Shown one piece after another: positions 1 through 64,000 of a stretch of DNA of 64,000 nt (position 1 is its first letter; each line of letters starts with the position of its first letter). The stretch is taken from NCBI RefSeq assembly GCF_008152325.1, contig NZ_CP042243.1, positions 1,803,026 through 1,867,025 on the forward strand, given 5' to 3'. The stretch comes from Crassaminicella thermophila (lineage in GTDB: Bacteria; Bacillota; Clostridia; Peptostreptococcales; Thermotaleaceae). Made by a program: the position numbers and the translations under genes. The notes beneath the pieces were generated by a model. That model made no database searches and was not told where the DNA came from. It saw only the letters and a list, made by a program, of their open reading frames with translations.

Positions 1-14
1 TTCACCTGCAATCT

Positions 15-641
15 TTACTCTTTTTCCTTTGTGTTCTTCTGGTTTTTTAAAATATATTCATCCATGCTTTTTCTGTATGAAGCCATTTCTACTTCCATTG
101 GGCTTGGCTCATTTCTAAACTTTTTCGGCAATATATGATTAAAAAACACTGCCATACCTAGACCAATTCCTAATGAATAGGGAATTTGAAGAATCAGAGG
201 TCTGTTTTCTTCTATTCCAGTAATCATTTTATAAATTTTTTTATGAGCTTGATCCATATTTACATCTGCATGAAAATTCATAAGGGCTAGACCAGATCCA
301 ACAAAAAGAACTACACACACACTTATTAGTTTGAATAATAACCACAGTTTACTTTCTTTTTTTCTTTTATAAATAATTTTTACTAAGGTTTCAGCTTCTC
401 CTATAGGGAAAATTTTTATATTAGGATACTTATATGAGATTTTTTCCATAATCGTTAAAATAGAAACCACAATATGTTCTTTAGTATCCTTAGGAATTTC
501 TAAAACTTCTATATTCAAAATCTCCATTTTTATAGTATCATCAGCTAATATAACAGCCACATCTCTAACAAAAACTTTACTCCCTGGTATAGCATTATAG
601 CCATCTTTCATTTGTATATAAATATCTTTTGATGAAATCAT
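15..641 (-). CDS. spoVAA: Stage V sporulation protein AA (SpoVAA)
   Basis: SpoVAA belongs to the forespore inner-membrane SpoVA system that moves Ca-dipicolinate into the spore. The 208-residue product has a soluble N-terminal half and two predicted membrane segments (about residues 98-122 and 149-171), as expected for the family. It lies downstream of spoIIAA-spoIIAB-sigF and a small membrane peptide gene; in many clostridia spoVA genes follow the sigF operon, which supports the call. The ATG lies 4 bases after the stop of the upstream small gene and has only a weak purine stretch, so translation is probably coupled. The next genes of the spoVA set would lie beyond the window edge. Confidence 0.88.
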   Translation of the reverse strand: MISSKDIYIQMKDGYNAIPGSKVFVRDVAVILADDTIKMEILNIEVLEIPKDTKEHIVVSILTIMEKISYKYPNIKIFPIGEAETLVKIIYKRKKESKLWLLFKLISVCVVLFVGSGLALMNFHADVNMDQAHKKIYKMITGIEENRPLILQIPYSLGIGLGMAVFFNHILPKKFRNEPSPMEVEMASYRKSMDEYILKNQKNTKEKE

Positions 642-645
642 CTCT

Positions 646-807
646 TCACACCCTTATATTCTGAAGAGTTGAAGAATACTTAAAAACCAACTTTGCTTTT
701 GTATATTTACTTGTTTTAGGTCTATTGGTATATAAAAAAAAGGAAGTACAAACAATCATTAAAAGAACGATAATCAAAAAAAATGACTTATTTTTATTTA
801 ACAGCAT
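646..807 (-). CDS. Small single-pass membrane peptide (53 aa) between sigF and spoVAA
   Basis: I do not recognise a family. The reading frame encodes 53 residues: a short basic N-terminus (MLLNKNKS), one hydrophobic segment (about residues 9-26), then a basic C-terminal tail. A good ribosome binding site (AAGAGGTGA) lies 4 bases before the ATG. The stop codon is 4 bases from the spoVAA start, so it sits in the operon between sigF and spoVAA. Its position suggests forespore expression with the sigF operon. A role in sporulation is inferred from context only. It is short, so a chance frame remains possible, but the ribosome site and tight spacing argue for a real gene. Confidence 0.6.
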   Translation of the reverse strand: MLLNKNKSFFLIIVLLMIVCTSFFLYTNRPKTSKYTKAKLVFKYSSTLQNIRV

Positions 808-911
808 ACAATCACCTCTTAAAAATCTTTACTTTTATTATTCTCCATTTCCTTAACGAAAATTCTTTAAATTTCAAGCATAAACTTTTGCAAACAAAAA
901 AGACATGACTT

Positions 912-1685
912 TTACCATGTCTTCTCTAATAATTCTTTCATTTGTCTTAATATCTTTTTTTCTATTCGTGAAACCTGAACTTGAGAAATTCCTAGCATTT
1001 GTGCAATTTCCGTTTGGGTTTTGTCTTTAAAATATCTTAATATAATAATCGTTCTTTCTCTTGCTTTTAGCTTTGAAAGAATTTCTATCAACGCAATCCT
1101 ATCAAGTACTTCCCCTTCATCTTCTGTATTAGTTTCACTAATTTTGTCAATTAAATGAACAGGAGAGCCATCATCTTGATGTATCACATCATACAAATAA
1201 TCTGGTTGAATATTTGAATCTAGTGCCATTACAATCTCTTCTTTTGGTATATCTAATTTATCAGACAATTCCTGCAGTGTAGGTTCTCTTCCATACTTTT
1301 TGATTAAGGATTCTTTCATACTTTTTACCCGTGCTGCGGTTTGTTTTAAAGAACGACTTACTTTTATCATTCCATCATCTCGTAAAAACCTTTTAATTTC
1401 GCCTATAATCATTGGAACTGCATAAGTTGAAAATCTTACATCATAGCTAAAGTCAAATTTTTCTATCGCTTTTACTAATCCAATACATCCTAGCTGATAT
1501 AAATCTTCTTTATCATATCCTCTATTAATAAACCTTTTTAAAACACTTCTTACCAATCCTAAATTATGTCCTACCAAAATATTTTTAGCTTCTATATCCC
1601 CCTCTTGTGCTTTTTTTATAAGCTCTATAGTCTCTTCATGCTCAAGTAATTTGTTTTGTTCCTCAGATAATGCATTCATTCCCAT
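912..1685 (-). CDS. sigF: RNA polymerase sporulation sigma factor SigF
   Basis: First forespore-specific sigma factor, held inactive by SpoIIAB until SpoIIAA is dephosphorylated. The 257 residues show sigma-70 region 2 (FSTYAVPMIIGEIKRFLRDD at about residues 85-104), region 3, and a region 4 helix-turn-helix (TEIAQMLGISQVQVSRIEKK at about 224-243). Length is normal for the family. A purine-rich site (AAGGGG) precedes the first ATG; a second in-frame ATG two codons later is equally possible. It is third in the spoIIAA-spoIIAB-sigF operon, 12 bases after spoIIAB, the conserved order in endospore formers. Confidence 0.97.
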   Translation of the reverse strand: MGMNALSEEQNKLLEHEETIELIKKAQEGDIEAKNILVGHNLGLVRSVLKRFINRGYDKEDLYQLGCIGLVKAIEKFDFSYDVRFSTYAVPMIIGEIKRFLRDDGMIKVSRSLKQTAARVKSMKESLIKKYGREPTLQELSDKLDIPKEEIVMALDSNIQPDYLYDVIHQDDGSPVHLIDKISETNTEDEGEVLDRIALIEILSKLKARERTIIILRYFKDKTQTEIAQMLGISQVQVSRIEKKILRQMKELLEKTW

Positions 1686-1697
1686 AGCATCTACCCC

Positions 1698-2132
1698 TTA
1701 ATCTTCATAGCGTCCAAATCTTTTTACCATCCTTATCTTTGTACCACTATCCTTTTGTGACTCAATTTCTAATTCATCCATAAAAGTTTCCATTACTGTA
1801 AATCCCATTCCAGATCTTTCTAACTCTGGCTTTGAAGTATATAAAGGTTGTCTTGCCATTTCTATATCTTCAATACCTTTTCCCTCATCTTCAACAACAA
1901 TTTCTATTGTATGATCATTTATACTACACTCAATTCGTACAATACCCTCTCGACCATCATAACCATGAATAATTGCATTTGTAACAGCCTCTGATACAGC
2001 AGTTTTTACATCAGCTAATTCTTCTATAGTTGGATCTAACTGTGAGGCAAAAGAAGCTACTACAATTCTAGCAAAAGCCTCGTTTTGTGATTTGCTCATA
2101 AACTCTAATTTCATATGATTTTTGTTTGTCAA
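1698..2132 (-). CDS. spoIIAB: Anti-sigma F factor / serine kinase SpoIIAB
   Basis: Binds and inhibits SigF and phosphorylates SpoIIAA. It has a GHKL ATPase fold: the N box ([12 protein letters not shown]), G1 box (DEGKGIED) and G2 box ([12 protein letters not shown]) are all visible. The frame opens at a GTG at 2141, but that codon overlaps the ribosome site AAGGGGTGAGG. The TTG at 2132, correctly spaced from that site, is the more likely start; an ATG lies six codons further in. It is 12 bases after spoIIAA and the same distance before sigF. Confidence 0.95.
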
Positions 2133-2144
2133 TATCCTCACCCC

Positions 2145-2480
2145 TTATAATCTTTCTAATGCCTCTTTTTTATTCTCAAATTTCTTAACAATATTAAATA
2201 ATCCTGACATTTTAAAAATTCTTTCCACTCGATTGTTCATATTAATTACTGCAGCTTGTCCTCCTAATTTCTGTACCTTTTTATATCTTCCTATTACAAC
2301 ACCAATACCAGAACTATCCATAAAATGCATATCCTCTAAGTCAAAAATAATATTTTTAACATTATTATTATCGATTTCTTTATCTATTTCATCTCTAATC
2401 TCTTCTGCTGTATGATGATCTAATTCACCATTTAGCTTAATAACTAAGTTGTTATAAATTGTTTCAAAGTGAATGCGCAT
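2145..2480 (-). CDS. spoIIAA: Anti-sigma F factor antagonist SpoIIAA
   Basis: STAS-domain protein which, when dephosphorylated by SpoIIE, frees SigF from SpoIIAB. The 111-residue product contains the STAS signature with the phosphorylatable serine in HFMDSSGIGVVIGRY. An upstream in-frame TTG at 2495 falls inside the ribosome site (GAGGAGGGG), so the ATG at 2480 is the true start. It is first in the spoIIA operon, preceded by a sigma-H-type promoter. Confidence 0.96.
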   Translation of the reverse strand: MRIHFETIYNNLVIKLNGELDHHTAEEIRDEIDKEIDNNNVKNIIFDLEDMHFMDSSGIGVVIGRYKKVQKLGGQAAVINMNNRVERIFKMSGLFNIVKKFENKKEALERL

Positions 2481-2516
2481 ACAACCCCTCCTCAAGCTTA
2501 TTTATGTTTATTAAGT

Positions 2517-2544
2517 ATTCTTTAATCTATTCCTTTTTTCCTTT
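2517..2544 (-). promoter_or_regulatory. Sigma-H-type promoter of the spoIIA operon
   Basis: Read on the minus strand, AAAGGAAAA is followed after 12 bases by AAAGAAT. This fits the sigma-H pattern RNAGGAWWW-N11/12-RNNGAAT, and spoIIA is a known sigma-H target in Bacillus. It lies about 40 bases upstream of the spoIIAA start codon. Confidence 0.7.
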
Positions 2545-2589
2545 GATGAAAATTGACTAGTTTTGTAATATATCTGAATTTTTTATTTG

Positions 2590-2630
2590 AGAAAAAATAT
2601 AGTGACGATTAAAATAATAATCGTCACTAT
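2590..2630 (-). terminator. Terminator downstream of thiI
   Basis: A perfect 12-base-pair inverted repeat (arms 2599-2610 and 2619-2630) is followed on the minus strand by a T run, directly after the thiI stop. It separates the sulfur-transfer operon from spoIIA. Confidence 0.85.
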
Positions 2631-2652
2631 TAAAGAAATCTACTATAATTTT

Positions 2653-3828
2653 TTACTCTTCTACAGATACTTCAATTACTTCCATTCCTTTTACAGCTTC
2701 TTCAATTAATTTTTCAACATCTAAATTACTTTCAGATTGAAGTATTTTATCAAGCCTTGGTTTTGTAACAGGTCTCTTAGGTAAAAATACTGTACAACAG
2801 TCTTCATATGGCAAAATAGAAGTTTCATAAGTATTTATTTTTTTTGCAATATCCATAATATCAACTTTATCTAAAGCAATAAGGGGTCTAAATACAGGAA
2901 TATTTACTGCATTATTTGTTACCGTAAGACCCTGAATTGTCTGACTTGCTACTTGTCCTATGCTTTCCCCTGTAACCAATGCATTACACTGCCTTTTAAT
3001 AGCAATTCTTTCTGCTATTTTCATCATAAATCTTCTCGATAAAATTGTCATTTCTTCTTCTGGACACTTTTCATTTATTTCCTTTTGTATAGGCAATAGA
3101 TTAACACAATGCAAGCGTATATTTCCACAATATTTTGCTAATATTCTTGCTAAATCAACTACCTTTTCCTTCGCTCTTTCACTTGTAAAAGGATAGCTAT
3201 GATAATGAACTGCCTCTATTTCCATACCTCTTTTAGCCATCATCCAAGCAGCTACTGGACTATCAATTCCTCCAGAAAGTAATACCATAGCAGTTCCATT
3301 AGTTCCTAAAGGCAATCCTCCATATCCATAAACCTTTTTAGAATATACATAAGCTTTATCCCTTACATCTACATGCAAAATTATTTCTGGATTATGTACA
3401 TCTACCTTTAATCCTTCTGTATGAGATAAAATATACCCTCCAACCATTCTAGATATTTCAGGTGATTTCATTGGGAAACTTTTATCTCCTCTTCTACTTT
3501 CAACCTTAAATGTCTTTATACCATCTTCTTCTATTCTCTCATTTATATGTTTCACAGCTACCTCATAAATTGAATCCATATTTTTATCAAATTTATAGGC
3601 AGGACTAACAGATACAATTCCAAATACTTTTATTACCCTATCAATCACTTCATCTTGATCATATTCATCCATATCAACATATATTAATCCACCTGCTTGA
3701 TGAACGTGTAGTCTTCCTAAATCAGCTAAATTTGCTTGTATATGATTTACAAGTTTGTTTATAAAATAAGATTTATTTAATCCTTTTAAAGCAATTTCAC
3801 CATATCTTACAATTAATACTTTTTTCAT
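2653..3828 (-). CDS. thiI: tRNA 4-thiouridine synthase ThiI
   Basis: Adenylates uridine 8 of tRNA and inserts sulfur received from a cysteine desulfurase; in many bacteria it also serves thiazole synthesis. The 391 residues show an N-terminal ferredoxin-like/THUMP region (to about residue 165), then the PP-loop ATPase motif [12 protein letters not shown] at about 185. There is no C-terminal rhodanese domain, as is usual in Firmicutes; the cysteine pair in YEDCCTVF is a candidate sulfur-handling site. The ATG has the ribosome site GAAGAGGTGA, which includes the stop codon of the upstream desulfurase gene, so the two genes are tightly coupled. Confidence 0.95.
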
Positions 3829-3832
3829 TTTA

Positions 3833-4990
3833 TCACCTCTTCACAATCTTTCGTATGTCTTTTACATGCTTTTTTAATTTATCAATAGCATAATCTATTT
3901 CTTCTAGTGTATTGTTGTAAGAAAAACTAAATCGTATAGCTCCTTCTATCTCATAATCCTTAAGTCCCATTGCTTTTAAAACATGACTTTTAGTGTTTTT
4001 CTTTGACGAACAAGCCGATCCTGTAGATACATAAATACCATCTTGCTCAAGAGAATGTAGTAATACTTCTCCTCTTATTCCTAAAAAACTAATATTGGCA
4101 ATGTGAGGTGCACTACCTTCCTTTTCAAACCCATTAATTTTAATATCATGAATTTCATTTTTAATACCTTCAATTAATTTATTTTTTAAAATCCACATTT
4201 TATTTATTTTATTGTCCATATCCTCATATAAACATCTTGCTGCCTCTCCTAAGCCTAAAATTCCTGGCGTATTTTCAGTACCTGATCTGATTCCTGTTTC
4301 TTGATTTCCTCCATAAATTAATGGTGTCATTTTTAAACCTTTTTTTATGTATAATGCACCAATCCCTTTTGGTCCATGAATTTTATGTCCACTTACCGAT
4401 AAAAGATGAGCACCAATTTTTTTAGGTGTAAACTTAATTTTTCCAAAAGATTGGATAGCATCTACATGGAATATAAAATTTTCATTGTTATTTTTAATGA
4501 TTTTTCCTATTTCCTCTACTGGCTGGATTGTACCTACTTCATTATTGACATGCATAATACTTATTAGAATTGTTTCTTCTGATATGCTTTCTTTTAATTG
4601 CTCCATATTTATCTTTCCAAATGAATCAACATCTAAATAAATTACTTCATACCCTTTTGTTTCTAAATTTTTATATACATTTAAAACAGATGGATGCTCA
4701 ATTTTAGTAGTAATAATCCTATTACCTTTTCTTTTTTTTGATTCTATAGCACCCATGATCGCCATATTATTAGATTCAGTACCTCCAGATGTAAAAATAA
4801 TTTCTTGTTCACTTGCCCCTAATGCTTTGGCCAACTGTTTTCTTGCAGTCTTTATTAATTTCTCCACTTCCACCCCTTTATGATGTAAAGAAGATGGATT
4901 TCCATAATAATCTGTAAGTGCTTTTGTCATTATATTCACAACTTCTATGTTTGGCTTAGTAGTAGCACTATTATCTAAATAGACTTCCAT
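3833..4990 (-). CDS. Cysteine desulfurase (NifS/IscS family)
   Basis: A PLP enzyme that converts cysteine to alanine and holds persulfide sulfur, here most likely passing it to ThiI encoded next to it. Visible motifs are the PLP-lysine region ([18 protein letters not shown]) and the active-site cysteine loop ([10 protein letters not shown]), in a 385-residue product of normal length. The open frame continues upstream to 5113, but the ATG at 4990 has a good ribosome site (GGAGAGG) and begins at the conserved [11 protein letters not shown]. The neighbour pair corresponds to nifZ-thiI of Bacillus, so this is probably the ThiI-dedicated rather than the Fe-S-dedicated desulfurase. Confidence 0.93.
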
Positions 4991-5165
4991 ATGCAACCTC
5001 TCCATTATAATGATTTTGTCTATATCTTTCCATATTGTATATGAAACTACTGTCTTTGTAAAGTTATTTACCATAAACTTATTATTGCCTTCTATGCTTA
5101 AAAAAAAGTCCAATTTGTTTATATTTATTTAAAAAAAATTATTTATAAAAAATTTGTCAAAACAC

Positions 5166-5194
5166 TTGTCAAATTTGTCGGTTTTTGTTATAAT
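5166..5194 (+). promoter_or_regulatory. Sigma-A promoter for a small RNA
   Basis: TTGTCA (5166-5171) and TATAAT (5189-5194) are separated by exactly 17 bases. No reading frame follows before a strong terminator about 80 bases downstream of the expected start near 5201, so this promoter appears to drive only a short RNA. Confidence 0.75.
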
Positions 5195-5200
5195 TTGTTT

Positions 5201-5308
5201 AGTGGTTATCCCCCTGATAACCTCGATAATATAATCTCTATTCCCAATACCCCTTTTGAACGTAAACCAACAAAAGAACCAGTCCTTATGGACTGGTTCT
5301 TTTGTTTT
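5201..5308 (+). ncRNA. Candidate C-rich trans-acting small RNA
   Basis: The predicted transcript of about 108 nt starts just after a good promoter and ends at a strong hairpin with a T-rich tail. Its 5' end folds into a 7-bp stem, GGTTATC/GATAACC, that displays CCCCT in the loop (5211-5215). The unpaired middle holds two more C runs (5243-5245 and 5250-5253). C-rich loops and linkers that pair with Shine-Dalgarno sequences are the hallmark of Gram-positive regulators such as RsaE/RoxS. I cannot assign it to a named family. Length, promoter and terminator are read directly; the regulatory role is inference. Confidence 0.65.
5272..5308 (+). terminator. Intrinsic terminator of the small RNA
   Basis: A 14-bp perfect stem (5272-5285 with 5290-5303), TTAT loop and a following T-rich stretch. 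The opposite direction lacks a T run, so it acts on plus-strand transcripts. Confidence 0.85.
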
Positions 5309-5331
5309 AAAAAAATTTAATAAATTTATAT

Positions 5332-5375
5332 GGCTATGTCCCTTTATATCTGTTAAGATATAAAAGGATATAGCT
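5332..5375 (+). repeat. Long imperfect inverted repeat before L-asparaginase
   Basis: Two 20-base arms (5332-5351 and 5356-5375) around a GTTA loop match with three G-T-type differences. It ends about 30 bases before the start codon of the asparaginase gene, without a T run, so it is not an ordinary terminator. It could be an operator or an mRNA leader hairpin. Confidence 0.5.
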
Positions 5376-5406
5376 ATTTAAACACCTATAATAGGGGGGA
5401 TTTTCA

Positions 5407-6402
5407 ATGAAAAATACAAATAAAGTAGCTGTTGTTTTTACTGGTGGAACCATTTCTATGAAAATAGATCCAAGAATATCTGCAGCTATTCCTGCACTAT
5501 CTAGCGAAGAGATTATGTCCATGGTGACAAATATTGATAAGTATGCTGATATTGAAATTGTAAATTTCGATCGAATTCCTGGCCCTCATATGACACCTCA
5601 AAAAATGATGGATTTAGCAAAACTCGTAAAGAAATTAATTTCAAGGGAAGATATTACAGGTGTTGTTATAACTCATGGTACAGACTCCCTTGAAGAAACA
5701 GCATATTTGTTAGACTTAACAATCAATAGCGAAAAACCTATTATTGTTGTAGGTGCTATGAGAAATAGCTCTGAATTAGGTTATGACGGATCAAGCAACT
5801 TATCTGCTGCAATATGTACTGCAATCTCAAAACAAGCAAAAAATAAAGGTGTTTTAATCGTTATGAATAATGAATTAAATGCCGCTAGTGAAGTTACAAA
5901 AACACATACACTAGCTTTAGATACTTTCAAATCAATGGAATTTGGTCCCTTAGGGATTGTAGACAATGATGAAGTAATTTTTTATCGAGATATTACAAAA
6001 CACAGCCATATACAAACAGAGAAAATTGAAGTAAATGTAGACTTGATTAAAACAGCTGTTGGCATGGATTCTCGCTTAATAAAATTTTGTGTAGATTCAG
6101 GTAGCAAAGGGATTGTTATTGAAGCAATGGGAAGAGGAAACATTCCTCCTCAAATGGTTGAAGGTATTAAATACGCTCTTGATAATAATGTAATCGTTGT
6201 TATGGTATCTAGATGCCCTATGGGTAGAGTTCTAGATACCTATGGATATGAAGGCGCAGGAAGAAGCTTAAGAAATCTTGGTGTAATTTTAGGTGGTAAC
6301 CTTCCTGGACAAAAAGCTAGAATTAAGCTTATGTTAGCTTTAAGTGTGACAAATGCTAGAGAAAAAGTAAAAGAAATTTTTGAAAAAGATTTTTATAAAT
6401 AA
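5407..6402 (+). CDS. L-asparaginase (type I/II family)
   Basis: Hydrolyses asparagine to aspartate and ammonia. Both catalytic signatures are present: FTGGTISM near the N-terminus (first catalytic threonine) and ITHGTDSLEETA at about residue 88 (second threonine with its aspartate). The 331 residues are the normal family length. No signal peptide is visible, so a cytoplasmic location is likely. The start has a strong site, AGGGGGGA. It is a single-gene unit between the small-RNA terminator and a bidirectional terminator, with a long imperfect inverted repeat in its leader. Confidence 0.93.
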   Translation: MKNTNKVAVVFTGGTISMKIDPRISAAIPALSSEEIMSMVTNIDKYADIEIVNFDRIPGPHMTPQKMMDLAKLVKKLISREDITGVVITHGTDSLEETAYLLDLTINSEKPIIVVGAMRNSSELGYDGSSNLSAAICTAISKQAKNKGVLIVMNNELNAASEVTKTHTLALDTFKSMEFGPLGIVDNDEVIFYRDITKHSHIQTEKIEVNVDLIKTAVGMDSRLIKFCVDSGSKGIVIEAMGRGNIPPQMVEGIKYALDNNVIVVMVSRCPMGRVLDTYGYEGAGRSLRNLGVILGGNLPGQKARIKLMLALSVTNAREKVKEIFEKDFYK

Positions 6403-6433
6403 AGAATCAGGATCTTTTATATCCTGATTCTTT
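6401..6433. terminator. Bidirectional terminator between convergent genes
   Basis: A 13-bp perfect stem (6401-6413 with 6421-6433), A-rich on one side and T-rich on the other. It serves asparaginase on the plus strand and the zinc-ribbon gene on the minus strand. Confidence 0.85.
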
Positions 6434-6437
6434 ATAA

Positions 6438-6806
6438 TTACCTTATAATTTTATGACCACACTTTGGACAATAGTTTTCTTCATCTATAATTACTTCTCC
6501 ACAAAAATTACAATATTTTAATCCTTTTATTTTATTTAATCGTGTTTTTATTCTATTTTTTTCATATTCCATTCTTTGAATTTCTCTACATTTTGAGTTA
6601 ATAGCACTTACTGGCATACTCTCATTTTTACTTAAAAAATATTTATATACCAATTCACCAATATATAATTTTGCTTCTTCAATTTCCTCTTCAATATTCT
6701 TTAAATCTATTTTTAACTCTGCTATTTCAATAATCTCATCTGTCTTTTGAGATATCATTCTTGTTCCAGACGAAACTTTCTGTGCTAGCTTATCCATAAA
6801 ATCCAT
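6438..6806 (-). CDS. Coiled-coil zinc-ribbon protein
   Basis: A 122-residue protein of unknown function. Residues 1-85 are predicted helical and charged, probably coiled coil. The C-terminus is a zinc ribbon with two CxxC knuckles (CNFCG and CPKCGH) about 15 residues apart. Similar zinc-ribbon proteins are common in Firmicutes, but I cannot name a function. The ATG is preceded by GGGGAGGGG. It appears to be monocistronic. Confidence 0.8.
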   Translation of the reverse strand: MDFMDKLAQKVSSGTRMISQKTDEIIEIAELKIDLKNIEEEIEEAKLYIGELVYKYFLSKNESMPVSAINSKCREIQRMEYEKNRIKTRLNKIKGLKYCNFCGEVIIDEENYCPKCGHKIIR

Positions 6807-6887
6807 AACATCCCCTCCCCTTCTATTATCAATATATTCTATATAAAAGTATTAGGTCTTTAAAAACTCATTGCGTATTAAACTTCA

Positions 6888-6917
6888 TTGTTTTTTGTCT
6901 ATATGATATATTATAAT
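6888..6917 (+). promoter_or_regulatory. Sigma-A promoter of the exonuclease gene
   Basis: TTGTTT (6888-6893), 18-base spacer, TATAAT (6912-6917). It covers the most upstream possible start of the following frame and thereby supports the internal TTG start. Confidence 0.6.
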
Positions 6918-6950
6918 ATATTCGCAGAAATACCAAAGGGAGTTGATATT

Positions 6951-7958
6951 TTGGAAATCATAGAAAATAATCTAAAAGAAATATTTAATCTACCAAAAAA
7001 TTTTGTATCTTTTTACAAGCATATGAACTTTGCTATATTTGATATTGAAACAACAGGTTTAAATCCTAATGATGATCAGGTTATACTTATTGGCCTTTTA
7101 TACTTAGAAAATGGTAATATTACCATAAAACAATTCTTCTGCAATAATAGAAACGAAGAATTATCCTTATTAAAGTCATTTATCAAAGTCATCAAACATT
7201 TTGATATTCTTATTAATTATAATGGAAATACCTTTGACATCCCTTTCTTAAATAAAAGATTCTTAGCTAATAAAATTAATTATTCTATTGAAAGCTATAA
7301 AAGTATTGATATATTAAAATTAATAAGAAAAGTTCAAAAAAATTTAAACCTTAAAAACTGTAAACTAAAATCTATTGAAAAATATCTAGGTATCCATCGA
7401 AATGATACAATTTCTGGAAAAGAAAGTGTATCATTGTATGCTCAATTTGAAAAGAATCAAAATATACAGCTAAAAAACACTATACTCCTTCATAACTATG
7501 ATGATCTATATTATTTAGGCAAGTCTTTAATGATATTAGACCAGATTTCCCATGAGCAAATTATAAGTTGTTTCCCACAGGTTTTTTATACAAACGATAA
7601 TATGATATATGTAACAAATCAGATAATTAAGAATGGAACTTTATATTTGAAAGGAATATGCAAAAATAAAAATATAGATGATTATGTTGCTTATGAAAGT
7701 AGTTTTAGTTTTGAATATACAAAAGAAACCAATACGTTTTCTATAACTATCCCTTTATATAAAGGCCGGCTTTCTTCAGGTTCTCAATGCTTGTATATCG
7801 ATACTAATGATTTTTCTTTTCTCTATAGTAAGGTTTCACTAGATGCTCGTATTCCTAAGAACATTATTTTATTTAAAATAGATAAAAAAATACAAACTAT
7901 AGAAATTCATTCTTTTATATCTATTCTCATTCCCTATATTTTCAAAAAAATAACATAA
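6951..7958 (+). CDS. RNase H-fold 3'-5' exonuclease domain protein (YprB-like)
   Basis: A putative nuclease of the DnaQ/RNase_H_2 superfamily. ExoI motif FDIETTGLNP lies at about residue 30, ExoII as NYNGNTFDIPF at about 93, and a late acidic motif as HNYDDLYYL at about 185. The C-terminal 150 residues match nothing I recognise. The open frame extends upstream to 6888, but that part overlaps a sigma-A promoter; TTG at 6951 has AAGGGAG at correct distance, giving 335 residues. YprB-like proteins are widespread in Firmicutes and their substrate is not firmly known. Confidence 0.85.
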   Translation: MEIIENNLKEIFNLPKNFVSFYKHMNFAIFDIETTGLNPNDDQVILIGLLYLENGNITIKQFFCNNRNEELSLLKSFIKVIKHFDILINYNGNTFDIPFLNKRFLANKINYSIESYKSIDILKLIRKVQKNLNLKNCKLKSIEKYLGIHRNDTISGKESVSLYAQFEKNQNIQLKNTILLHNYDDLYYLGKSLMILDQISHEQIISCFPQVFYTNDNMIYVTNQIIKNGTLYLKGICKNKNIDDYVAYESSFSFEYTKETNTFSITIPLYKGRLSSGSQCLYIDTNDFSFLYSKVSLDARIPKNIILFKIDKKIQTIEIHSFISILIPYIFKKIT

Positions 7959-7991
7959 GGCTTAGGTTATTAGTTAAATAACCTAAGCCTT
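7957..7991 (+). terminator. Terminator of the exonuclease gene
   Basis: A 15-bp perfect inverted repeat (7957-7971 with 7977-7991) overlapping the stop codon, with a 5-base loop and an AT-rich tail. Confidence 0.75.
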
Positions 7992-8000
7992 AATAAATAT

Positions 8001-8032
8001 AAAAACAAGCATACTCCAATGGAGTATGCTTG
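8001..8032 (-). terminator. Terminator of rrn operon A / tRNA array 1
   Basis: A 12-bp stem (8006-8017 with 8021-8032) followed on the minus strand by a run of five T. It lies 8 bases beyond tRNA-Phe, the last gene of the array. Confidence 0.85.
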
Positions 8033-8040
8033 CACTTTGT

Positions 8041-8116
8041 TGGTGCCCAGAGGCGGAATCGAACCACCGACACGGGGATTTTCAGTCCCCTGCTCTACCG
8101 ACTGAGCTATCTGGGC
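8041..8116 (-). tRNA. tRNA-Phe (GAA)
   Basis: 76-nt cloverleaf with encoded CCA; anticodon loop CTGAAAA. It is the last gene of array 1 and the only Phe tRNA in the window. Confidence 0.97.
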
Positions 8117-8120
8117 AAAT

Positions 8121-8197
8121 TGGTGGGCCTTCAGGGACTCGAACCCCGGACCTGCCGGTTATGAGCCGGACGCTCTAACCAACTGAGCTAAAGGCCC
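8121..8197 (-). tRNA. tRNA with CAT anticodon, probably Ile2 (lysidine type)
   Basis: 77 nt with CCA; loop CTCATAA. The body (GGGCCTTTAGCTCAGTTGG) resembles Bacillus tRNA-Ile2, while a different CAT tRNA in arrays 2 and 3 looks like the true elongator Met. Elongator Met cannot be excluded here without TilS identity elements. A twin lies at 8458. Confidence 0.7.
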
Positions 8198-8204
8198 CAA
8201 TACA

Positions 8205-8281
<77 letters not shown>

Positions 8282-8285
8282 ATAT

Positions 8286-8362
8286 TGGTCGGGGTGGCAG
8301 GATTTGAACCCGCGGCCCCCTGGTCCCAAACCAGATGCGCTACCAAACTGCGCTACACCCCG
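8286..8362 (-). tRNA. tRNA-Pro (TGG)
   Basis: 77 nt with CCA; loop TTTGGGA, acceptor CGGGGTG. Single copy in the window. Confidence 0.97.
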
Positions 8363-8375
8363 ACTATTTTGTAAT

Positions 8376-8451
8376 TGGCAGGGGCAGAAGGACTCGAACC
8401 CTCGGCACGTGGTTTTGGAGACCACTGCTCTACCAACTGAGCTATACCCCT
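8376..8451 (-). tRNA. tRNA-Trp (CCA)
   Basis: 76 nt; loop CTCCAAA, discriminator G. Single copy in the window. Confidence 0.97.
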
Positions 8452-8457
8452 ACAATA

Positions 8458-8534
8458 TGGTGGGCCTTCAGGGACTCGAACCCCGGACCTGCCGGTTATG
8501 AGCCGGACGCTCTAACCAACTGAGCTAAAGGCCC
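8458..8534 (-). tRNA. tRNA with CAT anticodon, probably Ile2 (second copy)
   Basis: Same sequence as the gene at 8121, with Ile, Pro and Trp genes between the two copies. Same uncertainty about Ile2 versus elongator Met. Confidence 0.7.
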
Positions 8535-8541
8535 CCACTTT

Positions 8542-8633
8542 TGGCGGAGAAGGCGGGATTCGAACCCGCGCACCGATTACTCGGCCTAACGGTTTAGCAA
8601 ACCGTCCTCTTCAGCCTACTTGAGTACTTCTCC
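8542..8633 (-). tRNA. tRNA-Ser (GCT)
   Basis: 92-nt class II tRNA with a long variable arm; loop TTGCTAA. Confidence 0.96.
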
Positions 8634-8640
8634 ATATATA

Positions 8641-8729
8641 TGGCGGAGAGGGTGGGATTCGAACCCACGGCCCCTTGCGGAGTCACTGGTTTTCAAGACC
8701 AGCTCCTTAAACCACTCGGACACCTCTCC
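8641..8729 (-). tRNA. tRNA-Ser (TGA)
   Basis: 89-nt class II tRNA; loop CTTGAAA. Adjacent to the other Ser isoacceptor. Confidence 0.96.
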
Positions 8730-8734
8730 AAGGT

Positions 8735-8810
8735 TGGTGACCCATCCGCGGCTCGAACGCGGGACACCTTGATTAAAAGTCAAGTGCTCTACCAACTGAG
8801 CTAATGGGTC
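8735..8810 (-). tRNA. tRNA-Lys (TTT)
   Basis: 76 nt; loop CTTTTAA. Copies also in arrays 2 and 3, in each case next to Gln. Confidence 0.97.
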
Positions 8811-8815
8811 ATATC

Positions 8816-8891
8816 TGGCTGGGGTAGCAGGACTCGAACCTACGAATGCCAGAGTCAAAGTCTGGTGCCTTACCGACTTGGCGATACCCCA
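8816..8891 (-). tRNA. tRNA-Gln (TTG)
   Basis: 76 nt; loop CTTTGAC, T1-A72 acceptor end. Copies in arrays 2 and 3. Confidence 0.97.
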
Positions 8892-8898
8892 TTATTTT

Positions 8899-8975
8899 TG
8901 GCGGGTCCACAGGGATTCGAACCCCGGACACACGGCTTAGAAGGCCGTTGCTCTATCCAGCTGAGCTATGAACCC
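8899..8975 (-). tRNA. tRNA-Arg (TCT)
   Basis: 77 nt; loop CTTCTAA, reading AGA/AGG. Only in array 1, where arrays 2 and 3 carry His at the corresponding place. Confidence 0.97.
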
Positions 8976-8979
8976 ACAT

Positions 8980-9053
8980 TGGAGCGGATGATGGGAATCG
9001 AACCCACGCTACCAGCTTGGAAGGCTGGAGTTCTACCATTGAACTACATCCGC
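8980..9053 (-). tRNA. tRNA-Gly (TCC)
   Basis: 74 nt; loop CTTCCAA. Shares its 3' end with the adjacent Gly(GCC) gene; absent from array 3. Confidence 0.97.
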
Positions 9054-9060
9054 ATATCTT

Positions 9061-9135
9061 TGGAGCGGAAGACGGGATTCGAACCCGCGACCCTCGCCTT
9101 GGCAAGGCGATGCTCTACCACTGAGCCACTTCCGC
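9061..9135 (-). tRNA. tRNA-Gly (GCC)
   Basis: 75 nt; loop TTGCCAA. Present in all three arrays. Confidence 0.97.
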
Positions 9136-9140
9136 ATATT

Positions 9141-9225
9141 TGGTGGAGGAAGGTGGATTCGAACCACCGAAAGCTAAGCTAACGGATTTACAGTCCGCCC
9201 CCTTTGGCCTCTCGGGAATTCCTCC
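9141..9225 (-). tRNA. tRNA-Tyr (GTA)
   Basis: 85-nt class II tRNA with long variable arm; loop CTGTAAA. Present in all three arrays. Confidence 0.97.
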
Positions 9226-9230
9226 ATATT

Positions 9231-9305
9231 TGGAGCTGGCGAAGGGAATCGAACCCCCAACCTGCTGATTACAAGTCAGCTGCTCTACCGTTGAGCCACA
9301 CCAGC
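9231..9305 (-). tRNA. tRNA-Thr (TGT)
   Basis: 75 nt; loop CTTGTAA. Present in all three arrays. Confidence 0.97.
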
Positions 9306-9313
9306 AAGTTTAT

Positions 9314-9390
9314 TGGCGACCCGGAAGGGACTCGAACCCTCGACCTCCAGCGTGACAGGCTGGCATTCTAACCAACTGAACTACCGGGCC
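9314..9390 (-). tRNA. tRNA-Asp (GTC)
   Basis: 77 nt; loop CTGTCAC. Present in all three arrays. Confidence 0.97.
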
Positions 9391-9398
9391 AAATTAAA

Positions 9399-9474
9399 TG
9401 GTGGGCGCAATAGGGATCGAACCTATGACCCCCTGCTTGTAAGGCAGGTGCTCTCCCAGCTGAGCTATGCGCCC
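9399..9474 (-). tRNA. tRNA-Val (TAC)
   Basis: 76 nt; loop CTTACAA. Present in arrays 1 and 2, lost from array 3. Confidence 0.97.
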
Positions 9475-9477
9475 TAA

Positions 9478-9552
9478 TGGTGACCCATCCGGGAATCGAA
9501 CCCGGGTTACCGCCGTGAAAGGGCGGTGTCTTGACCGCTTGACCAATGGGCC
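9478..9552 (-). tRNA. tRNA-Glu (TTC)
   Basis: 75 nt; loop CTTTCAC. Present in all three arrays. Confidence 0.97.
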
Positions 9553-9556
9553 ACAT

Positions 9557-9632
<76 letters not shown>

Positions 9633-9638
9633 ATGTTA

Positions 9639-9727
9639 TGGTGCCGGGGACCGGAATCGAACCGGTACGGTCTGTAAGGACCGCAGGATTTTAAGTCCTG
9701 TGCGTCTGCCAGTTCCGCCACCCCGGC
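9639..9727 (-). tRNA. tRNA-Leu (TAA)
   Basis: 89-nt class II tRNA; loop CTTAAAA. Present in all three arrays. Confidence 0.97.
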
Positions 9728-9733
9728 ATTTTT

Positions 9734-9808
9734 TGGCTCCAAGGGTGGGACTCGAACCCACAACCTACCGGTTAACAGCCGGGTGCTCCACCATTGAGCT
9801 ACCTTGGA
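9734..9808 (-). tRNA. tRNA-Asn (GTT)
   Basis: 75 nt; loop CTGTTAA. First tRNA after the 5S gene in all three arrays, separated from it by only about 8 bases. Confidence 0.97.
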
Positions 9809-9815
9809 ACAATCA

Positions 9816-9933
9816 AACCAGCGACGACCTACTCTCCCAAGGCGTCTCCGCCTAAGTACCATCAGCGCTGAAGGGCTTAACTTCTGTGTTCGGTATGGGA
9901 ACAGGTGTGACCCCTTCGCTATTGTCACTGGAT
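9816..9933 (-). rRNA. rrf: 5S rRNA (operon A)
   Basis: The complementary CCAGTG/CGCTGG ends and the conserved core (CCCATACCGAACACAGAAG) identify 5S. Sequence matches the other two 5S copies over the readable core. Ends are accurate to a few bases. It is preceded by its own promoter-like sequence inside the operon. Confidence 0.95.
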
Positions 9934-9951
9934 TTTTTAAGGACAAGATAT

Positions 9952-9980
9952 ATATTAATACATTTTTTCTGTTTTGTCAA
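9952..9980 (-). promoter_or_regulatory. Internal promoter between 23S and 5S in operon A
   Basis: On the minus strand TTGACA (9980-9975), 17 bases, TAATAT (9957-9952). It is a perfect -35 with an rRNA-type -10, and resembles the proximal promoter of the orphan 5S unit. Operon B lacks this segment entirely. Confidence 0.75.
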
Positions 9981-10032
9981 CCCTTTTTTTGTTTTTTTAA
10001 TATATACCCTCAAAACTGAACAATGCATATTT

Positions 10033-12968
<2,936 letters not shown>

Positions 12969-13136
12969 GAAATTGTATTTTATGCATTGTTCAGTTTTCA
13001 AAGTACATTTTACTTCATAAAATGTACGGCGCCAACAAAATCATTCGTTACACTCATGATTTCTGTTGCTTAAAGTACATCCTACGATTTGAAAGATCAT
13101 TTGATCTTTCAAAACTAAACAGTGTAAGTTAAGCCT

Positions 13137-14675
<1,539 letters not shown>

Positions 14676-14724
14676 AAATCTTCGAGGTTAAAAATTATTG
14701 CTGGCTTAATTTCTTACACTGTGT

Positions 14725-14739
14725 AGTTTTCAAAGATCA
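14725..14739 (-). promoter_or_regulatory. boxA-like antitermination element, operon A
   Basis: TGATCTTTGAAAACT in the 16S leader resembles the Bacillus rRNA boxA, the binding site of the NusB/NusE antitermination complex. Confidence 0.6.
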
Positions 14740-14769
14740 AACATCTTATCGCCGTTTAGCGACTTTTTT

Positions 14770-14798
14770 ATCTTATCATTTTTTGTCGAATCTGTCAA
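14770..14798 (-). promoter_or_regulatory. rrn operon A promoter P2
   Basis: Minus strand: TTGACA, 17-base spacer, TAAGAT, about 90 bases before 16S. Identical in sequence to P2 of operon B. Confidence 0.85.
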
Positions 14799-14839
14799 CC
14801 TTTTTTTGTTATGGGTTGAATCTCGCGACAACATAATAT

Positions 14840-14868
14840 ATATTATCATTTTTTTTATAACTTGTCAA
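14840..14868 (-). promoter_or_regulatory. rrn operon A promoter P1
   Basis: Minus strand: TTGACA, 17-base spacer, TAATAT. Lies about 20 bases beyond the stop of tdk; no terminator was seen between tdk and this promoter, so tdk transcripts may read into the rRNA operon. Confidence 0.8.
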
Positions 14869-14888
14869 CATTAAATTTGTCTTTTCTA

Positions 14889-15467
14889 TTATTTCTTTAT
14901 TGTTCCATCATTATAATGTTTTCTACATAGAGGAACATATAACTCATTTCCTCCTATTTGTATCTGATCCCCATCTTTTACAATCTTTCCATTTATAACT
15001 CTTGCATTTGTTGTAGCTTTTCTACCACACCAACAGATTGTCTTTATTTCTTCAATTTTATCAGCATATACTAATAACCAATAAGAACCTTCAAATAGTT
15101 CATTCTTAAAATCATTCTTTAATCCATAACACAGTACAGGTACATTACAACTATCCACTATTTCTATTAATTCCTCAACATGATGCTTTTTTAAAAATTG
15201 ACATTCATCAATAATTACACAATCTATCTTTTGCTTATTATTTTCTAGTAGAAATACACTCAGTATATTGGTATTATCTTCAATAATAATTGCTTCCTTC
15301 TCTAAACCTATTCTAGATGTAACTTTTCCTATTTCATATCGATTATCCAATGCTGAAGTTAATACCAAAGCTCTTTTATCCCTTTCTTCATAATTATATG
15401 CTACCTTAATTACTTCAATAGATTTTCCAGCATTCATTGTACTGTACCTATAATAAAGTTGTGCCAT
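14889..15467 (-). CDS. tdk: Thymidine kinase
   Basis: Phosphorylates thymidine to dTMP in the salvage pathway. The 192 residues show the P-loop (STMNAGKS), the lid/DECQF motif (VIIDECQFL, Walker B) and zinc-ribbon cysteines (ICWCGRKA and PLCRKHYN), typical of the type II enzyme. The ATG has a GGAGGA ribosome site. Its position between the rrn operons, without other metabolic genes, is unusual but the gene looks intact. Confidence 0.95.
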   Translation of the reverse strand: MAQLYYRYSTMNAGKSIEVIKVAYNYEERDKRALVLTSALDNRYEIGKVTSRIGLEKEAIIIEDNTNILSVFLLENNKQKIDCVIIDECQFLKKHHVEELIEIVDSCNVPVLCYGLKNDFKNELFEGSYWLLVYADKIEEIKTICWCGRKATTNARVINGKIVKDGDQIQIGGNELYVPLCRKHYNDGTIKK

Positions 15468-15798
15468 ATATATTCCTCCTTTTAATCAAGCTCATTACAA
15501 GCCTAAAAATATCATAATCTATCTCAATAGATACGCTACTTTTATTTACAAAATATCTCCATCCTATTTTCGCATTATGTTATGTATTAGATATTTTATT
15601 TAAAATTCCTCTTAATAAATCATAACAAAATAATACAACTATTCTTCTAACTATTCAATTCTTTATAAATTACTTATATGTAAATTATATATCAATGAAT
15701 CTTAAATTTTAGGGATATACTAATAGTATATTAATTGTTTATATTCATAACAAAATTAGATTATTAAACAATTAAAATTGCTTAAGGAGTTGGTTATA
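15468..15798. other. AT-rich intergenic region between tdk and the SASP gene
   Basis: About 330 bases of divergent upstream sequence for the two genes. I see no further gene, no RNA structure and no repeat; promoters must lie here, but none matches a consensus well enough to call, including sigma-G for the spore gene. Confidence 0.6.
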
Positions 15799-15987
15799 AT
15801 GACAAGAAAAAAATTGGTGGTACCTGAAGCAAGAACAGCCCTAGATCAATTTAAAATGGAAATGGCAAAAGAATTAGGGATAAATGATTCTAATCCTATA
15901 GACAGTAGCTATTTGGCTTCATATCATACAGGATTAATTACTAGAAAATTAGTCGAAATGGCAGAAAAAGAATTGACAAACAAATAA
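15799..15987 (+). CDS. Alpha/beta-type small acid-soluble spore protein (SASP)
   Basis: DNA-binding spore protein that coats forespore DNA and is degraded at germination. The 62-residue product carries the family core: an N-terminal helix with QFKMEMAKELGI and the C-terminal signature SYHTGLITRKLVEMAEKEL. The germination-protease site is expected around the MEMAKELGI segment. The frame opens earlier (15778), but the ATG at 15799 has AAGGAG at the right distance. It is isolated between tdk and tRNA array 2. Confidence 0.9.
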   Translation: MTRKKLVVPEARTALDQFKMEMAKELGINDSNPIDSSYLASYHTGLITRKLVEMAEKELTNK

Positions 15988-16041
15988 AAACAATAAAAAT
16001 AGAGGAACGATTTATGTAGTTCCTCTATTTTTATTGTTTTT
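15986..16041. terminator. Bidirectional terminator, SASP gene and tRNA array 2
   Basis: A 23-bp perfect stem (15986-16008 with 16019-16041) with A and T flanks works in both directions. A diverged copy ends array 3 at 18030. Confidence 0.85.
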
Positions 16042-16042
16042 A

Positions 16043-16119
16043 TGGTGCGCCCACAGGGATTCGAACCCCGGACCTTCTGATTCGTAGTCAGACACTCTAT
16101 CCAGCTGAGCTATGAGCGC
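16043..16119 (-). tRNA. tRNA-Arg (ACG)
   Basis: 77 nt; loop CTACGAA, read as inosine after TadA editing. Last gene of array 2; a copy ends array 3. It is the cognate tRNA of the CGT specifier in the argS T-box. Confidence 0.97.
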
Positions 16120-16133
16120 ATATAAGCAAAAAA

Positions 16134-16208
<75 letters not shown>

Positions 16209-16214
16209 ATACAT

Positions 16215-16290
16215 TGGTGACCCATCCGCGGCTCGAACGCGGGACACCTTGATTAAAAGTCAAGTGCTCTACCAACTGAGCTAATGGGTC
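16215..16290 (-). tRNA. tRNA-Lys (TTT)
   Basis: 76 nt; same sequence as the array 1 copy at 8735. Confidence 0.97.
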
Positions 16291-16295
16291 ACATC

Positions 16296-16371
16296 TGGCT
16301 GGGGTAGCAGGACTCGAACCTACGAATGCCAGAGTCAAAGTCTGGTGCCTTACCGACTTGGCGATACCCCA
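16296..16371 (-). tRNA. tRNA-Gln (TTG)
   Basis: 76 nt; same sequence as the array 1 copy at 8816. Confidence 0.97.
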
Positions 16372-16380
16372 ACATTTTTT

Positions 16381-16457
16381 TGGGGTGGCTGATGGGATTC
16401 GAACCCACGCATGCAGGAGCCACAATCCTGTGTCTTAACCGCTTGACTACAGCCACC
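16381..16457 (-). tRNA. tRNA-His (GTG)
   Basis: Loop TTGTGGC; coordinates include the encoded extra 5' G(-1) that pairs with C73, the His identity feature. Confidence 0.96.
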
Positions 16458-16462
16458 ATATA

Positions 16463-16536
16463 TGGAGCGGATGATGGGAATCGAACCCACGCTACCAGCT
16501 TGGAAGGCTGGAGTTCTACCATTGAACTACATCCGC
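16463..16536 (-). tRNA. tRNA-Gly (TCC)
   Basis: 74 nt; same as 8980. Missing from array 3. Confidence 0.97.
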
Positions 16537-16543
16537 ATATCTT

Positions 16544-16618
16544 TGGAGCGGAAGACGGGATTCGAACCCGCGACCCTCGCCTTGGCAAGGCGATGCTCTA
16601 CCACTGAGCCACTTCCGC
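16544..16618 (-). tRNA. tRNA-Gly (GCC)
   Basis: 75 nt; same as 9061. Confidence 0.97.
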
Positions 16619-16623
16619 ATATT

Positions 16624-16708
16624 TGGTGGAGGAAGGTGGATTCGAACCACCGAAAGCTAAGCTAACGGATTTACAGTCCGCCCCCTTTGGCCTCTCGGGA
16701 ATTCCTCC
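16624..16708 (-). tRNA. tRNA-Tyr (GTA)
   Basis: 85 nt class II; same as 9141. Confidence 0.97.
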
Positions 16709-16713
16709 ATATC

Positions 16714-16788
16714 TGGAGCTGGCGAAGGGAATCGAACCCCCAACCTGCTGATTACAAGTCAGCTGCTCTACCGTTGAGCCACACCAGC
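16714..16788 (-). tRNA. tRNA-Thr (TGT)
   Basis: 75 nt; same as 9231. Confidence 0.97.
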
Positions 16789-16797
16789 AAAATTTAT

Positions 16798-16874
16798 TGG
16801 CGACCCGGAAGGGACTCGAACCCTCGACCTCCAGCGTGACAGGCTGGCATTCTAACCAACTGAACTACCGGGCC
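16798..16874 (-). tRNA. tRNA-Asp (GTC)
   Basis: 77 nt; same as 9314. Confidence 0.97.
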
Positions 16875-16882
16875 AAATTAAA

Positions 16883-16958
16883 TGGTGGGCGCAATAGGGA
16901 TCGAACCTATGACCCCCTGCTTGTAAGGCAGGTGCTCTCCCAGCTGAGCTATGCGCCC
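16883..16958 (-). tRNA. tRNA-Val (TAC)
   Basis: 76 nt; same as 9399. Missing from array 3. Confidence 0.97.
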
Positions 16959-16961
16959 TAA

Positions 16962-17036
16962 TGGTGACCCATCCGGGAATCGAACCCGGGTTACCGCCGT
17001 GAAAGGGCGGTGTCTTGACCGCTTGACCAATGGGCC
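16962..17036 (-). tRNA. tRNA-Glu (TTC)
   Basis: 75 nt; same as 9478. Confidence 0.97.
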
Positions 17037-17043
17037 TTATTTT

Positions 17044-17120
17044 TGGTAGCGGCGAGTGGACTTGAACCACCGACCTTCCGGGTATGAACCGGACGCTCTA
17101 GCCAGCTAAGCTACGCCGCC
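17044..17120 (-). tRNA. tRNA-Met (CAT), elongator
   Basis: 77 nt; loop TTCATAC with a body resembling Bacillus elongator Met (GGCGGCGTAGCTTAGCTGG). G1-T72 wobble end. Only arrays 2 and 3 carry it; array 1 instead has the two probable Ile2 genes. Confidence 0.9.
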
Positions 17121-17125
17121 ATATT

Positions 17126-17201
<76 letters not shown>

Positions 17202-17207
17202 ATGTTA

Positions 17208-17296
17208 TGGTGCCGGGGACCGGAATCGAACCGGTACGGTCTGTAAGGACCGCAGGATTTTAAGTCCTGTGCGTCTGCCAGTTCCGCCACCCCGGC
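17208..17296 (-). tRNA. tRNA-Leu (TAA)
   Basis: 89 nt class II; same as 9639. Confidence 0.97.
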
Positions 17297-17301
17297 ATTT
17301 T

Positions 17302-17376
17302 TGGCTCCAAGGGTGGGACTCGAACCCACAACCTACCGGTTAACAGCCGGGTGCTCCACCATTGAGCTACCTTGGA
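17302..17376 (-). tRNA. tRNA-Asn (GTT)
   Basis: 75 nt; same as 9734; first tRNA after the orphan 5S. Confidence 0.97.
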
Positions 17377-17383
17377 ACAATCA

Positions 17384-17501
17384 AACCAGCGACGACCTAC
17401 TCTCCCAAGGCGTCTCCGCCTAAGTACCATCAGCGCTGAAGGGCTTAACTTCTGTGTTCGGTATGGGAACAGGTGTGACCCCTTCGCTATTGTCACTGGA
17501 T
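17384..17501 (-). rRNA. rrf: Orphan 5S rRNA heading tRNA array 2
   Basis: Same 5S sequence as in the two rrn operons, but with no 16S or 23S upstream: the next feature upstream is a pair of promoters and then a protein gene on the other strand. It heads a 16-tRNA transcription unit. Confidence 0.95.
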
Positions 17502-17519
17502 TTTTTCGGAACAGTATAT

Positions 17520-17548
17520 ATATTAACACATTTATCATTTGCTGTCAA
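17520..17548 (-). promoter_or_regulatory. Proximal promoter of the orphan 5S-tRNA unit
   Basis: Minus strand: TTGACA, 17-base spacer, TAATAT, about 20 bases before 5S. Flanks resemble the internal promoter of operon A at 9952. Confidence 0.85.
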
Positions 17549-17580
17549 CTATTTATTTCTATCAGCTGACGACAAAATAT

Positions 17581-17609
17581 ATGTTATCAAAAATACTTGA
17601 TTTTGTCAA
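17581..17609 (-). promoter_or_regulatory. Distal promoter of the orphan 5S-tRNA unit
   Basis: Minus strand: TTGACA, 17-base spacer, TAACAT. The spacing of about 60 bases to the proximal promoter mirrors the tandem promoters of the 16S operons. Confidence 0.8.
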
Positions 17610-17721
17610 GCATTTTTATACATTTTTTATCTTATTTTAAAAATCCCTATTTAACACTTTTATAGCTTGTTTCATATAATATATTAAACAATTATTCGTT
17701 TAATAGAAAGAAGGTACTCTA

Positions 17722-17940
17722 ATGTTAAACTGCCCTTACATGTTTAAATGTCCTTACTTTAAAAGTAAGTTCAAAAATGATTCAGAAACTACAAAATATA
17801 TTATAGATTATTATTGTAAATGCAATTATTTAAATTGTATAAGATATATTGCTATGATGAATTTTGGAGAAAATAAAATTCCTAATGTGCTTCGTCCTAC
17901 TAAAAAAGACTGGATCAAACACTTTATTACTGATAAATGA
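17722..17940 (+). CDS. Cysteine-rich 72-residue protein, unknown function
   Basis: A small soluble protein with an N-terminal CPYMFKCPYF pair, a central YYCKCNYLNCIRYIAM cluster and a C-terminal tail with PNVLRPTKKDW. The pattern CPxxxxCPFF...YC...C.RY recurs in small clostridial proteins that I remember as uncharacterised; six cysteines suggest metal or Fe-S binding. The ribosome site is AGAAGG. It lies alone between arrays 2 and 3, divergent from the orphan 5S promoters. I cannot assign a function. Confidence 0.75.
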   Translation: MLNCPYMFKCPYFKSKFKNDSETTKYIIDYYCKCNYLNCIRYIAMMNFGENKIPNVLRPTKKDWIKHFITDK

Positions 17941-18029
17941 ACTTATTAATACAAAAATTAAAATAATAAAAATATTATAAAATAGTACAAGTTATACTAA
18001 ACCACAAGATTATCCAAATCTCATAATTC

Positions 18030-18069
18030 AAAAATAGAGGATACGAATTTATGTCGTTCCTCTATTTTT
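18030..18069 (-). terminator. Terminator of rrn operon B / tRNA array 3
   Basis: A 12-bp stem (18030-18041 with 18058-18069) plus partly paired interior. It is a diverged copy of the array 2 terminator, followed by an A/T-rich tail on both sides. Confidence 0.7.
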
Positions 18070-18079
18070 ATTATTTTCA

Positions 18080-18156
18080 TGGTGCGCCCACAGGGATTCG
18101 AACCCCGGACCTTCTGATTCGTAGTCAGACACTCTATCCAGCTGAGCTATGAGCGC
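18080..18156 (-). tRNA. tRNA-Arg (ACG)
   Basis: 77 nt; same as 16043. Last gene of array 3. Confidence 0.97.
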
Positions 18157-18170
18157 ATATAAGCAAAAAA

Positions 18171-18245
<75 letters not shown>

Positions 18246-18251
18246 ATACAT

Positions 18252-18327
18252 TGGTGACCCATCCGCGGCTCGAACGCGGGACACCTTGATTAAAAGTCAA
18301 GTGCTCTACCAACTGAGCTAATGGGTC
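18252..18327 (-). tRNA. tRNA-Lys (TTT)
   Basis: 76 nt; third copy. Confidence 0.97.
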
Positions 18328-18332
18328 ACATC

Positions 18333-18408
18333 TGGCTGGGGTAGCAGGACTCGAACCTACGAATGCCAGAGTCAAAGTCTGGTGCCTTACCGACTTGGCG
18401 ATACCCCA
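18333..18408 (-). tRNA. tRNA-Gln (TTG)
   Basis: 76 nt; third copy. Confidence 0.97.
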
Positions 18409-18417
18409 ACATTTTTT

Positions 18418-18494
18418 TGGGGTGGCTGATGGGATTCGAACCCACGCATGCAGGAGCCACAATCCTGTGTCTTAACCGCTTGACTACAGCCACC
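18418..18494 (-). tRNA. tRNA-His (GTG)
   Basis: 77 nt including G(-1); second copy. Confidence 0.96.
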
Positions 18495-18499
18495 ATATA

Positions 18500-18574
18500 T
18501 GGAGCGGAAGACGGGATTCGAACCCGCGACCCTCGCCTTGGCAAGGCGATGCTCTACCACTGAGCCACTTCCGC
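18500..18574 (-). tRNA. tRNA-Gly (GCC)
   Basis: 75 nt; third copy. The neighbouring Gly(TCC) of array 2 has been cleanly removed here. Confidence 0.97.
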
Positions 18575-18579
18575 ATATT

Positions 18580-18664
18580 TGGTGGAGGAAGGTGGATTCG
18601 AACCACCGAAAGCTAAGCTAACGGATTTACAGTCCGCCCCCTTTGGCCTCTCGGGAATTCCTCC
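18580..18664 (-). tRNA. tRNA-Tyr (GTA)
   Basis: 85 nt class II; third copy. Confidence 0.97.
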
Positions 18665-18669
18665 ATATC

Positions 18670-18744
18670 TGGAGCTGGCGAAGGGAATCGAACCCCCAAC
18701 CTGCTGATTACAAGTCAGCTGCTCTACCGTTGAGCCACACCAGC
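18670..18744 (-). tRNA. tRNA-Thr (TGT)
   Basis: 75 nt; third copy. Confidence 0.97.
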
Positions 18745-18752
18745 AAATTCAT

Positions 18753-18829
18753 TGGCGACCCGGAAGGGACTCGAACCCTCGACCTCCAGCGTGACAGGCT
18801 GGCATTCTAACCAACTGAACTACCGGGCC
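18753..18829 (-). tRNA. tRNA-Asp (GTC)
   Basis: 77 nt; third copy, now directly next to Glu because Val is missing. Confidence 0.97.
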
Positions 18830-18836
18830 AAATTAA

Positions 18837-18911
18837 TGGTGACCCATCCGGGAATCGAACCCGGGTTACCGCCGTGAAAGGGCGGTGTCTTGACCGCTTG
18901 ACCAATGGGCC
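18837..18911 (-). tRNA. tRNA-Glu (TTC)
   Basis: 75 nt; third copy. Confidence 0.97.
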
Positions 18912-18918
18912 TTATTTT

Positions 18919-18995
18919 TGGTAGCGGCGAGTGGACTTGAACCACCGACCTTCCGGGTATGAACCGGACGCTCTAGCCAACTAAGCTACGCCGCC
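18919..18995 (-). tRNA. tRNA-Met (CAT), elongator
   Basis: 77 nt; differs from the array 2 copy by one D-loop base (TTGG instead of CTGG context). Confidence 0.9.
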
Positions 18996-19000
18996 ATATT

Positions 19001-19089
19001 TGGTGCCGGGGACCGGAATCGAACCGGTACGGTCTGTAAGGACCGCAGGATTTTAAGTCCTGTGCGTCTGCCAGTTCCGCCACCCCGGC
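19001..19089 (-). tRNA. tRNA-Leu (TAA)
   Basis: 89 nt class II; third copy, directly next to Met because fMet is missing. Confidence 0.97.
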
Positions 19090-19096
19090 ATTTTTT

Positions 19097-19171
19097 TGGC
19101 TCCAAGGGTGGGACTCGAACCCACAACCTACCGGTTAACAGCCGGGTGCTCCACCATTGAGCTACCTTGGA
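19097..19171 (-). tRNA. tRNA-Asn (GTT)
   Basis: 75 nt; third copy, adjacent to the operon B 5S. Confidence 0.97.
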
Positions 19172-19178
19172 ACAATCA

Positions 19179-19296
19179 AACCAGCGACGACCTACTCTCC
19201 CAAGGCGTCTCCGCCTAAGTACCATCAGCGCTGAAGGGCTTAACTTCTGTGTTCGGTATGGGAACAGGTGTGACCCCTTCGCTATTGTCACTGGAT
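19179..19296 (-). rRNA. rrf: 5S rRNA (operon B)
   Basis: Same core as the other 5S genes. Only about 37 bases separate it from 23S, and unlike operon A there is no promoter in the gap. Confidence 0.95.
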
Positions 19297-19333
19297 TAGA
19301 GGTTGTACCCTCAAAACTGAACAATGCATATTT

Positions 19334-22279
<2,946 letters not shown>

Positions 22280-22447
22280 GAAATTGTATTTTATGCATTG
22301 TTCAGTTTTCAAAGTACATTTTACTTCATAAAATGTACGGCGCCAACAAAATCATTCGTTACACTCATGATTTCTGTTGCTTAAAGTACATCCTACGATT
22401 TGAAAGATCATTTGATCTTTCAAAACTAAACAGTGTAAGTTAAGCCT

Positions 22448-23984
<1,537 letters not shown>

Positions 23985-24033
23985 AAATCTTCGAGGTTAA
24001 AAATTATTGCTGGCTTAATTTCTTACACTGTGT

Positions 24034-24048
24034 AGTTTTCAAAGATCA
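24034..24048 (-). promoter_or_regulatory. boxA-like antitermination element, operon B
   Basis: Same TGATCTTTGAAAACT element as in operon A, in the same place of the leader. Confidence 0.6.
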
Positions 24049-24078
24049 AACATCTTATCGCCATTTAGCAACTTTTTT

Positions 24079-24107
24079 ATCTTATCATTTTTTGTCGAAT
24101 CTGTCAA
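24079..24107 (-). promoter_or_regulatory. rrn operon B promoter P2
   Basis: Minus strand: TTGACA, 17 bases, TAAGAT; identical to P2 of operon A. Confidence 0.85.
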
Positions 24108-24154
24108 CTATTTTTTTGATTTTTTTATTCTGTATTGACGCGACGACAATTTAC

Positions 24155-24183
24155 ATATTACCATACTGATTCTTATATGTCAA
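24155..24183 (-). promoter_or_regulatory. rrn operon B promoter P1
   Basis: Minus strand: TTGACA, 17 bases, TAATAT. Sequence around it differs completely from operon A, so the homologous unit ends just upstream of P2. Confidence 0.85.
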
Positions 24184-24363
24184 TTATTAATTTATTCTAA
24201 TCTTTTTCCTCAAAAGAGACAATTGATACTATATCGCATTTTATTATTAAAGTCAATATTTTTTTGTAAATTATTATGTTATTCTATTCCTAAATTAACA
24301 TTTCTTAATTATTATAAGTATTTTACCCTTCCCTTATTCATAAAATTTTCAATATAATCATTT
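24184..24363. other. AT-rich spacer upstream of rrn operon B
   Basis: Between the rrnB P1 promoter and the iorB terminator. It may contain an UP element for P1; no gene or structured RNA was seen. Confidence 0.5.
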
Positions 24364-24410
24364 AAAAAGAAGCCCACTTTTTTATATTTTAATGAGCTTC
24401 TTTTTTTATA
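24364..24410 (-). terminator. Terminator of the ptb-iorA-iorB operon
   Basis: Imperfect inverted repeat AAGAAGCCCA/TGAGCTTCTT with A/T flanks immediately after the iorB stop. It insulates the rrnB promoter region. Confidence 0.7.
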
Positions 24411-24989
24411 CTATTTCACTTGTTCCATACCTTTATTTAATGCTTTTATATTAATATTCACAAATTTTTCTTTCACATTATTTTTTACAATTTTTCCCCA
24501 ATCCACTTCTTCTAACCCCATAGCTTTTGCAAGAGCTCCTAACATAACTACATTCATAGTTTTTATATTTCCTAATTCTTTCGCAATATCTGCTGCTTTA
24601 AAAATTGTTGTATCAGCTTTTTCTTTTAATATTTCAATTACATTCTCAGGATACTTAGCATCCCCTATTAATATAGGAGCAGATGGAATTTCATAATCAT
24701 TTACTACAACTTTTCCGTCTACTTTTAAATGATCTAACCATCTTAATGTCTCCATTTTTTCAAAAGATACAATAATATCCGCTTGACCTTTTCCTATGAT
24801 TGGAGAATATACCTTTTTCCCATATCTAACTTGTGTCGTAACACTCCCACCTCTTTGCGCCATACCATGCACTTCAGACATCTTTACATCATATCCTGCA
24901 CTAATTAAACCTTGTGCTAAAATTTTACTAGCTAAGATTATTCCTTGCCCTCCTACACCTACTAATAAAATATTTTTTACCTCTGCCAT
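24411..24989 (-). CDS. iorB: Indolepyruvate:ferredoxin oxidoreductase, beta subunit
   Basis: Small subunit of the enzyme that oxidatively decarboxylates aryl pyruvates (from Trp, Phe, Tyr) to aryl-acetyl-CoA, reducing ferredoxin. The 192 residues start with the gamma-type domain signature VGVGGQGIILASKILAQGL, followed by GMAQRGGSV. It begins 2 bases after the iorA stop, so translation is coupled. Confidence 0.94.
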   Translation of the reverse strand: MAEVKNILLVGVGGQGIILASKILAQGLISAGYDVKMSEVHGMAQRGGSVTTQVRYGKKVYSPIIGKGQADIIVSFEKMETLRWLDHLKVDGKVVVNDYEIPSAPILIGDAKYPENVIEILKEKADTTIFKAADIAKELGNIKTMNVVMLGALAKAMGLEEVDWGKIVKNNVKEKFVNINIKALNKGMEQVK

Positions 24990-24991
24990 AT

Positions 24992-26767
24992 TTATTCACC
25001 CACCTTTTCAATAGCATCAAACGGACATGCTTGAAGACATACATCACAACCTACACACATATCTTCATTAATACTAGCTTTTTCATCAAAAGATATAGCA
25101 GGACACCCTGTTTTTGTACAAATTCTACACGCTTTACACTTCTCTTCATCTACTTTACATATTGTTCTTTTATTGCCGAATTTTTCAATATCTTCTGGAG
25201 ATGGCTTTTTAAGAACACATGGCCATTCAGTAATAATCACAACTGGTTCTGTTTTATCTAAAGCTTCATCAATCGTCTTTTTACAAGCATCTAAATCTAA
25301 TGGATTTATTATATATATATTTTCTTTCTTTATACCTACCGCTTCACAAAGCAATGGTATATTTATTGCGTGTGTTTTATCTCCTTGAAGAGTATACCCA
25401 GTACCAGGATTTTCTTGATGTCCAGTCATACCTGTAATTCTATTATCAAGTATTACAGTAACAGCATTTCCTTTGTTATATACAATATCCATAAGTCCAG
25501 TGACTCCTGAATGGAAGAAAGTTGAGTCCCCAATAACACCTACAACCTTCTTATCAATACCATTAAATTCAAATGCTTTTTGAGCTCCATGTCCAGCACT
25601 TACACTTGCTCCCATACAAATACATGTATCCATAGCTGATAAAGGCTCTGCTGAACCTAAAGTATAACAACCTATATCTCCAGTAATCATAATATTTTTC
25701 TTCTTAGCCAACATGTAGAAGAATCCTCTATGTGGACATCCAGCACACAATGTTGGAGGTCGTCCTACTATTTTTGCTTCATCATATTGAATAGTTTGTC
25801 TTTCTTCTTTTAATATAGCTTTTGCAATAATATCTGGGTTCAGTTCTCCTATTCTAGGAATTAATTCCTTACCAATACATTTTATACCAGCAGCTTTCAT
25901 CTGTTCTTCTATATATGGTTCTAACTCTTCTATAACATATAAAACTTCTACTTCATTAGCAAACTCTTCAATTTTTTTCATAGGTAATGGGTGAGTAAAA
26001 CCTAACTTAAGGTAAGATGCAGTATCTCCAAAAACTTCTTTTGCATATTGATAAGCAATACCAGAAGTAACTATACCTATCTTTTTATCATTCCACTCTA
26101 TTTTATTTAGCTCAGTTTCATTACTAAATTTTTCTAGTTGTTTTAATCTTTCTTCTACCTTTACATGAAGAACTCTACCATTTGCTGGCGTTGCAACATA
26201 CTTAGAAATATCCTTTTTATACGGTTTTATACCAACTTCTTCTCTTTCTCCTAATTCAACAAGAGTTTTACTATGACAGATTCTTGTAGTAACCCTAAAC
26301 AACACAGGTGTATCATACTTTTCACTGATTTCTAAAGCAATTTTCACAAAATCTTTCGCTTCTTGACTATCACTCGGCTCTATCATTGCTACTTTTGAGA
26401 ATTTTGCATAATATCTATTATCCTGTTCATTTTGAGAACTATGCATTCCTGGATCATCTGCTGATACTAAAATTAGTCCTCCATTTACACCTGTATACGC
26501 ATAAGTAAACAGTGGATCTGCAGCAACATTAACTCCAACATGTTTCATCGCTGCAAGAGCTCTAGCTCCAGCTATAGATGCACCAATAGCAGCCTCTAAA
26601 GCTACTTTCTCATTAGGTGCCCATTCTGCATATACATGTTCCTTATAAGGTGCTATATTTTCTAATATTTCAGTACTAGGTGTTCCTGGATATGCAGAAA
26701 CAAAAGTAACGCCAGCCTCATATGCTCCACGAGCAATTGCTTCATTTCCTGTCAAAAACTCCTTCAT
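24992..26767 (-). CDS. iorA: Indolepyruvate:ferredoxin oxidoreductase, alpha subunit
   Basis: Large catalytic subunit, 591 residues. An N-terminal pyrimidine domain (SAYPGTPSTEILENI at about 24-38) is followed by the TPP-binding domain (CAGCPHRG, GDIGCYTLG, GDSTFFHSGVTGL) and a C-terminal ferredoxin domain with two 4Fe-4S cysteine sets (CKACRICTKTGC and CVGCDVCLQACP). All expected motifs are intact. The gap to ptb is 27 bases, with an AAAGGAGAG ribosome site. The operon links keto-acid oxidation to acyl phosphate formation. Confidence 0.96.
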   Translation of the reverse strand: MKEFLTGNEAIARGAYEAGVTFVSAYPGTPSTEILENIAPYKEHVYAEWAPNEKVALEAAIGASIAGARALAAMKHVGVNVAADPLFTYAYTGVNGGLILVSADDPGMHSSQNEQDNRYYAKFSKVAMIEPSDSQEAKDFVKIALEISEKYDTPVLFRVTTRICHSKTLVELGEREEVGIKPYKKDISKYVATPANGRVLHVKVEERLKQLEKFSNETELNKIEWNDKKIGIVTSGIAYQYAKEVFGDTASYLKLGFTHPLPMKKIEEFANEVEVLYVIEELEPYIEEQMKAAGIKCIGKELIPRIGELNPDIIAKAILKEERQTIQYDEAKIVGRPPTLCAGCPHRGFFYMLAKKKNIMITGDIGCYTLGSAEPLSAMDTCICMGASVSAGHGAQKAFEFNGIDKKVVGVIGDSTFFHSGVTGLMDIVYNKGNAVTVILDNRITGMTGHQENPGTGYTLQGDKTHAINIPLLCEAVGIKKENIYIINPLDLDACKKTIDEALDKTEPVVIITEWPCVLKKPSPEDIEKFGNKRTICKVDEEKCKACRICTKTGCPAISFDEKASINEDMCVGCDVCLQACPFDAIEKVGE

Positions 26768-26794
26768 GTTTTCACTCTCCTTTAAGTTTATAAT

Positions 26795-27703
26795 TTACTT
26801 ATTTGCTGCAATTACACATCCTAAAGCAATTGAATTCAGTTTTGCTTCATGCGTATCAGCCCTAGAAACTAAAACTACAGGGGCCTTCGCGCCCATAATT
26901 ATTCCTGCTGATTCTGCATTTGCAAAATAAGTTAAAGCTTTTCCAATACCATTACCAACTTCAATAGTTGGTACAAGTAAAACATCTGCATCTCCTGCAA
27001 CTTCACTATCAAATTTTTTAATTTGTGCTGCTTCCTTTGATATAGCCAAATCAAGCGCTAACGGACCATCTACAATAACACCTTTACCAAACTCTCCATT
27101 TTCACTCATCTGTTTTAACATATCTGCATCAATAGTTGCTTGCATTTTGGAACTTACCTTTTCTTTTGCTGCTAAGGCTGCAACTTTAACCCTTTCTATC
27201 CCCATTGATTTTGCTACTTGTATAGCATTTTTTGTAATTTTTACTTTTTCTTCTAAAACTGGTGCTATGTTCATTCCTCCATCCGTTAAAAATAGTAGCT
27301 TATGATATGTTGGAATATCATAGACCATTACATGACTTAACTGACTATCTGTTCTTAGCCCTATTTCCTTATCCAACACAGCCTTTAGTAAAATAGAAGT
27401 ATCTAGTAATCCTTTCATAACAAAATCTGCTTGTCCTGAACTTACTAATCTTACTGCCGTCTTCGCAGAATCTTCTAACTCTTTTTGATCAATAATTTCA
27501 TATTGATCCATTTTTAAATCATTTTCTTTTGCAATTTGATTGATTTTTTCTTTGTCTCCAATAAATATAGGCTCAATAATTCCTAGCTGAGATGCACCAC
27601 AAACAGCAACTAAAACTTCTTCGTCTTGTGCTGCTGCCACTGTCAATCTCATTTTTTTCTGTTCTTTTGCAACCTTAATTAATTCTTCAAAATTTTTAAC
27701 CAT
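26795..27703 (-). CDS. ptb: Phosphate acyltransferase, probable phosphate butyryltransferase (Ptb)
   Basis: Converts acyl-CoA and phosphate into acyl phosphate. The 302 residues match the PTA/PTB family (KGLLDTSILLKAVL, TDGGMNIAP, DGPLALDLAISKEA). In this position, upstream of iorAB, the substrate is probably an aryl- or branched-acyl-CoA derived from amino acids rather than only butyryl-CoA. The usual partner, butyrate kinase, is not in the operon. It is first of the three genes. Confidence 0.88.
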   Translation of the reverse strand: MVKNFEELIKVAKEQKKMRLTVAAAQDEEVLVAVCGASQLGIIEPIFIGDKEKINQIAKENDLKMDQYEIIDQKELEDSAKTAVRLVSSGQADFVMKGLLDTSILLKAVLDKEIGLRTDSQLSHVMVYDIPTYHKLLFLTDGGMNIAPVLEEKVKITKNAIQVAKSMGIERVKVAALAAKEKVSSKMQATIDADMLKQMSENGEFGKGVIVDGPLALDLAISKEAAQIKKFDSEVAGDADVLLVPTIEVGNGIGKALTYFANAESAGIIMGAKAPVVLVSRADTHEAKLNSIALGCVIAANK

Positions 27704-27890
27704 TCTATCACTCCATATATTTTTTATTTTATTAAAATTTTTTAATAGCTAGTAAACAAAAATTTTAAGCTTTTATATAAAACATACTATATAATTATAA
27801 TATACTATAATTTACTGAATTTTTCTAGTACTTTGAAATATTATTTGTTTATTTGATAAACTTTTATAAATATAGACTTTATAGAAACAT
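27704..27890. other. Upstream region of ptb-iorAB
   Basis: Very AT-rich. Several TATAAT-like hexamers occur but none with a convincing -35. No sigma-54 (TGGCAC-N5-TTGC) site was found, although ptb operons are sometimes controlled that way. Confidence 0.4.
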
Positions 27891-27923
27891 AAAAAGAACA
27901 TCAATATATGTGATGTTCTTTTT
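27891..27923 (-). terminator. Terminator of the TPR-protein operon
   Basis: A 13-bp stem (27891-27903 with 27911-27923) with T runs in both directions, touching the stop codon of the TPR gene. Confidence 0.85.
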
Positions 27924-29041
27924 TACATTAAATTTAGTTTTTGAATACACTGCTTTGTAATCTCATCATTTGGATTTATCTGCATGGATTTTTCTAAAAC
28001 TTCTCTAGCTAAATCTAATTTACCACTTTCCATGTATACCATTCCTAAATTAGCTAGTATCTCACTATCATTTTCTTTAAATTGAAGAGCTTTACGAAAA
28101 TATTTTTCTGCCTTGTCAAAATCATAGATAGAAGCATAGCATAACCCTAATTCGTTTAATGTATCTACTTGTGTTGGCTTTATTGTCAGTATTTTTTTTA
28201 GATAGTTTATTGCTTCTTGTATATTTCCTAATTGCCTATACCCTAGTCCAACAAAAAACAGTAAATTCCACCAATCAGAATATTTTTCTAATAGTGGTAA
28301 TAATTTTTCAATTCCTAAATCTGGTTGATTGTTTAAAATATATGTATATCCTTCTTCATATTGTATTTGGTCCTTTAGTTCCTTCATCTGAAACAATATT
28401 TCTTTTCTTTTTTCTTCATCTATATCTAAGCTTAAACACTTCTCCCATGTTAATTGAGCTTTTTTAAACAGATTTTGGTTTGCATAATGAAACCCTAAGT
28501 GGTAATATGCCAAAGAAAAATCAGGATATTTTTCAGTAATTATCTCTAAAATTTCAATTGCTTCTCTCTTAAAATCCTTTTTCTTTTCTTTATTTTCTGA
28601 AGCTGAAGCAATATCTTGGCAACATCTAGCACAATTATATAGTCCATTAATATTGTTTTCATCTAATGTAATAAGTGCTTTAAAATATATAAGTGCATCA
28701 TAAAATTTTCCTTCTTCCGCAAGCTTTAAACCCTCATAACTGATATAATCTTCTATCTGTGTATCAAATGCATATAAAAACTTTTTATAATCTTGTATAT
28801 ATTTAAAATCACAATCTAGCCCAATTACAAAAATCATTCCTCTTGCCATACCTGCTAAAGATAGATTATAGTCTGTATCCCCTTCTTTAATTGGCTTAAC
28901 CAATTCATTGATATTCATTGGGATTGGTATATCTTTTAAGATTTCAAATTTAGGATCTCCTATATGAGCATCCTTTTTTAATTCAATAAAAACAACTTTA
29001 TCTAATCGATCTTTCATATATTTCTCTATTCTTTTTAACAT
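27923..29041 (-). CDS. Tetratricopeptide-repeat protein
   Basis: A 372-residue soluble protein. The first 110 residues form an unrecognised N-terminal region; from about residue 115 there are TPR helices, clearest in the C-terminal third (NELGLCYASIYDFDKAEKYF and AYYHLGFHYANQNLFKKAQ). It probably mediates protein contacts. The frame opens at 29062, but the ATG at 29041 has TAGGAGG at the right distance. It is the last gene of a probable operon with a membrane protein and a radical SAM gene. Confidence 0.82.
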   Translation of the reverse strand: MLKRIEKYMKDRLDKVVFIELKKDAHIGDPKFEILKDIPIPMNINELVKPIKEGDTDYNLSLAGMARGMIFVIGLDCDFKYIQDYKKFLYAFDTQIEDYISYEGLKLAEEGKFYDALIYFKALITLDENNINGLYNCARCCQDIASASENKEKKKDFKREAIEILEIITEKYPDFSLAYYHLGFHYANQNLFKKAQLTWEKCLSLDIDEEKRKEILFQMKELKDQIQYEEGYTYILNNQPDLGIEKLLPLLEKYSDWWNLLFFVGLGYRQLGNIQEAINYLKKILTIKPTQVDTLNELGLCYASIYDFDKAEKYFRKALQFKENDSEILANLGMVYMESGKLDLAREVLEKSMQINPNDEITKQCIQKLNLM

Positions 29042-29086
29042 ATAACGCCTCCTAAGTCTCACTCATTGATTATAATATAGTCATCT

Positions 29087-29836
29087 TTACTTATATACAT
29101 TTCTCATAAATATTCTTTTTCTTCTCGTTGTACTACTTAAAATATCAAACAACAATCCCCTATAAACCATCATAAAAGATAATAAAAATTGCCCTGCAAA
29201 ATAAATGATTATGCTCCTTATCGATAGATGAAGAAAAGAAACTCCTAAAAAAACATTATATGTTAGCATCCTTCCCATAACAATATAAAGCAATAATCCT
29301 AAAAATATATTTGGTACAAACCAGTCTATCCAATTTTCTTTTATAAAAGAAAATGAATAGTTAAAACTTTCTCCTACAGCATAATGCTTTTGATAAATAA
29401 CTTCTGGTAAACAATTTAACAATAAAAATGCTATCCATTGCAATAAAGCCCAAAAAGAAATAAATCCTATTTTTACCCTGAGTATAGAACCTAATAACAA
29501 ACTTGCCCCATAATTCACCAACCATATAACAACCATCGCTCCATATATTTTCCAAATATATACAGTAAATCCTCTTTTAAAATCTTCAAAAGAAATTTTC
29601 CCATACCTAATAATATTTTCAATTAAATATAAATAGTTAGAAAATAAAGCACTTACCACTAAAGATAGTAATATACCTGCTAATATCCAAAATAAAGATG
29701 CAATTCGAAATAATAAGATTGAAATAATAGAATATATTATTCCTGTAAAAACAATAGGCCAATTTTTTACTGCTAATTGAAATGCTTTTGGAATAATATT
29801 TTTATTCGTTTCAACAATATCTTGAAAAATATTCAT
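29087..29836 (-). CDS. Polytopic membrane protein, unknown function
   Basis: 249 residues with about six hydrophobic segments (for example IVFTGIIYSIISILLF, IASLFWILAGILLSLVV, IFLGLLLYIVMGRML) and a basic C-terminal tail. I do not recognise a family with certainty; it resembles the general DUF975/YciC-type membrane proteins in architecture. Start supported by AGGAGGGGG. It is 11 bases after the radical SAM gene. Confidence 0.75.
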   Translation of the reverse strand: MNIFQDIVETNKNIIPKAFQLAVKNWPIVFTGIIYSIISILLFRIASLFWILAGILLSLVVSALFSNYLYLIENIIRYGKISFEDFKRGFTVYIWKIYGAMVVIWLVNYGASLLLGSILRVKIGFISFWALLQWIAFLLLNCLPEVIYQKHYAVGESFNYSFSFIKENWIDWFVPNIFLGLLLYIVMGRMLTYNVFLGVSFLHLSIRSIIIYFAGQFLLSFMMVYRGLLFDILSSTTRRKRIFMRNVYK

Positions 29837-29847
29837 AATACCCCCTC

Positions 29848-31602
29848 CTAAATATGCACTTTATAATATTTACTTTTAGCAAAAACTTTACTATCTAATT
29901 CATAATCAAACAAAATAGTAGTCATTCTTTCTTCTACTCTTTCATTTTTATTTTTTATAATCTTAAATATATCATATTTAAAATTCTCAAAATGTACTTT
30001 TTTTATGATTTGTTTTACAGCAATCCCTTTGTATTTTTTTAAATATCTTTCTATGTTCTCTTCTTTATGCAAAAAGGCATGGACTCTTTGATGAAAATCT
30101 TCCAATTCCACATGTAAAAAAAAGTTTGGCAGAGAAGTTTTTCCCTGCATAAGATAATCAAATTTTAGTATTTCTCGAAAAACATCTAGATTATCCAATC
30201 TATTTTCTTCATAAAAATTTAATAAAATTTCGTACAATTTAACTTTACTATGGGAAATATTATGATATCCTTTCTCTTCCCAAAAGTCTGCTAATGCATG
30301 ATAAAAGTCTGCAGGTTGTTCATAAAAATTTACTATTATATAGTCAATGGCATTTTGAAATCCATGAGAGTTGTAAAACATTTCTACCATTTCTTCTATC
30401 ATTTTTAATTTCAAAATCTCTTTATAACTAATATACTTATTTTCTAGCACCTCATAAGGTGCTTCTTCTCTAAAAATATATCCATAAAGTTCTTTATCTT
30501 TTCTAATACCTGATCCCTTTAATAATTTTAAAAAACCCAATTGAAGCTTTTCTGGTTTTAAAAAATATACTTCGTTAAAGGATTTTTTAAATCTTTCAAA
30601 GCTTTCATAAGGCAGTCCCGCTATTAAATCTAAATGCAGATGAATATTTCGAAAGCTCGATATTTTTTTTACTACCTGGCTAAGTATTTTAAAATCTACC
30701 TTTCTATCTATACTCTCCATCGTTTTATCATAAGTAGTTTGGACCCCTACTTCAAATTGAAATAACCCTTCCCTTACTGTAGAAAGAAAATCTAAAGTCT
30801 CATCATCTAACAAATCAGCTGTAATTTCAAAGTGAAAATTTGTATAGCCATTATCATTTTGCACAATATATTTCATTATTTCAAGACTATGACTCTTTTT
30901 AACATTAAAAGTTCTATCTACAAACTTCACTTGCTTTACTCTTTCTTTTAAAAAGATACTTAAATCTCTTTTTACTCTATCAATAGGAAAAAACCTTACC
31001 CCCTTTATAGTTGACGACAAGCAATATCTACAATTATGCGGGCATCCTCTTGAACTTTCATAATATATAATTTTATTTTTATATTCTTCTAATCCTTCCG
31101 TATATGGAGAAGGAATATTTCCTAAATCTTTCATCAATTCTCTATCCGCATTTTTTATGACTATATTTCCTTCTCTATATGTAATTCCTTTTATATCATT
31201 TTGTTTTCCTCTTTTATTTATCAAAAAATCTAATAATTCCTTAAAAGTTTCTTCTCCCTCTCCAGATATAATATAGTCAATAGCATTTTCTTTCTCCATT
31301 AAATCTATAGGGTCAAAACTCACTTCTGGTCCACCTAATATAATTTTTAGCCTTGGACTTACCTTTTTTAAGTTTCTCACAATTTTCAAAATTTCTGATA
31401 TGTTCCATATATAACAAGAAAAACATATTATATCATATTGCCCTTTATAAATTTCACCTAAAACATAATCCGTATTATGGTTAATTGTATATTCTTTTAT
31501 AGTCATATTATCAAAGGTATCCTTACAAAAACTATGTAGATAACGTAAAGATAAAGCAGTATGAATATATTTAGAATTTAAAGTAGTTAGTAAAATTTTC
31601 AT
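29848..31602 (-). CDS. B12-binding-domain radical SAM protein (DUF4080 type)
   Basis: 584 residues. The N-terminal half has a cobalamin-binding-type fold (LNSKYIHTALSLRYL, then ILGGPEVSFDP). The radical SAM cluster motif is CPHNCRYC at about residue 192, preceded by YYESSRG. The C-terminal region corresponds to the extension called DUF4080. The substrate is unknown. It is first in a three-gene set with a membrane protein and a TPR protein. Confidence 0.88.
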   Translation of the reverse strand: MKILLTTLNSKYIHTALSLRYLHSFCKDTFDNMTIKEYTINHNTDYVLGEIYKGQYDIICFSCYIWNISEILKIVRNLKKVSPRLKIILGGPEVSFDPIDLMEKENAIDYIISGEGEETFKELLDFLINKRGKQNDIKGITYREGNIVIKNADRELMKDLGNIPSPYTEGLEEYKNKIIYYESSRGCPHNCRYCLSSTIKGVRFFPIDRVKRDLSIFLKERVKQVKFVDRTFNVKKSHSLEIMKYIVQNDNGYTNFHFEITADLLDDETLDFLSTVREGLFQFEVGVQTTYDKTMESIDRKVDFKILSQVVKKISSFRNIHLHLDLIAGLPYESFERFKKSFNEVYFLKPEKLQLGFLKLLKGSGIRKDKELYGYIFREEAPYEVLENKYISYKEILKLKMIEEMVEMFYNSHGFQNAIDYIIVNFYEQPADFYHALADFWEEKGYHNISHSKVKLYEILLNFYEENRLDNLDVFREILKFDYLMQGKTSLPNFFLHVELEDFHQRVHAFLHKEENIERYLKKYKGIAVKQIIKKVHFENFKYDIFKIIKNKNERVEERMTTILFDYELDSKVFAKSKYYKVHI

Positions 31603-31709
31603 CTTTTGTATTCCTTTCTATCAAAACTCTTCTATCATTAATTATTTTTATCATTACCAAATACATTATATCAAATTCATTCATAAATCAATATAAAATA
31701 GGTATTTTC

Positions 31710-32207
31710 CTATCTTCTGAATCCTTTTATATGAATAAATCGTAGTTTTTTAAAATTATAATTTGATAAAGGATAATAAATTCTATCAATTGTATGAGCT
31801 GCTATGAAAATGCTATCTAGCATTCGATTGCCAGGTTTTATATCTATTACCACAGGACTATGGTCATACCTATAATCATATTGAAAATTTATTTGTACAA
31901 TGTCTCCAATCTCTATGCCATATATATCAGTTTCTTCGCCAACAGGTCCTATAGACCTATTGTTTATAAGAAATTGATAAAAATATTCTACACTCGTCCA
32001 TGCAGGAGCTCTATCCTTTAGATTTCTAAAATACCATCCATATTTATTATAATTCATAGGACATCCACCAGCATGAACAACCTGTGATGCAAAATTTGTA
32101 CAATCGCCTCCCATCTTTTCAAAATCTGCATATCTAGGATTACGGCCAAGAGCCCACCTTATCGCATAACTTACAGCTTTCTCTCTATTGTATTCATAAA
32201 GTTTCAT
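31710..32207 (-). CDS. Amidase-domain protein (Amidase_6 type)
   Basis: 165 residues with the signature of the putative amidase family PF12671: YNREKAVSYAIRWALGRNPR, then GGDCTNFASQVVHAGG with the likely catalytic cysteine and HSPVVID with the histidine. In Firmicutes this domain often acts on cell-wall or spore material. Here there is no signal peptide, so a sporulation role in the mother cell is possible but unproven. The ATG at 32207 has a GGGGG ribosome site; an upstream extension to 32240 is unlikely. Confidence 0.85.
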   Translation of the reverse strand: MKLYEYNREKAVSYAIRWALGRNPRYADFEKMGGDCTNFASQVVHAGGCPMNYNKYGWYFRNLKDRAPAWTSVEYFYQFLINNRSIGPVGEETDIYGIEIGDIVQINFQYDYRYDHSPVVIDIKPGNRMLDSIFIAAHTIDRIYYPLSNYNFKKLRFIHIKGFRR

Positions 32208-32344
32208 AATCAAACACCCCCTAACTATACTTATGCTCAAAACAAAAACAATCTTTTCAGATTATTTGTTATTTTGAAAATTATTTTATTTCTTTGATTG
32301 TTTGTATGATATAATATAATCAATCCAATTAAGGAGGGATTTTT

Positions 32345-32833
32345 ATGACCATTTTCTCATCTAGACTACTTAGACACAAATTTTGCATAGAAGAATTAAA
32401 AAAAATAGGTGCAGAAGTCATGGAAATTGAAGGAATAATGTTTATTGTAAAATATCATAAAGATAATTTACATATTGAATATCTTTATCATATTAATCCA
32501 GATAATAGTTATCTACTTGAACGAATTAAACCTTATTCACTCGTTATTGATGAATATCTTACAGAAGAAGATGTAATAACAGCTATACAAAATGATTTAG
32601 ATCAATTTAAAAATGCAAGAAAAAGTAAAAACTTTAATGATTTTGTAAGCATCGATAAAAACCTAACAAAAATCGTAAGATATTTTGAAGATTTATACTT
32701 ATATTATAATATTGACAAAAATGACATTGCATTCTTAAAAAAAGAAGTAAATAATATGGTAAATGCTATTATGGAAATTAAAAATAGAAGTAAAAGAGTA
32801 TACCATAAAACTGAACCTCAGAGTTTTAAATAA
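32345..32833 (+). CDS. Hypothetical protein (162 aa)
   Basis: No family recognised. A small N-terminal alpha/beta region (residues 1-70) is followed by mainly helical sequence (about 75-150) ending in a basic tail. No membrane segment or signal peptide. Strong ribosome site (AAGGAGGG). Divergent from the amidase gene and followed by its own terminator. Confidence 0.75.
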   Translation: MTIFSSRLLRHKFCIEELKKIGAEVMEIEGIMFIVKYHKDNLHIEYLYHINPDNSYLLERIKPYSLVIDEYLTEEDVITAIQNDLDQFKNARKSKNFNDFVSIDKNLTKIVRYFEDLYLYYNIDKNDIAFLKKEVNNMVNAIMEIKNRSKRVYHKTEPQSFK

Positions 32834-32859
32834 GGAAATGTATCTCATTTCCTTTTTTT
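32832..32859 (+). terminator. Terminator of the 162-aa protein gene
   Basis: A 9-bp stem (32832-32840 with 32846-32854) followed by a T run, overlapping the stop codon. Confidence 0.8.
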
Positions 32860-32955
32860 ATGTCATAAAAAATATATAATTTATCAGATTTTGAAGGTTT
32901 TATGAAATTTATATCGAATAAAACAATATATTCGTATTAAAGAAAGGGGATTTAT

Positions 32956-33150
32956 ATGGAATATTTTGACAGAATTTCAATCGAAGAAATTTCCAAAAGG
33001 GATATGTTAATGATTTTAAAAGCTCTTGAATATACAGGAAAAAGCACTAATATCGATTCTTTTCTTTCTCTAAAAGATAGTATTTTAAATCAATTATGCT
33101 CTATAGCAGAAACAACAGAAGAAGAATTTCTCTGTTATTTAGAAAAATAA
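32956..33150 (+). CDS. Hypothetical small protein (64 aa)
   Basis: An acidic, helical protein without cysteine clusters or membrane segments. AAAGGGG precedes the ATG. It has its own terminator with the convergent radical SAM gene. No function can be proposed. Confidence 0.65.
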   Translation: MEYFDRISIEEISKRDMLMILKALEYTGKSTNIDSFLSLKDSILNQLCSIAETTEEEFLCYLEK

Positions 33151-33153
33151 AGT

Positions 33154-33186
33154 AAAAAACACAGCCGTAAAGACTGTGTTTTTTTA
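33154..33186. terminator. Terminator between the 64-aa gene and a radical SAM gene
   Basis: Stem AAAAAACACAG/CTGTGTTTTTT around CCGTAAAGA, with A and T runs suited to both directions. Confidence 0.8.
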
Positions 33187-34053
33187 TAATCTTCTAAGCA
33201 TTTCATCTTTCATACCATAAGGATATTCTAGCATTGAGCTTAATTGCTTTAGTAAATGCTTTTTGTCATTTGGCAGTGTCCCTGCTAATGCAACATAATT
33301 TGAGGCATGATTACTTCTAAAAATACAGTTTTCTACATTTAAATTTTCTATTAACTCTTTCGTCTCAAGAACCACCTCTTTTGGTGTCAGAAGTTTAAAT
33401 TCTCCATTTTTTACTTCATCATATATTTTAGTTCCTGGTTGAATCAACAAGGTTAACAATCCTAAATAGTGAGGATTGATTTCATTAATAATCCTTGCAG
33501 ATTCTTTTGCATGCTTTAACCACTTTTCCTTTCCACCTAATCCTGATATCAAGGTTACAGATAAGTTGATCCCTGACGAAACAATTCTTTTACCAGCCTG
33601 TATTATTTCTTCAGAAGTAACTCCCTTTTGGATATGTTCTAATATTTCATCGCTCCCTGATTCAACACCTAAATAAGCAATGCCTAGTCCTAGTTTTTTT
33701 AAATGTTTTAGTTCTTCAACGCTTTTTCTTAATATGTCTTTCGGTGCACTATATATACCTACACGCTCACATTCTGGAAAAAGTTCTTTTATTTTTAATA
33801 ATATTTTCTCTAAATTTTCTGTTTTTAATACCAGTGCATTTCCATCAGCTAAAAATATTCGTTTTACATGACTATAATAATTTCTTGCCATTTCTAAATC
33901 TTCTTCAATTTCTTTTATATCTCTTATTCTAAATTTCTTATCTTTATACATACTACAAAAAGTACATTTGTTATGAGAACAACCAATTGTTGCTTGAATA
34001 ATTAGGCTGTATGCTTCACTAGGTGGCCTAAAAACACTTCCTTCATATCTCAT
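33184..34053 (-). CDS. Radical SAM protein (Elp3/MiaB-like fold)
   Basis: 289 residues. The cluster-binding cysteines are in GCSHNKCTFCSMYK, a CX4CX2C spacing known in a conserved subgroup of radical SAM proteins. Further conserved parts are ADGNALVL and YLGVESGSDEIL. It has no B12 or TRAM domain. Substrate unknown. It starts 15 bases after argS on the same strand and may be cotranscribed and so share the T-box. Confidence 0.85.
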   Translation of the reverse strand: MRYEGSVFRPPSEAYSLIIQATIGCSHNKCTFCSMYKDKKFRIRDIKEIEEDLEMARNYYSHVKRIFLADGNALVLKTENLEKILLKIKELFPECERVGIYSAPKDILRKSVEELKHLKKLGLGIAYLGVESGSDEILEHIQKGVTSEEIIQAGKRIVSSGINLSVTLISGLGGKEKWLKHAKESARIINEINPHYLGLLTLLIQPGTKIYDEVKNGEFKLLTPKEVVLETKELIENLNVENCIFRSNHASNYVALAGTLPNDKKHLLKQLSSMLEYPYGMKDEMLRRL

Positions 34054-34067
34054 TCATTTCCCTCCAA

Positions 34068-35768
34068 TTACATTCTTTCAGGAGCAGCAATTCCAAGTAG
34101 CCCTAAACCATTTTTTATAGTCTGTTTTGCCGCATAAACAAGGGCTAATCTAGCTTTTTGTAACTCTTTATCTTCTACAATAATAGGAGAATTATGATAG
34201 AATCTATTAAATGCTTGGGCAACATCCACAATGTATCTAGTTACAATAGATGGTTCATATTTTCTTGCAGCCTCTTCTACTGTAGCAGGAAACATTTGAA
34301 TTAATCTTACCAAATCCATTGCATCTTCATTAGATAATAAACCATAATCTACATTTTCATCTATAGTTACTTGTGCTTTTCTTAATACACTGCATGCTCT
34401 TGCATGAGTATATTGAACATAAGGACCTGTTTCTCCATCAAAGTTTAAAGTTCTATCCCATGAAAATGTATAATCTTTTATTCTATTATTTGATAACTCT
34501 TGAAAAACGACTGCACCTATTCCAACTTGTTTTGCTGTTTCATCTATATTCTCTAAATTTGCATTTTTCTCTCCTATAATTTCTTTTGTTTTTTCAACAG
34601 CTTTTTTTAGTACATCTTCTAAAAATACTACTCTACCCTTTCTTGTAGACATTGTTCCTTCTTCAAGACTTACTAAACCAAACGGAACATGAATACAATC
34701 TTTTGCCCATTCATAACCCATAAGTTCTACAACTTTGAACCATTGTTGAAAATGTAGATTTTGCTGTGATGCTACAACATATATATTTTTATAAAAATCA
34801 TAATGTTCTTTTCTATAAATTGCCGCAGTAATATCTCTTGTTATATATAGCGTAGAACCATCACTTTTTCTTATTAATGCTGGTGGCATACCATATTCTT
34901 CTAAATCTACGATATCTGCTCCTTTTGATTTTTTAAGCATATTTTTCTCTTCCATCATTTTTAATACCCTAGGCATTTTATCAGAATAAAAACTTTCTCC
35001 AGCATAAGAATCAAAAGAAATATTTAACATATTATAAACACGATTAAATTCTTTTAAACTAACTTCTCTAAACCACTGCCAAAGTCTCTTTGCTTCTTCA
35101 TCTCCATCTTCTAATTTTTTAAACCACATTCTGCCTTCATCTTCTAATTCAGGGTTTTTTTCCGCTTCCTCATGGAATCGAATATATAGCTTTAACAATG
35201 TAGGAATTGGATTTTCTTCGACTTCTTTTTCATCTCCCCAATTTTTATAAGCAACAATTAACTTACCAAATTGTGTTCCATAATCTCCAAGATGATTTAT
35301 TGTAATCGTATCATAACCTAAAAAATCATATAATTTATATATTGAATTTCCAATCACTGTACTTCTTATATGCCCAATGTGAAAAGGCTTTGCTATATTA
35401 GGAGATGAAAATTCAACGATTACCTTTTTACCTTCTCCTATATTAGACGAACCAAAGGTATCTTTCTTTGTTAGAACCTCTCCAATAACAGATTTTGCAA
35501 AAGTTACTTTATCAATAAAGAAATTTACATAAGCAGCAACATTTTCAACTTTTTCAAATAGATCATTCTCCTTGATATCTTCAGCAATTTCCTGTGCAAT
35601 CATGTTTGGTGCTTTTCTAAAAATCTTCGCTAATTTAAAGCATGGAAAAGCAAAATCTCCCATCTGAGAATTTGGTGGAATTTCTATCATTTCAATTATT
35701 TCATCCTTCGTTAGTTCTTCAATTCTTTGAGACAGAATCTTAGCTATTTCTCTTTTAAAATCAATCAT
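34068..35768 (-). CDS. argS: Arginyl-tRNA synthetase
   Basis: Class I enzyme that charges tRNA-Arg. The 566 residues have the N-terminal additional domain, the HIGH signature (KPFHIGHIRSTVIGNS at about 126), a KMSK-like segment (MSTRKGRVV) and a C-terminal DALR anticodon-binding domain ending in MERM-type sequence. Preceded by an arginine T-box leader with promoter. Confidence 0.97.
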   Translation of the reverse strand: MIDFKREIAKILSQRIEELTKDEIIEMIEIPPNSQMGDFAFPCFKLAKIFRKAPNMIAQEIAEDIKENDLFEKVENVAAYVNFFIDKVTFAKSVIGEVLTKKDTFGSSNIGEGKKVIVEFSSPNIAKPFHIGHIRSTVIGNSIYKLYDFLGYDTITINHLGDYGTQFGKLIVAYKNWGDEKEVEENPIPTLLKLYIRFHEEAEKNPELEDEGRMWFKKLEDGDEEAKRLWQWFREVSLKEFNRVYNMLNISFDSYAGESFYSDKMPRVLKMMEEKNMLKKSKGADIVDLEEYGMPPALIRKSDGSTLYITRDITAAIYRKEHYDFYKNIYVVASQQNLHFQQWFKVVELMGYEWAKDCIHVPFGLVSLEEGTMSTRKGRVVFLEDVLKKAVEKTKEIIGEKNANLENIDETAKQVGIGAVVFQELSNNRIKDYTFSWDRTLNFDGETGPYVQYTHARACSVLRKAQVTIDENVDYGLLSNEDAMDLVRLIQMFPATVEEAARKYEPSIVTRYIVDVAQAFNRFYHNSPIIVEDKELQKARLALVYAAKQTIKNGLGLLGIAAPERM

Positions 35769-35799
35769 ATATATCCTCCTCTTGTATAATAGTCAAAAA

Positions 35800-36025
35800 C
35801 AAAAACTCCCACCTCTTAAATTAAGAGACGAGAGTTTTCCCGTGTTACCACTCTTATTGATACAACATGTATCCACTCTATTCCTCTATAACGGAAGGAC
35901 TCCGTTTTGCCTACTCATTTCAGCAAAAATCTCCAAGGTACGCTTCAATCTTAGTAGTGTATCGGACTCTCACCCTCTCCGATTCGCTTTGACACATCCT
36001 AGGATCTACTCTCCTCTTCACCGAT
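35800..36025 (-). promoter_or_regulatory. T-box riboswitch, arginine specific, controlling argS
   Basis: Minus-strand leader with the T-box sequence AGAGTGGTAACACGGG (about 35840-35855) and a terminator hairpin (35801-35838) that the T-box sequence can displace. The AGAGTA motif and stem I lie at the far end. By analogy with the pheS leader, where TTC follows CTGAAG, the specifier here is CGT (35942-35940) after TTGAAG. CGT is an arginine codon, matching argS. Confidence 0.88.
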
Positions 36026-36046
36026 AAAAGATTCATTTTGACTAAT

Positions 36047-36075
36047 AATTTATCATATATTTTTCCCTAAATCAA
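36047..36075 (-). promoter_or_regulatory. Promoter of the argS T-box leader
   Basis: Minus strand: TTGATT, 17-base spacer, TAAATT. The expected transcription start falls just before stem I of the leader. Confidence 0.7.
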
Positions 36076-36141
36076 GGGTTTTTCATTGTTTATTTTTTTC
36101 TTTAGAAAAATTGTAATTCTAAAGTTTAAAAAATATTGATT

Positions 36142-36171
36142 CTGACAAATTCTGTTAAAATATAGTATAAT
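36142..36171 (+). promoter_or_regulatory. Promoter of the racemase gene
   Basis: CTGACA, 18-base spacer, TATAAT about 40 bases before the start codon; divergent from argS. Confidence 0.6.
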
Positions 36172-36211
36172 AAACAATAAAATATTCATTTTAAACTGGA
36201 GGATGGATAGT

Positions 36212-36907
36212 ATGCATAAAAAATTAGGAATTTTAGGTGGAATGGGGCCTTTAGCAACAGCTGATCTATTTAGAAAGATTATACTCCTTACAAAAGCAAA
36301 GTGTGACCAAGAACATATCCATATATTAATTGATAATAATACATCTATACCGGATAGAACTGCTCATTTAATCGCTGGTGGAGAGGATCCAAGAAAATAT
36401 TTAATAGAATCCGCTAAAAGATTAGAATCAATGGGTGCAGATTTTTTAATTATGCCTTGTAATACAGCTCATTATTTCTATGAAGATATTATTAAAGAAA
36501 TTAAAATTCCTTTCCTAAATATGATTGAAGAAACAGCTAAATTTATTTCAGAAAAATATGATCAAAAGAAAATAGGACTTTTAGCCACTGAAGGAACCTG
36601 TAAGACAGGTGTATATGATAATATTTTTAATAAATATGATCTAGAAATTATAAAACCTATAAAGAATCAAAAATATGTAACAGATTTTATCTATGGCATA
36701 AAGGCAGGGCATAATGATATAAATTTAGAAGGATTTCATAAAGCTGTTGAAGAATTACAAGAAAATAATACAGAAATTTTTATTTTAGGTTGCACAGAAC
36801 TTTCCGTTGGATATGAAATGTTTAAAATGAAAGGAAATTATATTGATCCATTAGAAGTCATTTCCATTCGTGCTATTAATTTTGCTGGAAAAAAATCTAT
36901 AAAATAG
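36212..36907 (+). CDS. Aspartate/glutamate racemase family protein
   Basis: 231 residues of the Asp/Glu racemase superfamily. The two catalytic cysteines are visible: MPCNTAHYF at about residue 81 and LGCTELSVGY at about 190; the N-terminus is LGILGGMGPLATADLF. Most likely a broad amino-acid (aspartate) racemase rather than MurI, because of the GGMGP start. The first in-frame ATG (36203) directly touches the GGAGG ribosome site, so the next ATG is the start. Confidence 0.9.
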   Translation: MHKKLGILGGMGPLATADLFRKIILLTKAKCDQEHIHILIDNNTSIPDRTAHLIAGGEDPRKYLIESAKRLESMGADFLIMPCNTAHYFYEDIIKEIKIPFLNMIEETAKFISEKYDQKKIGLLATEGTCKTGVYDNIFNKYDLEIIKPIKNQKYVTDFIYGIKAGHNDINLEGFHKAVEELQENNTEIFILGCTELSVGYEMFKMKGNYIDPLEVISIRAINFAGKKSIK

Positions 36908-36940
36908 CAGTACAACTCATATGAGCTGTACTGCTATTTT
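36904..36940 (+). terminator. Terminator of the racemase gene
   Basis: Long stem AGCAGTACA...TGTACTGCT around CTCATATGAG, followed by TTTTG. Confidence 0.8.
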
Positions 36941-37001
36941 GTCAATATATGAATAAATATGATACAATGACATTATATCTTTAAACATGGAGGTAGCAAA
37001 A

Positions 37002-38111
37002 GTGAATATTCGATATATCTCTATATTGATGAAATACTTCATAGAAAAAAAAGAGTTTTTTCTATATCCTTACAAAGAAATCAAGAGTATTTTTGACATT
37101 GTCTTACAAAAGCAAATTTGGTTTTCCCATTTTTTTGTTGACTTTGTTCATGAAGATTTTTTAAAAGAATCCATAGATTATCAAAAAAGTATTATCTATA
37201 ATCAACACACAGAAATAAAATTAAAAAATAAATTTAAAAAGTTGTTTTTCTATAAAATAATCTTAATCGAAGACACTAATGATTATGCATTCAAAAATTT
37301 AGAAAAATTGGCCTCTTGGTTAGACAAAGAAAGAATCCATATAAACATCATTATCGTTCATATTCCTTCTAATACGATATCTTCTATTTTCTCAAATTTT
37401 GAGGATAAAGAAGCACTAACAAATTTTATTTATAAAAACATCAAGTATATTCAATATGAATCAATAGAAGAAGTTAATCTTTTAGAAATTGAAAAAATGA
37501 CAAAAGAAAAAAAAGGATACTATTTTGAACATAAAAAAGCTTACTTTACTACTATTTTCATGATATTAAATATCCTTTATTTTCTATTTATATCTATGAA
37601 AGGTAGCACCACAAATATTTATACGATTATTCAATACGGCGCTAAATATAATCCATTGATTGCAGCCGGAGAGTATTATAGACTAATTACAAATATCTTT
37701 ATTCACATAGGTATTCTTCATCTAACTCTAAACACTTATGCATTAAAGATATTAGGAAAAGATATTGAATATATGTATGGCTCTTTAAAGTTTGTATTGA
37801 TTTATCTTTTGGCAGGAATATTTGGAAGCCTTGCTAGTTTTTTATTTAGTAATGCAGTATCAGCAGGTGCTTCAGGAGCCATATTCGGTCTAATGGGTGC
37901 TTATCTATATTTTGGAATACGTCGTCCAGCAATTTTTTCAGCAAGATATGGTATGAATATTATTACCCTTTTAATCATTAATATTATCTTTGGTCTTACA
38001 AACTCAAATATTGATAATTTTGCACACATAGGAGGACTAATTGGAGGTTTTCTTACTAGCTATGCATTAGGCCTTAAGGGAGAAAAAATATTTAATAGAT
38101 ATTCAAAATAA
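37002..38111 (+). CDS. Rhomboid-family intramembrane serine protease
   Basis: About 369 residues. A soluble N-terminal domain of some 190 residues precedes six or more membrane segments. Catalytic serine lies in GASGAIFGLMGAYL and the histidine in NFAHIGGLIGGF; FIHIGILHLTLNTYAL is the conserved segment before them. The N-terminal domain resembles that of Bacillus GluP-like rhomboids only in placement. The ATG at 36987 is part of the ribosome site, so GTG at 37002 is preferred. Confidence 0.88.
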   Translation: MNIRYISILMKYFIEKKEFFLYPYKEIKSIFDIVLQKQIWFSHFFVDFVHEDFLKESIDYQKSIIYNQHTEIKLKNKFKKLFFYKIILIEDTNDYAFKNLEKLASWLDKERIHINIIIVHIPSNTISSIFSNFEDKEALTNFIYKNIKYIQYESIEEVNLLEIEKMTKEKKGYYFEHKKAYFTTIFMILNILYFLFISMKGSTTNIYTIIQYGAKYNPLIAAGEYYRLITNIFIHIGILHLTLNTYALKILGKDIEYMYGSLKFVLIYLLAGIFGSLASFLFSNAVSAGASGAIFGLMGAYLYFGIRRPAIFSARYGMNIITLLIINIIFGLTNSNIDNFAHIGGLIGGFLTSYALGLKGEKIFNRYSK

Positions 38112-38142
38112 ATTCAGGAGCCTTCCTGTTGATAGACAAACT

Positions 38143-38170
38143 AAAACCACTCATTTTGAGTGGTTTTTTT
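38143..38170 (+). terminator. Terminator after the rhomboid gene
   Basis: AAAACCACTCA/TGAGTGGTTTT stem with a TTT-rich loop and following T run; it abuts the stop codon of the convergent GerMN gene. Confidence 0.85.
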
Positions 38171-38740
38171 CTATTTATCAGGATATAATCCTTGTATATA
38201 TTCAAAAGGCTTACTTGTATCAACATCATTTATTTTATCTAAAATTTCTCCTTCAATCATAAATTGTACTTTTTCATTTCCTGGTAAAATAGTAAGGGTA
38301 TTCACTATACTAGCAAGGGTTAGGTAAGTATCTTCCTTATTTTTCTTTAGTCCTTCAACAAATTCTTTTGATAAATCTACTATAACCGTTTCTCCATCTT
38401 TTTTTACTGATAGTAATTTTGTTCCCTTTGGAATTGCATTAATATATTCACCAAAACCTTCAAAGTCAATAAGTTCTTTCATAACAAATTCTTCTATACT
38501 CATTCCTTTTAACTTTTCATCATTTGCTTTTATGCTATAAGCTTCATCAAATAAAAAAGGCTTGTCTTTATGTCTTAAAAATAGCACATAGTCTATAGTT
38601 TTCTCTTCTTTATTCTCATTTCTTTCTTCTTTTACAGTATTCATTGGTTTTTGAATATTTTCTTCTTTTTTATTGCATCCTGTTACAAACATACTAGTTA
38701 ATAATAGAATACATAAACATATCATAATTGATTTTCGCAT
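38171..38740 (-). CDS. GerMN-domain lipoprotein
   Basis: 189 residues. A lipoprotein signal peptide (hydrophobic residues 5-18, lipobox FVTGC) is followed by a charged linker and a GerMN domain (from about residue 50, with GTKLLSVKKDGETVIVDLSKEF). GerMN domains occur in GerM, a spore cortex/envelope channel protein, and other surface lipoproteins. This single-domain form may be a GerM relative, but its membrane and developmental timing are not shown. Confidence 0.85.
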   Translation of the reverse strand: MRKSIMICLCILLLTSMFVTGCNKKEENIQKPMNTVKEERNENKEEKTIDYVLFLRHKDKPFLFDEAYSIKANDEKLKGMSIEEFVMKELIDFEGFGEYINAIPKGTKLLSVKKDGETVIVDLSKEFVEGLKKNKEDTYLTLASIVNTLTILPGNEKVQFMIEGEILDKINDVDTSKPFEYIQGLYPDK

Positions 38741-38764
38741 CTTTATTCCCCCTTTAAATGAACA

Positions 38765-39223
38765 TTATTTTATATATTCTTTAAAATTTTCTTCATCAAA
38801 CACACGGATTCCTTCCTTCTTTAACAACGCTGCTGTAACACCATTACCTTCTTTTTTATTCCCCAAAAAACTACCATCATATATTATGCCACATCCACAT
38901 GATGGACTTCTTGCTTTTAAAATAGCAGTTTCAACCCCGTATAATTTAGCAATTTTTAATGTTTCTTGTGCACCCTTTATAAAATGCAAAGTTTTATCTT
39001 CTCCATTTTTATCCATAACTTTTGCTTTGTTCATTAGTACATCTTCACCATTTCCATCAACAATTTCACACGGTATTCTAGACGTAGGCAAACCTCCTAG
39101 TTGCTCTGGACATACCAGTATAGCTTTTTTCTCTTTTACAAGCTTTAATATTTCTTTATTTTTATTATTACCCCCATCATATCTACAATTAACCCCTGCT
39201 AAACAAGCACTTATTAGTATCAA
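38765..39223 (-). CDS. DUF523 family protein
   Basis: 152 residues, typical for DUF523 (YbbK-like): ISACLAGVNCRYDGG at the N-terminus, VCPEQLGGLPTSR, and KARSPSCGCG. The conserved cysteines suggest metal or redox chemistry, but no function is established. It starts with TTG and AGAGGTGGTG as ribosome site, 18 bases after mutS2. Confidence 0.9.
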   Translation of the reverse strand: MILISACLAGVNCRYDGGNNKNKEILKLVKEKKAILVCPEQLGGLPTSRIPCEIVDGNGEDVLMNKAKVMDKNGEDKTLHFIKGAQETLKIAKLYGVETAILKARSPSCGCGIIYDGSFLGNKKEGNGVTAALLKKEGIRVFDEENFKEYIK

Positions 39224-39241
39224 TTCACCACCTCTTTTCCC

Positions 39242-41617
39242 TTATTTTAATTCTACAATGGTAACGCCTGTTCCTCCTTCTCCATAAGTTCCATCTCTAA
39301 AACTTTTTACGTGTTTATGCTTCTTTAATAACTTTTTTATGCCTTCTCTTAAAACTCCTGTACCTTTTCCATGAATCACCGTTACCTCATTAAGTCCTGC
39401 AATATATGCATCATCTAAATATTTATCCGTATTCATAAAAGCTTCTTCTAATGTTTGTCCTCTTAAGTCTATTGAATTCTTTATAGTTTCAGCTTTTCTT
39501 TTTAAAATCTTTCCTGTACCTGTTTTTTGAATTTTTTCCTTTTCTTCTTTGTCAAGTCGTAAATTCTTAATATTTACATTTACCTTCATAATTCCTACTT
39601 GTACAGTTAAATCTCCATTTGCATCAGGCTTTGTTATAACACTTCCCTTTTGATTTAAATTCAAAAGAAGCACTGTATCTCCAATCTTCAAGTTTTTTGG
39701 TGGTTTTGTATTTACTGCTAAATCCATAGGAATACCTAAACCATCTTCCATATTATTTAGTTTTCCTCTTAACTTTCTTCTAGCCTCTTCTATCTTTCTA
39801 TTTCTTTCTTTTTCCTCCTGCTCTCTTGCTAAATCTCTTAATTCTTTTATAATCCTATCTGCTTCTTCCTTGGCATTTTTAAGAATTTTTCGTGCTTCTT
39901 CTCGTGCTTCTTTCATAAGCTTTTCTCTTTGTAATGCTAATTTCTCCTTCATTCTTTCATATTCATCTTTTTGCTTTTGTACAATTAGTTTTAATCTTAC
40001 AGCTTCATCTCTTTCTTCTTCAGCAATTCTTCTGTCTTTCTCAATTTTTGTTAATATATCTTCAAAAGCAATATCCTCTCTAGAAATTAAATTTTTGGAC
40101 TTATCTATAATATATTGATTAAGACCAAGTCTTTTGGATATTTCAAAAGCATTTGATTTTCCTGGAACACCAATCAAAAGTTTATAGGTAGGGCTAAGAG
40201 TTTCTACATTAAACTCTACAGATGCATTTTCTACGCCCTTCGTTGTCAAAGCAAACTGTTTTAATTCTGTATAATGTGTCGTAGCAATAGTTCTTACACC
40301 TAATTTATACAAATGATCTAAAATTGCAATTGCAAGAGCAGCTCCCTCAGTAGGATCTGTCCCAGCTCCAAGTTCATCTAATAATACAAGAGCATTTACT
40401 TTTATAGTATCTAGTATTTCAACAATATTGGTCATATGAGAAGAAAAAGTACTTAAGCTTTGTTCAATACTTTGCTCATCCCCAATATCTGCAAATACCT
40501 GTTCAAATACGGCTAACTCAGTTCCATAGTCAGCAGGAACATGAAGTCCACATTGAGCCATTAATGTAAGTAGTCCTACTGTTTTTAAAGTTACTGTTTT
40601 TCCACCTGTATTTGGACCTGTAATAACCAATGTTTTAAATTCATCTCCTATCCAAATATTTGTTGGGATAACAGTCTTTGGATCTAGCAAAGGATGTCTA
40701 CCATTTTTAATACGAATATATCCATTCTTATTCATTTTTGGCTCTACAGCACGCATTTTTACAGCTAATTTTCCCTTTGCAAATATAAAATCTAACATAG
40801 CTAATATCTTTTGGTTCGATTTAATCTCTTGTACTTTCTCTCCAATTAAAGTTGTCAATTCCATTAAAATTCTTTCTATCTCAGCCTTTTCCTTCAATTT
40901 TAATTCTTTTAACTCATTGTTTAATTCTACAATAGCCATTGGCTCTATAAAAAGTGTAGCTCCACTAGACGATTGATCATGTACAAGCCCTGGAATATTC
41001 GACCTATATTCTTGCTTTACAGGTACTACATATCTATCCTGTCTTATTGTGATAATAGCATCCTGAAGAAACTTCTGATTTTTGCTTGAAGATATAATAC
41101 TATTTAAACGATTTCGAATAGCTACATTCTTTGATTCAATGCTTCTTCGAATATTTTTTAATGTAGGACTGGCATTATCAGAAATTTCATCTTCTCCAAC
41201 AATACATTCATTAATTCGATCTTCAATCCTCTTAAAAGTAAAAAGACTGCTTACATATCCTTCTACTATAGGAAATCTACTTTCTTCCTTTTTCTCTTTT
41301 ATAAAATTTTTTAGTCTCCTTGCCGCTCTTAATGTATCAGAAACTTCAAGAAGCTGTCCTGGATAAAGAAATGTACCTATTTCAGCTCTCTTTAAATGAT
41401 ATGATAAATCATGAATTCCTCCTAAAGGAATATTTCCTCTCTGTATTATCATACTTGTTGCTTCATGAGTTTCTTGTTGCCAAGATACAATTTTTTCGTA
41501 CTCTATAGAAGGTTCAATTTTTTCTGCTATTTCTTTCCCTAAGCTCGTTTCTACTTGCTCTATTAGTTTATCCTTAATTTTTTGAAATTCTAAAACCCTT
41601 AAAGTTCTTTCGTTCAT
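39242..41617 (-). CDS. mutS2: MutS2 (RqcU) ATPase/endonuclease
   Basis: 791 residues. The MutS-type ATPase has Walker A GPNTGGKTVTLKT, Walker B LVLLDELGAGTDP and a long coiled-coil region (about 520-640), and the C-terminus is an Smr domain (SIDLRGQTLEEAF, then HGKGTGVLREGI). MutS2 suppresses recombination in some bacteria and, in Bacillus, rescues collided ribosomes. Second gene in the U32-mutS2-DUF523 series. Confidence 0.96.
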   Translation of the reverse strand: MNERTLRVLEFQKIKDKLIEQVETSLGKEIAEKIEPSIEYEKIVSWQQETHEATSMIIQRGNIPLGGIHDLSYHLKRAEIGTFLYPGQLLEVSDTLRAARRLKNFIKEKKEESRFPIVEGYVSSLFTFKRIEDRINECIVGEDEISDNASPTLKNIRRSIESKNVAIRNRLNSIISSSKNQKFLQDAIITIRQDRYVVPVKQEYRSNIPGLVHDQSSSGATLFIEPMAIVELNNELKELKLKEKAEIERILMELTTLIGEKVQEIKSNQKILAMLDFIFAKGKLAVKMRAVEPKMNKNGYIRIKNGRHPLLDPKTVIPTNIWIGDEFKTLVITGPNTGGKTVTLKTVGLLTLMAQCGLHVPADYGTELAVFEQVFADIGDEQSIEQSLSTFSSHMTNIVEILDTIKVNALVLLDELGAGTDPTEGAALAIAILDHLYKLGVRTIATTHYTELKQFALTTKGVENASVEFNVETLSPTYKLLIGVPGKSNAFEISKRLGLNQYIIDKSKNLISREDIAFEDILTKIEKDRRIAEEERDEAVRLKLIVQKQKDEYERMKEKLALQREKLMKEAREEARKILKNAKEEADRIIKELRDLAREQEEKERNRKIEEARRKLRGKLNNMEDGLGIPMDLAVNTKPPKNLKIGDTVLLLNLNQKGSVITKPDANGDLTVQVGIMKVNVNIKNLRLDKEEKEKIQKTGTGKILKRKAETIKNSIDLRGQTLEEAFMNTDKYLDDAYIAGLNEVTVIHGKGTGVLREGIKKLLKKHKHVKSFRDGTYGEGGTGVTIVELK

Positions 41618-41644
41618 TACAACTCTCCTTACTACTTGTTCTAT

Positions 41645-44113
41645 TTACATAACTCCTCTAAAGAAATGTCCCTTAGTTATTCCTTCTTCTTTCATTTTAT
41701 TTATAAAGCTTTTAATAGTTTTGCTTTCTATTCTTTTTCCTTTTAAAGTATTTTCTATAGCTTCTAGATATGCTTTTAAAGTATTTTTTACTTCCTCTTC
41801 ATCTTCCAGCATAAATTGTATCCTAAAGTTTGTTATTTTTGAATCTATCAATTCTTTTATATGTTCAATAAGACAAAGTTTTTGCGCATTTAGTATCTGA
41901 ATTTTGCAATTTTCATCGCTTATTATTGGAAAAACTATCCCTAATTGATCCTTTAATCCAAATTGTGTTTTTTTACAAGCTCCACAATGTTTTTTACCAT
42001 CAGAAACGAATGTAGAAACAGGGCAGTATTTACTAATCATAAGTGGCAAACTGCCATGAATAATCACTTCACACAAAGTATCTGCCCTTTTAATAATCTC
42101 TCTTATCTGCTTTAGTGTAAGCTCTAAAGACAATGTAATTTCATCTACATTCATATCTTTTAAAAATTCAATAGCTCCATTATTAAATACGTTAAAAGAA
42201 AAATCTGTAACTATATTTAAATTTTTAAAATCTTTCATTATATTCAATACACCTAAATTTGAAGCTAATATACCATCCATATTAGTTAACATATTAATTT
42301 TTTTCTTAATACTCTTTAATTCTTCATCTTCAGTAATTCTTGAAAATGCTAAAAACAATGATTTATTATAAGTTTTTGCAATTTTTAATGCTTCTTCGAT
42401 TGTTGAAAAATCACTATAATATATTCTATCTATGTCAAAATTCAGTACAGCTTTTAACTGCTTTATATTATTAACACTTACACTAATTCGTACATCTTTT
42501 GTCTTTTCTAACTTTTTATTATTAAATAAACTTTCCATTTTCTTTTGAAATCTTTCCAAATCAATTAGTTTTCTGTTATTATGATTTTGACGCAGTTTAT
42601 TTAGTCTTTCTATAGCCTTTCTTCTTAATCCATTTATTTCTCCAATAGGAATAGCTACTGATTCATCTAATTCAATCTCTAATTTTTTTAACTGATATGG
42701 CGTTTTTCCAAGCTTTGAAATCTGTTCATAAATTCGTTCCTTCTTCGTTGCCGTTTTCAAAGCTTTTTGGACCACTATATCCCCTTTTTCATGAATATAA
42801 TTTCCATCCTCATCCCATATGCATAATTCTATTTTACTTCCTAATTTACCTTTAAACTTACCATATAATGGAATGTTTTTATCTTTTCTCTCATAGCTTT
42901 CTTTTGCTTCTTTTAATAAAGCTACATCTGAAGTTTTATACACAAAACTATCTTTAAATACTGAATGCTTAAAGTTTATTTCAATCACTTCACCAGGATT
43001 TGCAGTATTTTTCTTTTGCCCTTTTTGAAATATATTTTCTACAATAGCACCTTTATGATTATCTTTAGACCATATTTCTAATCCGTCTCCCTTTGAAAGA
43101 TAATCTTCTAGTTTGATTTTAACACGCTTTTTGTTTTTATCATAATCAATAACTTTTCCTATTTTTATTCCTCTATTACTAGGCTTTTCAAAACTCATAA
43201 TGTTTTTTCCTACTTCTCCTAATATATAGCCTTTTGTAAATCTTCTGTTAAACATCTGTTTTACATCTTTTAAAGTTTTTGAATCTATTTGTGGTCTACT
43301 CTTATAAAGCATATATTGATCAATTGCTTTTCTATAAGCTTTTACAACAGTAGCAACATATTCTGGTCTTTTCATCCGTCCTTCTATCTTAAGGGATTTT
43401 ATACCTGTATCTAAAATTTCATTTAAATTTTCTAATGTATTTAAATCTCTAGGACTTAATAAATAATCTCCTAAATTATTTTTTATTTTTTTTCCTCTAT
43501 CCATATCTATTAAAGTATATTGTTTCCTGCAAGGCTGAGCACATCTTCCCCTATTTCCGCTTCGTCCTCCAATCATACTGCTCATAAGACATTGTCCAGA
43601 ATAACTAATACAAAGCGCCCCATGAACAAATACTTCTATATCTAATTGGGTATTTTTTTTAACTTTAAAAATTTCCTCCTTTGACATTTCCCTAGCTAAT
43701 ACTACCCTTTTAAATCCCATTGCTTCTAAAAGCTTTACCCCTTCAAAATTATGTACAAACATTTGGGTACTAGCATGTAGTTCAAAATTTGGAAAATATT
43801 CTCTAATAAATTTTGCTACGCCCAAATCTTGTACGATTATGGCATCTACATCTATATTATATAAAAAAGCTAAATATTTTCCTAATTCCACCAACTCTTT
43901 ATTCGATACCAAGGTATTCACTGTAACAAATACTTTAACCCCTCTTATATGACAATAGTTTACAGCTTCTATTAGCTCATCATCGTCAAAGTTTTTTGCG
44001 TATTGTCTCGCACTAAATAATTTTCCTCCTAAATAAACAGCATCCGCTCCATTTTGCACTGCAGCCTTTAAAGCTTCAAAGCTTCCAACAGGTGCTAATA
44101 ACTCTATGCTCAC
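41645..44113 (-). CDS. U32 family peptidase / tRNA or rRNA hydroxylation protein (RlhA-TrhP-like)
   Basis: 822 residues. The U32 core is clear: APVGSFEALKAAVQNGADAV at the start, ELHASTQM, and the cysteine region GALCISYSGQCLMSS ... GRCAQPCRKQY. A long C-terminal region corresponds to DUF3656, found in RlhA (23S C2501 hydroxylation) and its relatives; a second cysteine set (KYCPVSTFVSDGKKHCGACK) follows. Protease activity is unlikely. GTG start with AGGAGATGA. Confidence 0.9.
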   Translation of the reverse strand: MSIELLAPVGSFEALKAAVQNGADAVYLGGKLFSARQYAKNFDDDELIEAVNYCHIRGVKVFVTVNTLVSNKELVELGKYLAFLYNIDVDAIIVQDLGVAKFIREYFPNFELHASTQMFVHNFEGVKLLEAMGFKRVVLAREMSKEEIFKVKKNTQLDIEVFVHGALCISYSGQCLMSSMIGGRSGNRGRCAQPCRKQYTLIDMDRGKKIKNNLGDYLLSPRDLNTLENLNEILDTGIKSLKIEGRMKRPEYVATVVKAYRKAIDQYMLYKSRPQIDSKTLKDVKQMFNRRFTKGYILGEVGKNIMSFEKPSNRGIKIGKVIDYDKNKKRVKIKLEDYLSKGDGLEIWSKDNHKGAIVENIFQKGQKKNTANPGEVIEINFKHSVFKDSFVYKTSDVALLKEAKESYERKDKNIPLYGKFKGKLGSKIELCIWDEDGNYIHEKGDIVVQKALKTATKKERIYEQISKLGKTPYQLKKLEIELDESVAIPIGEINGLRRKAIERLNKLRQNHNNRKLIDLERFQKKMESLFNNKKLEKTKDVRISVSVNNIKQLKAVLNFDIDRIYYSDFSTIEEALKIAKTYNKSLFLAFSRITEDEELKSIKKKINMLTNMDGILASNLGVLNIMKDFKNLNIVTDFSFNVFNNGAIEFLKDMNVDEITLSLELTLKQIREIIKRADTLCEVIIHGSLPLMISKYCPVSTFVSDGKKHCGACKKTQFGLKDQLGIVFPIISDENCKIQILNAQKLCLIEHIKELIDSKITNFRIQFMLEDEEEVKNTLKAYLEAIENTLKGKRIESKTIKSFINKMKEEGITKGHFFRGVM

Positions 44114-44206
44114 TTATATCATCTCCTGTAAAAAATCCTATGCATTAAAAAAGTAGTAATATTATTATATCACTACTTTCATAATACCATTAAAAAGTTT
44201 TATATT

Positions 44207-44770
44207 TTACTTCTTTTCATCAAAGGTTTCAATAAAAGCATCTAGCTCTTTTCTAGCTTGCACATACTTAATCTGGCTTTCAAATATCTTATTTTGCAGC
44301 TCTTCATTTTCTCTTTTAATATTCTCTAATTCATCATCCTTTAAGTTTAATTCCGATTTTAATCTTTCAATTTCTTTCTTTAATTTTTCACATTCATCAT
44401 TTGTTACGTGATTCTTTTTCTCTTCTTCAAGTTGTTCAATAGTTTTAATATATTCTATTTCTTTTTCCTTAAAAGCAGTAAGTGTTGCTGCTAACTGGCT
44501 TCTTGTTTGCTCTAGTTCTTCTAGTGGCTTCATTGCTTCTTTCTTAAAGTCTTCCATTTCTTGTTTAACTTTAAAATACTCATCAGCTATATTTAAAGAC
44601 GTCAAAACCGCAACCATTGCAGTACTCAGCTTTTTACTTTTTTTGGCTATATCAATCATCTTATCATCAACATAATTGGCAACCTTTTGCATATATTCTC
44701 TAGATTCCTTGCCAACCATTGTATATTCCTGACCATATATTCTAACAATCACTTTTGTTTTTTCACTCAT
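44207..44770 (-). CDS. zapA: ZapA-like cell division protein with extended coiled coil
   Basis: Residues 1-75 form the ZapA domain (VRIYGQEYTMVGKESREYMQ), which bundles FtsZ protofilaments. The C-terminal 110 residues form a long coiled coil, longer than in enteric ZapA but usual in clostridia. In many clostridia zapA lies directly after pheT; here a 12-kb block separates them. Confidence 0.9.
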   Translation of the reverse strand: MSEKTKVIVRIYGQEYTMVGKESREYMQKVANYVDDKMIDIAKKSKKLSTAMVAVLTSLNIADEYFKVKQEMEDFKKEAMKPLEELEQTRSQLAATLTAFKEKEIEYIKTIEQLEEEKKNHVTNDECEKLKKEIERLKSELNLKDDELENIKRENEELQNKIFESQIKYVQARKELDAFIETFDEKK

Positions 44771-45049
44771 TAATATCTCTCCTCTTAAATGATTGGAGTT
44801 CTATATATGAATTCTTTAAAGATATTTAATTTCCTTCTTTTATCTCATAATAATTCATTTCACTTTTATATAATCTATTATATTATACAGCAGTAATGAA
44901 ATAAATACTACAAAAGAAGGAAATATGATTTATTTTACCTAAAACATAATAACATGAACAATATAATTGCTATTAGAATAATATAAACCAGAAATAAGTG
45001 AAATTTTTGTTCGTTTATAAAAAGTTTCCATGTCAAAGGAGGAAACTAT

Positions 45050-45904
45050 ATGGATATTGTAAAAATATATCCGCAAGTAGAAGTAGCTCAAATTAGTTCC
45101 TATGAAAATAATAAAATATTTAATCTATGTAAATGCATGTACTTAGGGAAAAAAAATACAAATAATGTTTATCGAATACTTTTTAAATTTCCTGTTTCAT
45201 CAATCCCAGATCAATGTTTAATATTAAAAGCTACACTAAAACTATATGTTCAGTATGCAGGCACACTAATGTCAAGTTCATTTACCCCTTATGCACTATC
45301 ACAACCTTGGAACTTACAAACGGTTACATGGAATAATCAACCATCTTTTTATTCTACTTTATCAGGAGAAACAAAGCTTATAAAAAGAGTAGGTTTTCAT
45401 TCTTTCAATATAACAGAGATGGTTACAAAGTGGTATAGACATGAAATCATAAACTATGGGTTGATTATAAAAAATAATGAATTACTAGATAAATCATATA
45501 AACAGATTAATACTGTTACAAATTCTAATTTAGCCCCTACAGCAGAAATAATCTACACCTCAAAATCTGAAGTAAGTATCGCTTCTACTCGCTTTGTTTC
45601 AAGCATTGAAGAAATAAATACAGACGGACCGTATAGTTTTTCATCTACTATTAATATGTCTCTTACTAAAACAGTCACATGCCATATTAAAAATTTAGGA
45701 AATTTCCCTGTAGAAGTGAAATATCAGATGAGTCCAAACGGTATTGATTTTGTTGATGATTGTCCAGAAACAAGAATAATACCAGGTAATGGAATGATTT
45801 GGTTTGTTCCTTACTCATTTGCAAAGTATGGACGAATTGCAGCAAGAAATGTAGACCCTACTAAAACATCAAGAATTAGAATATGGTATGAGGCACAAGA
45901 ATGA
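45050..45904 (+). CDS. DNRLRE-domain protein with C-terminal DUF6385-like domain
   Basis: 284 residues. Residues 1-165 form a DNRLRE (CBM96-like) beta domain: YRILFKFPVSSIP, VTWNNQPSF and FNITEMVTKWYRHE are the diagnostic segments. Residues 170-284 resemble the DUF6385 domain (KYQMSPNGIDFVDD, WFVPYSFAKYG). DNRLRE domains usually occur in exported surface proteins, but there is no signal peptide. The C-terminal domain is shared with the 212-residue repeat protein at 49633, tying both ends of the block together. Strong AAAGGAGG site. Confidence 0.8.
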   Translation: MDIVKIYPQVEVAQISSYENNKIFNLCKCMYLGKKNTNNVYRILFKFPVSSIPDQCLILKATLKLYVQYAGTLMSSSFTPYALSQPWNLQTVTWNNQPSFYSTLSGETKLIKRVGFHSFNITEMVTKWYRHEIINYGLIIKNNELLDKSYKQINTVTNSNLAPTAEIIYTSKSEVSIASTRFVSSIEEINTDGPYSFSSTINMSLTKTVTCHIKNLGNFPVEVKYQMSPNGIDFVDDCPETRIIPGNGMIWFVPYSFAKYGRIAARNVDPTKTSRIRIWYEAQE

Positions 45905-45917
45905 TAATTTAATAAAT

Positions 45918-45955
45918 AAAAATAGAATAGGCACATACGTTCCTATTCTATTTTT
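45918..45955. terminator. Bidirectional terminator at the head of the surface block
   Basis: A 14-bp perfect stem (45918-45931 with 45942-45955) between two convergent genes; it includes the stop codon of the minus-strand gene. Confidence 0.85.
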
Positions 45956-47721
45956 ATGAAAGCTTTTTTCATCATATTTAGTCCTTCAAAATCAATTTTA
46001 TTAAAAATCTTTATGCTTCTAATAAACTCTCCAAAAGCTAAATTATAAAGCTCATGATTATAATAAAGCTTTGCTAATCTTAACAAAACTTCGTCATTTT
46101 CAATTAGATTTAATAATTGTAATGACTTTTCAAAATTTTCTGGAGATGTAGCCTCAATAAGAATATCTAACAATTCAAAAATAATATCTGCAAATTTTTT
46201 CGATTCTTCTTGATCTTCACTGATAGGATCACAGCTTTTTCCTTCTAATAAATTTTTCAAAGTATAATATATCTTTCTTCTGTTATTGTTTTCAGGATCT
46301 CTTACCATATTCAAAAGCTTAGTAGCATTATACATATTTCCACTTAATATTTCACATAATGCCATCTTATAAATAGCTTTTTCATAAAGCTCTCCCTTTA
46401 TTATCCTTTCAAAATTATTGTATGCTTCTTCATAATTTTTCATAAAGAGCAAGCACATGCCTTTTTTATAAAAATATTTTAAAGAATACGTAATCATTTC
46501 TTCAGCTTTTAATATATATTCATAGGCTATTTTATACTTCCTTTGTGCAAAATATACATCTGAAAGAATCATATACTCCTTTTCATCTAAATTTTTCCCA
46601 AAAAAACCTTCTAATTTTTCTTTTATATCATTTATGTCTCTTTCCTCACTAAATAATATTTTTGCAATTGTATAAATAGGTGATGTAAATCTAGGATTTA
46701 TCTGAAATGCCTTTTTGCAATAATGGTAAGCTTCATCATAATCTTTTAACTCATAATAAATTTTTGCTAAAGCATCATATGCCTTAAAGCTTCCTGCTCC
46801 TTCAATAAAATTTAGATGTATAGGAGATTCTCCCTTATCTAAGCATTTATTCAATTCCTTTATTGCTAGAGAAATTTTGTCTTGTTTTTTTAAAATTCTT
46901 GCTTTTAAAAACATTAAATCCGTAAAATCTATATAATGCTTAAGCCCTTCTTCTATGACTTCTAATCCTTTCTCATACCTCTCTAATCTTTCTAGTGTAG
47001 TAACAATCCTAAATAATAGCTTTGGACTATACTTTTCTTTTAATATAAATTTTTCAAAACCTTCTTTATAATATTTATAAGCTTTTTTATAGTCTCCATC
47101 CTCAAAATATTTATTACCCATATTATAATAAATTTCAGAGTTTACATTTTTATTTTTTATTCTTTTTATATCCTTAATCGGATCTTTCTGTTCAAATTTT
47201 TCAAATTCTATCTGAATCTTTGGCATATATATCCGATCATTATTATCTTTACTATAAAAAGCTACAAGAGAAGTACTATTTTCATCTAAAGCCTTTATCA
47301 ACAATCCATTATTAGGATAAATCTTAGTATACCAATTATTAAAAAACTTTGTTATATCTATTTTTACATAAGTATTCATTTCTTCATTTATCGTAAAGGC
47401 TTGATGGAAAGTCTCATCTATCATTGGTTGATTTGAATAATTTACAGTATTCTCTTCAAACCCTTCTACTATTCTATAAATATGAAATATTTTTTTAAAG
47501 GATGGATTATCATTGCGAACAATATATAGAAGAAGTTCTACCTTATTTACCCTTCCTACTTCCTCTAAAACAGGCAAATCAAAGTACAGCAAACTTCTAT
47601 AAATAGAATGATACTTATATTTCCCAACAAATAAAACATGATAATCTCCATAGTTTTCATATGGCATAGAACTATTAATTGCAGCATCTTTAAAAGGTCT
47701 TTGTTCTATTATTTTTATCAT
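45943..47721 (-). CDS. DNRLRE-TPR protein
   Basis: 592 residues. Residues 1-175 form a DNRLRE domain (YRSLLYFDLPVLEE, NYSNQPMIDETF, DITKFFNNWY). From about 205 to the end there are TPR repeats (YYNMGNKYFEDGDYKKAYKYY). The TPR part is homologous along its length to that of the GT2-TPR neighbour, ending in the same segment (LRLAKLYYNHELYNLAFGEF). The ATG at 47721 follows GAGAGG with correct spacing, while the first ATG touches it. No signal peptide. Same operon as the GT2-TPR gene, about 48 bases downstream. Confidence 0.82.
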   Translation of the reverse strand: MIKIIEQRPFKDAAINSSMPYENYGDYHVLFVGKYKYHSIYRSLLYFDLPVLEEVGRVNKVELLLYIVRNDNPSFKKIFHIYRIVEGFEENTVNYSNQPMIDETFHQAFTINEEMNTYVKIDITKFFNNWYTKIYPNNGLLIKALDENSTSLVAFYSKDNNDRIYMPKIQIEFEKFEQKDPIKDIKRIKNKNVNSEIYYNMGNKYFEDGDYKKAYKYYKEGFEKFILKEKYSPKLLFRIVTTLERLERYEKGLEVIEEGLKHYIDFTDLMFLKARILKKQDKISLAIKELNKCLDKGESPIHLNFIEGAGSFKAYDALAKIYYELKDYDEAYHYCKKAFQINPRFTSPIYTIAKILFSEERDINDIKEKLEGFFGKNLDEKEYMILSDVYFAQRKYKIAYEYILKAEEMITYSLKYFYKKGMCLLFMKNYEEAYNNFERIIKGELYEKAIYKMALCEILSGNMYNATKLLNMVRDPENNNRRKIYYTLKNLLEGKSCDPISEDQEESKKFADIIFELLDILIEATSPENFEKSLQLLNLIENDEVLLRLAKLYYNHELYNLAFGEFIRSIKIFNKIDFEGLNMMKKAFIKIE

Positions 47722-47769
47722 ATTCATCCTCTCACTTTATTTTTTTTGTATATTATACGAATTAAACTT

Positions 47770-49575
47770 TTAGGTCGTGAATGAAATATGTTTATCTGAA
47801 ATTTTTTTCATCATCTCTAATCCCTCTTGATCTATTTTATTAAACATTTTTATAGATCTTATAAACTCCTGATATGCAAGGTTATAATATCCATTATTAT
47901 AGTAAAGCTTTGCAAGCCTTAATAAAACTTCATCATCATTGATAAGATTTAAAAGCTTTAATGATTTTTCAAATATTTCTGGTGTTGCTACTTTAATAAG
48001 AATATTTAATAATATAAATATTATATCTGCAAAAATTTTAGATTCCTCTTGATCATCACTAATGATTTCACAATCCTTGTCTCCTACCAAGTTTTTAAAG
48101 GATTTATAAACAGTATACATATACTCATTTTTATTTTTTTTTGTAATATGAAGTAACTTCTTAGCATTCTCAAAATTATTAGAAAGAATTTCACAAAGAA
48201 TCATTTTATATATAGCCTCTTCATAATATTTTCCTTCTTTAATTTTTTCAAACCATTGATAGGCTTCTTGGTAATTCTTAAGATAAAGCTCACTCATTCC
48301 TATATAATAATATATGTTTTGATCTGTTTTCAAAATTTCTTGCCCCTTTAAAAAGTATTCAAGGGCAATATCATATTTCTCCATGCCAAAGAATATATCC
48401 CCAAGTTTGATATATGCTCCTGCATTTAGATTGTCGCCAAAAAATCTTTCTAATTTAGTCTTTACTACATTTATATCTTTTTCTTTTTTTATTAATATTT
48501 TAGCAATATTATAAAGGGGCATATGAAAAGTAGGCTTTGCCTTGATTGTTTCAATGTAATAATTGTAAGCTTCATCATAGTCCCCAAGTTCAGAATAAAT
48601 TTCCCCTAGTGCATAATATGCTCTATAGCCACCTACATCATTAATATTATATTGTTCTAAAGGAGGCTCTCCCATCTCTATACACTTTTTAAATCCTTTA
48701 ATCGCTAATGAATATTTTTTTTGTCGATGAAACAAACATGCTCTTAAATACTCTAAATCTGTAAATTTAGGATAATACTGAAGCCCATGATTTAACATTT
48801 TCAATTCTTCATCATACATATGCAATTCTTCTAAAGTAATAATCATCTTTAACAAAAGTTTTGGGCTATAAGCAAGATTTGGCATAAAATCTTTATATGC
48901 TCTTTTAAAACATGTAAGGGCTTCCTCAAATCTTCTCAATCTAAGATATTCATTCCCCATATTATACAAGTGAAAATTATTGTTAGGATCTTTTTCTAAA
49001 AGTTTCTTTAAAATTTTCATATTTCTACTTGGTTTATCCTTTTCAAGGGCAATACTTCTTAAATATCCATAATGATAAACTACTATTTTTTCTTTTCCAA
49101 CTTTATTTTCTTTAATAGGATTTATGCTATTATATATTTGTTCGTGTATTGCACCCATGTATTTATATCCTTTATGATTTCTTATTAACCGAATATTTAA
49201 ATTATTAACTGTTTCTAACCCTGGTGTATTGCCAACATAGCTTAGCGTTTGAAAAAGATATATATCTATATTAGGATTATTTAATAACGGAAGAACTTTG
49301 TCTTTATCAGAAGCACTTAACTCCTCATCCGCATCCATTGTTATAATCCAATCCCCTTTTGCTTGTTCTAATGCAAAATTTTTTGCATCACTAAAGTTAT
49401 CATTCCACTGAAAATAAAATACTTTTGCTCCATAGCTTTTCGCTATTTTTACCGTATCATCAGTAGATCCTGTATCTACAACAATCATTTCATCCACAAT
49501 ATCCTTTACACTTTCAAGACATCTCGGAAGATTATTTTCTTCATTTTTTACAATCACACATAAACTTAACAGCAA
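47770..49575 (-). CDS. Glycosyltransferase family 2 - TPR fusion
   Basis: About 601 residues. The N-terminal GT2 domain shows SLCVIVKNEENNLPRCLESV, VVDTGSTDDTVKIA, and the metal-binding DADEEL; its catalytic region ends around residue 210. The rest is TPR. SunS-like and other GT2-TPR proteins glycosylate peptides, which makes a protein acceptor plausible. The ATG at 49593 lies in the ribosome site AAGGAGG; TTG at 49575 is the better start. It lies between the repeat protein and the DNRLRE-TPR gene. Confidence 0.88.
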   Translation of the reverse strand: MLLSLCVIVKNEENNLPRCLESVKDIVDEMIVVDTGSTDDTVKIAKSYGAKVFYFQWNDNFSDAKNFALEQAKGDWIITMDADEELSASDKDKVLPLLNNPNIDIYLFQTLSYVGNTPGLETVNNLNIRLIRNHKGYKYMGAIHEQIYNSINPIKENKVGKEKIVVYHYGYLRSIALEKDKPSRNMKILKKLLEKDPNNNFHLYNMGNEYLRLRRFEEALTCFKRAYKDFMPNLAYSPKLLLKMIITLEELHMYDEELKMLNHGLQYYPKFTDLEYLRACLFHRQKKYSLAIKGFKKCIEMGEPPLEQYNINDVGGYRAYYALGEIYSELGDYDEAYNYYIETIKAKPTFHMPLYNIAKILIKKEKDINVVKTKLERFFGDNLNAGAYIKLGDIFFGMEKYDIALEYFLKGQEILKTDQNIYYYIGMSELYLKNYQEAYQWFEKIKEGKYYEEAIYKMILCEILSNNFENAKKLLHITKKNKNEYMYTVYKSFKNLVGDKDCEIISDDQEESKIFADIIFILLNILIKVATPEIFEKSLKLLNLINDDEVLLRLAKLYYNNGYYNLAYQEFIRSIKMFNKIDQEGLEMMKKISDKHISFTT

Positions 49576-49632
49576 GTCTATCCCCTCCTTCATATATGTA
49601 GCTATCGGATTTAATCCGATAGCTACATTAGC

Positions 49633-50271
49633 TTAGTTATGGGCATTAAAATAAACTGATGCAGTAGCTCCTCCAGAACCTGCTTGCAAGTATAATCTTG
49701 TATATTTGAGGAATTTTTCTGGAACTAACACAACCGTAGAATTAGCAGTCATGACTGCACTAGTTGCATCATTTATAAAATAGCTATCTGCAGTAGTTGG
49801 AGATATTTGTATATTTACAGTAGCTGCTCCTGATGAAGCTATATAGTATGAATACATATTTTTTTCAGAAGTATCTATACTTAAAACTGTCGTTGATGCA
49901 TCTGCACCTAAAACTACTACACTAGATGATTCTGTAAAGTCATTGCTAACAATTTTTACATCTACTGTGTCTGTAATTTTTTGTACATCTGCTACATAGT
50001 TTACTGTTGCTACCGTGTCTACTAAGTCTACTGAACTTACATTTGTTACTTCATTTACTGTTGCTACTGTGTCTACTAAGTCTACTGAACTTACATTATT
50101 TACGGTGTCTACTGTAGCTATATAATTAATTGTATTAATTGTATCTAAGCTACCAATTAGTATTTTACCACTAGCATCTAGTGCTATAGCCCTTGTTGTC
50201 CCACTATCATCCCCATATATCTTTGTTTTTAACTGATCAGCAACATTATTAAATACAATATTATTAGGCAT
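49633..50271 (-). CDS. Repeat protein with DUF6385-like C-terminus
   Basis: 212 residues, rich in V, T, S, N and D. Residues about 40-100 contain 18-residue repeats of the type VSSVDLVDTVATVN; two are almost identical at DNA level (54-bp period). Residues 110-212 resemble the C-terminal domain of the protein at 45050 (NIQISPTTADSYFIND, LVPEKFLKYTRLYL). The serine/threonine-rich repeats are natural acceptors for O-glycosylation. No signal peptide. Strong site AGGGAGGAGG; a sigma-K-like promoter lies about 50 bases upstream of the start. Confidence 0.75.
   Translation of the reverse strand: MPNNIVFNNVADQLKTKIYGDDSGTTRAIALDASGKILIGSLDTINTINYIATVDTVNNVSSVDLVDTVATVNEVTNVSSVDLVDTVATVNYVADVQKITDTVDVKIVSNDFTESSSVVVLGADASTTVLSIDTSEKNMYSYYIASSGAATVNIQISPTTADSYFINDATSAVMTANSTVVLVPEKFLKYTRLYLQAGSGGATASVYFNAHN
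50000..50097 (-). repeat. 54-bp tandem repeat inside the repeat-protein gene
   Basis: Copies 50000-50043 and 50054-50097 differ by one base over 44, at a period of 54 bp, coding for 18 residues. In frame, so copy number can change without frameshift. Confidence 0.85.
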
Positions 50272-50329
50272 TCTTTTCCTCCTCCCTTGATACCATCTAA
50301 GATTAGAAGTTGTCTACCTAATCCTAGTT

Positions 50330-50356
50330 TATATTATGTAAACAAATTGTAAGTGT
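50330..50356 (-). promoter_or_regulatory. Sigma-K-like promoter of the repeat-protein operon
   Basis: Minus strand: CAC, 16-base spacer, CATAATATA, fitting the mother-cell sigma-K pattern AC-N16/17-CATANNNTA. The -35 overlaps the GTGACA of the divergent sigma-A-like promoter. Confidence 0.5.
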
Positions 50357-50383
50357 GACAAAACTAAGTAGCAAAAATATACT
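50355..50383 (+). promoter_or_regulatory. Sigma-A-like promoter of the rfb operon
   Basis: GTGACA (50355-50360), 17 bases, TATACT (50378-50383), about 50 bases before rfbA. Confidence 0.5.
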
Positions 50384-50435
50384 GTATTAGAAGAAAAAAC
50401 TTTAGCTCAATATGGTTCTAGGAGGAGATATAGTA

Positions 50436-51200
50436 ATGAAAGGCATCATCTTAGCAGGAGGGACTGGGTCAAGGCTTTATCCCTTAACAAAAGTTACCAA
50501 TAAGCATTTACTTCCAGTAGGAAAATATCCTATGATTCATCATTTAGTAGCTAAAATGAAGCAAGCAAGCATAAAAGACATTATGGTCATTTCTGGAAAA
50601 GAACATATGGGATCAGTCGTAAGTTTATTGGGCAGCGGCTATGAATATGGAGTAAATTTCACCTTCCGAATACAAGATCAACCTGGAGGAATCGCTCAAG
50701 CTTTAGGTTTATGTGAATCGTTTGTTAAAAATGATAAATGTATTGTAATCCTTGGTGACAATATTTTTGAAGATAATATCAATCAATATGTTAAAAACTT
50801 TGAAAAGCAAGAGAAAGGAGCAAAAATATTAATCAAACAAGTGAAAGATCCTACAAGATATGGCATTGCTGAACTTAAAAATAATAAAATAATAAATATT
50901 GAAGAAAAACCGAAAAAACCTAAAAGCACTTATTGCGTTACAGGCATCTATATGTATGATCCTAGAGTATTTGATATTATTAAAACCTTAAAACCTTCTA
51001 ACAGAGGTGAACTTGAAATTACGGATGTTAATAATTGGTATATACAGGATGGTTCTCTCACCTATGATATCTTAAATGGATGGTGGACTGATGCAGGAAC
51101 TTTTCATTCTTTACTTGATGCAAATATATTGGCCAAAGATATAGATTTAGAGCATATATTGAGTAGAGATTATAAAAATAGGCAGGTGAAATTTCTATGA
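50436..51200 (+). CDS. rfbA: Glucose-1-phosphate thymidylyltransferase, short form
   Basis: Makes dTDP-glucose, the first step to dTDP-L-rhamnose. 254 residues with the nucleotidyltransferase signature GIILAGGTGSRLYPLTKVTNK, and GDNIFEDN, EEKPKKPKS, GWWTDAGTFHSLLDAN. It lacks roughly the last 40 residues of classical RmlA, as in other short forms. ATG at 50436 has AGGAGGAG. First of five overlapping genes. Confidence 0.93.
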   Translation: MKGIILAGGTGSRLYPLTKVTNKHLLPVGKYPMIHHLVAKMKQASIKDIMVISGKEHMGSVVSLLGSGYEYGVNFTFRIQDQPGGIAQALGLCESFVKNDKCIVILGDNIFEDNINQYVKNFEKQEKGAKILIKQVKDPTRYGIAELKNNKIINIEEKPKKPKSTYCVTGIYMYDPRVFDIIKTLKPSNRGELEITDVNNWYIQDGSLTYDILNGWWTDAGTFHSLLDANILAKDIDLEHILSRDYKNRQVKFL

Positions 51201-52075
51201 AAGTGTTGATTACAGGAGGAAATGGTCAGCTTGGAAGTACAATAAAAGAAATGCTTAGAGAAAAAAAATGTTCATTAGGCAAAATTGATAAAACTTACTT
51301 TCATTGTAAAGTAATTGCTGAAGGTAAATATACATTAAATATAACTTCCTTAGAAAATGTTAAAAATTATTTTATAAAATCCAAACCACATATAGTTATA
51401 AATACAGCAGCCTATACAAATGTAGATGGATGTGAATCAAACATAGATTTAGCTTATAAAGTAAATGCTTTAGGTCCTAGAAACTTGGCAATAGCATGTG
51501 AAACAATAAATGCAAAGCTCATTCATATCTCTACAGATTATGTTTTTGATGGAAAAAGCAAACTTCCTTATAAAGAATTTGATTTACCTAACCCCATAAA
51601 TATTTATGGAAAATCAAAATACTTAGGAGAAGAATATGTAAAACAATTTTGTTCTAGGTATTTTATTGTTCGAACAAGTTGGCTTTATGGACAAATTGGA
51701 AAAAATTTTGTAAAAACAATACTAAAAACTTCAAAAGAAAAAAAATATCTTGAGATTATAGAGGATCAGACAGGAAATCCAACCAACGCACAAGATCTAG
51801 CCTATCATATTTTGAAATTAGCATTAACAGATGAATATGGTATTTATCATTGTACAGGTAATGGTCAATGTAGCTGGTATGAATTTGCAAAAGCGATTAT
51901 TCAGTATGCTAATATAGATTGTAAGATTAATCCAATTTCTTCTTATGCATATAAACCTATTGCCAAAAGACCATCCTACTCATCACTAGATCACATGATG
52001 CTAAGAAATACCATTGGAGATGCAATGAGATATTGGCAAGATGCATTAAAAGATTTTTTAAATACTCTTTCTTGA
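51197..52075 (+). CDS. rfbD: dTDP-4-dehydrorhamnose reductase
   Basis: Last step of dTDP-L-rhamnose synthesis. 292 residues, Rossmann motif ITGGNGQLGSTI, and the SDR catalytic YGKSKYLGE. Overlaps the rfbA stop by four bases (ATGA). Confidence 0.94.
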   Translation: MKVLITGGNGQLGSTIKEMLREKKCSLGKIDKTYFHCKVIAEGKYTLNITSLENVKNYFIKSKPHIVINTAAYTNVDGCESNIDLAYKVNALGPRNLAIACETINAKLIHISTDYVFDGKSKLPYKEFDLPNPINIYGKSKYLGEEYVKQFCSRYFIVRTSWLYGQIGKNFVKTILKTSKEKKYLEIIEDQTGNPTNAQDLAYHILKLALTDEYGIYHCTGNGQCSWYEFAKAIIQYANIDCKINPISSYAYKPIAKRPSYSSLDHMMLRNTIGDAMRYWQDALKDFLNTLS

Positions 52076-52087
52076 TAGGAGGTTGCT

Positions 52088-53140
52088 ATGAAAATTTATT
52101 TAGTTACAGGTGGCGCAGGATTTATTGGTTCAAATTTTATAAAATATATGTTTAAAAAATATAAACATATTAAAATAATCAATGTAGATAAATTGACTTA
52201 TGCGGGAAATCTTGAGAATCTAAAAGAAGTAAAAAACCACCCTCATTACAAATTTATAAAAGCTGATATATGTGATAAAAAAGCAATTGAAAATATATTT
52301 AAAGCAAATGATATAGACTATGTTATAAATTTTGCAGCAGAATCCCATGTAGATCGAAGCATTAAAGATCCTTCCATTTTTGCTAAAACAAATGTATTAG
52401 GAACTGTAAATTTATTAAATTGTGCGAAAGCTGCATGGGAAACAAATAATGGATTTAAACTAGGAAAAAAGTTTTTACAGGTATCCACAGATGAAGTATA
52501 TGGTTCATTAGAAAATACAGGATATTTTACAGAAACTTCACCCCTAGACCCTCACAGTCCTTATGCTTCCAGTAAAGCATCAGCTGATCTAATGATAAAA
52601 GCATATTTTGATACCTATAAAATGCCTGTAAATGTCACAAGATGTTCCAACAACTATGGCCCTTATCAATTTCCAGAAAAGCTCATTCCCCTTATGATTT
52701 ATAATTGTTTAAATAAAAAGATTTTACCTGTTTATGGTGATGGATTAAATATTAGAGATTGGCTTTATGTAATAGATCACTGCAAAGCTATAGATCTGGT
52801 TATTGAAAATGGCAAACTGGGTGAAATCTATAATATTGGCGGACACAACGAAAGAACAAATATCTATATTGTAAAAACAATCATTCAATATATCAAGAAA
52901 AATGTTGATCCTACTATAACAGAAAACCTTATAAAATTTGTAGAAGATCGAAAAGGTCATGACAGAAGGTATGCCATAGATCCTACAAAGATAAGAAATG
53001 AACTAGGCTGGAAGCCTAAAACAAGTTTTGAAGAAGGTATTAAAAAAACAATTCAATGGTATTTAGAAAATAATACTTGGCTTGATAATATAACTAGTAA
53101 AGAATATCAAGATGCCTACAATAAAATGTATGGAAATTAG
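52088..53140 (+). CDS. rfbB: dTDP-glucose 4,6-dehydratase
   Basis: Second pathway enzyme; 350 residues. NAD motif VTGGAGFIGSNFIKYM, STDEVYGSL and the catalytic YASSKASADL (SYxxxK type). Preceded by AGGAGG and only 12 bases from rfbD. Confidence 0.95.
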   Translation: MKIYLVTGGAGFIGSNFIKYMFKKYKHIKIINVDKLTYAGNLENLKEVKNHPHYKFIKADICDKKAIENIFKANDIDYVINFAAESHVDRSIKDPSIFAKTNVLGTVNLLNCAKAAWETNNGFKLGKKFLQVSTDEVYGSLENTGYFTETSPLDPHSPYASSKASADLMIKAYFDTYKMPVNVTRCSNNYGPYQFPEKLIPLMIYNCLNKKILPVYGDGLNIRDWLYVIDHCKAIDLVIENGKLGEIYNIGGHNERTNIYIVKTIIQYIKKNVDPTITENLIKFVEDRKGHDRRYAIDPTKIRNELGWKPKTSFEEGIKKTIQWYLENNTWLDNITSKEYQDAYNKMYGN

Positions 53141-53148
53141 GTGAAAAA

Positions 53149-53724
53149 ATGAATAAATTTCAATTTATTGAAACCCCTATCAAAGGATTATACATTATCG
53201 AACAAAATGTGTTTGAAGACAAAAGAGGCTATTTTTTAGAAACTTACAATTACAAAGATTTTAAAAAAGCAGGACTAAATATGGTCTTTGTTCAGGATAA
53301 TCAATCAAAATCAAAAAAAGGAGTTCTTAGAGGACTTCATTTTCAAAGAAAATATCCTCAAGGAAAATTAGTAAGAGTAATAAAAGGCGAAGTTTTTGAT
53401 GTAGCAGTAGATCTGCGAAAAAAATCTAATACTTTTGGGAAATGGTATGGATGTATTTTAAATGAGAAAAATAAAAGACAGTTTTATATCCCAGAAGGTT
53501 TTGCCCATGGATTCTTGGTCCTTTCATCTGAAGCAGAATTTCTATATAAATGTAGCAACTTTTATCATCCTGAAGATGAATATGGTATTATTTGGAACGA
53601 TTCAGATATAAACATTAACTGGCCACTTGATTACATTCATGAAATTATATTATCTGATAAAGACAAGTGTTGGATAAGTTTTAAAGAATACAAAAACCTT
53701 ATAATAAGGAATGATGCTCAATGA
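53149..53724 (+). CDS. rfbC: dTDP-4-dehydrorhamnose 3,5-epimerase
   Basis: 191 residues; cupin-type epimerase with catalytic RGLHFQ and PEGFAHGFLVLS. Follows rfbB by 8 bases, completing the rfbA-D-B-C set for dTDP-L-rhamnose. Confidence 0.94.
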   Translation: MNKFQFIETPIKGLYIIEQNVFEDKRGYFLETYNYKDFKKAGLNMVFVQDNQSKSKKGVLRGLHFQRKYPQGKLVRVIKGEVFDVAVDLRKKSNTFGKWYGCILNEKNKRQFYIPEGFAHGFLVLSSEAEFLYKCSNFYHPEDEYGIIWNDSDININWPLDYIHEIILSDKDKCWISFKEYKNLIIRNDAQ

Positions 53725-56700
53725 AAACAAGTATTGTTATATTAACTTATAATCAATTGTATTATACAAAACTTTGTATAGATAGCATTCGAAAATACAC
53801 AGATAAAGATACTTATGAAATTATTGTAGTAGACAATCATTCTACTGATGGAACTGTCCAGTGGCTTAAAGATCAAGAAGATATTCAAACTATATTTAAC
53901 AAAGAAAATTTAGGATTTCCTAAAGGTTGTAATCAAGGAATAAAAGTATCCCAAGGTGATAGCATACTGCTTCTAAATAATGATGTAATTGTTACCCCAA
54001 ATTGGCTTTCTAATTTAACTACATGTCTATATAGCTCTAATGATATTGGCGCTGTAGGAGCTGTTACAAATAATTGTTCTTATTATCAAACAATAAATGC
54101 TTCATATAAAAATATTGAAGAAATGATAGCCTTTGCAAAAAAAAATAATGTTTCTAATAAAGATGCTTGGGAAGAAAGATTAAAATTAATCGGATTTTGT
54201 ATGCTTATCAAAAAAGAAGTAATAGAAAAAGTAGGTCTATTAGATGAGAGATTCTCCCCTGGAAATTTTGAAGATGATGATTATTCTTTCAGAACTAGAA
54301 AAGCTGGATATCGATTAATGCTTTGTAAAGATGTTTTTATCCATCATTTTGGCAGTACTTCTTGGAAAGAAAATCTAAATAACTTTACTGAACTTTTAAA
54401 CAAAAACAAACAAATTTTTCAGGATAAGTGGGGTTTTGATGCCACATATTTCTCATTTATTAGAAATGAAATCATTGATTTAATTGATAAACCAAAATAT
54501 CAAAATATTAATGTTTTAGAAATAGGTTGTGCTTGTGGTGCTACTTTGCTTCAAATAAAAAATATTTATAAAAATGCTAATCTATATGGAATAGAATTAA
54601 ACGAAAAAGCTGCAGAGATTGCTAATACTTTTGCAAATATTGTAGTGGGAAATGTTGAAAATTATAATTTTCATTATGAAGAAGAATATTTTGACTATAT
54701 TATATTTGCAGATGTACTCGAACATTTATATAATCCATGGAACGTATTAAAAAATATAAGAAAATATCTTAAAAAGGATGGAATCATTTTAGCAAGTATC
54801 CCTAATATCATGCACTATAGTATTATTAAAAATTTATTAAATGGAAATTGGAGATATGAAAATAGTGGACTTCTAGATAAAACACATATTAGATTTTTTA
54901 CTTTAAATGAAATAAATAACATGTTTGCTACCGCAAATTATAAAATCGAAACAATTACTGGATCTATTCTACAACAGAGTGAACATGATATGAAATTCAT
55001 CAATTCGTTAAATACAATAACAGGAAAAGACATGACTGAGCAATACGAATTTTATCAATATTTTGTAAAGGCTAAAAAAATAGAAGATGATATACGTAAA
55101 AATACACAGAAAGAAAATATATCACACAAAACAAAAATGAATTTTGTCACATTATTTCCGGAAACTGAAAACGTTCATTTAACAAAAGATGTTGGAATAA
55201 TCCCTTTTATTATGGGTAAATATTATAATTATAATGCTAAAATAGCGTGTTATAAAAATGGTTCTTATCCATATCTTTACAAGGAAGTACAAGGATTAAA
55301 AGTAGAATTCATTGAAAAAATAACTGGGAACCCCCTTGAAGATGGGCAAAATTATTTAATAAAAAATGCTAAATCCATAGATATTTTACATTTGTTTCAT
55401 TTAACAACAAGAACCTTACTATGGATAGACACCTATAAAACTTTAAATCCTAATGGAAAAATTTATTTAAAGCTTGATGCTAATATAAATATAACCAATC
55501 ATAAACTTAATCATTCTGTTTTTAATATTTTGAAAAAATGTGACTTAATAAGTGTAGAAACTAAGTATTTATATGAATATATGAATAGAGAATGGCCAGT
55601 AAGGGTTGAATATATACCAAATGGATTTTATGATTTCACAAAACATAAAAGTGTTGACTATTCAGAAAAAGAAAATATAATCATTACCGTTGGAAGGATA
55701 GGCTTAGATGTTAAAGCCAATGAAATTCTTATGGAAGCTTTTAGATTAGTCGCTCATAAACTCCAAAATTGGAAACTAAAAATGATTGGCCCAATACAAG
55801 ATAGCTTTAAAATTTATGTAAATAATTTTTTCGAAAAAAATCCTGATTTAAGAGATAAGATCATTTTTACAGGCGAAATATCAGATAAAAACATCTTAGA
55901 AAATGAATATAGAAAAGCAAAAATATTTTGTCTAACTTCTAGGATTGAAAGTTTTGGATTGGTTTATGTAGAAGCCGCAAAAAATGGATGTTTTATTATT
56001 TCATCAAATATACTTCCAGCAATGGATGTAACAAACAATAAAAAATTTGGAGATCTATTTGAAGTAGATGATATAAATCATTTATCAGAACTATTAGTAA
56101 AATACTCAAATCAAGAAAAACATCTTAAAAAAAATTGTAAAACAATACAAAAATTTGCATATGATCATTTTAGATGGGAAGATATATGTAAAAATATTTA
56201 TCACTACTTGACAAGTAATGTAGAATTACTTGAAAAACAAAATGTTTTAAGTCAAGATGATATTCAATTTAATAAAGTTAAAGAAATTATTTTAAATGGT
56301 TTAAAAAGCAATAATCCTTATGATCAGGTATTCATAAATAGGCTTTATTATAATTCAGAAGCACTAAAATTATCTTTTTGGAAGAATCATTTTGAACTAG
56401 AAGCTTTAAATTATTATAAAGAAATTAATGGTAAGATATTAGACTTTGGATGTGGTTCTGGTCACTTGGATATATATGCAGCAAGATTAGGAAAAACAAT
56501 ACATGGAATTGATTTAAGTCCAATTGCTATTGAAATTGCTAACTATTTGAAAAGCTGTGAACCGACATCTATTCAAAAAAATTTGACATTTTCATTAGAA
56601 GATGTAATGCAAGAAGCACAAACAAATATTAAGTATGATTCTGTATGGGCATCTCATGTTTTTGAACATATAAAAAAACCCAAGAAAATAATAATTGGTC

Positions 56701-56894
56701 TTCGAAAAAAAGTAAAGGAGAAAGCTTTTATGTTAGTTTCCGTTCCCCTTGGATATGCATACGATGATCCAGATCATGTAAATCATTTTATGAATGAAAT
56801 TGAATTAAAGCGTTATTTTGAAAAATTTATAGCAGTTATACGAATGGATACAGATTATAAAAATAAAGTTATACATGCTTTATTGCGATTCTAA
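53721..56894 (+). CDS. Four-domain glycosyltransferase/methyltransferase protein
   Basis: 1,057 residues in one frame. (1) GT2 at 1-240: SIVILTYNQLYYTKLCIDSI, VVDNHSTDGT, LLLNNDVIV. (2) SAM methyltransferase at about 260-410: VLEIGCACGATLLQI and FADVLEHLYNPW. (3) GT-B (group 1) transferase at about 530-830: ITVGRIGLDVKANEIL, SRIESFGLVYVEAAKNG with the sugar-nucleotide glutamates. (4) Second methyltransferase at about 880-1057: ILDFGCGSGHLDIYAARLG and SHVFEHIKKP. It overlaps rfbC by four bases. Probably builds a rhamnose-containing, O-methylated glycan; the order of steps is inference. No transmembrane segments, so cytoplasmic. Confidence 0.88.
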   Translation: MKTSIVILTYNQLYYTKLCIDSIRKYTDKDTYEIIVVDNHSTDGTVQWLKDQEDIQTIFNKENLGFPKGCNQGIKVSQGDSILLLNNDVIVTPNWLSNLTTCLYSSNDIGAVGAVTNNCSYYQTINASYKNIEEMIAFAKKNNVSNKDAWEERLKLIGFCMLIKKEVIEKVGLLDERFSPGNFEDDDYSFRTRKAGYRLMLCKDVFIHHFGSTSWKENLNNFTELLNKNKQIFQDKWGFDATYFSFIRNEIIDLIDKPKYQNINVLEIGCACGATLLQIKNIYKNANLYGIELNEKAAEIANTFANIVVGNVENYNFHYEEEYFDYIIFADVLEHLYNPWNVLKNIRKYLKKDGIILASIPNIMHYSIIKNLLNGNWRYENSGLLDKTHIRFFTLNEINNMFATANYKIETITGSILQQSEHDMKFINSLNTITGKDMTEQYEFYQYFVKAKKIEDDIRKNTQKENISHKTKMNFVTLFPETENVHLTKDVGIIPFIMGKYYNYNAKIACYKNGSYPYLYKEVQGLKVEFIEKITGNPLEDGQNYLIKNAKSIDILHLFHLTTRTLLWIDTYKTLNPNGKIYLKLDANINITNHKLNHSVFNILKKCDLISVETKYLYEYMNREWPVRVEYIPNGFYDFTKHKSVDYSEKENIIITVGRIGLDVKANEILMEAFRLVAHKLQNWKLKMIGPIQDSFKIYVNNFFEKNPDLRDKIIFTGEISDKNILENEYRKAKIFCLTSRIESFGLVYVEAAKNGCFIISSNILPAMDVTNNKKFGDLFEVDDINHLSELLVKYSNQEKHLKKNCKTIQKFAYDHFRWEDICKNIYHYLTSNVELLEKQNVLSQDDIQFNKVKEIILNGLKSNNPYDQVFINRLYYNSEALKLSFWKNHFELEALNYYKEINGKILDFGCGSGHLDIYAARLGKTIHGIDLSPIAIEIANYLKSCEPTSIQKNLTFSLEDVMQEAQTNIKYDSVWASHVFEHIKKPKKIIIGLRKKVKEKAFMLVSVPLGYAYDDPDHVNHFMNEIELKRYFEKFIAVIRMDTDYKNKVIHALLRF

Positions 56895-56963
56895 AAAATT
56901 GTATAAGTAATAATGCTTCATCATCTTTCAGTTTAAAATTACCTTCTACTAATATATCATTTT

Positions 56964-57002
56964 AAAAAGGCAGAATAGCATAAAAGCCATTCTACCTTTT
57001 TT
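56964..57002. terminator. Bidirectional terminator between the glycan operon and pheT
   Basis: Stem AAAAAGGCAGAATAGC/GCCATTCTACCTTTTT with G-U pairs, next to the pheT stop. Confidence 0.8.
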
Positions 57003-57003
57003 A

Positions 57004-59400
57004 TTATCTTAAAGTTGCACCTAATTTTTCTTCTAACTCTTTTACGATTTTTTCATGCACCTTTGTTACTTCTTCATCTGTTAATGTTCTATCCTTCGCT
57101 CTATAAGTTAATGAGTAAGCAACACTCTTATAACCTTCTTGAATTTGCTTTCCTTTATACACATCAAACAATTTAATGCTTTCTAGGATTTCTCTTCCAT
57201 TTTCCTTTACAATATCTTCTATTTGCTTTACATATATATCCTCTTTTACAACTAAAGCCATATCTCTAGTCATAGCAGGATATTTAGGAAGTTCTTTATA
57301 AACTCTATCTAGTCTTGTAATTTGATAAATGATATTAAAATCAATTTCTCCTACATATACTCTTGTATCAATATTATAATTTTCCATAACATCTGGATGG
57401 ATTTCTCCAATAACCCCTAATGTATGGTTTCCATAAACAATATTTGCACATCTTCCTGGATGAAAGCTTGGATGATTTTTTTCTGGAATATATTCATAAT
57501 CAGTAATACCTAGTCTTTCAAACAATCTTTCAACAACACCCTTTAAGCTATAAAAATCTATTTCTTTTCCATACATCCCAATGGTTAATACTTTTTTCTC
57601 TATTGGAAGACTATTAACGGGAATACTCTTTGGAATAAATACATTTCCTAATTCAAAGGCCTTTGCATACTCAACATTACGGTTATAGTTTCTTGCTAAT
57701 ACTTCAAGCATATTCCCCATTAATGTTGTTCTCATAATGCTTGTTTCTTCACCAAGAGGATTGATTACTTTTACAACTCTTCTCATAAAACTTTCCTCTG
57801 GTATACATAATAAATCAAAAGTTCTAGGACTTACAAATGAATAGGTTAAAATTTCATTTAATCCTACTGCATTTAAAGTATTTTTGGCTAATTCTTCTAT
57901 AATCTGACCATTTGTCTTAGCTCCTTGACTGTTTCCTTTTGGAATTGTCATTCCTAAATTATTAAAGCCATAAATCCTTGCAATCTCTTCCACAAAGTCT
58001 ATTTCCTGGGCAATATCTAATCTGAAAGTAGGTACAGTAACTAGGAATTTATCTTCTTTAATTGTTACTTTCATCTCTAATCTTTCTAAAATATCAATCA
58101 TTTCTTCATTTGTTAAGTTTGTACCTAATAAATCATTTATTCTCTTTGGTCGAACCTCAACTACTTTCTCTTCTGCTCTATTTGGATAGATATCAATAAC
58201 ACCAGCTACTACTTTTCCTATTCCTAATTCTTCGACCAATTGACATACTCTATTAGCAGCAATTATTGCTATGTTTGGATCTATTCCCTTTTCAAATCTT
58301 GCAGATGCTTCAGTTCTTAATCCCAATTTTTTAGATGTTGTTCTTACTGAATGAGAACTGAAATTTGCAGATTCAATAAGAATAGTTTTTGTGCTTTCAC
58401 TTACCTCTGAATTTAATCCACCCATAACACCTGCTAATGCTACAGATTTTTTTCCATCAGCAATAATAAGAGTATCTTCATCTAATTTTCTTTCTACTTC
58501 ATCTAATGTTGTAAAAGTTTCTCCATTTTCTGCTCTTTTTACAATTATTTTATTTTCTTCTAATTTTTCTAGATCAAAAGCATGAAGAGGTTGCCCAAGC
58601 TCTAGCATTACATAATTGGTTATATCTACAATATTGTTTATTGGACGCATGCCAGCTTTCATTAATCTATTTTGCAGCCATTGTGGAGATGGCTTTATTT
58701 CTACATCTTTTATAACCCTTGCCACATATCTATTGCAAAGATCACTATCTAATACTTCAACAGATGCATAATCTTTTATATTATCAACTTCTTCTTTAAT
58801 ATTTATTTCTAAATTCTTTAAAGGAATATTAAATGTTGCTGCAGTTTCTCTTGCCATTCCTAATATACTTAAACAATCTGGTCTATTTGGTGTAATCTCA
58901 AATTCAATAATATAATCATTTAGTCCTAATATATCTTTTATATCTGTTCCTAATGGATAAGCTTCATCTAAAATATAAATACCATCTTTTTCTTGATGCA
59001 TAGGCAATACTTTATCTGCTATTCCCAGTTCTTCCCCAGAGCACATCATTCCATTAGATACTACCCCACGAAGCTTTCCTTTCTTTATTTTTGTACCATC
59101 AGGAAGTCTTCCTCCATTTAAAATCACTGGAATATATTGACCTTCCTTTACATTTTTTGCTCCTGTAACGATTTGAAGAACTTCATCTCCTATATCTACT
59201 TGTGTTACTACCAGTTTTTCTGCATCTGGATGTTTTTGTATTTCTAAAATTTTTCCTACTACAATTTTATTGATTTTTTCTCCTAAATTTTCTACAGCCT
59301 CAACCTTAGAACCTGACATAACAAGCTCATCACTTAATTTATCAATATCAATATTTTCTATATCTACATATTGTTTTAACCATTCTACTGGTACGAACAT
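57004..59400 (-). CDS. pheT: Phenylalanyl-tRNA synthetase beta subunit
   Basis: 798 residues with the full bacterial domain order: N-terminal tRNA-binding OB fold (GKILEIQKHPDAEKLVVTQV), B3/B4 editing domain, B5, catalytic-like core and C-terminal FDX-ACB (KELPKYPAMTRDMALVVKED). Follows pheS by 21 bases with an AGGAGGA site. Confidence 0.97.
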   Translation of the reverse strand: MFVPVEWLKQYVDIENIDIDKLSDELVMSGSKVEAVENLGEKINKIVVGKILEIQKHPDAEKLVVTQVDIGDEVLQIVTGAKNVKEGQYIPVILNGGRLPDGTKIKKGKLRGVVSNGMMCSGEELGIADKVLPMHQEKDGIYILDEAYPLGTDIKDILGLNDYIIEFEITPNRPDCLSILGMARETAATFNIPLKNLEINIKEEVDNIKDYASVEVLDSDLCNRYVARVIKDVEIKPSPQWLQNRLMKAGMRPINNIVDITNYVMLELGQPLHAFDLEKLEENKIIVKRAENGETFTTLDEVERKLDEDTLIIADGKKSVALAGVMGGLNSEVSESTKTILIESANFSSHSVRTTSKKLGLRTEASARFEKGIDPNIAIIAANRVCQLVEELGIGKVVAGVIDIYPNRAEEKVVEVRPKRINDLLGTNLTNEEMIDILERLEMKVTIKEDKFLVTVPTFRLDIAQEIDFVEEIARIYGFNNLGMTIPKGNSQGAKTNGQIIEELAKNTLNAVGLNEILTYSFVSPRTFDLLCIPEESFMRRVVKVINPLGEETSIMRTTLMGNMLEVLARNYNRNVEYAKAFELGNVFIPKSIPVNSLPIEKKVLTIGMYGKEIDFYSLKGVVERLFERLGITDYEYIPEKNHPSFHPGRCANIVYGNHTLGVIGEIHPDVMENYNIDTRVYVGEIDFNIIYQITRLDRVYKELPKYPAMTRDMALVVKEDIYVKQIEDIVKENGREILESIKLFDVYKGKQIQEGYKSVAYSLTYRAKDRTLTDEEVTKVHEKIVKELEEKLGATLR

Positions 59401-59421
59401 ATATCTTCCTCCTTTTTTTCT

Positions 59422-60441
59422 TTAGAACTGCTGAATGAAACGCATATCATTTTCAAATAGCAATCTTATGTCTTCAATTCCATATTTTAACATAGTTATT
59501 CTATCTAATCCCATACCAAATGCAAATCCACTATATTCTTCTGGATCTATTCCGCATTCTTTTAAGACATTTGGATGAACCATGCCTGCTCCTAAAATTT
59601 CAATCCAGCCGCTTCCTTTACATACTCTACATCCATCTCCATTACACTTAAAGCATGTAACATCTACTTCTGCGCTCGGTTCTGTGAATGGAAAATGATG
59701 TGGTCTAAACTTGGTTTTTGTTCCTATACCAAATAGCTGCTTTGCAAACAAATCAAGTGTTCCTTTTAAATCTGCCATTGTAATGCCTTTGTCTACTACT
59801 AAACCTTCTACTTGATGAAACATTGGTGAATGTGTAGCATCTAATTCATCAGATCTAAAACATCTCCCAGGAGAAATAATTTTTATAGGAGGCTTACTTC
59901 TCTTCATTGTACGAATTTGTACTGGAGAAGTTTGAGTTCTAAGTAAAATATCTTCTGTAATATAAAATGTATCTGTAAGATCCCTAGATGGATGGTACTT
60001 TGGTGCATTTAATGCATCGAAGTTGTGATAAACTGTCTCTACTTCTGGCCCTTCTGCAATCTTAAATCCCATTCCAATAAATATATCTTTTATTTCATCT
60101 AAAACCATTGTTAGAGGATGCTTATGTCCTAATGCATCTGCTTTTCCTGGCATGGTTACATCTATTGTTTCACTTGCTAATCGCAAATTCTTCTCTTTTT
60201 GTTTCATTTCTGTTTTTGCAGTACCTAAAGCTTTTTCGATAGCTGCTCGCACCTCATTGGCAATCTTCCCAACTACTGGTCTTTCCTCATTTGATAAATC
60301 CTTCATTCCTCTTAAAACAGCAGTAAGTTCTCCTTTTTTTCCTAAATATTTTATTCTAATATCTTCTAACGCCTGCATAGACTGTGCTTCTTTTATTGCA
60401 CTCTGTGCAGAACTTTGTATTTTTTGTAATTGTTCTTTCAT
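59422..60441 (-). CDS. pheS: Phenylalanyl-tRNA synthetase alpha subunit
   Basis: 339 residues, class II core. Motif 2 ([20 protein letters not shown]) and motif 3 ([18 protein letters not shown]) are visible, after an N-terminal coiled coil. Also carries a zinc-type [16 protein letters not shown] insert, common in Firmicutes. Regulated by the Phe T-box just upstream. Confidence 0.97.
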
Positions 60442-60489
60442 TGATATACTCCTTTCTAATTATCTATTTTTATAATTCTCTATTACAAA

Positions 60490-60720
60490 ATAAAAAAATC
60501 TTCAGTCCCAAAAGGGACGAAGATTTCTCCGCGGTACCACCCTAATAGTTGAAAAAATTCAACCACTTATTTGACTTAACGGCGTCTACCGATAGAACCT
60601 ACTATTCTTTCAATTCTATAGTTCAAGAGGGAACTTCAGTTATGTTGTATTTTAGAAATGCTCTCAGCCTCTGACATTTCCTCTCTGTAAAGCAAACCAT
60701 AACCTACTCTTCTCTATCAT
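60490..60720 (-). promoter_or_regulatory. T-box riboswitch, phenylalanine specific, controlling pheST
   Basis: Minus-strand leader. The consensus AGGGTGGTACCGCGG lies at 60529-60543, with the terminator hairpin at 60492-60527 followed by a T run. The specifier TTC at 60633-60631 (CTGAAG-TTC context) is a phenylalanine codon. Stem I with AAGAGTA lies near 60710. Confidence 0.92.
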
Positions 60721-60734
60721 TACTGATATCCATA

Positions 60735-60830
60735 TTAATAATTTGAAACCAATTCCCTATAACCCAGATAGGCATTAATATTTCCGGTCAACATAAAAAC
60801 TCTCCAAAACCATTCTGCTGTACCAATCAT
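60735..60830 (-). CDS. YqzL-like microprotein (31 aa)
   Basis: The frame opens at 60962, but the ATG at 60830 has AAAGGGGTG before it and gives a 31-residue product. Its core AEWFWRVFMLTGNINAYLGY matches the YqzL family of Firmicutes (pattern W-x-x-F-x-x-TG-x-I-x-x-YL). The function is unknown. It sits between the methyltransferase gene and the pheS leader. Confidence 0.75.
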   Translation of the reverse strand: MIGTAEWFWRVFMLTGNINAYLGYRELVSNY

Positions 60831-60924
60831 AATGCCCACACCCCTTTTCATATCTGCTTTTAATCCATTATAGCATAGCAAAAAGAGGTTTACAAGGATT
60901 ATGCAATACATTTTATAATATTTT

Positions 60925-61737
60925 TTAAATTTTCTGATTCCTTCTTTGCCGTACTGCTTCATACATCATAATAGATGCAGCAACAGAAGCATTTAAAGAT
61001 TCTGCCTTTCCTATCATAGGAATCTTCACTAATTCATCAGAATTCTCTAATACTTCTTTTAATACACCATTCGCTTCATTTCCTATAACAAATGCTACTC
61101 TTCCATTATAATCCACTTCATCATAATACTTATTTGTATTTAGGCTTGTACTTATTATTCTAATATTTTCTGATTTTAAAAATGTAATTATTTCTTTAGT
61201 TTCACCTACATTAATAATTGGAAGATGAAATACTGATCCCATAGTGGATCTAATGGTCTTTAGGTTATATAAATCAACGCAGCCTTTTGTTAATAATACA
61301 GCATCAAATCCTGCAGCATCTGCAGTTCGAATAATTGTTCCTAAATTTCCTGGATCTTGAATTCTATCAAGTACTAAAAACAAACCCTTTCCTTCGTTTA
61401 ATACTTGATCTAAGTTATATAGTTCATAAGGAAGTACTGCTATAATTCCTTGTGGATTTTGTGTATCACAAATTTCCATAAATATCTTATTAGGTACTTG
61501 ATATATCTTTATATTTTTTTCTATTAAATTTTTTATTAATTCTTCTCCACCACTAGTTTCATATAATTTTTCGCAAAATAATACACATTCTATTTTTTTA
61601 TTATTTTCTATAGCATCTCTAACAATACGAATACCTTCTACTATGTACTGACTATTTTTTTGTCTATATTTTCTTTTTGTAAGTTGCCTTATATGCTTAA
61701 TAGTTGCATTGTCATGGGAATAAATATTATTAATCAA
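60925..61737 (-). CDS. TrmH/SpoU-family RNA 2'-O-methyltransferase
   Basis: About 270 residues. An N-terminal substrate-binding domain (HDNATIKHIRQLTKRKYRQK) is followed by the SPOUT knot: LVLDRIQDPGNLGTIIRTAD, VIGNEANGV and IPMIGKAESLNASVA. Similar to RlmB/YsgA-like enzymes that methylate rRNA. A GTG at 61746 opens the frame, but the TTG at 61737 has a better-spaced GAGGTG site. The usual position upstream of pheS in clostridia supports the call. Confidence 0.92.
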   Translation of the reverse strand: MINNIYSHDNATIKHIRQLTKRKYRQKNSQYIVEGIRIVRDAIENNKKIECVLFCEKLYETSGGEELIKNLIEKNIKIYQVPNKIFMEICDTQNPQGIIAVLPYELYNLDQVLNEGKGLFLVLDRIQDPGNLGTIIRTADAAGFDAVLLTKGCVDLYNLKTIRSTMGSVFHLPIINVGETKEIITFLKSENIRIISTSLNTNKYYDEVDYNGRVAFVIGNEANGVLKEVLENSDELVKIPMIGKAESLNASVAASIMMYEAVRQRRNQKI

Positions 61738-61754
61738 AGATTCCACCTCACGAC

Positions 61755-62405
61755 CTATGCCTTTTTCTCTATCTTTTGTATGTCGTCATTGTGTCCAATA
61801 ACCACTAATACATCACCTTTTTTTACAATATCTGTTGCACTAGGAGATATATTAATTTCTGTACCATGCTTAATAGCCATTACATTAATCCCATATTTTG
61901 CTCTCATATTTAGTTCTCTTAAATTATTTCCTTCCCATTCTTGTAGTGCAGAAATCTCTACAATACTATAATCAGGAGCCAATTCAATATAGTCGAGTAT
62001 ATTAGATGATACAAGATTATGTGCAACTCTCACACCCATATCTCTTTCAGGAAATACAATTCTGTCTGCTCCTATCTTATAAAGAACCTTTGCATGCTGT
62101 TCATTTTGTGCTTTTGCTACAACATATTTTACGCCTAATTCTTTTACAATAAGTGTAGCCATAATAGAAGATTGTATATTAGAACCAACGGTTATTACTG
62201 CCACATCAAAATTTCTCATTCCAAGAGATTTTAAAGCTGCTTCCTCTGTGGCATCAGCTTGCACAGCATGTGTTACAGAATCAGCAATTCCTTGAATTAC
62301 ATCTTCATTGCTATCAATTGCTAATACATCAAATCCTAATCCATAGAGAGTTTTTGCCACACTTGAACCAAATCTCCCACAACCAATTACCACAAATTGT
62401 TTCAT
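61755..62405 (-). CDS. Potassium uptake protein, TrkA/KtrA type
   Basis: 216 residues. RCK-N Rossmann domain (VIGCGRFGSSVAKTLYGLGF, then IDSNEDVIQGIAD) plus RCK-C. It gates the TrkH/KtrB channel by nucleotide binding. 12 bases after the channel gene. KtrA/KtrC versus TrkA cannot be fixed, but the single RCK unit suits KtrA. Confidence 0.93.
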   Translation of the reverse strand: MKQFVVIGCGRFGSSVAKTLYGLGFDVLAIDSNEDVIQGIADSVTHAVQADATEEAALKSLGMRNFDVAVITVGSNIQSSIMATLIVKELGVKYVVAKAQNEQHAKVLYKIGADRIVFPERDMGVRVAHNLVSSNILDYIELAPDYSIVEISALQEWEGNNLRELNMRAKYGINVMAIKHGTEINISPSATDIVKKGDVLVVIGHNDDIQKIEKKA

Positions 62406-62417
62406 AATAACACCTCT

Positions 62418-63782
62418 CTATCCTACAATTACTCTTTCTTCAGGATATTTTATTAATCCCTTATTCTTTTGTTGCTGTCTTGCTAAAGCTAATGCTATCG
62501 TTAATGGTCCTACTCTACCTGCAAACATAGTTAGGGATAAAACAATTTTACCTATCCATGTTAGTTTTGGTGTTATTCCTAAAGATAATCCAACTGTTCC
62601 AAAAGCTGATGTAGCTTCAAAAAATATTTCAATGAAGCTATGTCCCTTTTCTGTTATTGATAAAATCATTGTTACAAATATAACTAATAACATAGCAATT
62701 CCTACTACTGCTAAGGAACGATTAATAATATCTCTAGGTATCCTTCTATTGAAAACTTCTGTATCATCTTTTCCTTTTATTATGCTAATAATTGTCCAAA
62801 CAATAACTCCTGCTGTTGTGGTTTTTACTCCTCCAGCAGTAGATCCAGAAGAACCACCAATAAGCATAAACACCATTGTTATAAAAATTGTAGCTGTCGT
62901 AAGCTTGTCCGTTGGCAATGTATTAAATCCTGCAGTCCTTGGTGTGACAGAATGAAACATAGCAGATAGCAGTTTCCCTTTAAATGTTAGTTTTCCTAAT
63001 GTATCAGGATTATTGTATTCTAATATAAAAACAGCTACGAAACCTAATAATAGTAAAATACCTGTTATATAAAGAACTAATTTTGCATGTAAGCTAAACT
63101 TTTTAAAATTTCTTTTTTGTAAAATCTCAACGATTACTGTAAATCCTAATCCACCTGTAATAATTAAAAAACAAATCACAACATTAATTAATAAATCATC
63201 TGCAAAAGGAGTTAAACTTCTAAAACCTCCTATTAGATCAAAACCAGCATTACAAAAAGCGGAAATTGCGTGAAATATACTTAAACCTATACCTTTTGAT
63301 ATACCATACATAGGGATAAATTTAAATGATAATAGCAATGCACCTACTCCCTCTATTGTAAAAGTTGTAATGAGTACATATTGAGTAAGTCTTACAATTC
63401 CAGATATGTTAAATTGATTTAGTGCTTCTTGCATTACTAATCTTTCTCGCAAAGTAATTTTCTTTCCAAAAATAATTGCAAAAAATGTGGCCATGGTCAT
63501 AAATCCTAATCCACCAATTTGAATTAATAAAATAATAACCGTTTGACCAAAAACTGTCCAATAGGTTCCTGTATCTACAACAACCAATCCCGTTACACAT
63601 ACTGCTGATGTAGCTGTAAAAATTGCATTAATAAATCCTACACTATGTCCATTATTTGATGCAATGGGTAAACTAAGCAATATCCCCCCCATCAAAATAA
63701 CACTAGCAAATCCTAAAACAAGTATCTGTGCAGGGTTTAGTTTATATTTATCAATTCTTTTATTAATGTCGATGATTATCAC
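62418..63782 (-). CDS. Potassium transporter, TrkH/KtrB type
   Basis: 454 residues with about ten membrane segments. Four selectivity-filter-like loops are visible: TSAVCVTGLVVVDTG, SAFCNAGFDLIGGF, HSVTPRTAGFNTLP and SAFGTVGLSLGI. Forms the K+ translocating subunit with the RCK protein. The GTG start at 63782 overlaps the AGGGGTGA ribosome site, so a less usual codon (ATC/ATT) a little later could be used. Confidence 0.95.
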   Translation of the reverse strand: MIIIDINKRIDKYKLNPAQILVLGFASVILMGGILLSLPIASNNGHSVGFINAIFTATSAVCVTGLVVVDTGTYWTVFGQTVIILLIQIGGLGFMTMATFFAIIFGKKITLRERLVMQEALNQFNISGIVRLTQYVLITTFTIEGVGALLLSFKFIPMYGISKGIGLSIFHAISAFCNAGFDLIGGFRSLTPFADDLLINVVICFLIITGGLGFTVIVEILQKRNFKKFSLHAKLVLYITGILLLLGFVAVFILEYNNPDTLGKLTFKGKLLSAMFHSVTPRTAGFNTLPTDKLTTATIFITMVFMLIGGSSGSTAGGVKTTTAGVIVWTIISIIKGKDDTEVFNRRIPRDIINRSLAVVGIAMLLVIFVTMILSITEKGHSFIEIFFEATSAFGTVGLSLGITPKLTWIGKIVLSLTMFAGRVGPLTIALALARQQQKNKGLIKYPEERVIVG

Positions 63783-63914
63783 CCCTGTCCAAATTCTTCC
63801 TGCTTTTTGTTATGCATTTATTATAGCATTATCTTTGTAGTTTTTAAAGAAACCTTATAATAAATCACTACATATTATTAACAAATAAGTAAAACTATAT
63901 GAATAAAGAATGAA

Positions 63915-63943
63915 AAAAATAGACTCATCTAGAGTCTATTTTT
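63915..63943 (-). terminator. Terminator of the probable rplT operon
   Basis: AAAAATAGACTC/GAGTCTATTTTT stem directly after the stop codon, with a T run on the minus strand. Confidence 0.85.
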
Positions 63944-64000
63944 ATGCATTTAATTTTTGTTTTGCAACATCTACTAATTGAGCAAAACCTGCTTCATCAT
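63942..64000 (-). CDS. rplT: Probable 50S ribosomal protein L20, C-terminal end (partial)
   Basis: Only the last 18 residues (DEAGFAQLVDVAKQKLNA) lie in the window. The ending AGFAQLVDVAK resembles L20 termini, and in clostridia infC-rpmI-rplT commonly precedes trk or rRNA methyltransferase and pheST genes. The assignment rests on the short match and gene order. Confidence 0.6.
   Translation of the reverse strand, partial: DEAGFAQLVDVAKQKLNA

Follow-up and report, generated by a model that had tools for sequence, protein, structure and literature searches.

The question raised by this locus of Crassaminicella thermophila is what a few protein modules, combined differently in four neighbouring genes and accompanied by genes for dTDP-rhamnose synthesis, could jointly make. 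The genes lie in a stretch of 64,000 nucleotides (contig NZ_CP042243.1, positions 1,803,026 to 1,867,025 of the forward strand), here called the window, and are flanked by what we take, by eye, to be zapA and pheT. Our preferred answer, to which we give a probability of about two in three (0.68), is that the block makes a glycosylated spore-surface protein of the exosporium or crust type: C would O-glycosylate D, and the rml enzymes and GTMT would complete the glycan, much as SgtA is paired with BclA3. The features are listed in Table 1.

Table 1. Features of the block, with positions in the window.
Feature	Position	Strand	Basis
A: DNRLRE/CBM96 + DUF6385 protein, 284 aa	45050..45904	+	Pfam/NCBIfam profiles
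B: DNRLRE + TPR protein	45943..47727	-	Pfam/NCBIfam profiles
C: GT2 + TPR, probable protein O-glycosyltransferase	47770..49593	-	profiles, PDB matches
Palindrome/hairpin between D and C, arms invariant	49601..49623	not assigned
D: repeat protein, 212 aa; conserved N-terminus, triplet stalk, C-terminal DUF6385	49633..50271	-
DUF6385 domain of D, residues 133-211	49639..49875	-	profile
Stalk of D, 21 V/I/L-x-x triplets, residues 39-101	49969..50157	-
5' leader hairpin of D mRNA	50299..50325	-	predicted pairing
Sigma-K-like promoter of D, CACA-N15-CATAATATA	50330..50357	-
rmlA, short form; likely start 50436	50412..51200	+	profiles
rmlD	51197..52075	+	profiles
rmlB	52088..53140	+	profiles
rmlC	53149..53724	+	profiles
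GTMT: GT2-MT-GT1-MT protein, 1057 aa	53721..56894	+	profiles

An ORF check of the window recovered A, B, C and D where a sequence-only reading had placed them, and profile searches against Pfam and NCBIfam bore out the module make-up which it had proposed. A carries DNRLRE (97.5 bits, cut-off 34) and DUF6385 (69.8 bits, cut-off 26.8), B carries DNRLRE (100.5 bits, over the cut-off) and TPR, and C carries GT2 (97.6 bits, cut-off 23.3) and TPR. In D, DUF6385 (PF19912) scores 63.1 bits against the cut-off of 26.8 and lies C-terminal to the repeat region, so that the suspected likeness of the C-terminal domains of A and D is a shared family above cut-off. The TPR halves of B and C, thought to be homologous, are 50% identical, the DNRLRE domain of B occupying the place of the glycosyltransferase in C. 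In the literature searched we found no mention of DUF6385, and the association described here gives the domain a testable role.

The adjoining rhamnose genes and the four-domain GT/MT protein were likewise read correctly. RmlA, RmlB, RmlC and RmlD are all encoded, as expected of a complete dTDP-rhamnose pathway; RmlB, RmlC and RmlD exceed their NCBIfam equivalog cut-offs, and the short RmlA (262 aa as listed) scores 249 bits, below its equivalog cut-off of 360.65. The rmlB of the block is the sole close rmlB of the genome, the three other genomic matches being 30-34% identical. A sigma-A-like box was seen by eye upstream of rmlA. In GTMT the profiles place GT2, methyltransferase and GT1 ahead of another methyltransferase stretch; in two other loci (L104 and L109) a homologous region is joined to a GT2-TPR. 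No rml genes adjoin the block in L036 or at several distant loci, so the core does not depend on rhamnose.

That core was delimited in a class sample of 393 genomes. Full-length C occurs in 18 of them and DUF6385 in 24, with 15 genomes having both (Fisher 2e-18, relatedness ignored); each of these 15 has a D-type gene adjoining C. A repetitive acceptor-type gene next to a GT2+TPR gene, the arrangement of the SgtA-BclA pair, therefore holds in 15/18 of the genomes with full-length C, the three without D being G161, G143 and G099. The D proteins of L088 and L095 were recognised by BLAST only, their C-termini being outside the reach of the DUF6385 search. A contig scan with C gave one weak match only, in a Lachnospiraceae MAG (L026). 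The neighbourhood is conserved in other genomes, and what recurs across them is A-D-C.

B is more restricted: outside the window's family, full B was found at L078 alone. It accompanies C in nine family relatives (L029, L030, L031, L033, L034, L035, L036, L039 and L040) and in L078. The sequence-only reading had proposed a TPR scaffold that places a sugar-binding-type domain and a glycosyltransferase on one acceptor, perhaps D. As an explicit version of this, B and C would form one machine in which both TPR halves bind D, so that the DNRLRE domain of B, holding the growing glycan, and the glycosyltransferase of C share one molecule. The 50% identity of the TPR halves and the position of B beside C in the relatives named speak for it; against it, 11/12 loci with A-D-C or D-C outside the family lack full B (L081 encodes a protein with TPR alone), and L027, within the family, has A-D-C without B. 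We consider such a machine unlikely. Because full B is limited to this family and L078, a B-C-D scaffold is not the general mechanism; the parts of the earlier reading that find support are the shared modules, the conserved neighbourhood and a glycosyltransferase acting on D.

The case for C as the enzyme concerned begins with its family. Its likely start is the TTG at 49575 (601 aa) rather than the ATG at 49593, relatives showing similar starts. The closest PDB matches are the GT domain of GmaR (3.3e-39) and SunS (7msp, 2.2e-24), and comparison with L114, the likely SgtA ortholog, gives an E value of 1.4e-32; judged by sequence homology, C is related to the protein glycosyltransferases GmaR, SunS and SgtA. 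S-glycosylation of the SunS type was considered and rejected: C shares GT2 homology with SunS, but its NCBIfam score of 96.2 bits is far under the equivalog cut-off of 350, and Cys is absent from the D protein of the window (0-2 in D homologs). A hydrophobic stretch in C near residue ~520 makes a membrane contact possible.

The neighbours of the family may point to its acceptors. Of the 54 rows in a GT2-TPR tree, 30 form a group (SH-aLRT 83, moderate) that includes all 27 D-labelled rows and C and is separate from the group of L114, whose GT2-TPR gene lies directly upstream of a gene for a GXX protein. Seven collagen-associated rows, L114 among them, fall outside the D-associated group, and the single row that has D as well as collagen in its vicinity groups with L114. 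Flagellin genes lie near GT2-TPR genes in L094, L101, L103, L106, L107 and L108, and adjoin the GT2-TPR/GTMT fusion in L109. Because relatives of C adjoin flagellin or collagen-like genes, D probably represents a third class of acceptor for the GT2-TPR enzymes beside these two. It could be argued that C modifies flagellin or some other protein and that D is a mere neighbour, given that GmaR and a number of C relatives either act on flagellin or are encoded close to it; we regard this as quite improbable, since a sequence-motif search of the D-associated stretches turned up no flagellin-like ORF, 15/18 genomes have a D-type gene next to C, and the tree tracks the neighbour type. The earlier suggestion that a glycosyltransferase acts on the repeat protein gains support from these adjacent genes and from the protein-acceptor kin of C.

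In D itself, Ser/Thr make up 19-39% of the repeat region across 21 D proteins, in line with the proposed glycosylation. D had been described as an 18-residue repeat; a 54-bp DNA unit in 2.2 copies does correspond to 18 residues, but this repeat is in turn built of triplets, every third residue being aliphatic in 21/21 of them. In relatives of D the V/I/L-x-x triplets run unbroken up to 75/75, and some relatives have a different repeat; across D proteins the triplet phase is constant while the length of the higher repeat varies. The collagen G-x-y model PF01391 has no match in D or in the whole genome. The stalk is thus a V/I/L-x-x triplet distinct from collagen, newly recognised here. Which fold accepts an aliphatic residue at each third position is the structural question that D raises; an AlphaFold model of D from a two-row alignment (mean pLDDT 36.7) was too low for use. 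A new kind of fibre, a threefold helix or bundle with valine in place of the glycine of collagen and sugar added by a dedicated GT2-TPR enzyme at the third position, which is rich in Ser/Thr, is a speculative idea that we doubt, and we know of no V-x-x triplet fibre. If true, it would give spores a counterpart of the BclA stalk that requires no glycine at every third residue, and a fibre simple enough to be made as peptides.

The timing of expression bears on where D would be displayed. A sigma-K-like promoter precedes 12/23 D genes and 7/12 genes for collagen-like proteins, compared with 31/571 other genes; the motif is not enriched before A (3/23) or SPOCS-like genes (3/26), and in a first count it was missing at 7/19 D genes. 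In the window strict matches number 3 against 2.5 expected, a single match being no evidence alone. In four genomes of the family (L028, L029, L032 and L037), A is clustered with SPOCS (SipL) genes; none lies beside the block in the window's own genome. Co-occurrence with SpoIVA is not significant (21/24 DUF6385 genomes vs 288/393, p 0.077), and G381 has no Spo0A over the cut-off of a model that, below it, also matches non-spore-formers.

The block had been taken for a generic surface-glycan block. The surface glycan is retained; the promoters of D and the SPOCS genes near A make it probably a late-sporulation block. That it instead makes a vegetative cell-wall or capsule glycan, with D and A as vegetative surface proteins, we judge improbable. 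dTDP-rhamnose is common in vegetative walls, and the box before rmlA and the SpoIVA result would fit; against this, D carries sigma-K-like promoters as collagen-like genes do, A has SPOCS neighbours in the four family genomes, and neither a hydrophobic leader (A, B, C, D and 18 D homologs examined) nor LPxTG (A, B and D) was found.

Two hairpins may affect the D message. The palindrome between D and C occurs at one place in the genome, and hairpins are found at other D-C junctions as well; five sequences show no covariation, 9/13 pairs being invariant. In the 5' leader of D, two-sided changes occur at 3/10 predicted pairs in six sequences.

In the mechanism that we favour, the mother cell would produce D at a late stage from a sigma-K-type promoter, and in excess over C if the hairpin after D terminates or attenuates the message. 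C, as a cytosolic GT2-TPR enzyme, would hold D by its TPR half and add the first sugar to Ser/Thr of the triplet stalk, while the rml enzymes would provide dTDP-rhamnose and GTMT would lengthen and methylate the glycan. D would attach to the spore surface by one end, the stalk forming a sugar-bearing spacer of variable length and DUF6385 its globular end. A would be a companion surface protein sharing this end domain, and B, in part of the range, a non-catalytic partner related to C.

Alternatively, Ena-like spore appendages might be built from polymerised DUF6385 proteins, with the glycan in a secondary role; we regard this as very improbable. In the model of A, DUF6385 resembles a jelly-roll-like sandwich at most, and the matches include Ena1B, Ena2A and Ena3A. 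Its mean pLDDT is only 53.6, the Ena rmsd values are 5.7-9.1 A, and many unrelated jelly-rolls are matched too, with picornavirus capsids, PirA and SIDT1 appearing alongside the Ena subunits. A phage origin of the block as a whole was rejected: phage matches of A (2/50,697 records) are confined to the DNRLRE region, D has no match in PHROGs, and no relative came up when viral contigs were scanned with A. In PHROGs, A and B weakly match virion-structural and unknown families. As a separate observation, phages carry C-like enzymes, C matching a phage-borne beta-1,4-glycosyltransferase family at 3.2e-36.

Among known systems, BclA of B. anthracis has a triplet stalk of variable length and a globular C-terminal domain, with a glycan of rhamnose and anthrose. 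D resembles it in stalk and end domain, and differs in that the triplet of BclA is that of collagen, for which the window's genome has no PF01391 match. A rhamnose-containing exosporium glycan is mentioned in PMC6947953. In B. subtilis the four sigma-K-controlled genes spsIJKL are needed for spore-surface rhamnose, which PMC4191935 ties to spore polysaccharide and not to a D/C pair. Listeria GmaR, like C, consists of GT2 followed by TPR and has a protein acceptor; in PMC9638930 its authors propose that the TPR recognises the acceptor, which, unlike that proposed for C, is flagellin, and GmaR has an additional antirepressor domain.

The earlier reader's remark of knowing no described system with this combination is not supported: SgtA-BclA3 of C. 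difficile is a close working parallel, although one without DNRLRE, DUF6385 or rml in the parts of PMC7157674 consulted. According to these parts, SgtA is a GT2 + TPR protein, its gene lies immediately upstream of bclA3, and O-GlcNAc is found on Thr of BclA3 repeat peptides; an O-linked sugar is thus reported there on a spore-surface protein, whereas for D it is proposed from the genes. C is ~240 residues longer than SgtA (358 residues), the D-type acceptor has V/I/L-x-x or other repeats with DUF6385 instead of collagen GXX, and the block adds A, B, rml and GTMT. In both systems, as far as these parts of PMC7157674 describe the C. difficile pair, the gene for a GT2+TPR enzyme stands beside that for a repetitive acceptor with Thr-bearing triplets.

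The block consists of nine genes, identified from the ORF list and profile searches: A (DNRLRE and DUF6385 domains), B (DNRLRE and TPR), C (GT2 and TPR, a probable protein O-glycosyltransferase), D (repeat region and DUF6385, the presumed acceptor), the dTDP-rhamnose genes rmlA, rmlD, rmlB and rmlC, and GTMT, with the profile-search domain order GT2, methyltransferase, GT1, methyltransferase. The sequence-only reading, which described A to D as combinations of shared modules, was right, since A and D both match the Pfam family DUF6385 over its cut-off, and the TPR half common to B and C is 50% identical. Elsewhere in the window, one T-box leader lies just upstream of a presumed pheS.

Coordinates of features in the window and in compared loci (L numbers)
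Feature	Stretch	Position	Strand	Remark
rRNA and tRNA region	window	8041-23985		two full rRNA operons, third 5S gene, large repeated arrays with 50 tRNA genes
T-box leader	window	35821-36030		
zapA	window	44207-44770	-	block flank, recognised by eye
A	window	45050-45904	+	
B	window	45943-47727	-	
C	window	47770-49593	-	
Palindrome	window	49601-49623		D-C junction
D	window	49633-50271	-	
Sigma-K-like promoter of D	window	50330-50357		CACA-N15-CATAATATA
GTMT	window	53721-56894	+	
pheT	window	57004-59400	-	block flank, recognised by eye
T-box leader	window	60510-60729		
SPOCS arrays	L028	7992-15746		single-domain (SipL) proteins around DNRLRE-DUF6385 genes
SPOCS arrays	L029	5093-13006		as L028
SPOCS arrays	L037	446-10200		as L028
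OrfB-like ORF	L040	921-2138		resembles IS200/IS605 type, between D and C, by eye from sequence
One D and two C genes	L081	4006-16786		beside GPT-repeat collagen-like genes and an SgtA-type GT
GT2-TPR/GTMT fusion	L104	443-3745		beside rml genes
GT2-TPR/GTMT fusion	L109	1386-4685		flagellin and rml genes adjoin

The earlier observation is right, and the block is real and conserved. DUF6385 is present in 11 of the 16 family genomes, the window's own included. Among the 14 family stretches taken for the synteny map, A followed by B-C-D on the opposite strand is kept in L030, L033, L034 and L036; B-C-D is also clustered in L035, and in L029, L031, L039 and L040, where D is short and at a contig end. 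L027 has A-D-C without B, and A-type genes stand without B, C or D within the stretch in L028, L032, L037 and L038, L032 and L037 lying on the contigs of L039 and L040.

Across the class, DUF6385 was found in 24 of 393 genomes (23 over the cut-off). Twenty stretches from 20 of these were mapped, with G121 mapped separately as L093 and G037 and G212 left out; A-D-C or D-C is clustered in 12 of the 20 (L072, L073, L077, L078, L080, L081, L082, L083, L084, L085, L087 and L088). In genus f29 g48, C is absent from the stretches sampled around DUF6385 genes (L070, L071, L074, L075, L076, L079 and L086), though in G066 a different contig (L095) carries C together with a D-type gene and a truncated DNRLRE gene; L089 likewise lacks C. 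Full-length C (about 600 aa, match spanning nearly the whole query, counted by hand and excluding a G268 protein of 687 residues and 32% identity) is encoded in 18 of 393 genomes, 15 of which have DUF6385. A D-type gene adjoins C in all 15, D of L088 and L095 being called by BLAST and N-terminus; in those genomes the DUF6385 search matched other genes. The co-occurrence gives a Fisher value of 2e-18, a guide only, the genomes being related. G161, G143 and G099 have full-length C without DUF6385; in G143 (L091) a CBM96 protein adjoins C. zapA- and pheT-like genes adjoin C and D in L093 and C in L091, both from another family of the class, and these C genes occupy the same chromosomal site as the window block.

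A sequence search against the PDB matched C to the GT domain of GmaR (3.3e-39) and to SunS (2.2e-24), and lower to 7x9r, which we take to be another part of GmaR. A GT2-TPR tree of 54 rows was built by a quick method with midpoint rooting only, from non-random sampling (L027-L089 picked by DUF6385, L090-L109 by C). A single group of 30, with moderate support (SH-aLRT 83), holds all 27 rows labelled as D-associated and the three exceptions named above, and the label requires 3 changes, where shuffled labels need 18.2 on average. The seven collagen-associated rows fall into two separate groups, one containing L114, the likely ortholog of SgtA, the C. difficile GT2-TPR enzyme encoded beside collagen-like BclA3; L081_14706, with both D and collagen nearby, groups with L114. 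The L114 N-terminus, MITISLCMI, matches the start of the translated sgtA forward primer that has been published, and a GXX protein is encoded directly downstream. In L094, L101, L103, L106, L107 and L108, GT2-TPR genes have flagellin-like genes at a distance of 8 kb or less. The fusions in L104 and L109 link an enzyme resembling C with a GTMT homolog. GmaR adds GlcNAc to flagellin, and acceptor recognition by its TPR domain has been proposed by its authors (PMC9638930).

The most unusual part of the block is the triplet stalk of D. The N-terminus is conserved (MPNNIVFNN.A.QLKT.IYG in the window) and the C-terminal domain is DUF6385 in most homologs, with a repeat region very variable in length (seemingly complete proteins measure 190 to 417 aa overall) and 19-39% Ser/Thr in 21 D proteins. 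Residues 39-101 of the window D divide into 21 triplets; all 21 open with V, I or L, and an aliphatic residue stands at just 2/42 other positions. Unbroken triplets recur in L030 (37/37), L033 (67/67), L034 (30/30), L035 (75/75), L036 (48/48) and L040 (15/15, cut sequence), and in other families in L081 (73/73) and L095 (48/48). These nine rows were preselected for showing the pattern, each segment being the best-scoring of its protein; for every row, 0 of 2000 shuffles reached the observed concentration. A scan of 759 ORFs from the loci gave 8 with a triplet run at the threshold used, all 8 being D. The best higher repeat length, L040 excluded, was 15, 18, 21, 33 or 39 residues, always a multiple of three, which argues that the triplet is kept rather than a fixed coil. 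Ser/Thr is commoner at the third than the second position in 7/9 rows, equal in L036 and reversed in L040. Ten D homologs have a non-triplet repeat (L027, L072, L077, L080, L082, L083, L084, L085, L087 and L088), with L093 in between; the stalk is therefore exchangeable between related ends. Profile searches found a collagen family match in 10 of 16 family genomes, and none in the window's genome or the DUF6385-bearing G003, G006 and G015.

For a clostridial appendage region, PMC5749712 quotes the sigma-K consensus a/cACa/c-N16-CATA-N3-TA. The window contains 3 strict matches, with 2.5 expected, so that a single match is uninformative. A relaxed pattern (AC, spacer, and CATAnnnT followed by A or G, within 120 bases upstream) was found across the loci before 12/23 D, 7/12 collagen-like, 7/33 C, 4/19 short GT2-TPR, 3/23 A, 1/18 B-like, 3/26 SPOCS-like and 31/571 other genes; the count omits ORFs below 100 aa, duplicates and ORFs with less than 120 bases upstream, classes were assigned by BLAST and our own motifs, and the six family D genes are non-independent. 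In the window and in L034 and L036 of the same family, GAAC-N16-GAATAnnATA was seen by eye upstream of A, possibly a late-sporulation promoter with one mismatch. Extra SPOCS (SipL, PF12673) domains occur on DUF6385-bearing contigs of G002, G008, G009 and G012, and the arrays of L029 and L037 include a collagen-like gene; in the window genome, the fourth SPOCS match is distant from the block. SpoIVA was not significantly enriched with DUF6385 (21/24 DUF6385 genomes versus 288/393, p 0.077). Among the three DUF6385 genomes that lack SpoIVA, Spo0A scores over the cut-off in G063 and G086 but not in G381. A, B, C, D and the 18 D homologs examined showed no hydrophobic leader, C having one hydrophobic stretch near residue 520; leaderless A to D would be as expected for assembly from the mother-cell cytosol.

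A strong stem was visible at 20/20 folded D-C junctions, judged by eye without a shuffle control, and its sequence differs between families. The arms of the window palindrome are nearly invariant in five window-family sequences, which exceeds the needs of a hairpin alone, and 7/16 family genomes each have a single exact match to the pattern. The stem would fit a stop or brake keeping the amount of D ahead of C. A small D leader hairpin has two-sided changes in 3/10 pairs (6 sequences).

The likeliest reading of the block is a system like SgtA-BclA3 that makes an O-glycoprotein of the spore surface, with D as a new acceptor.
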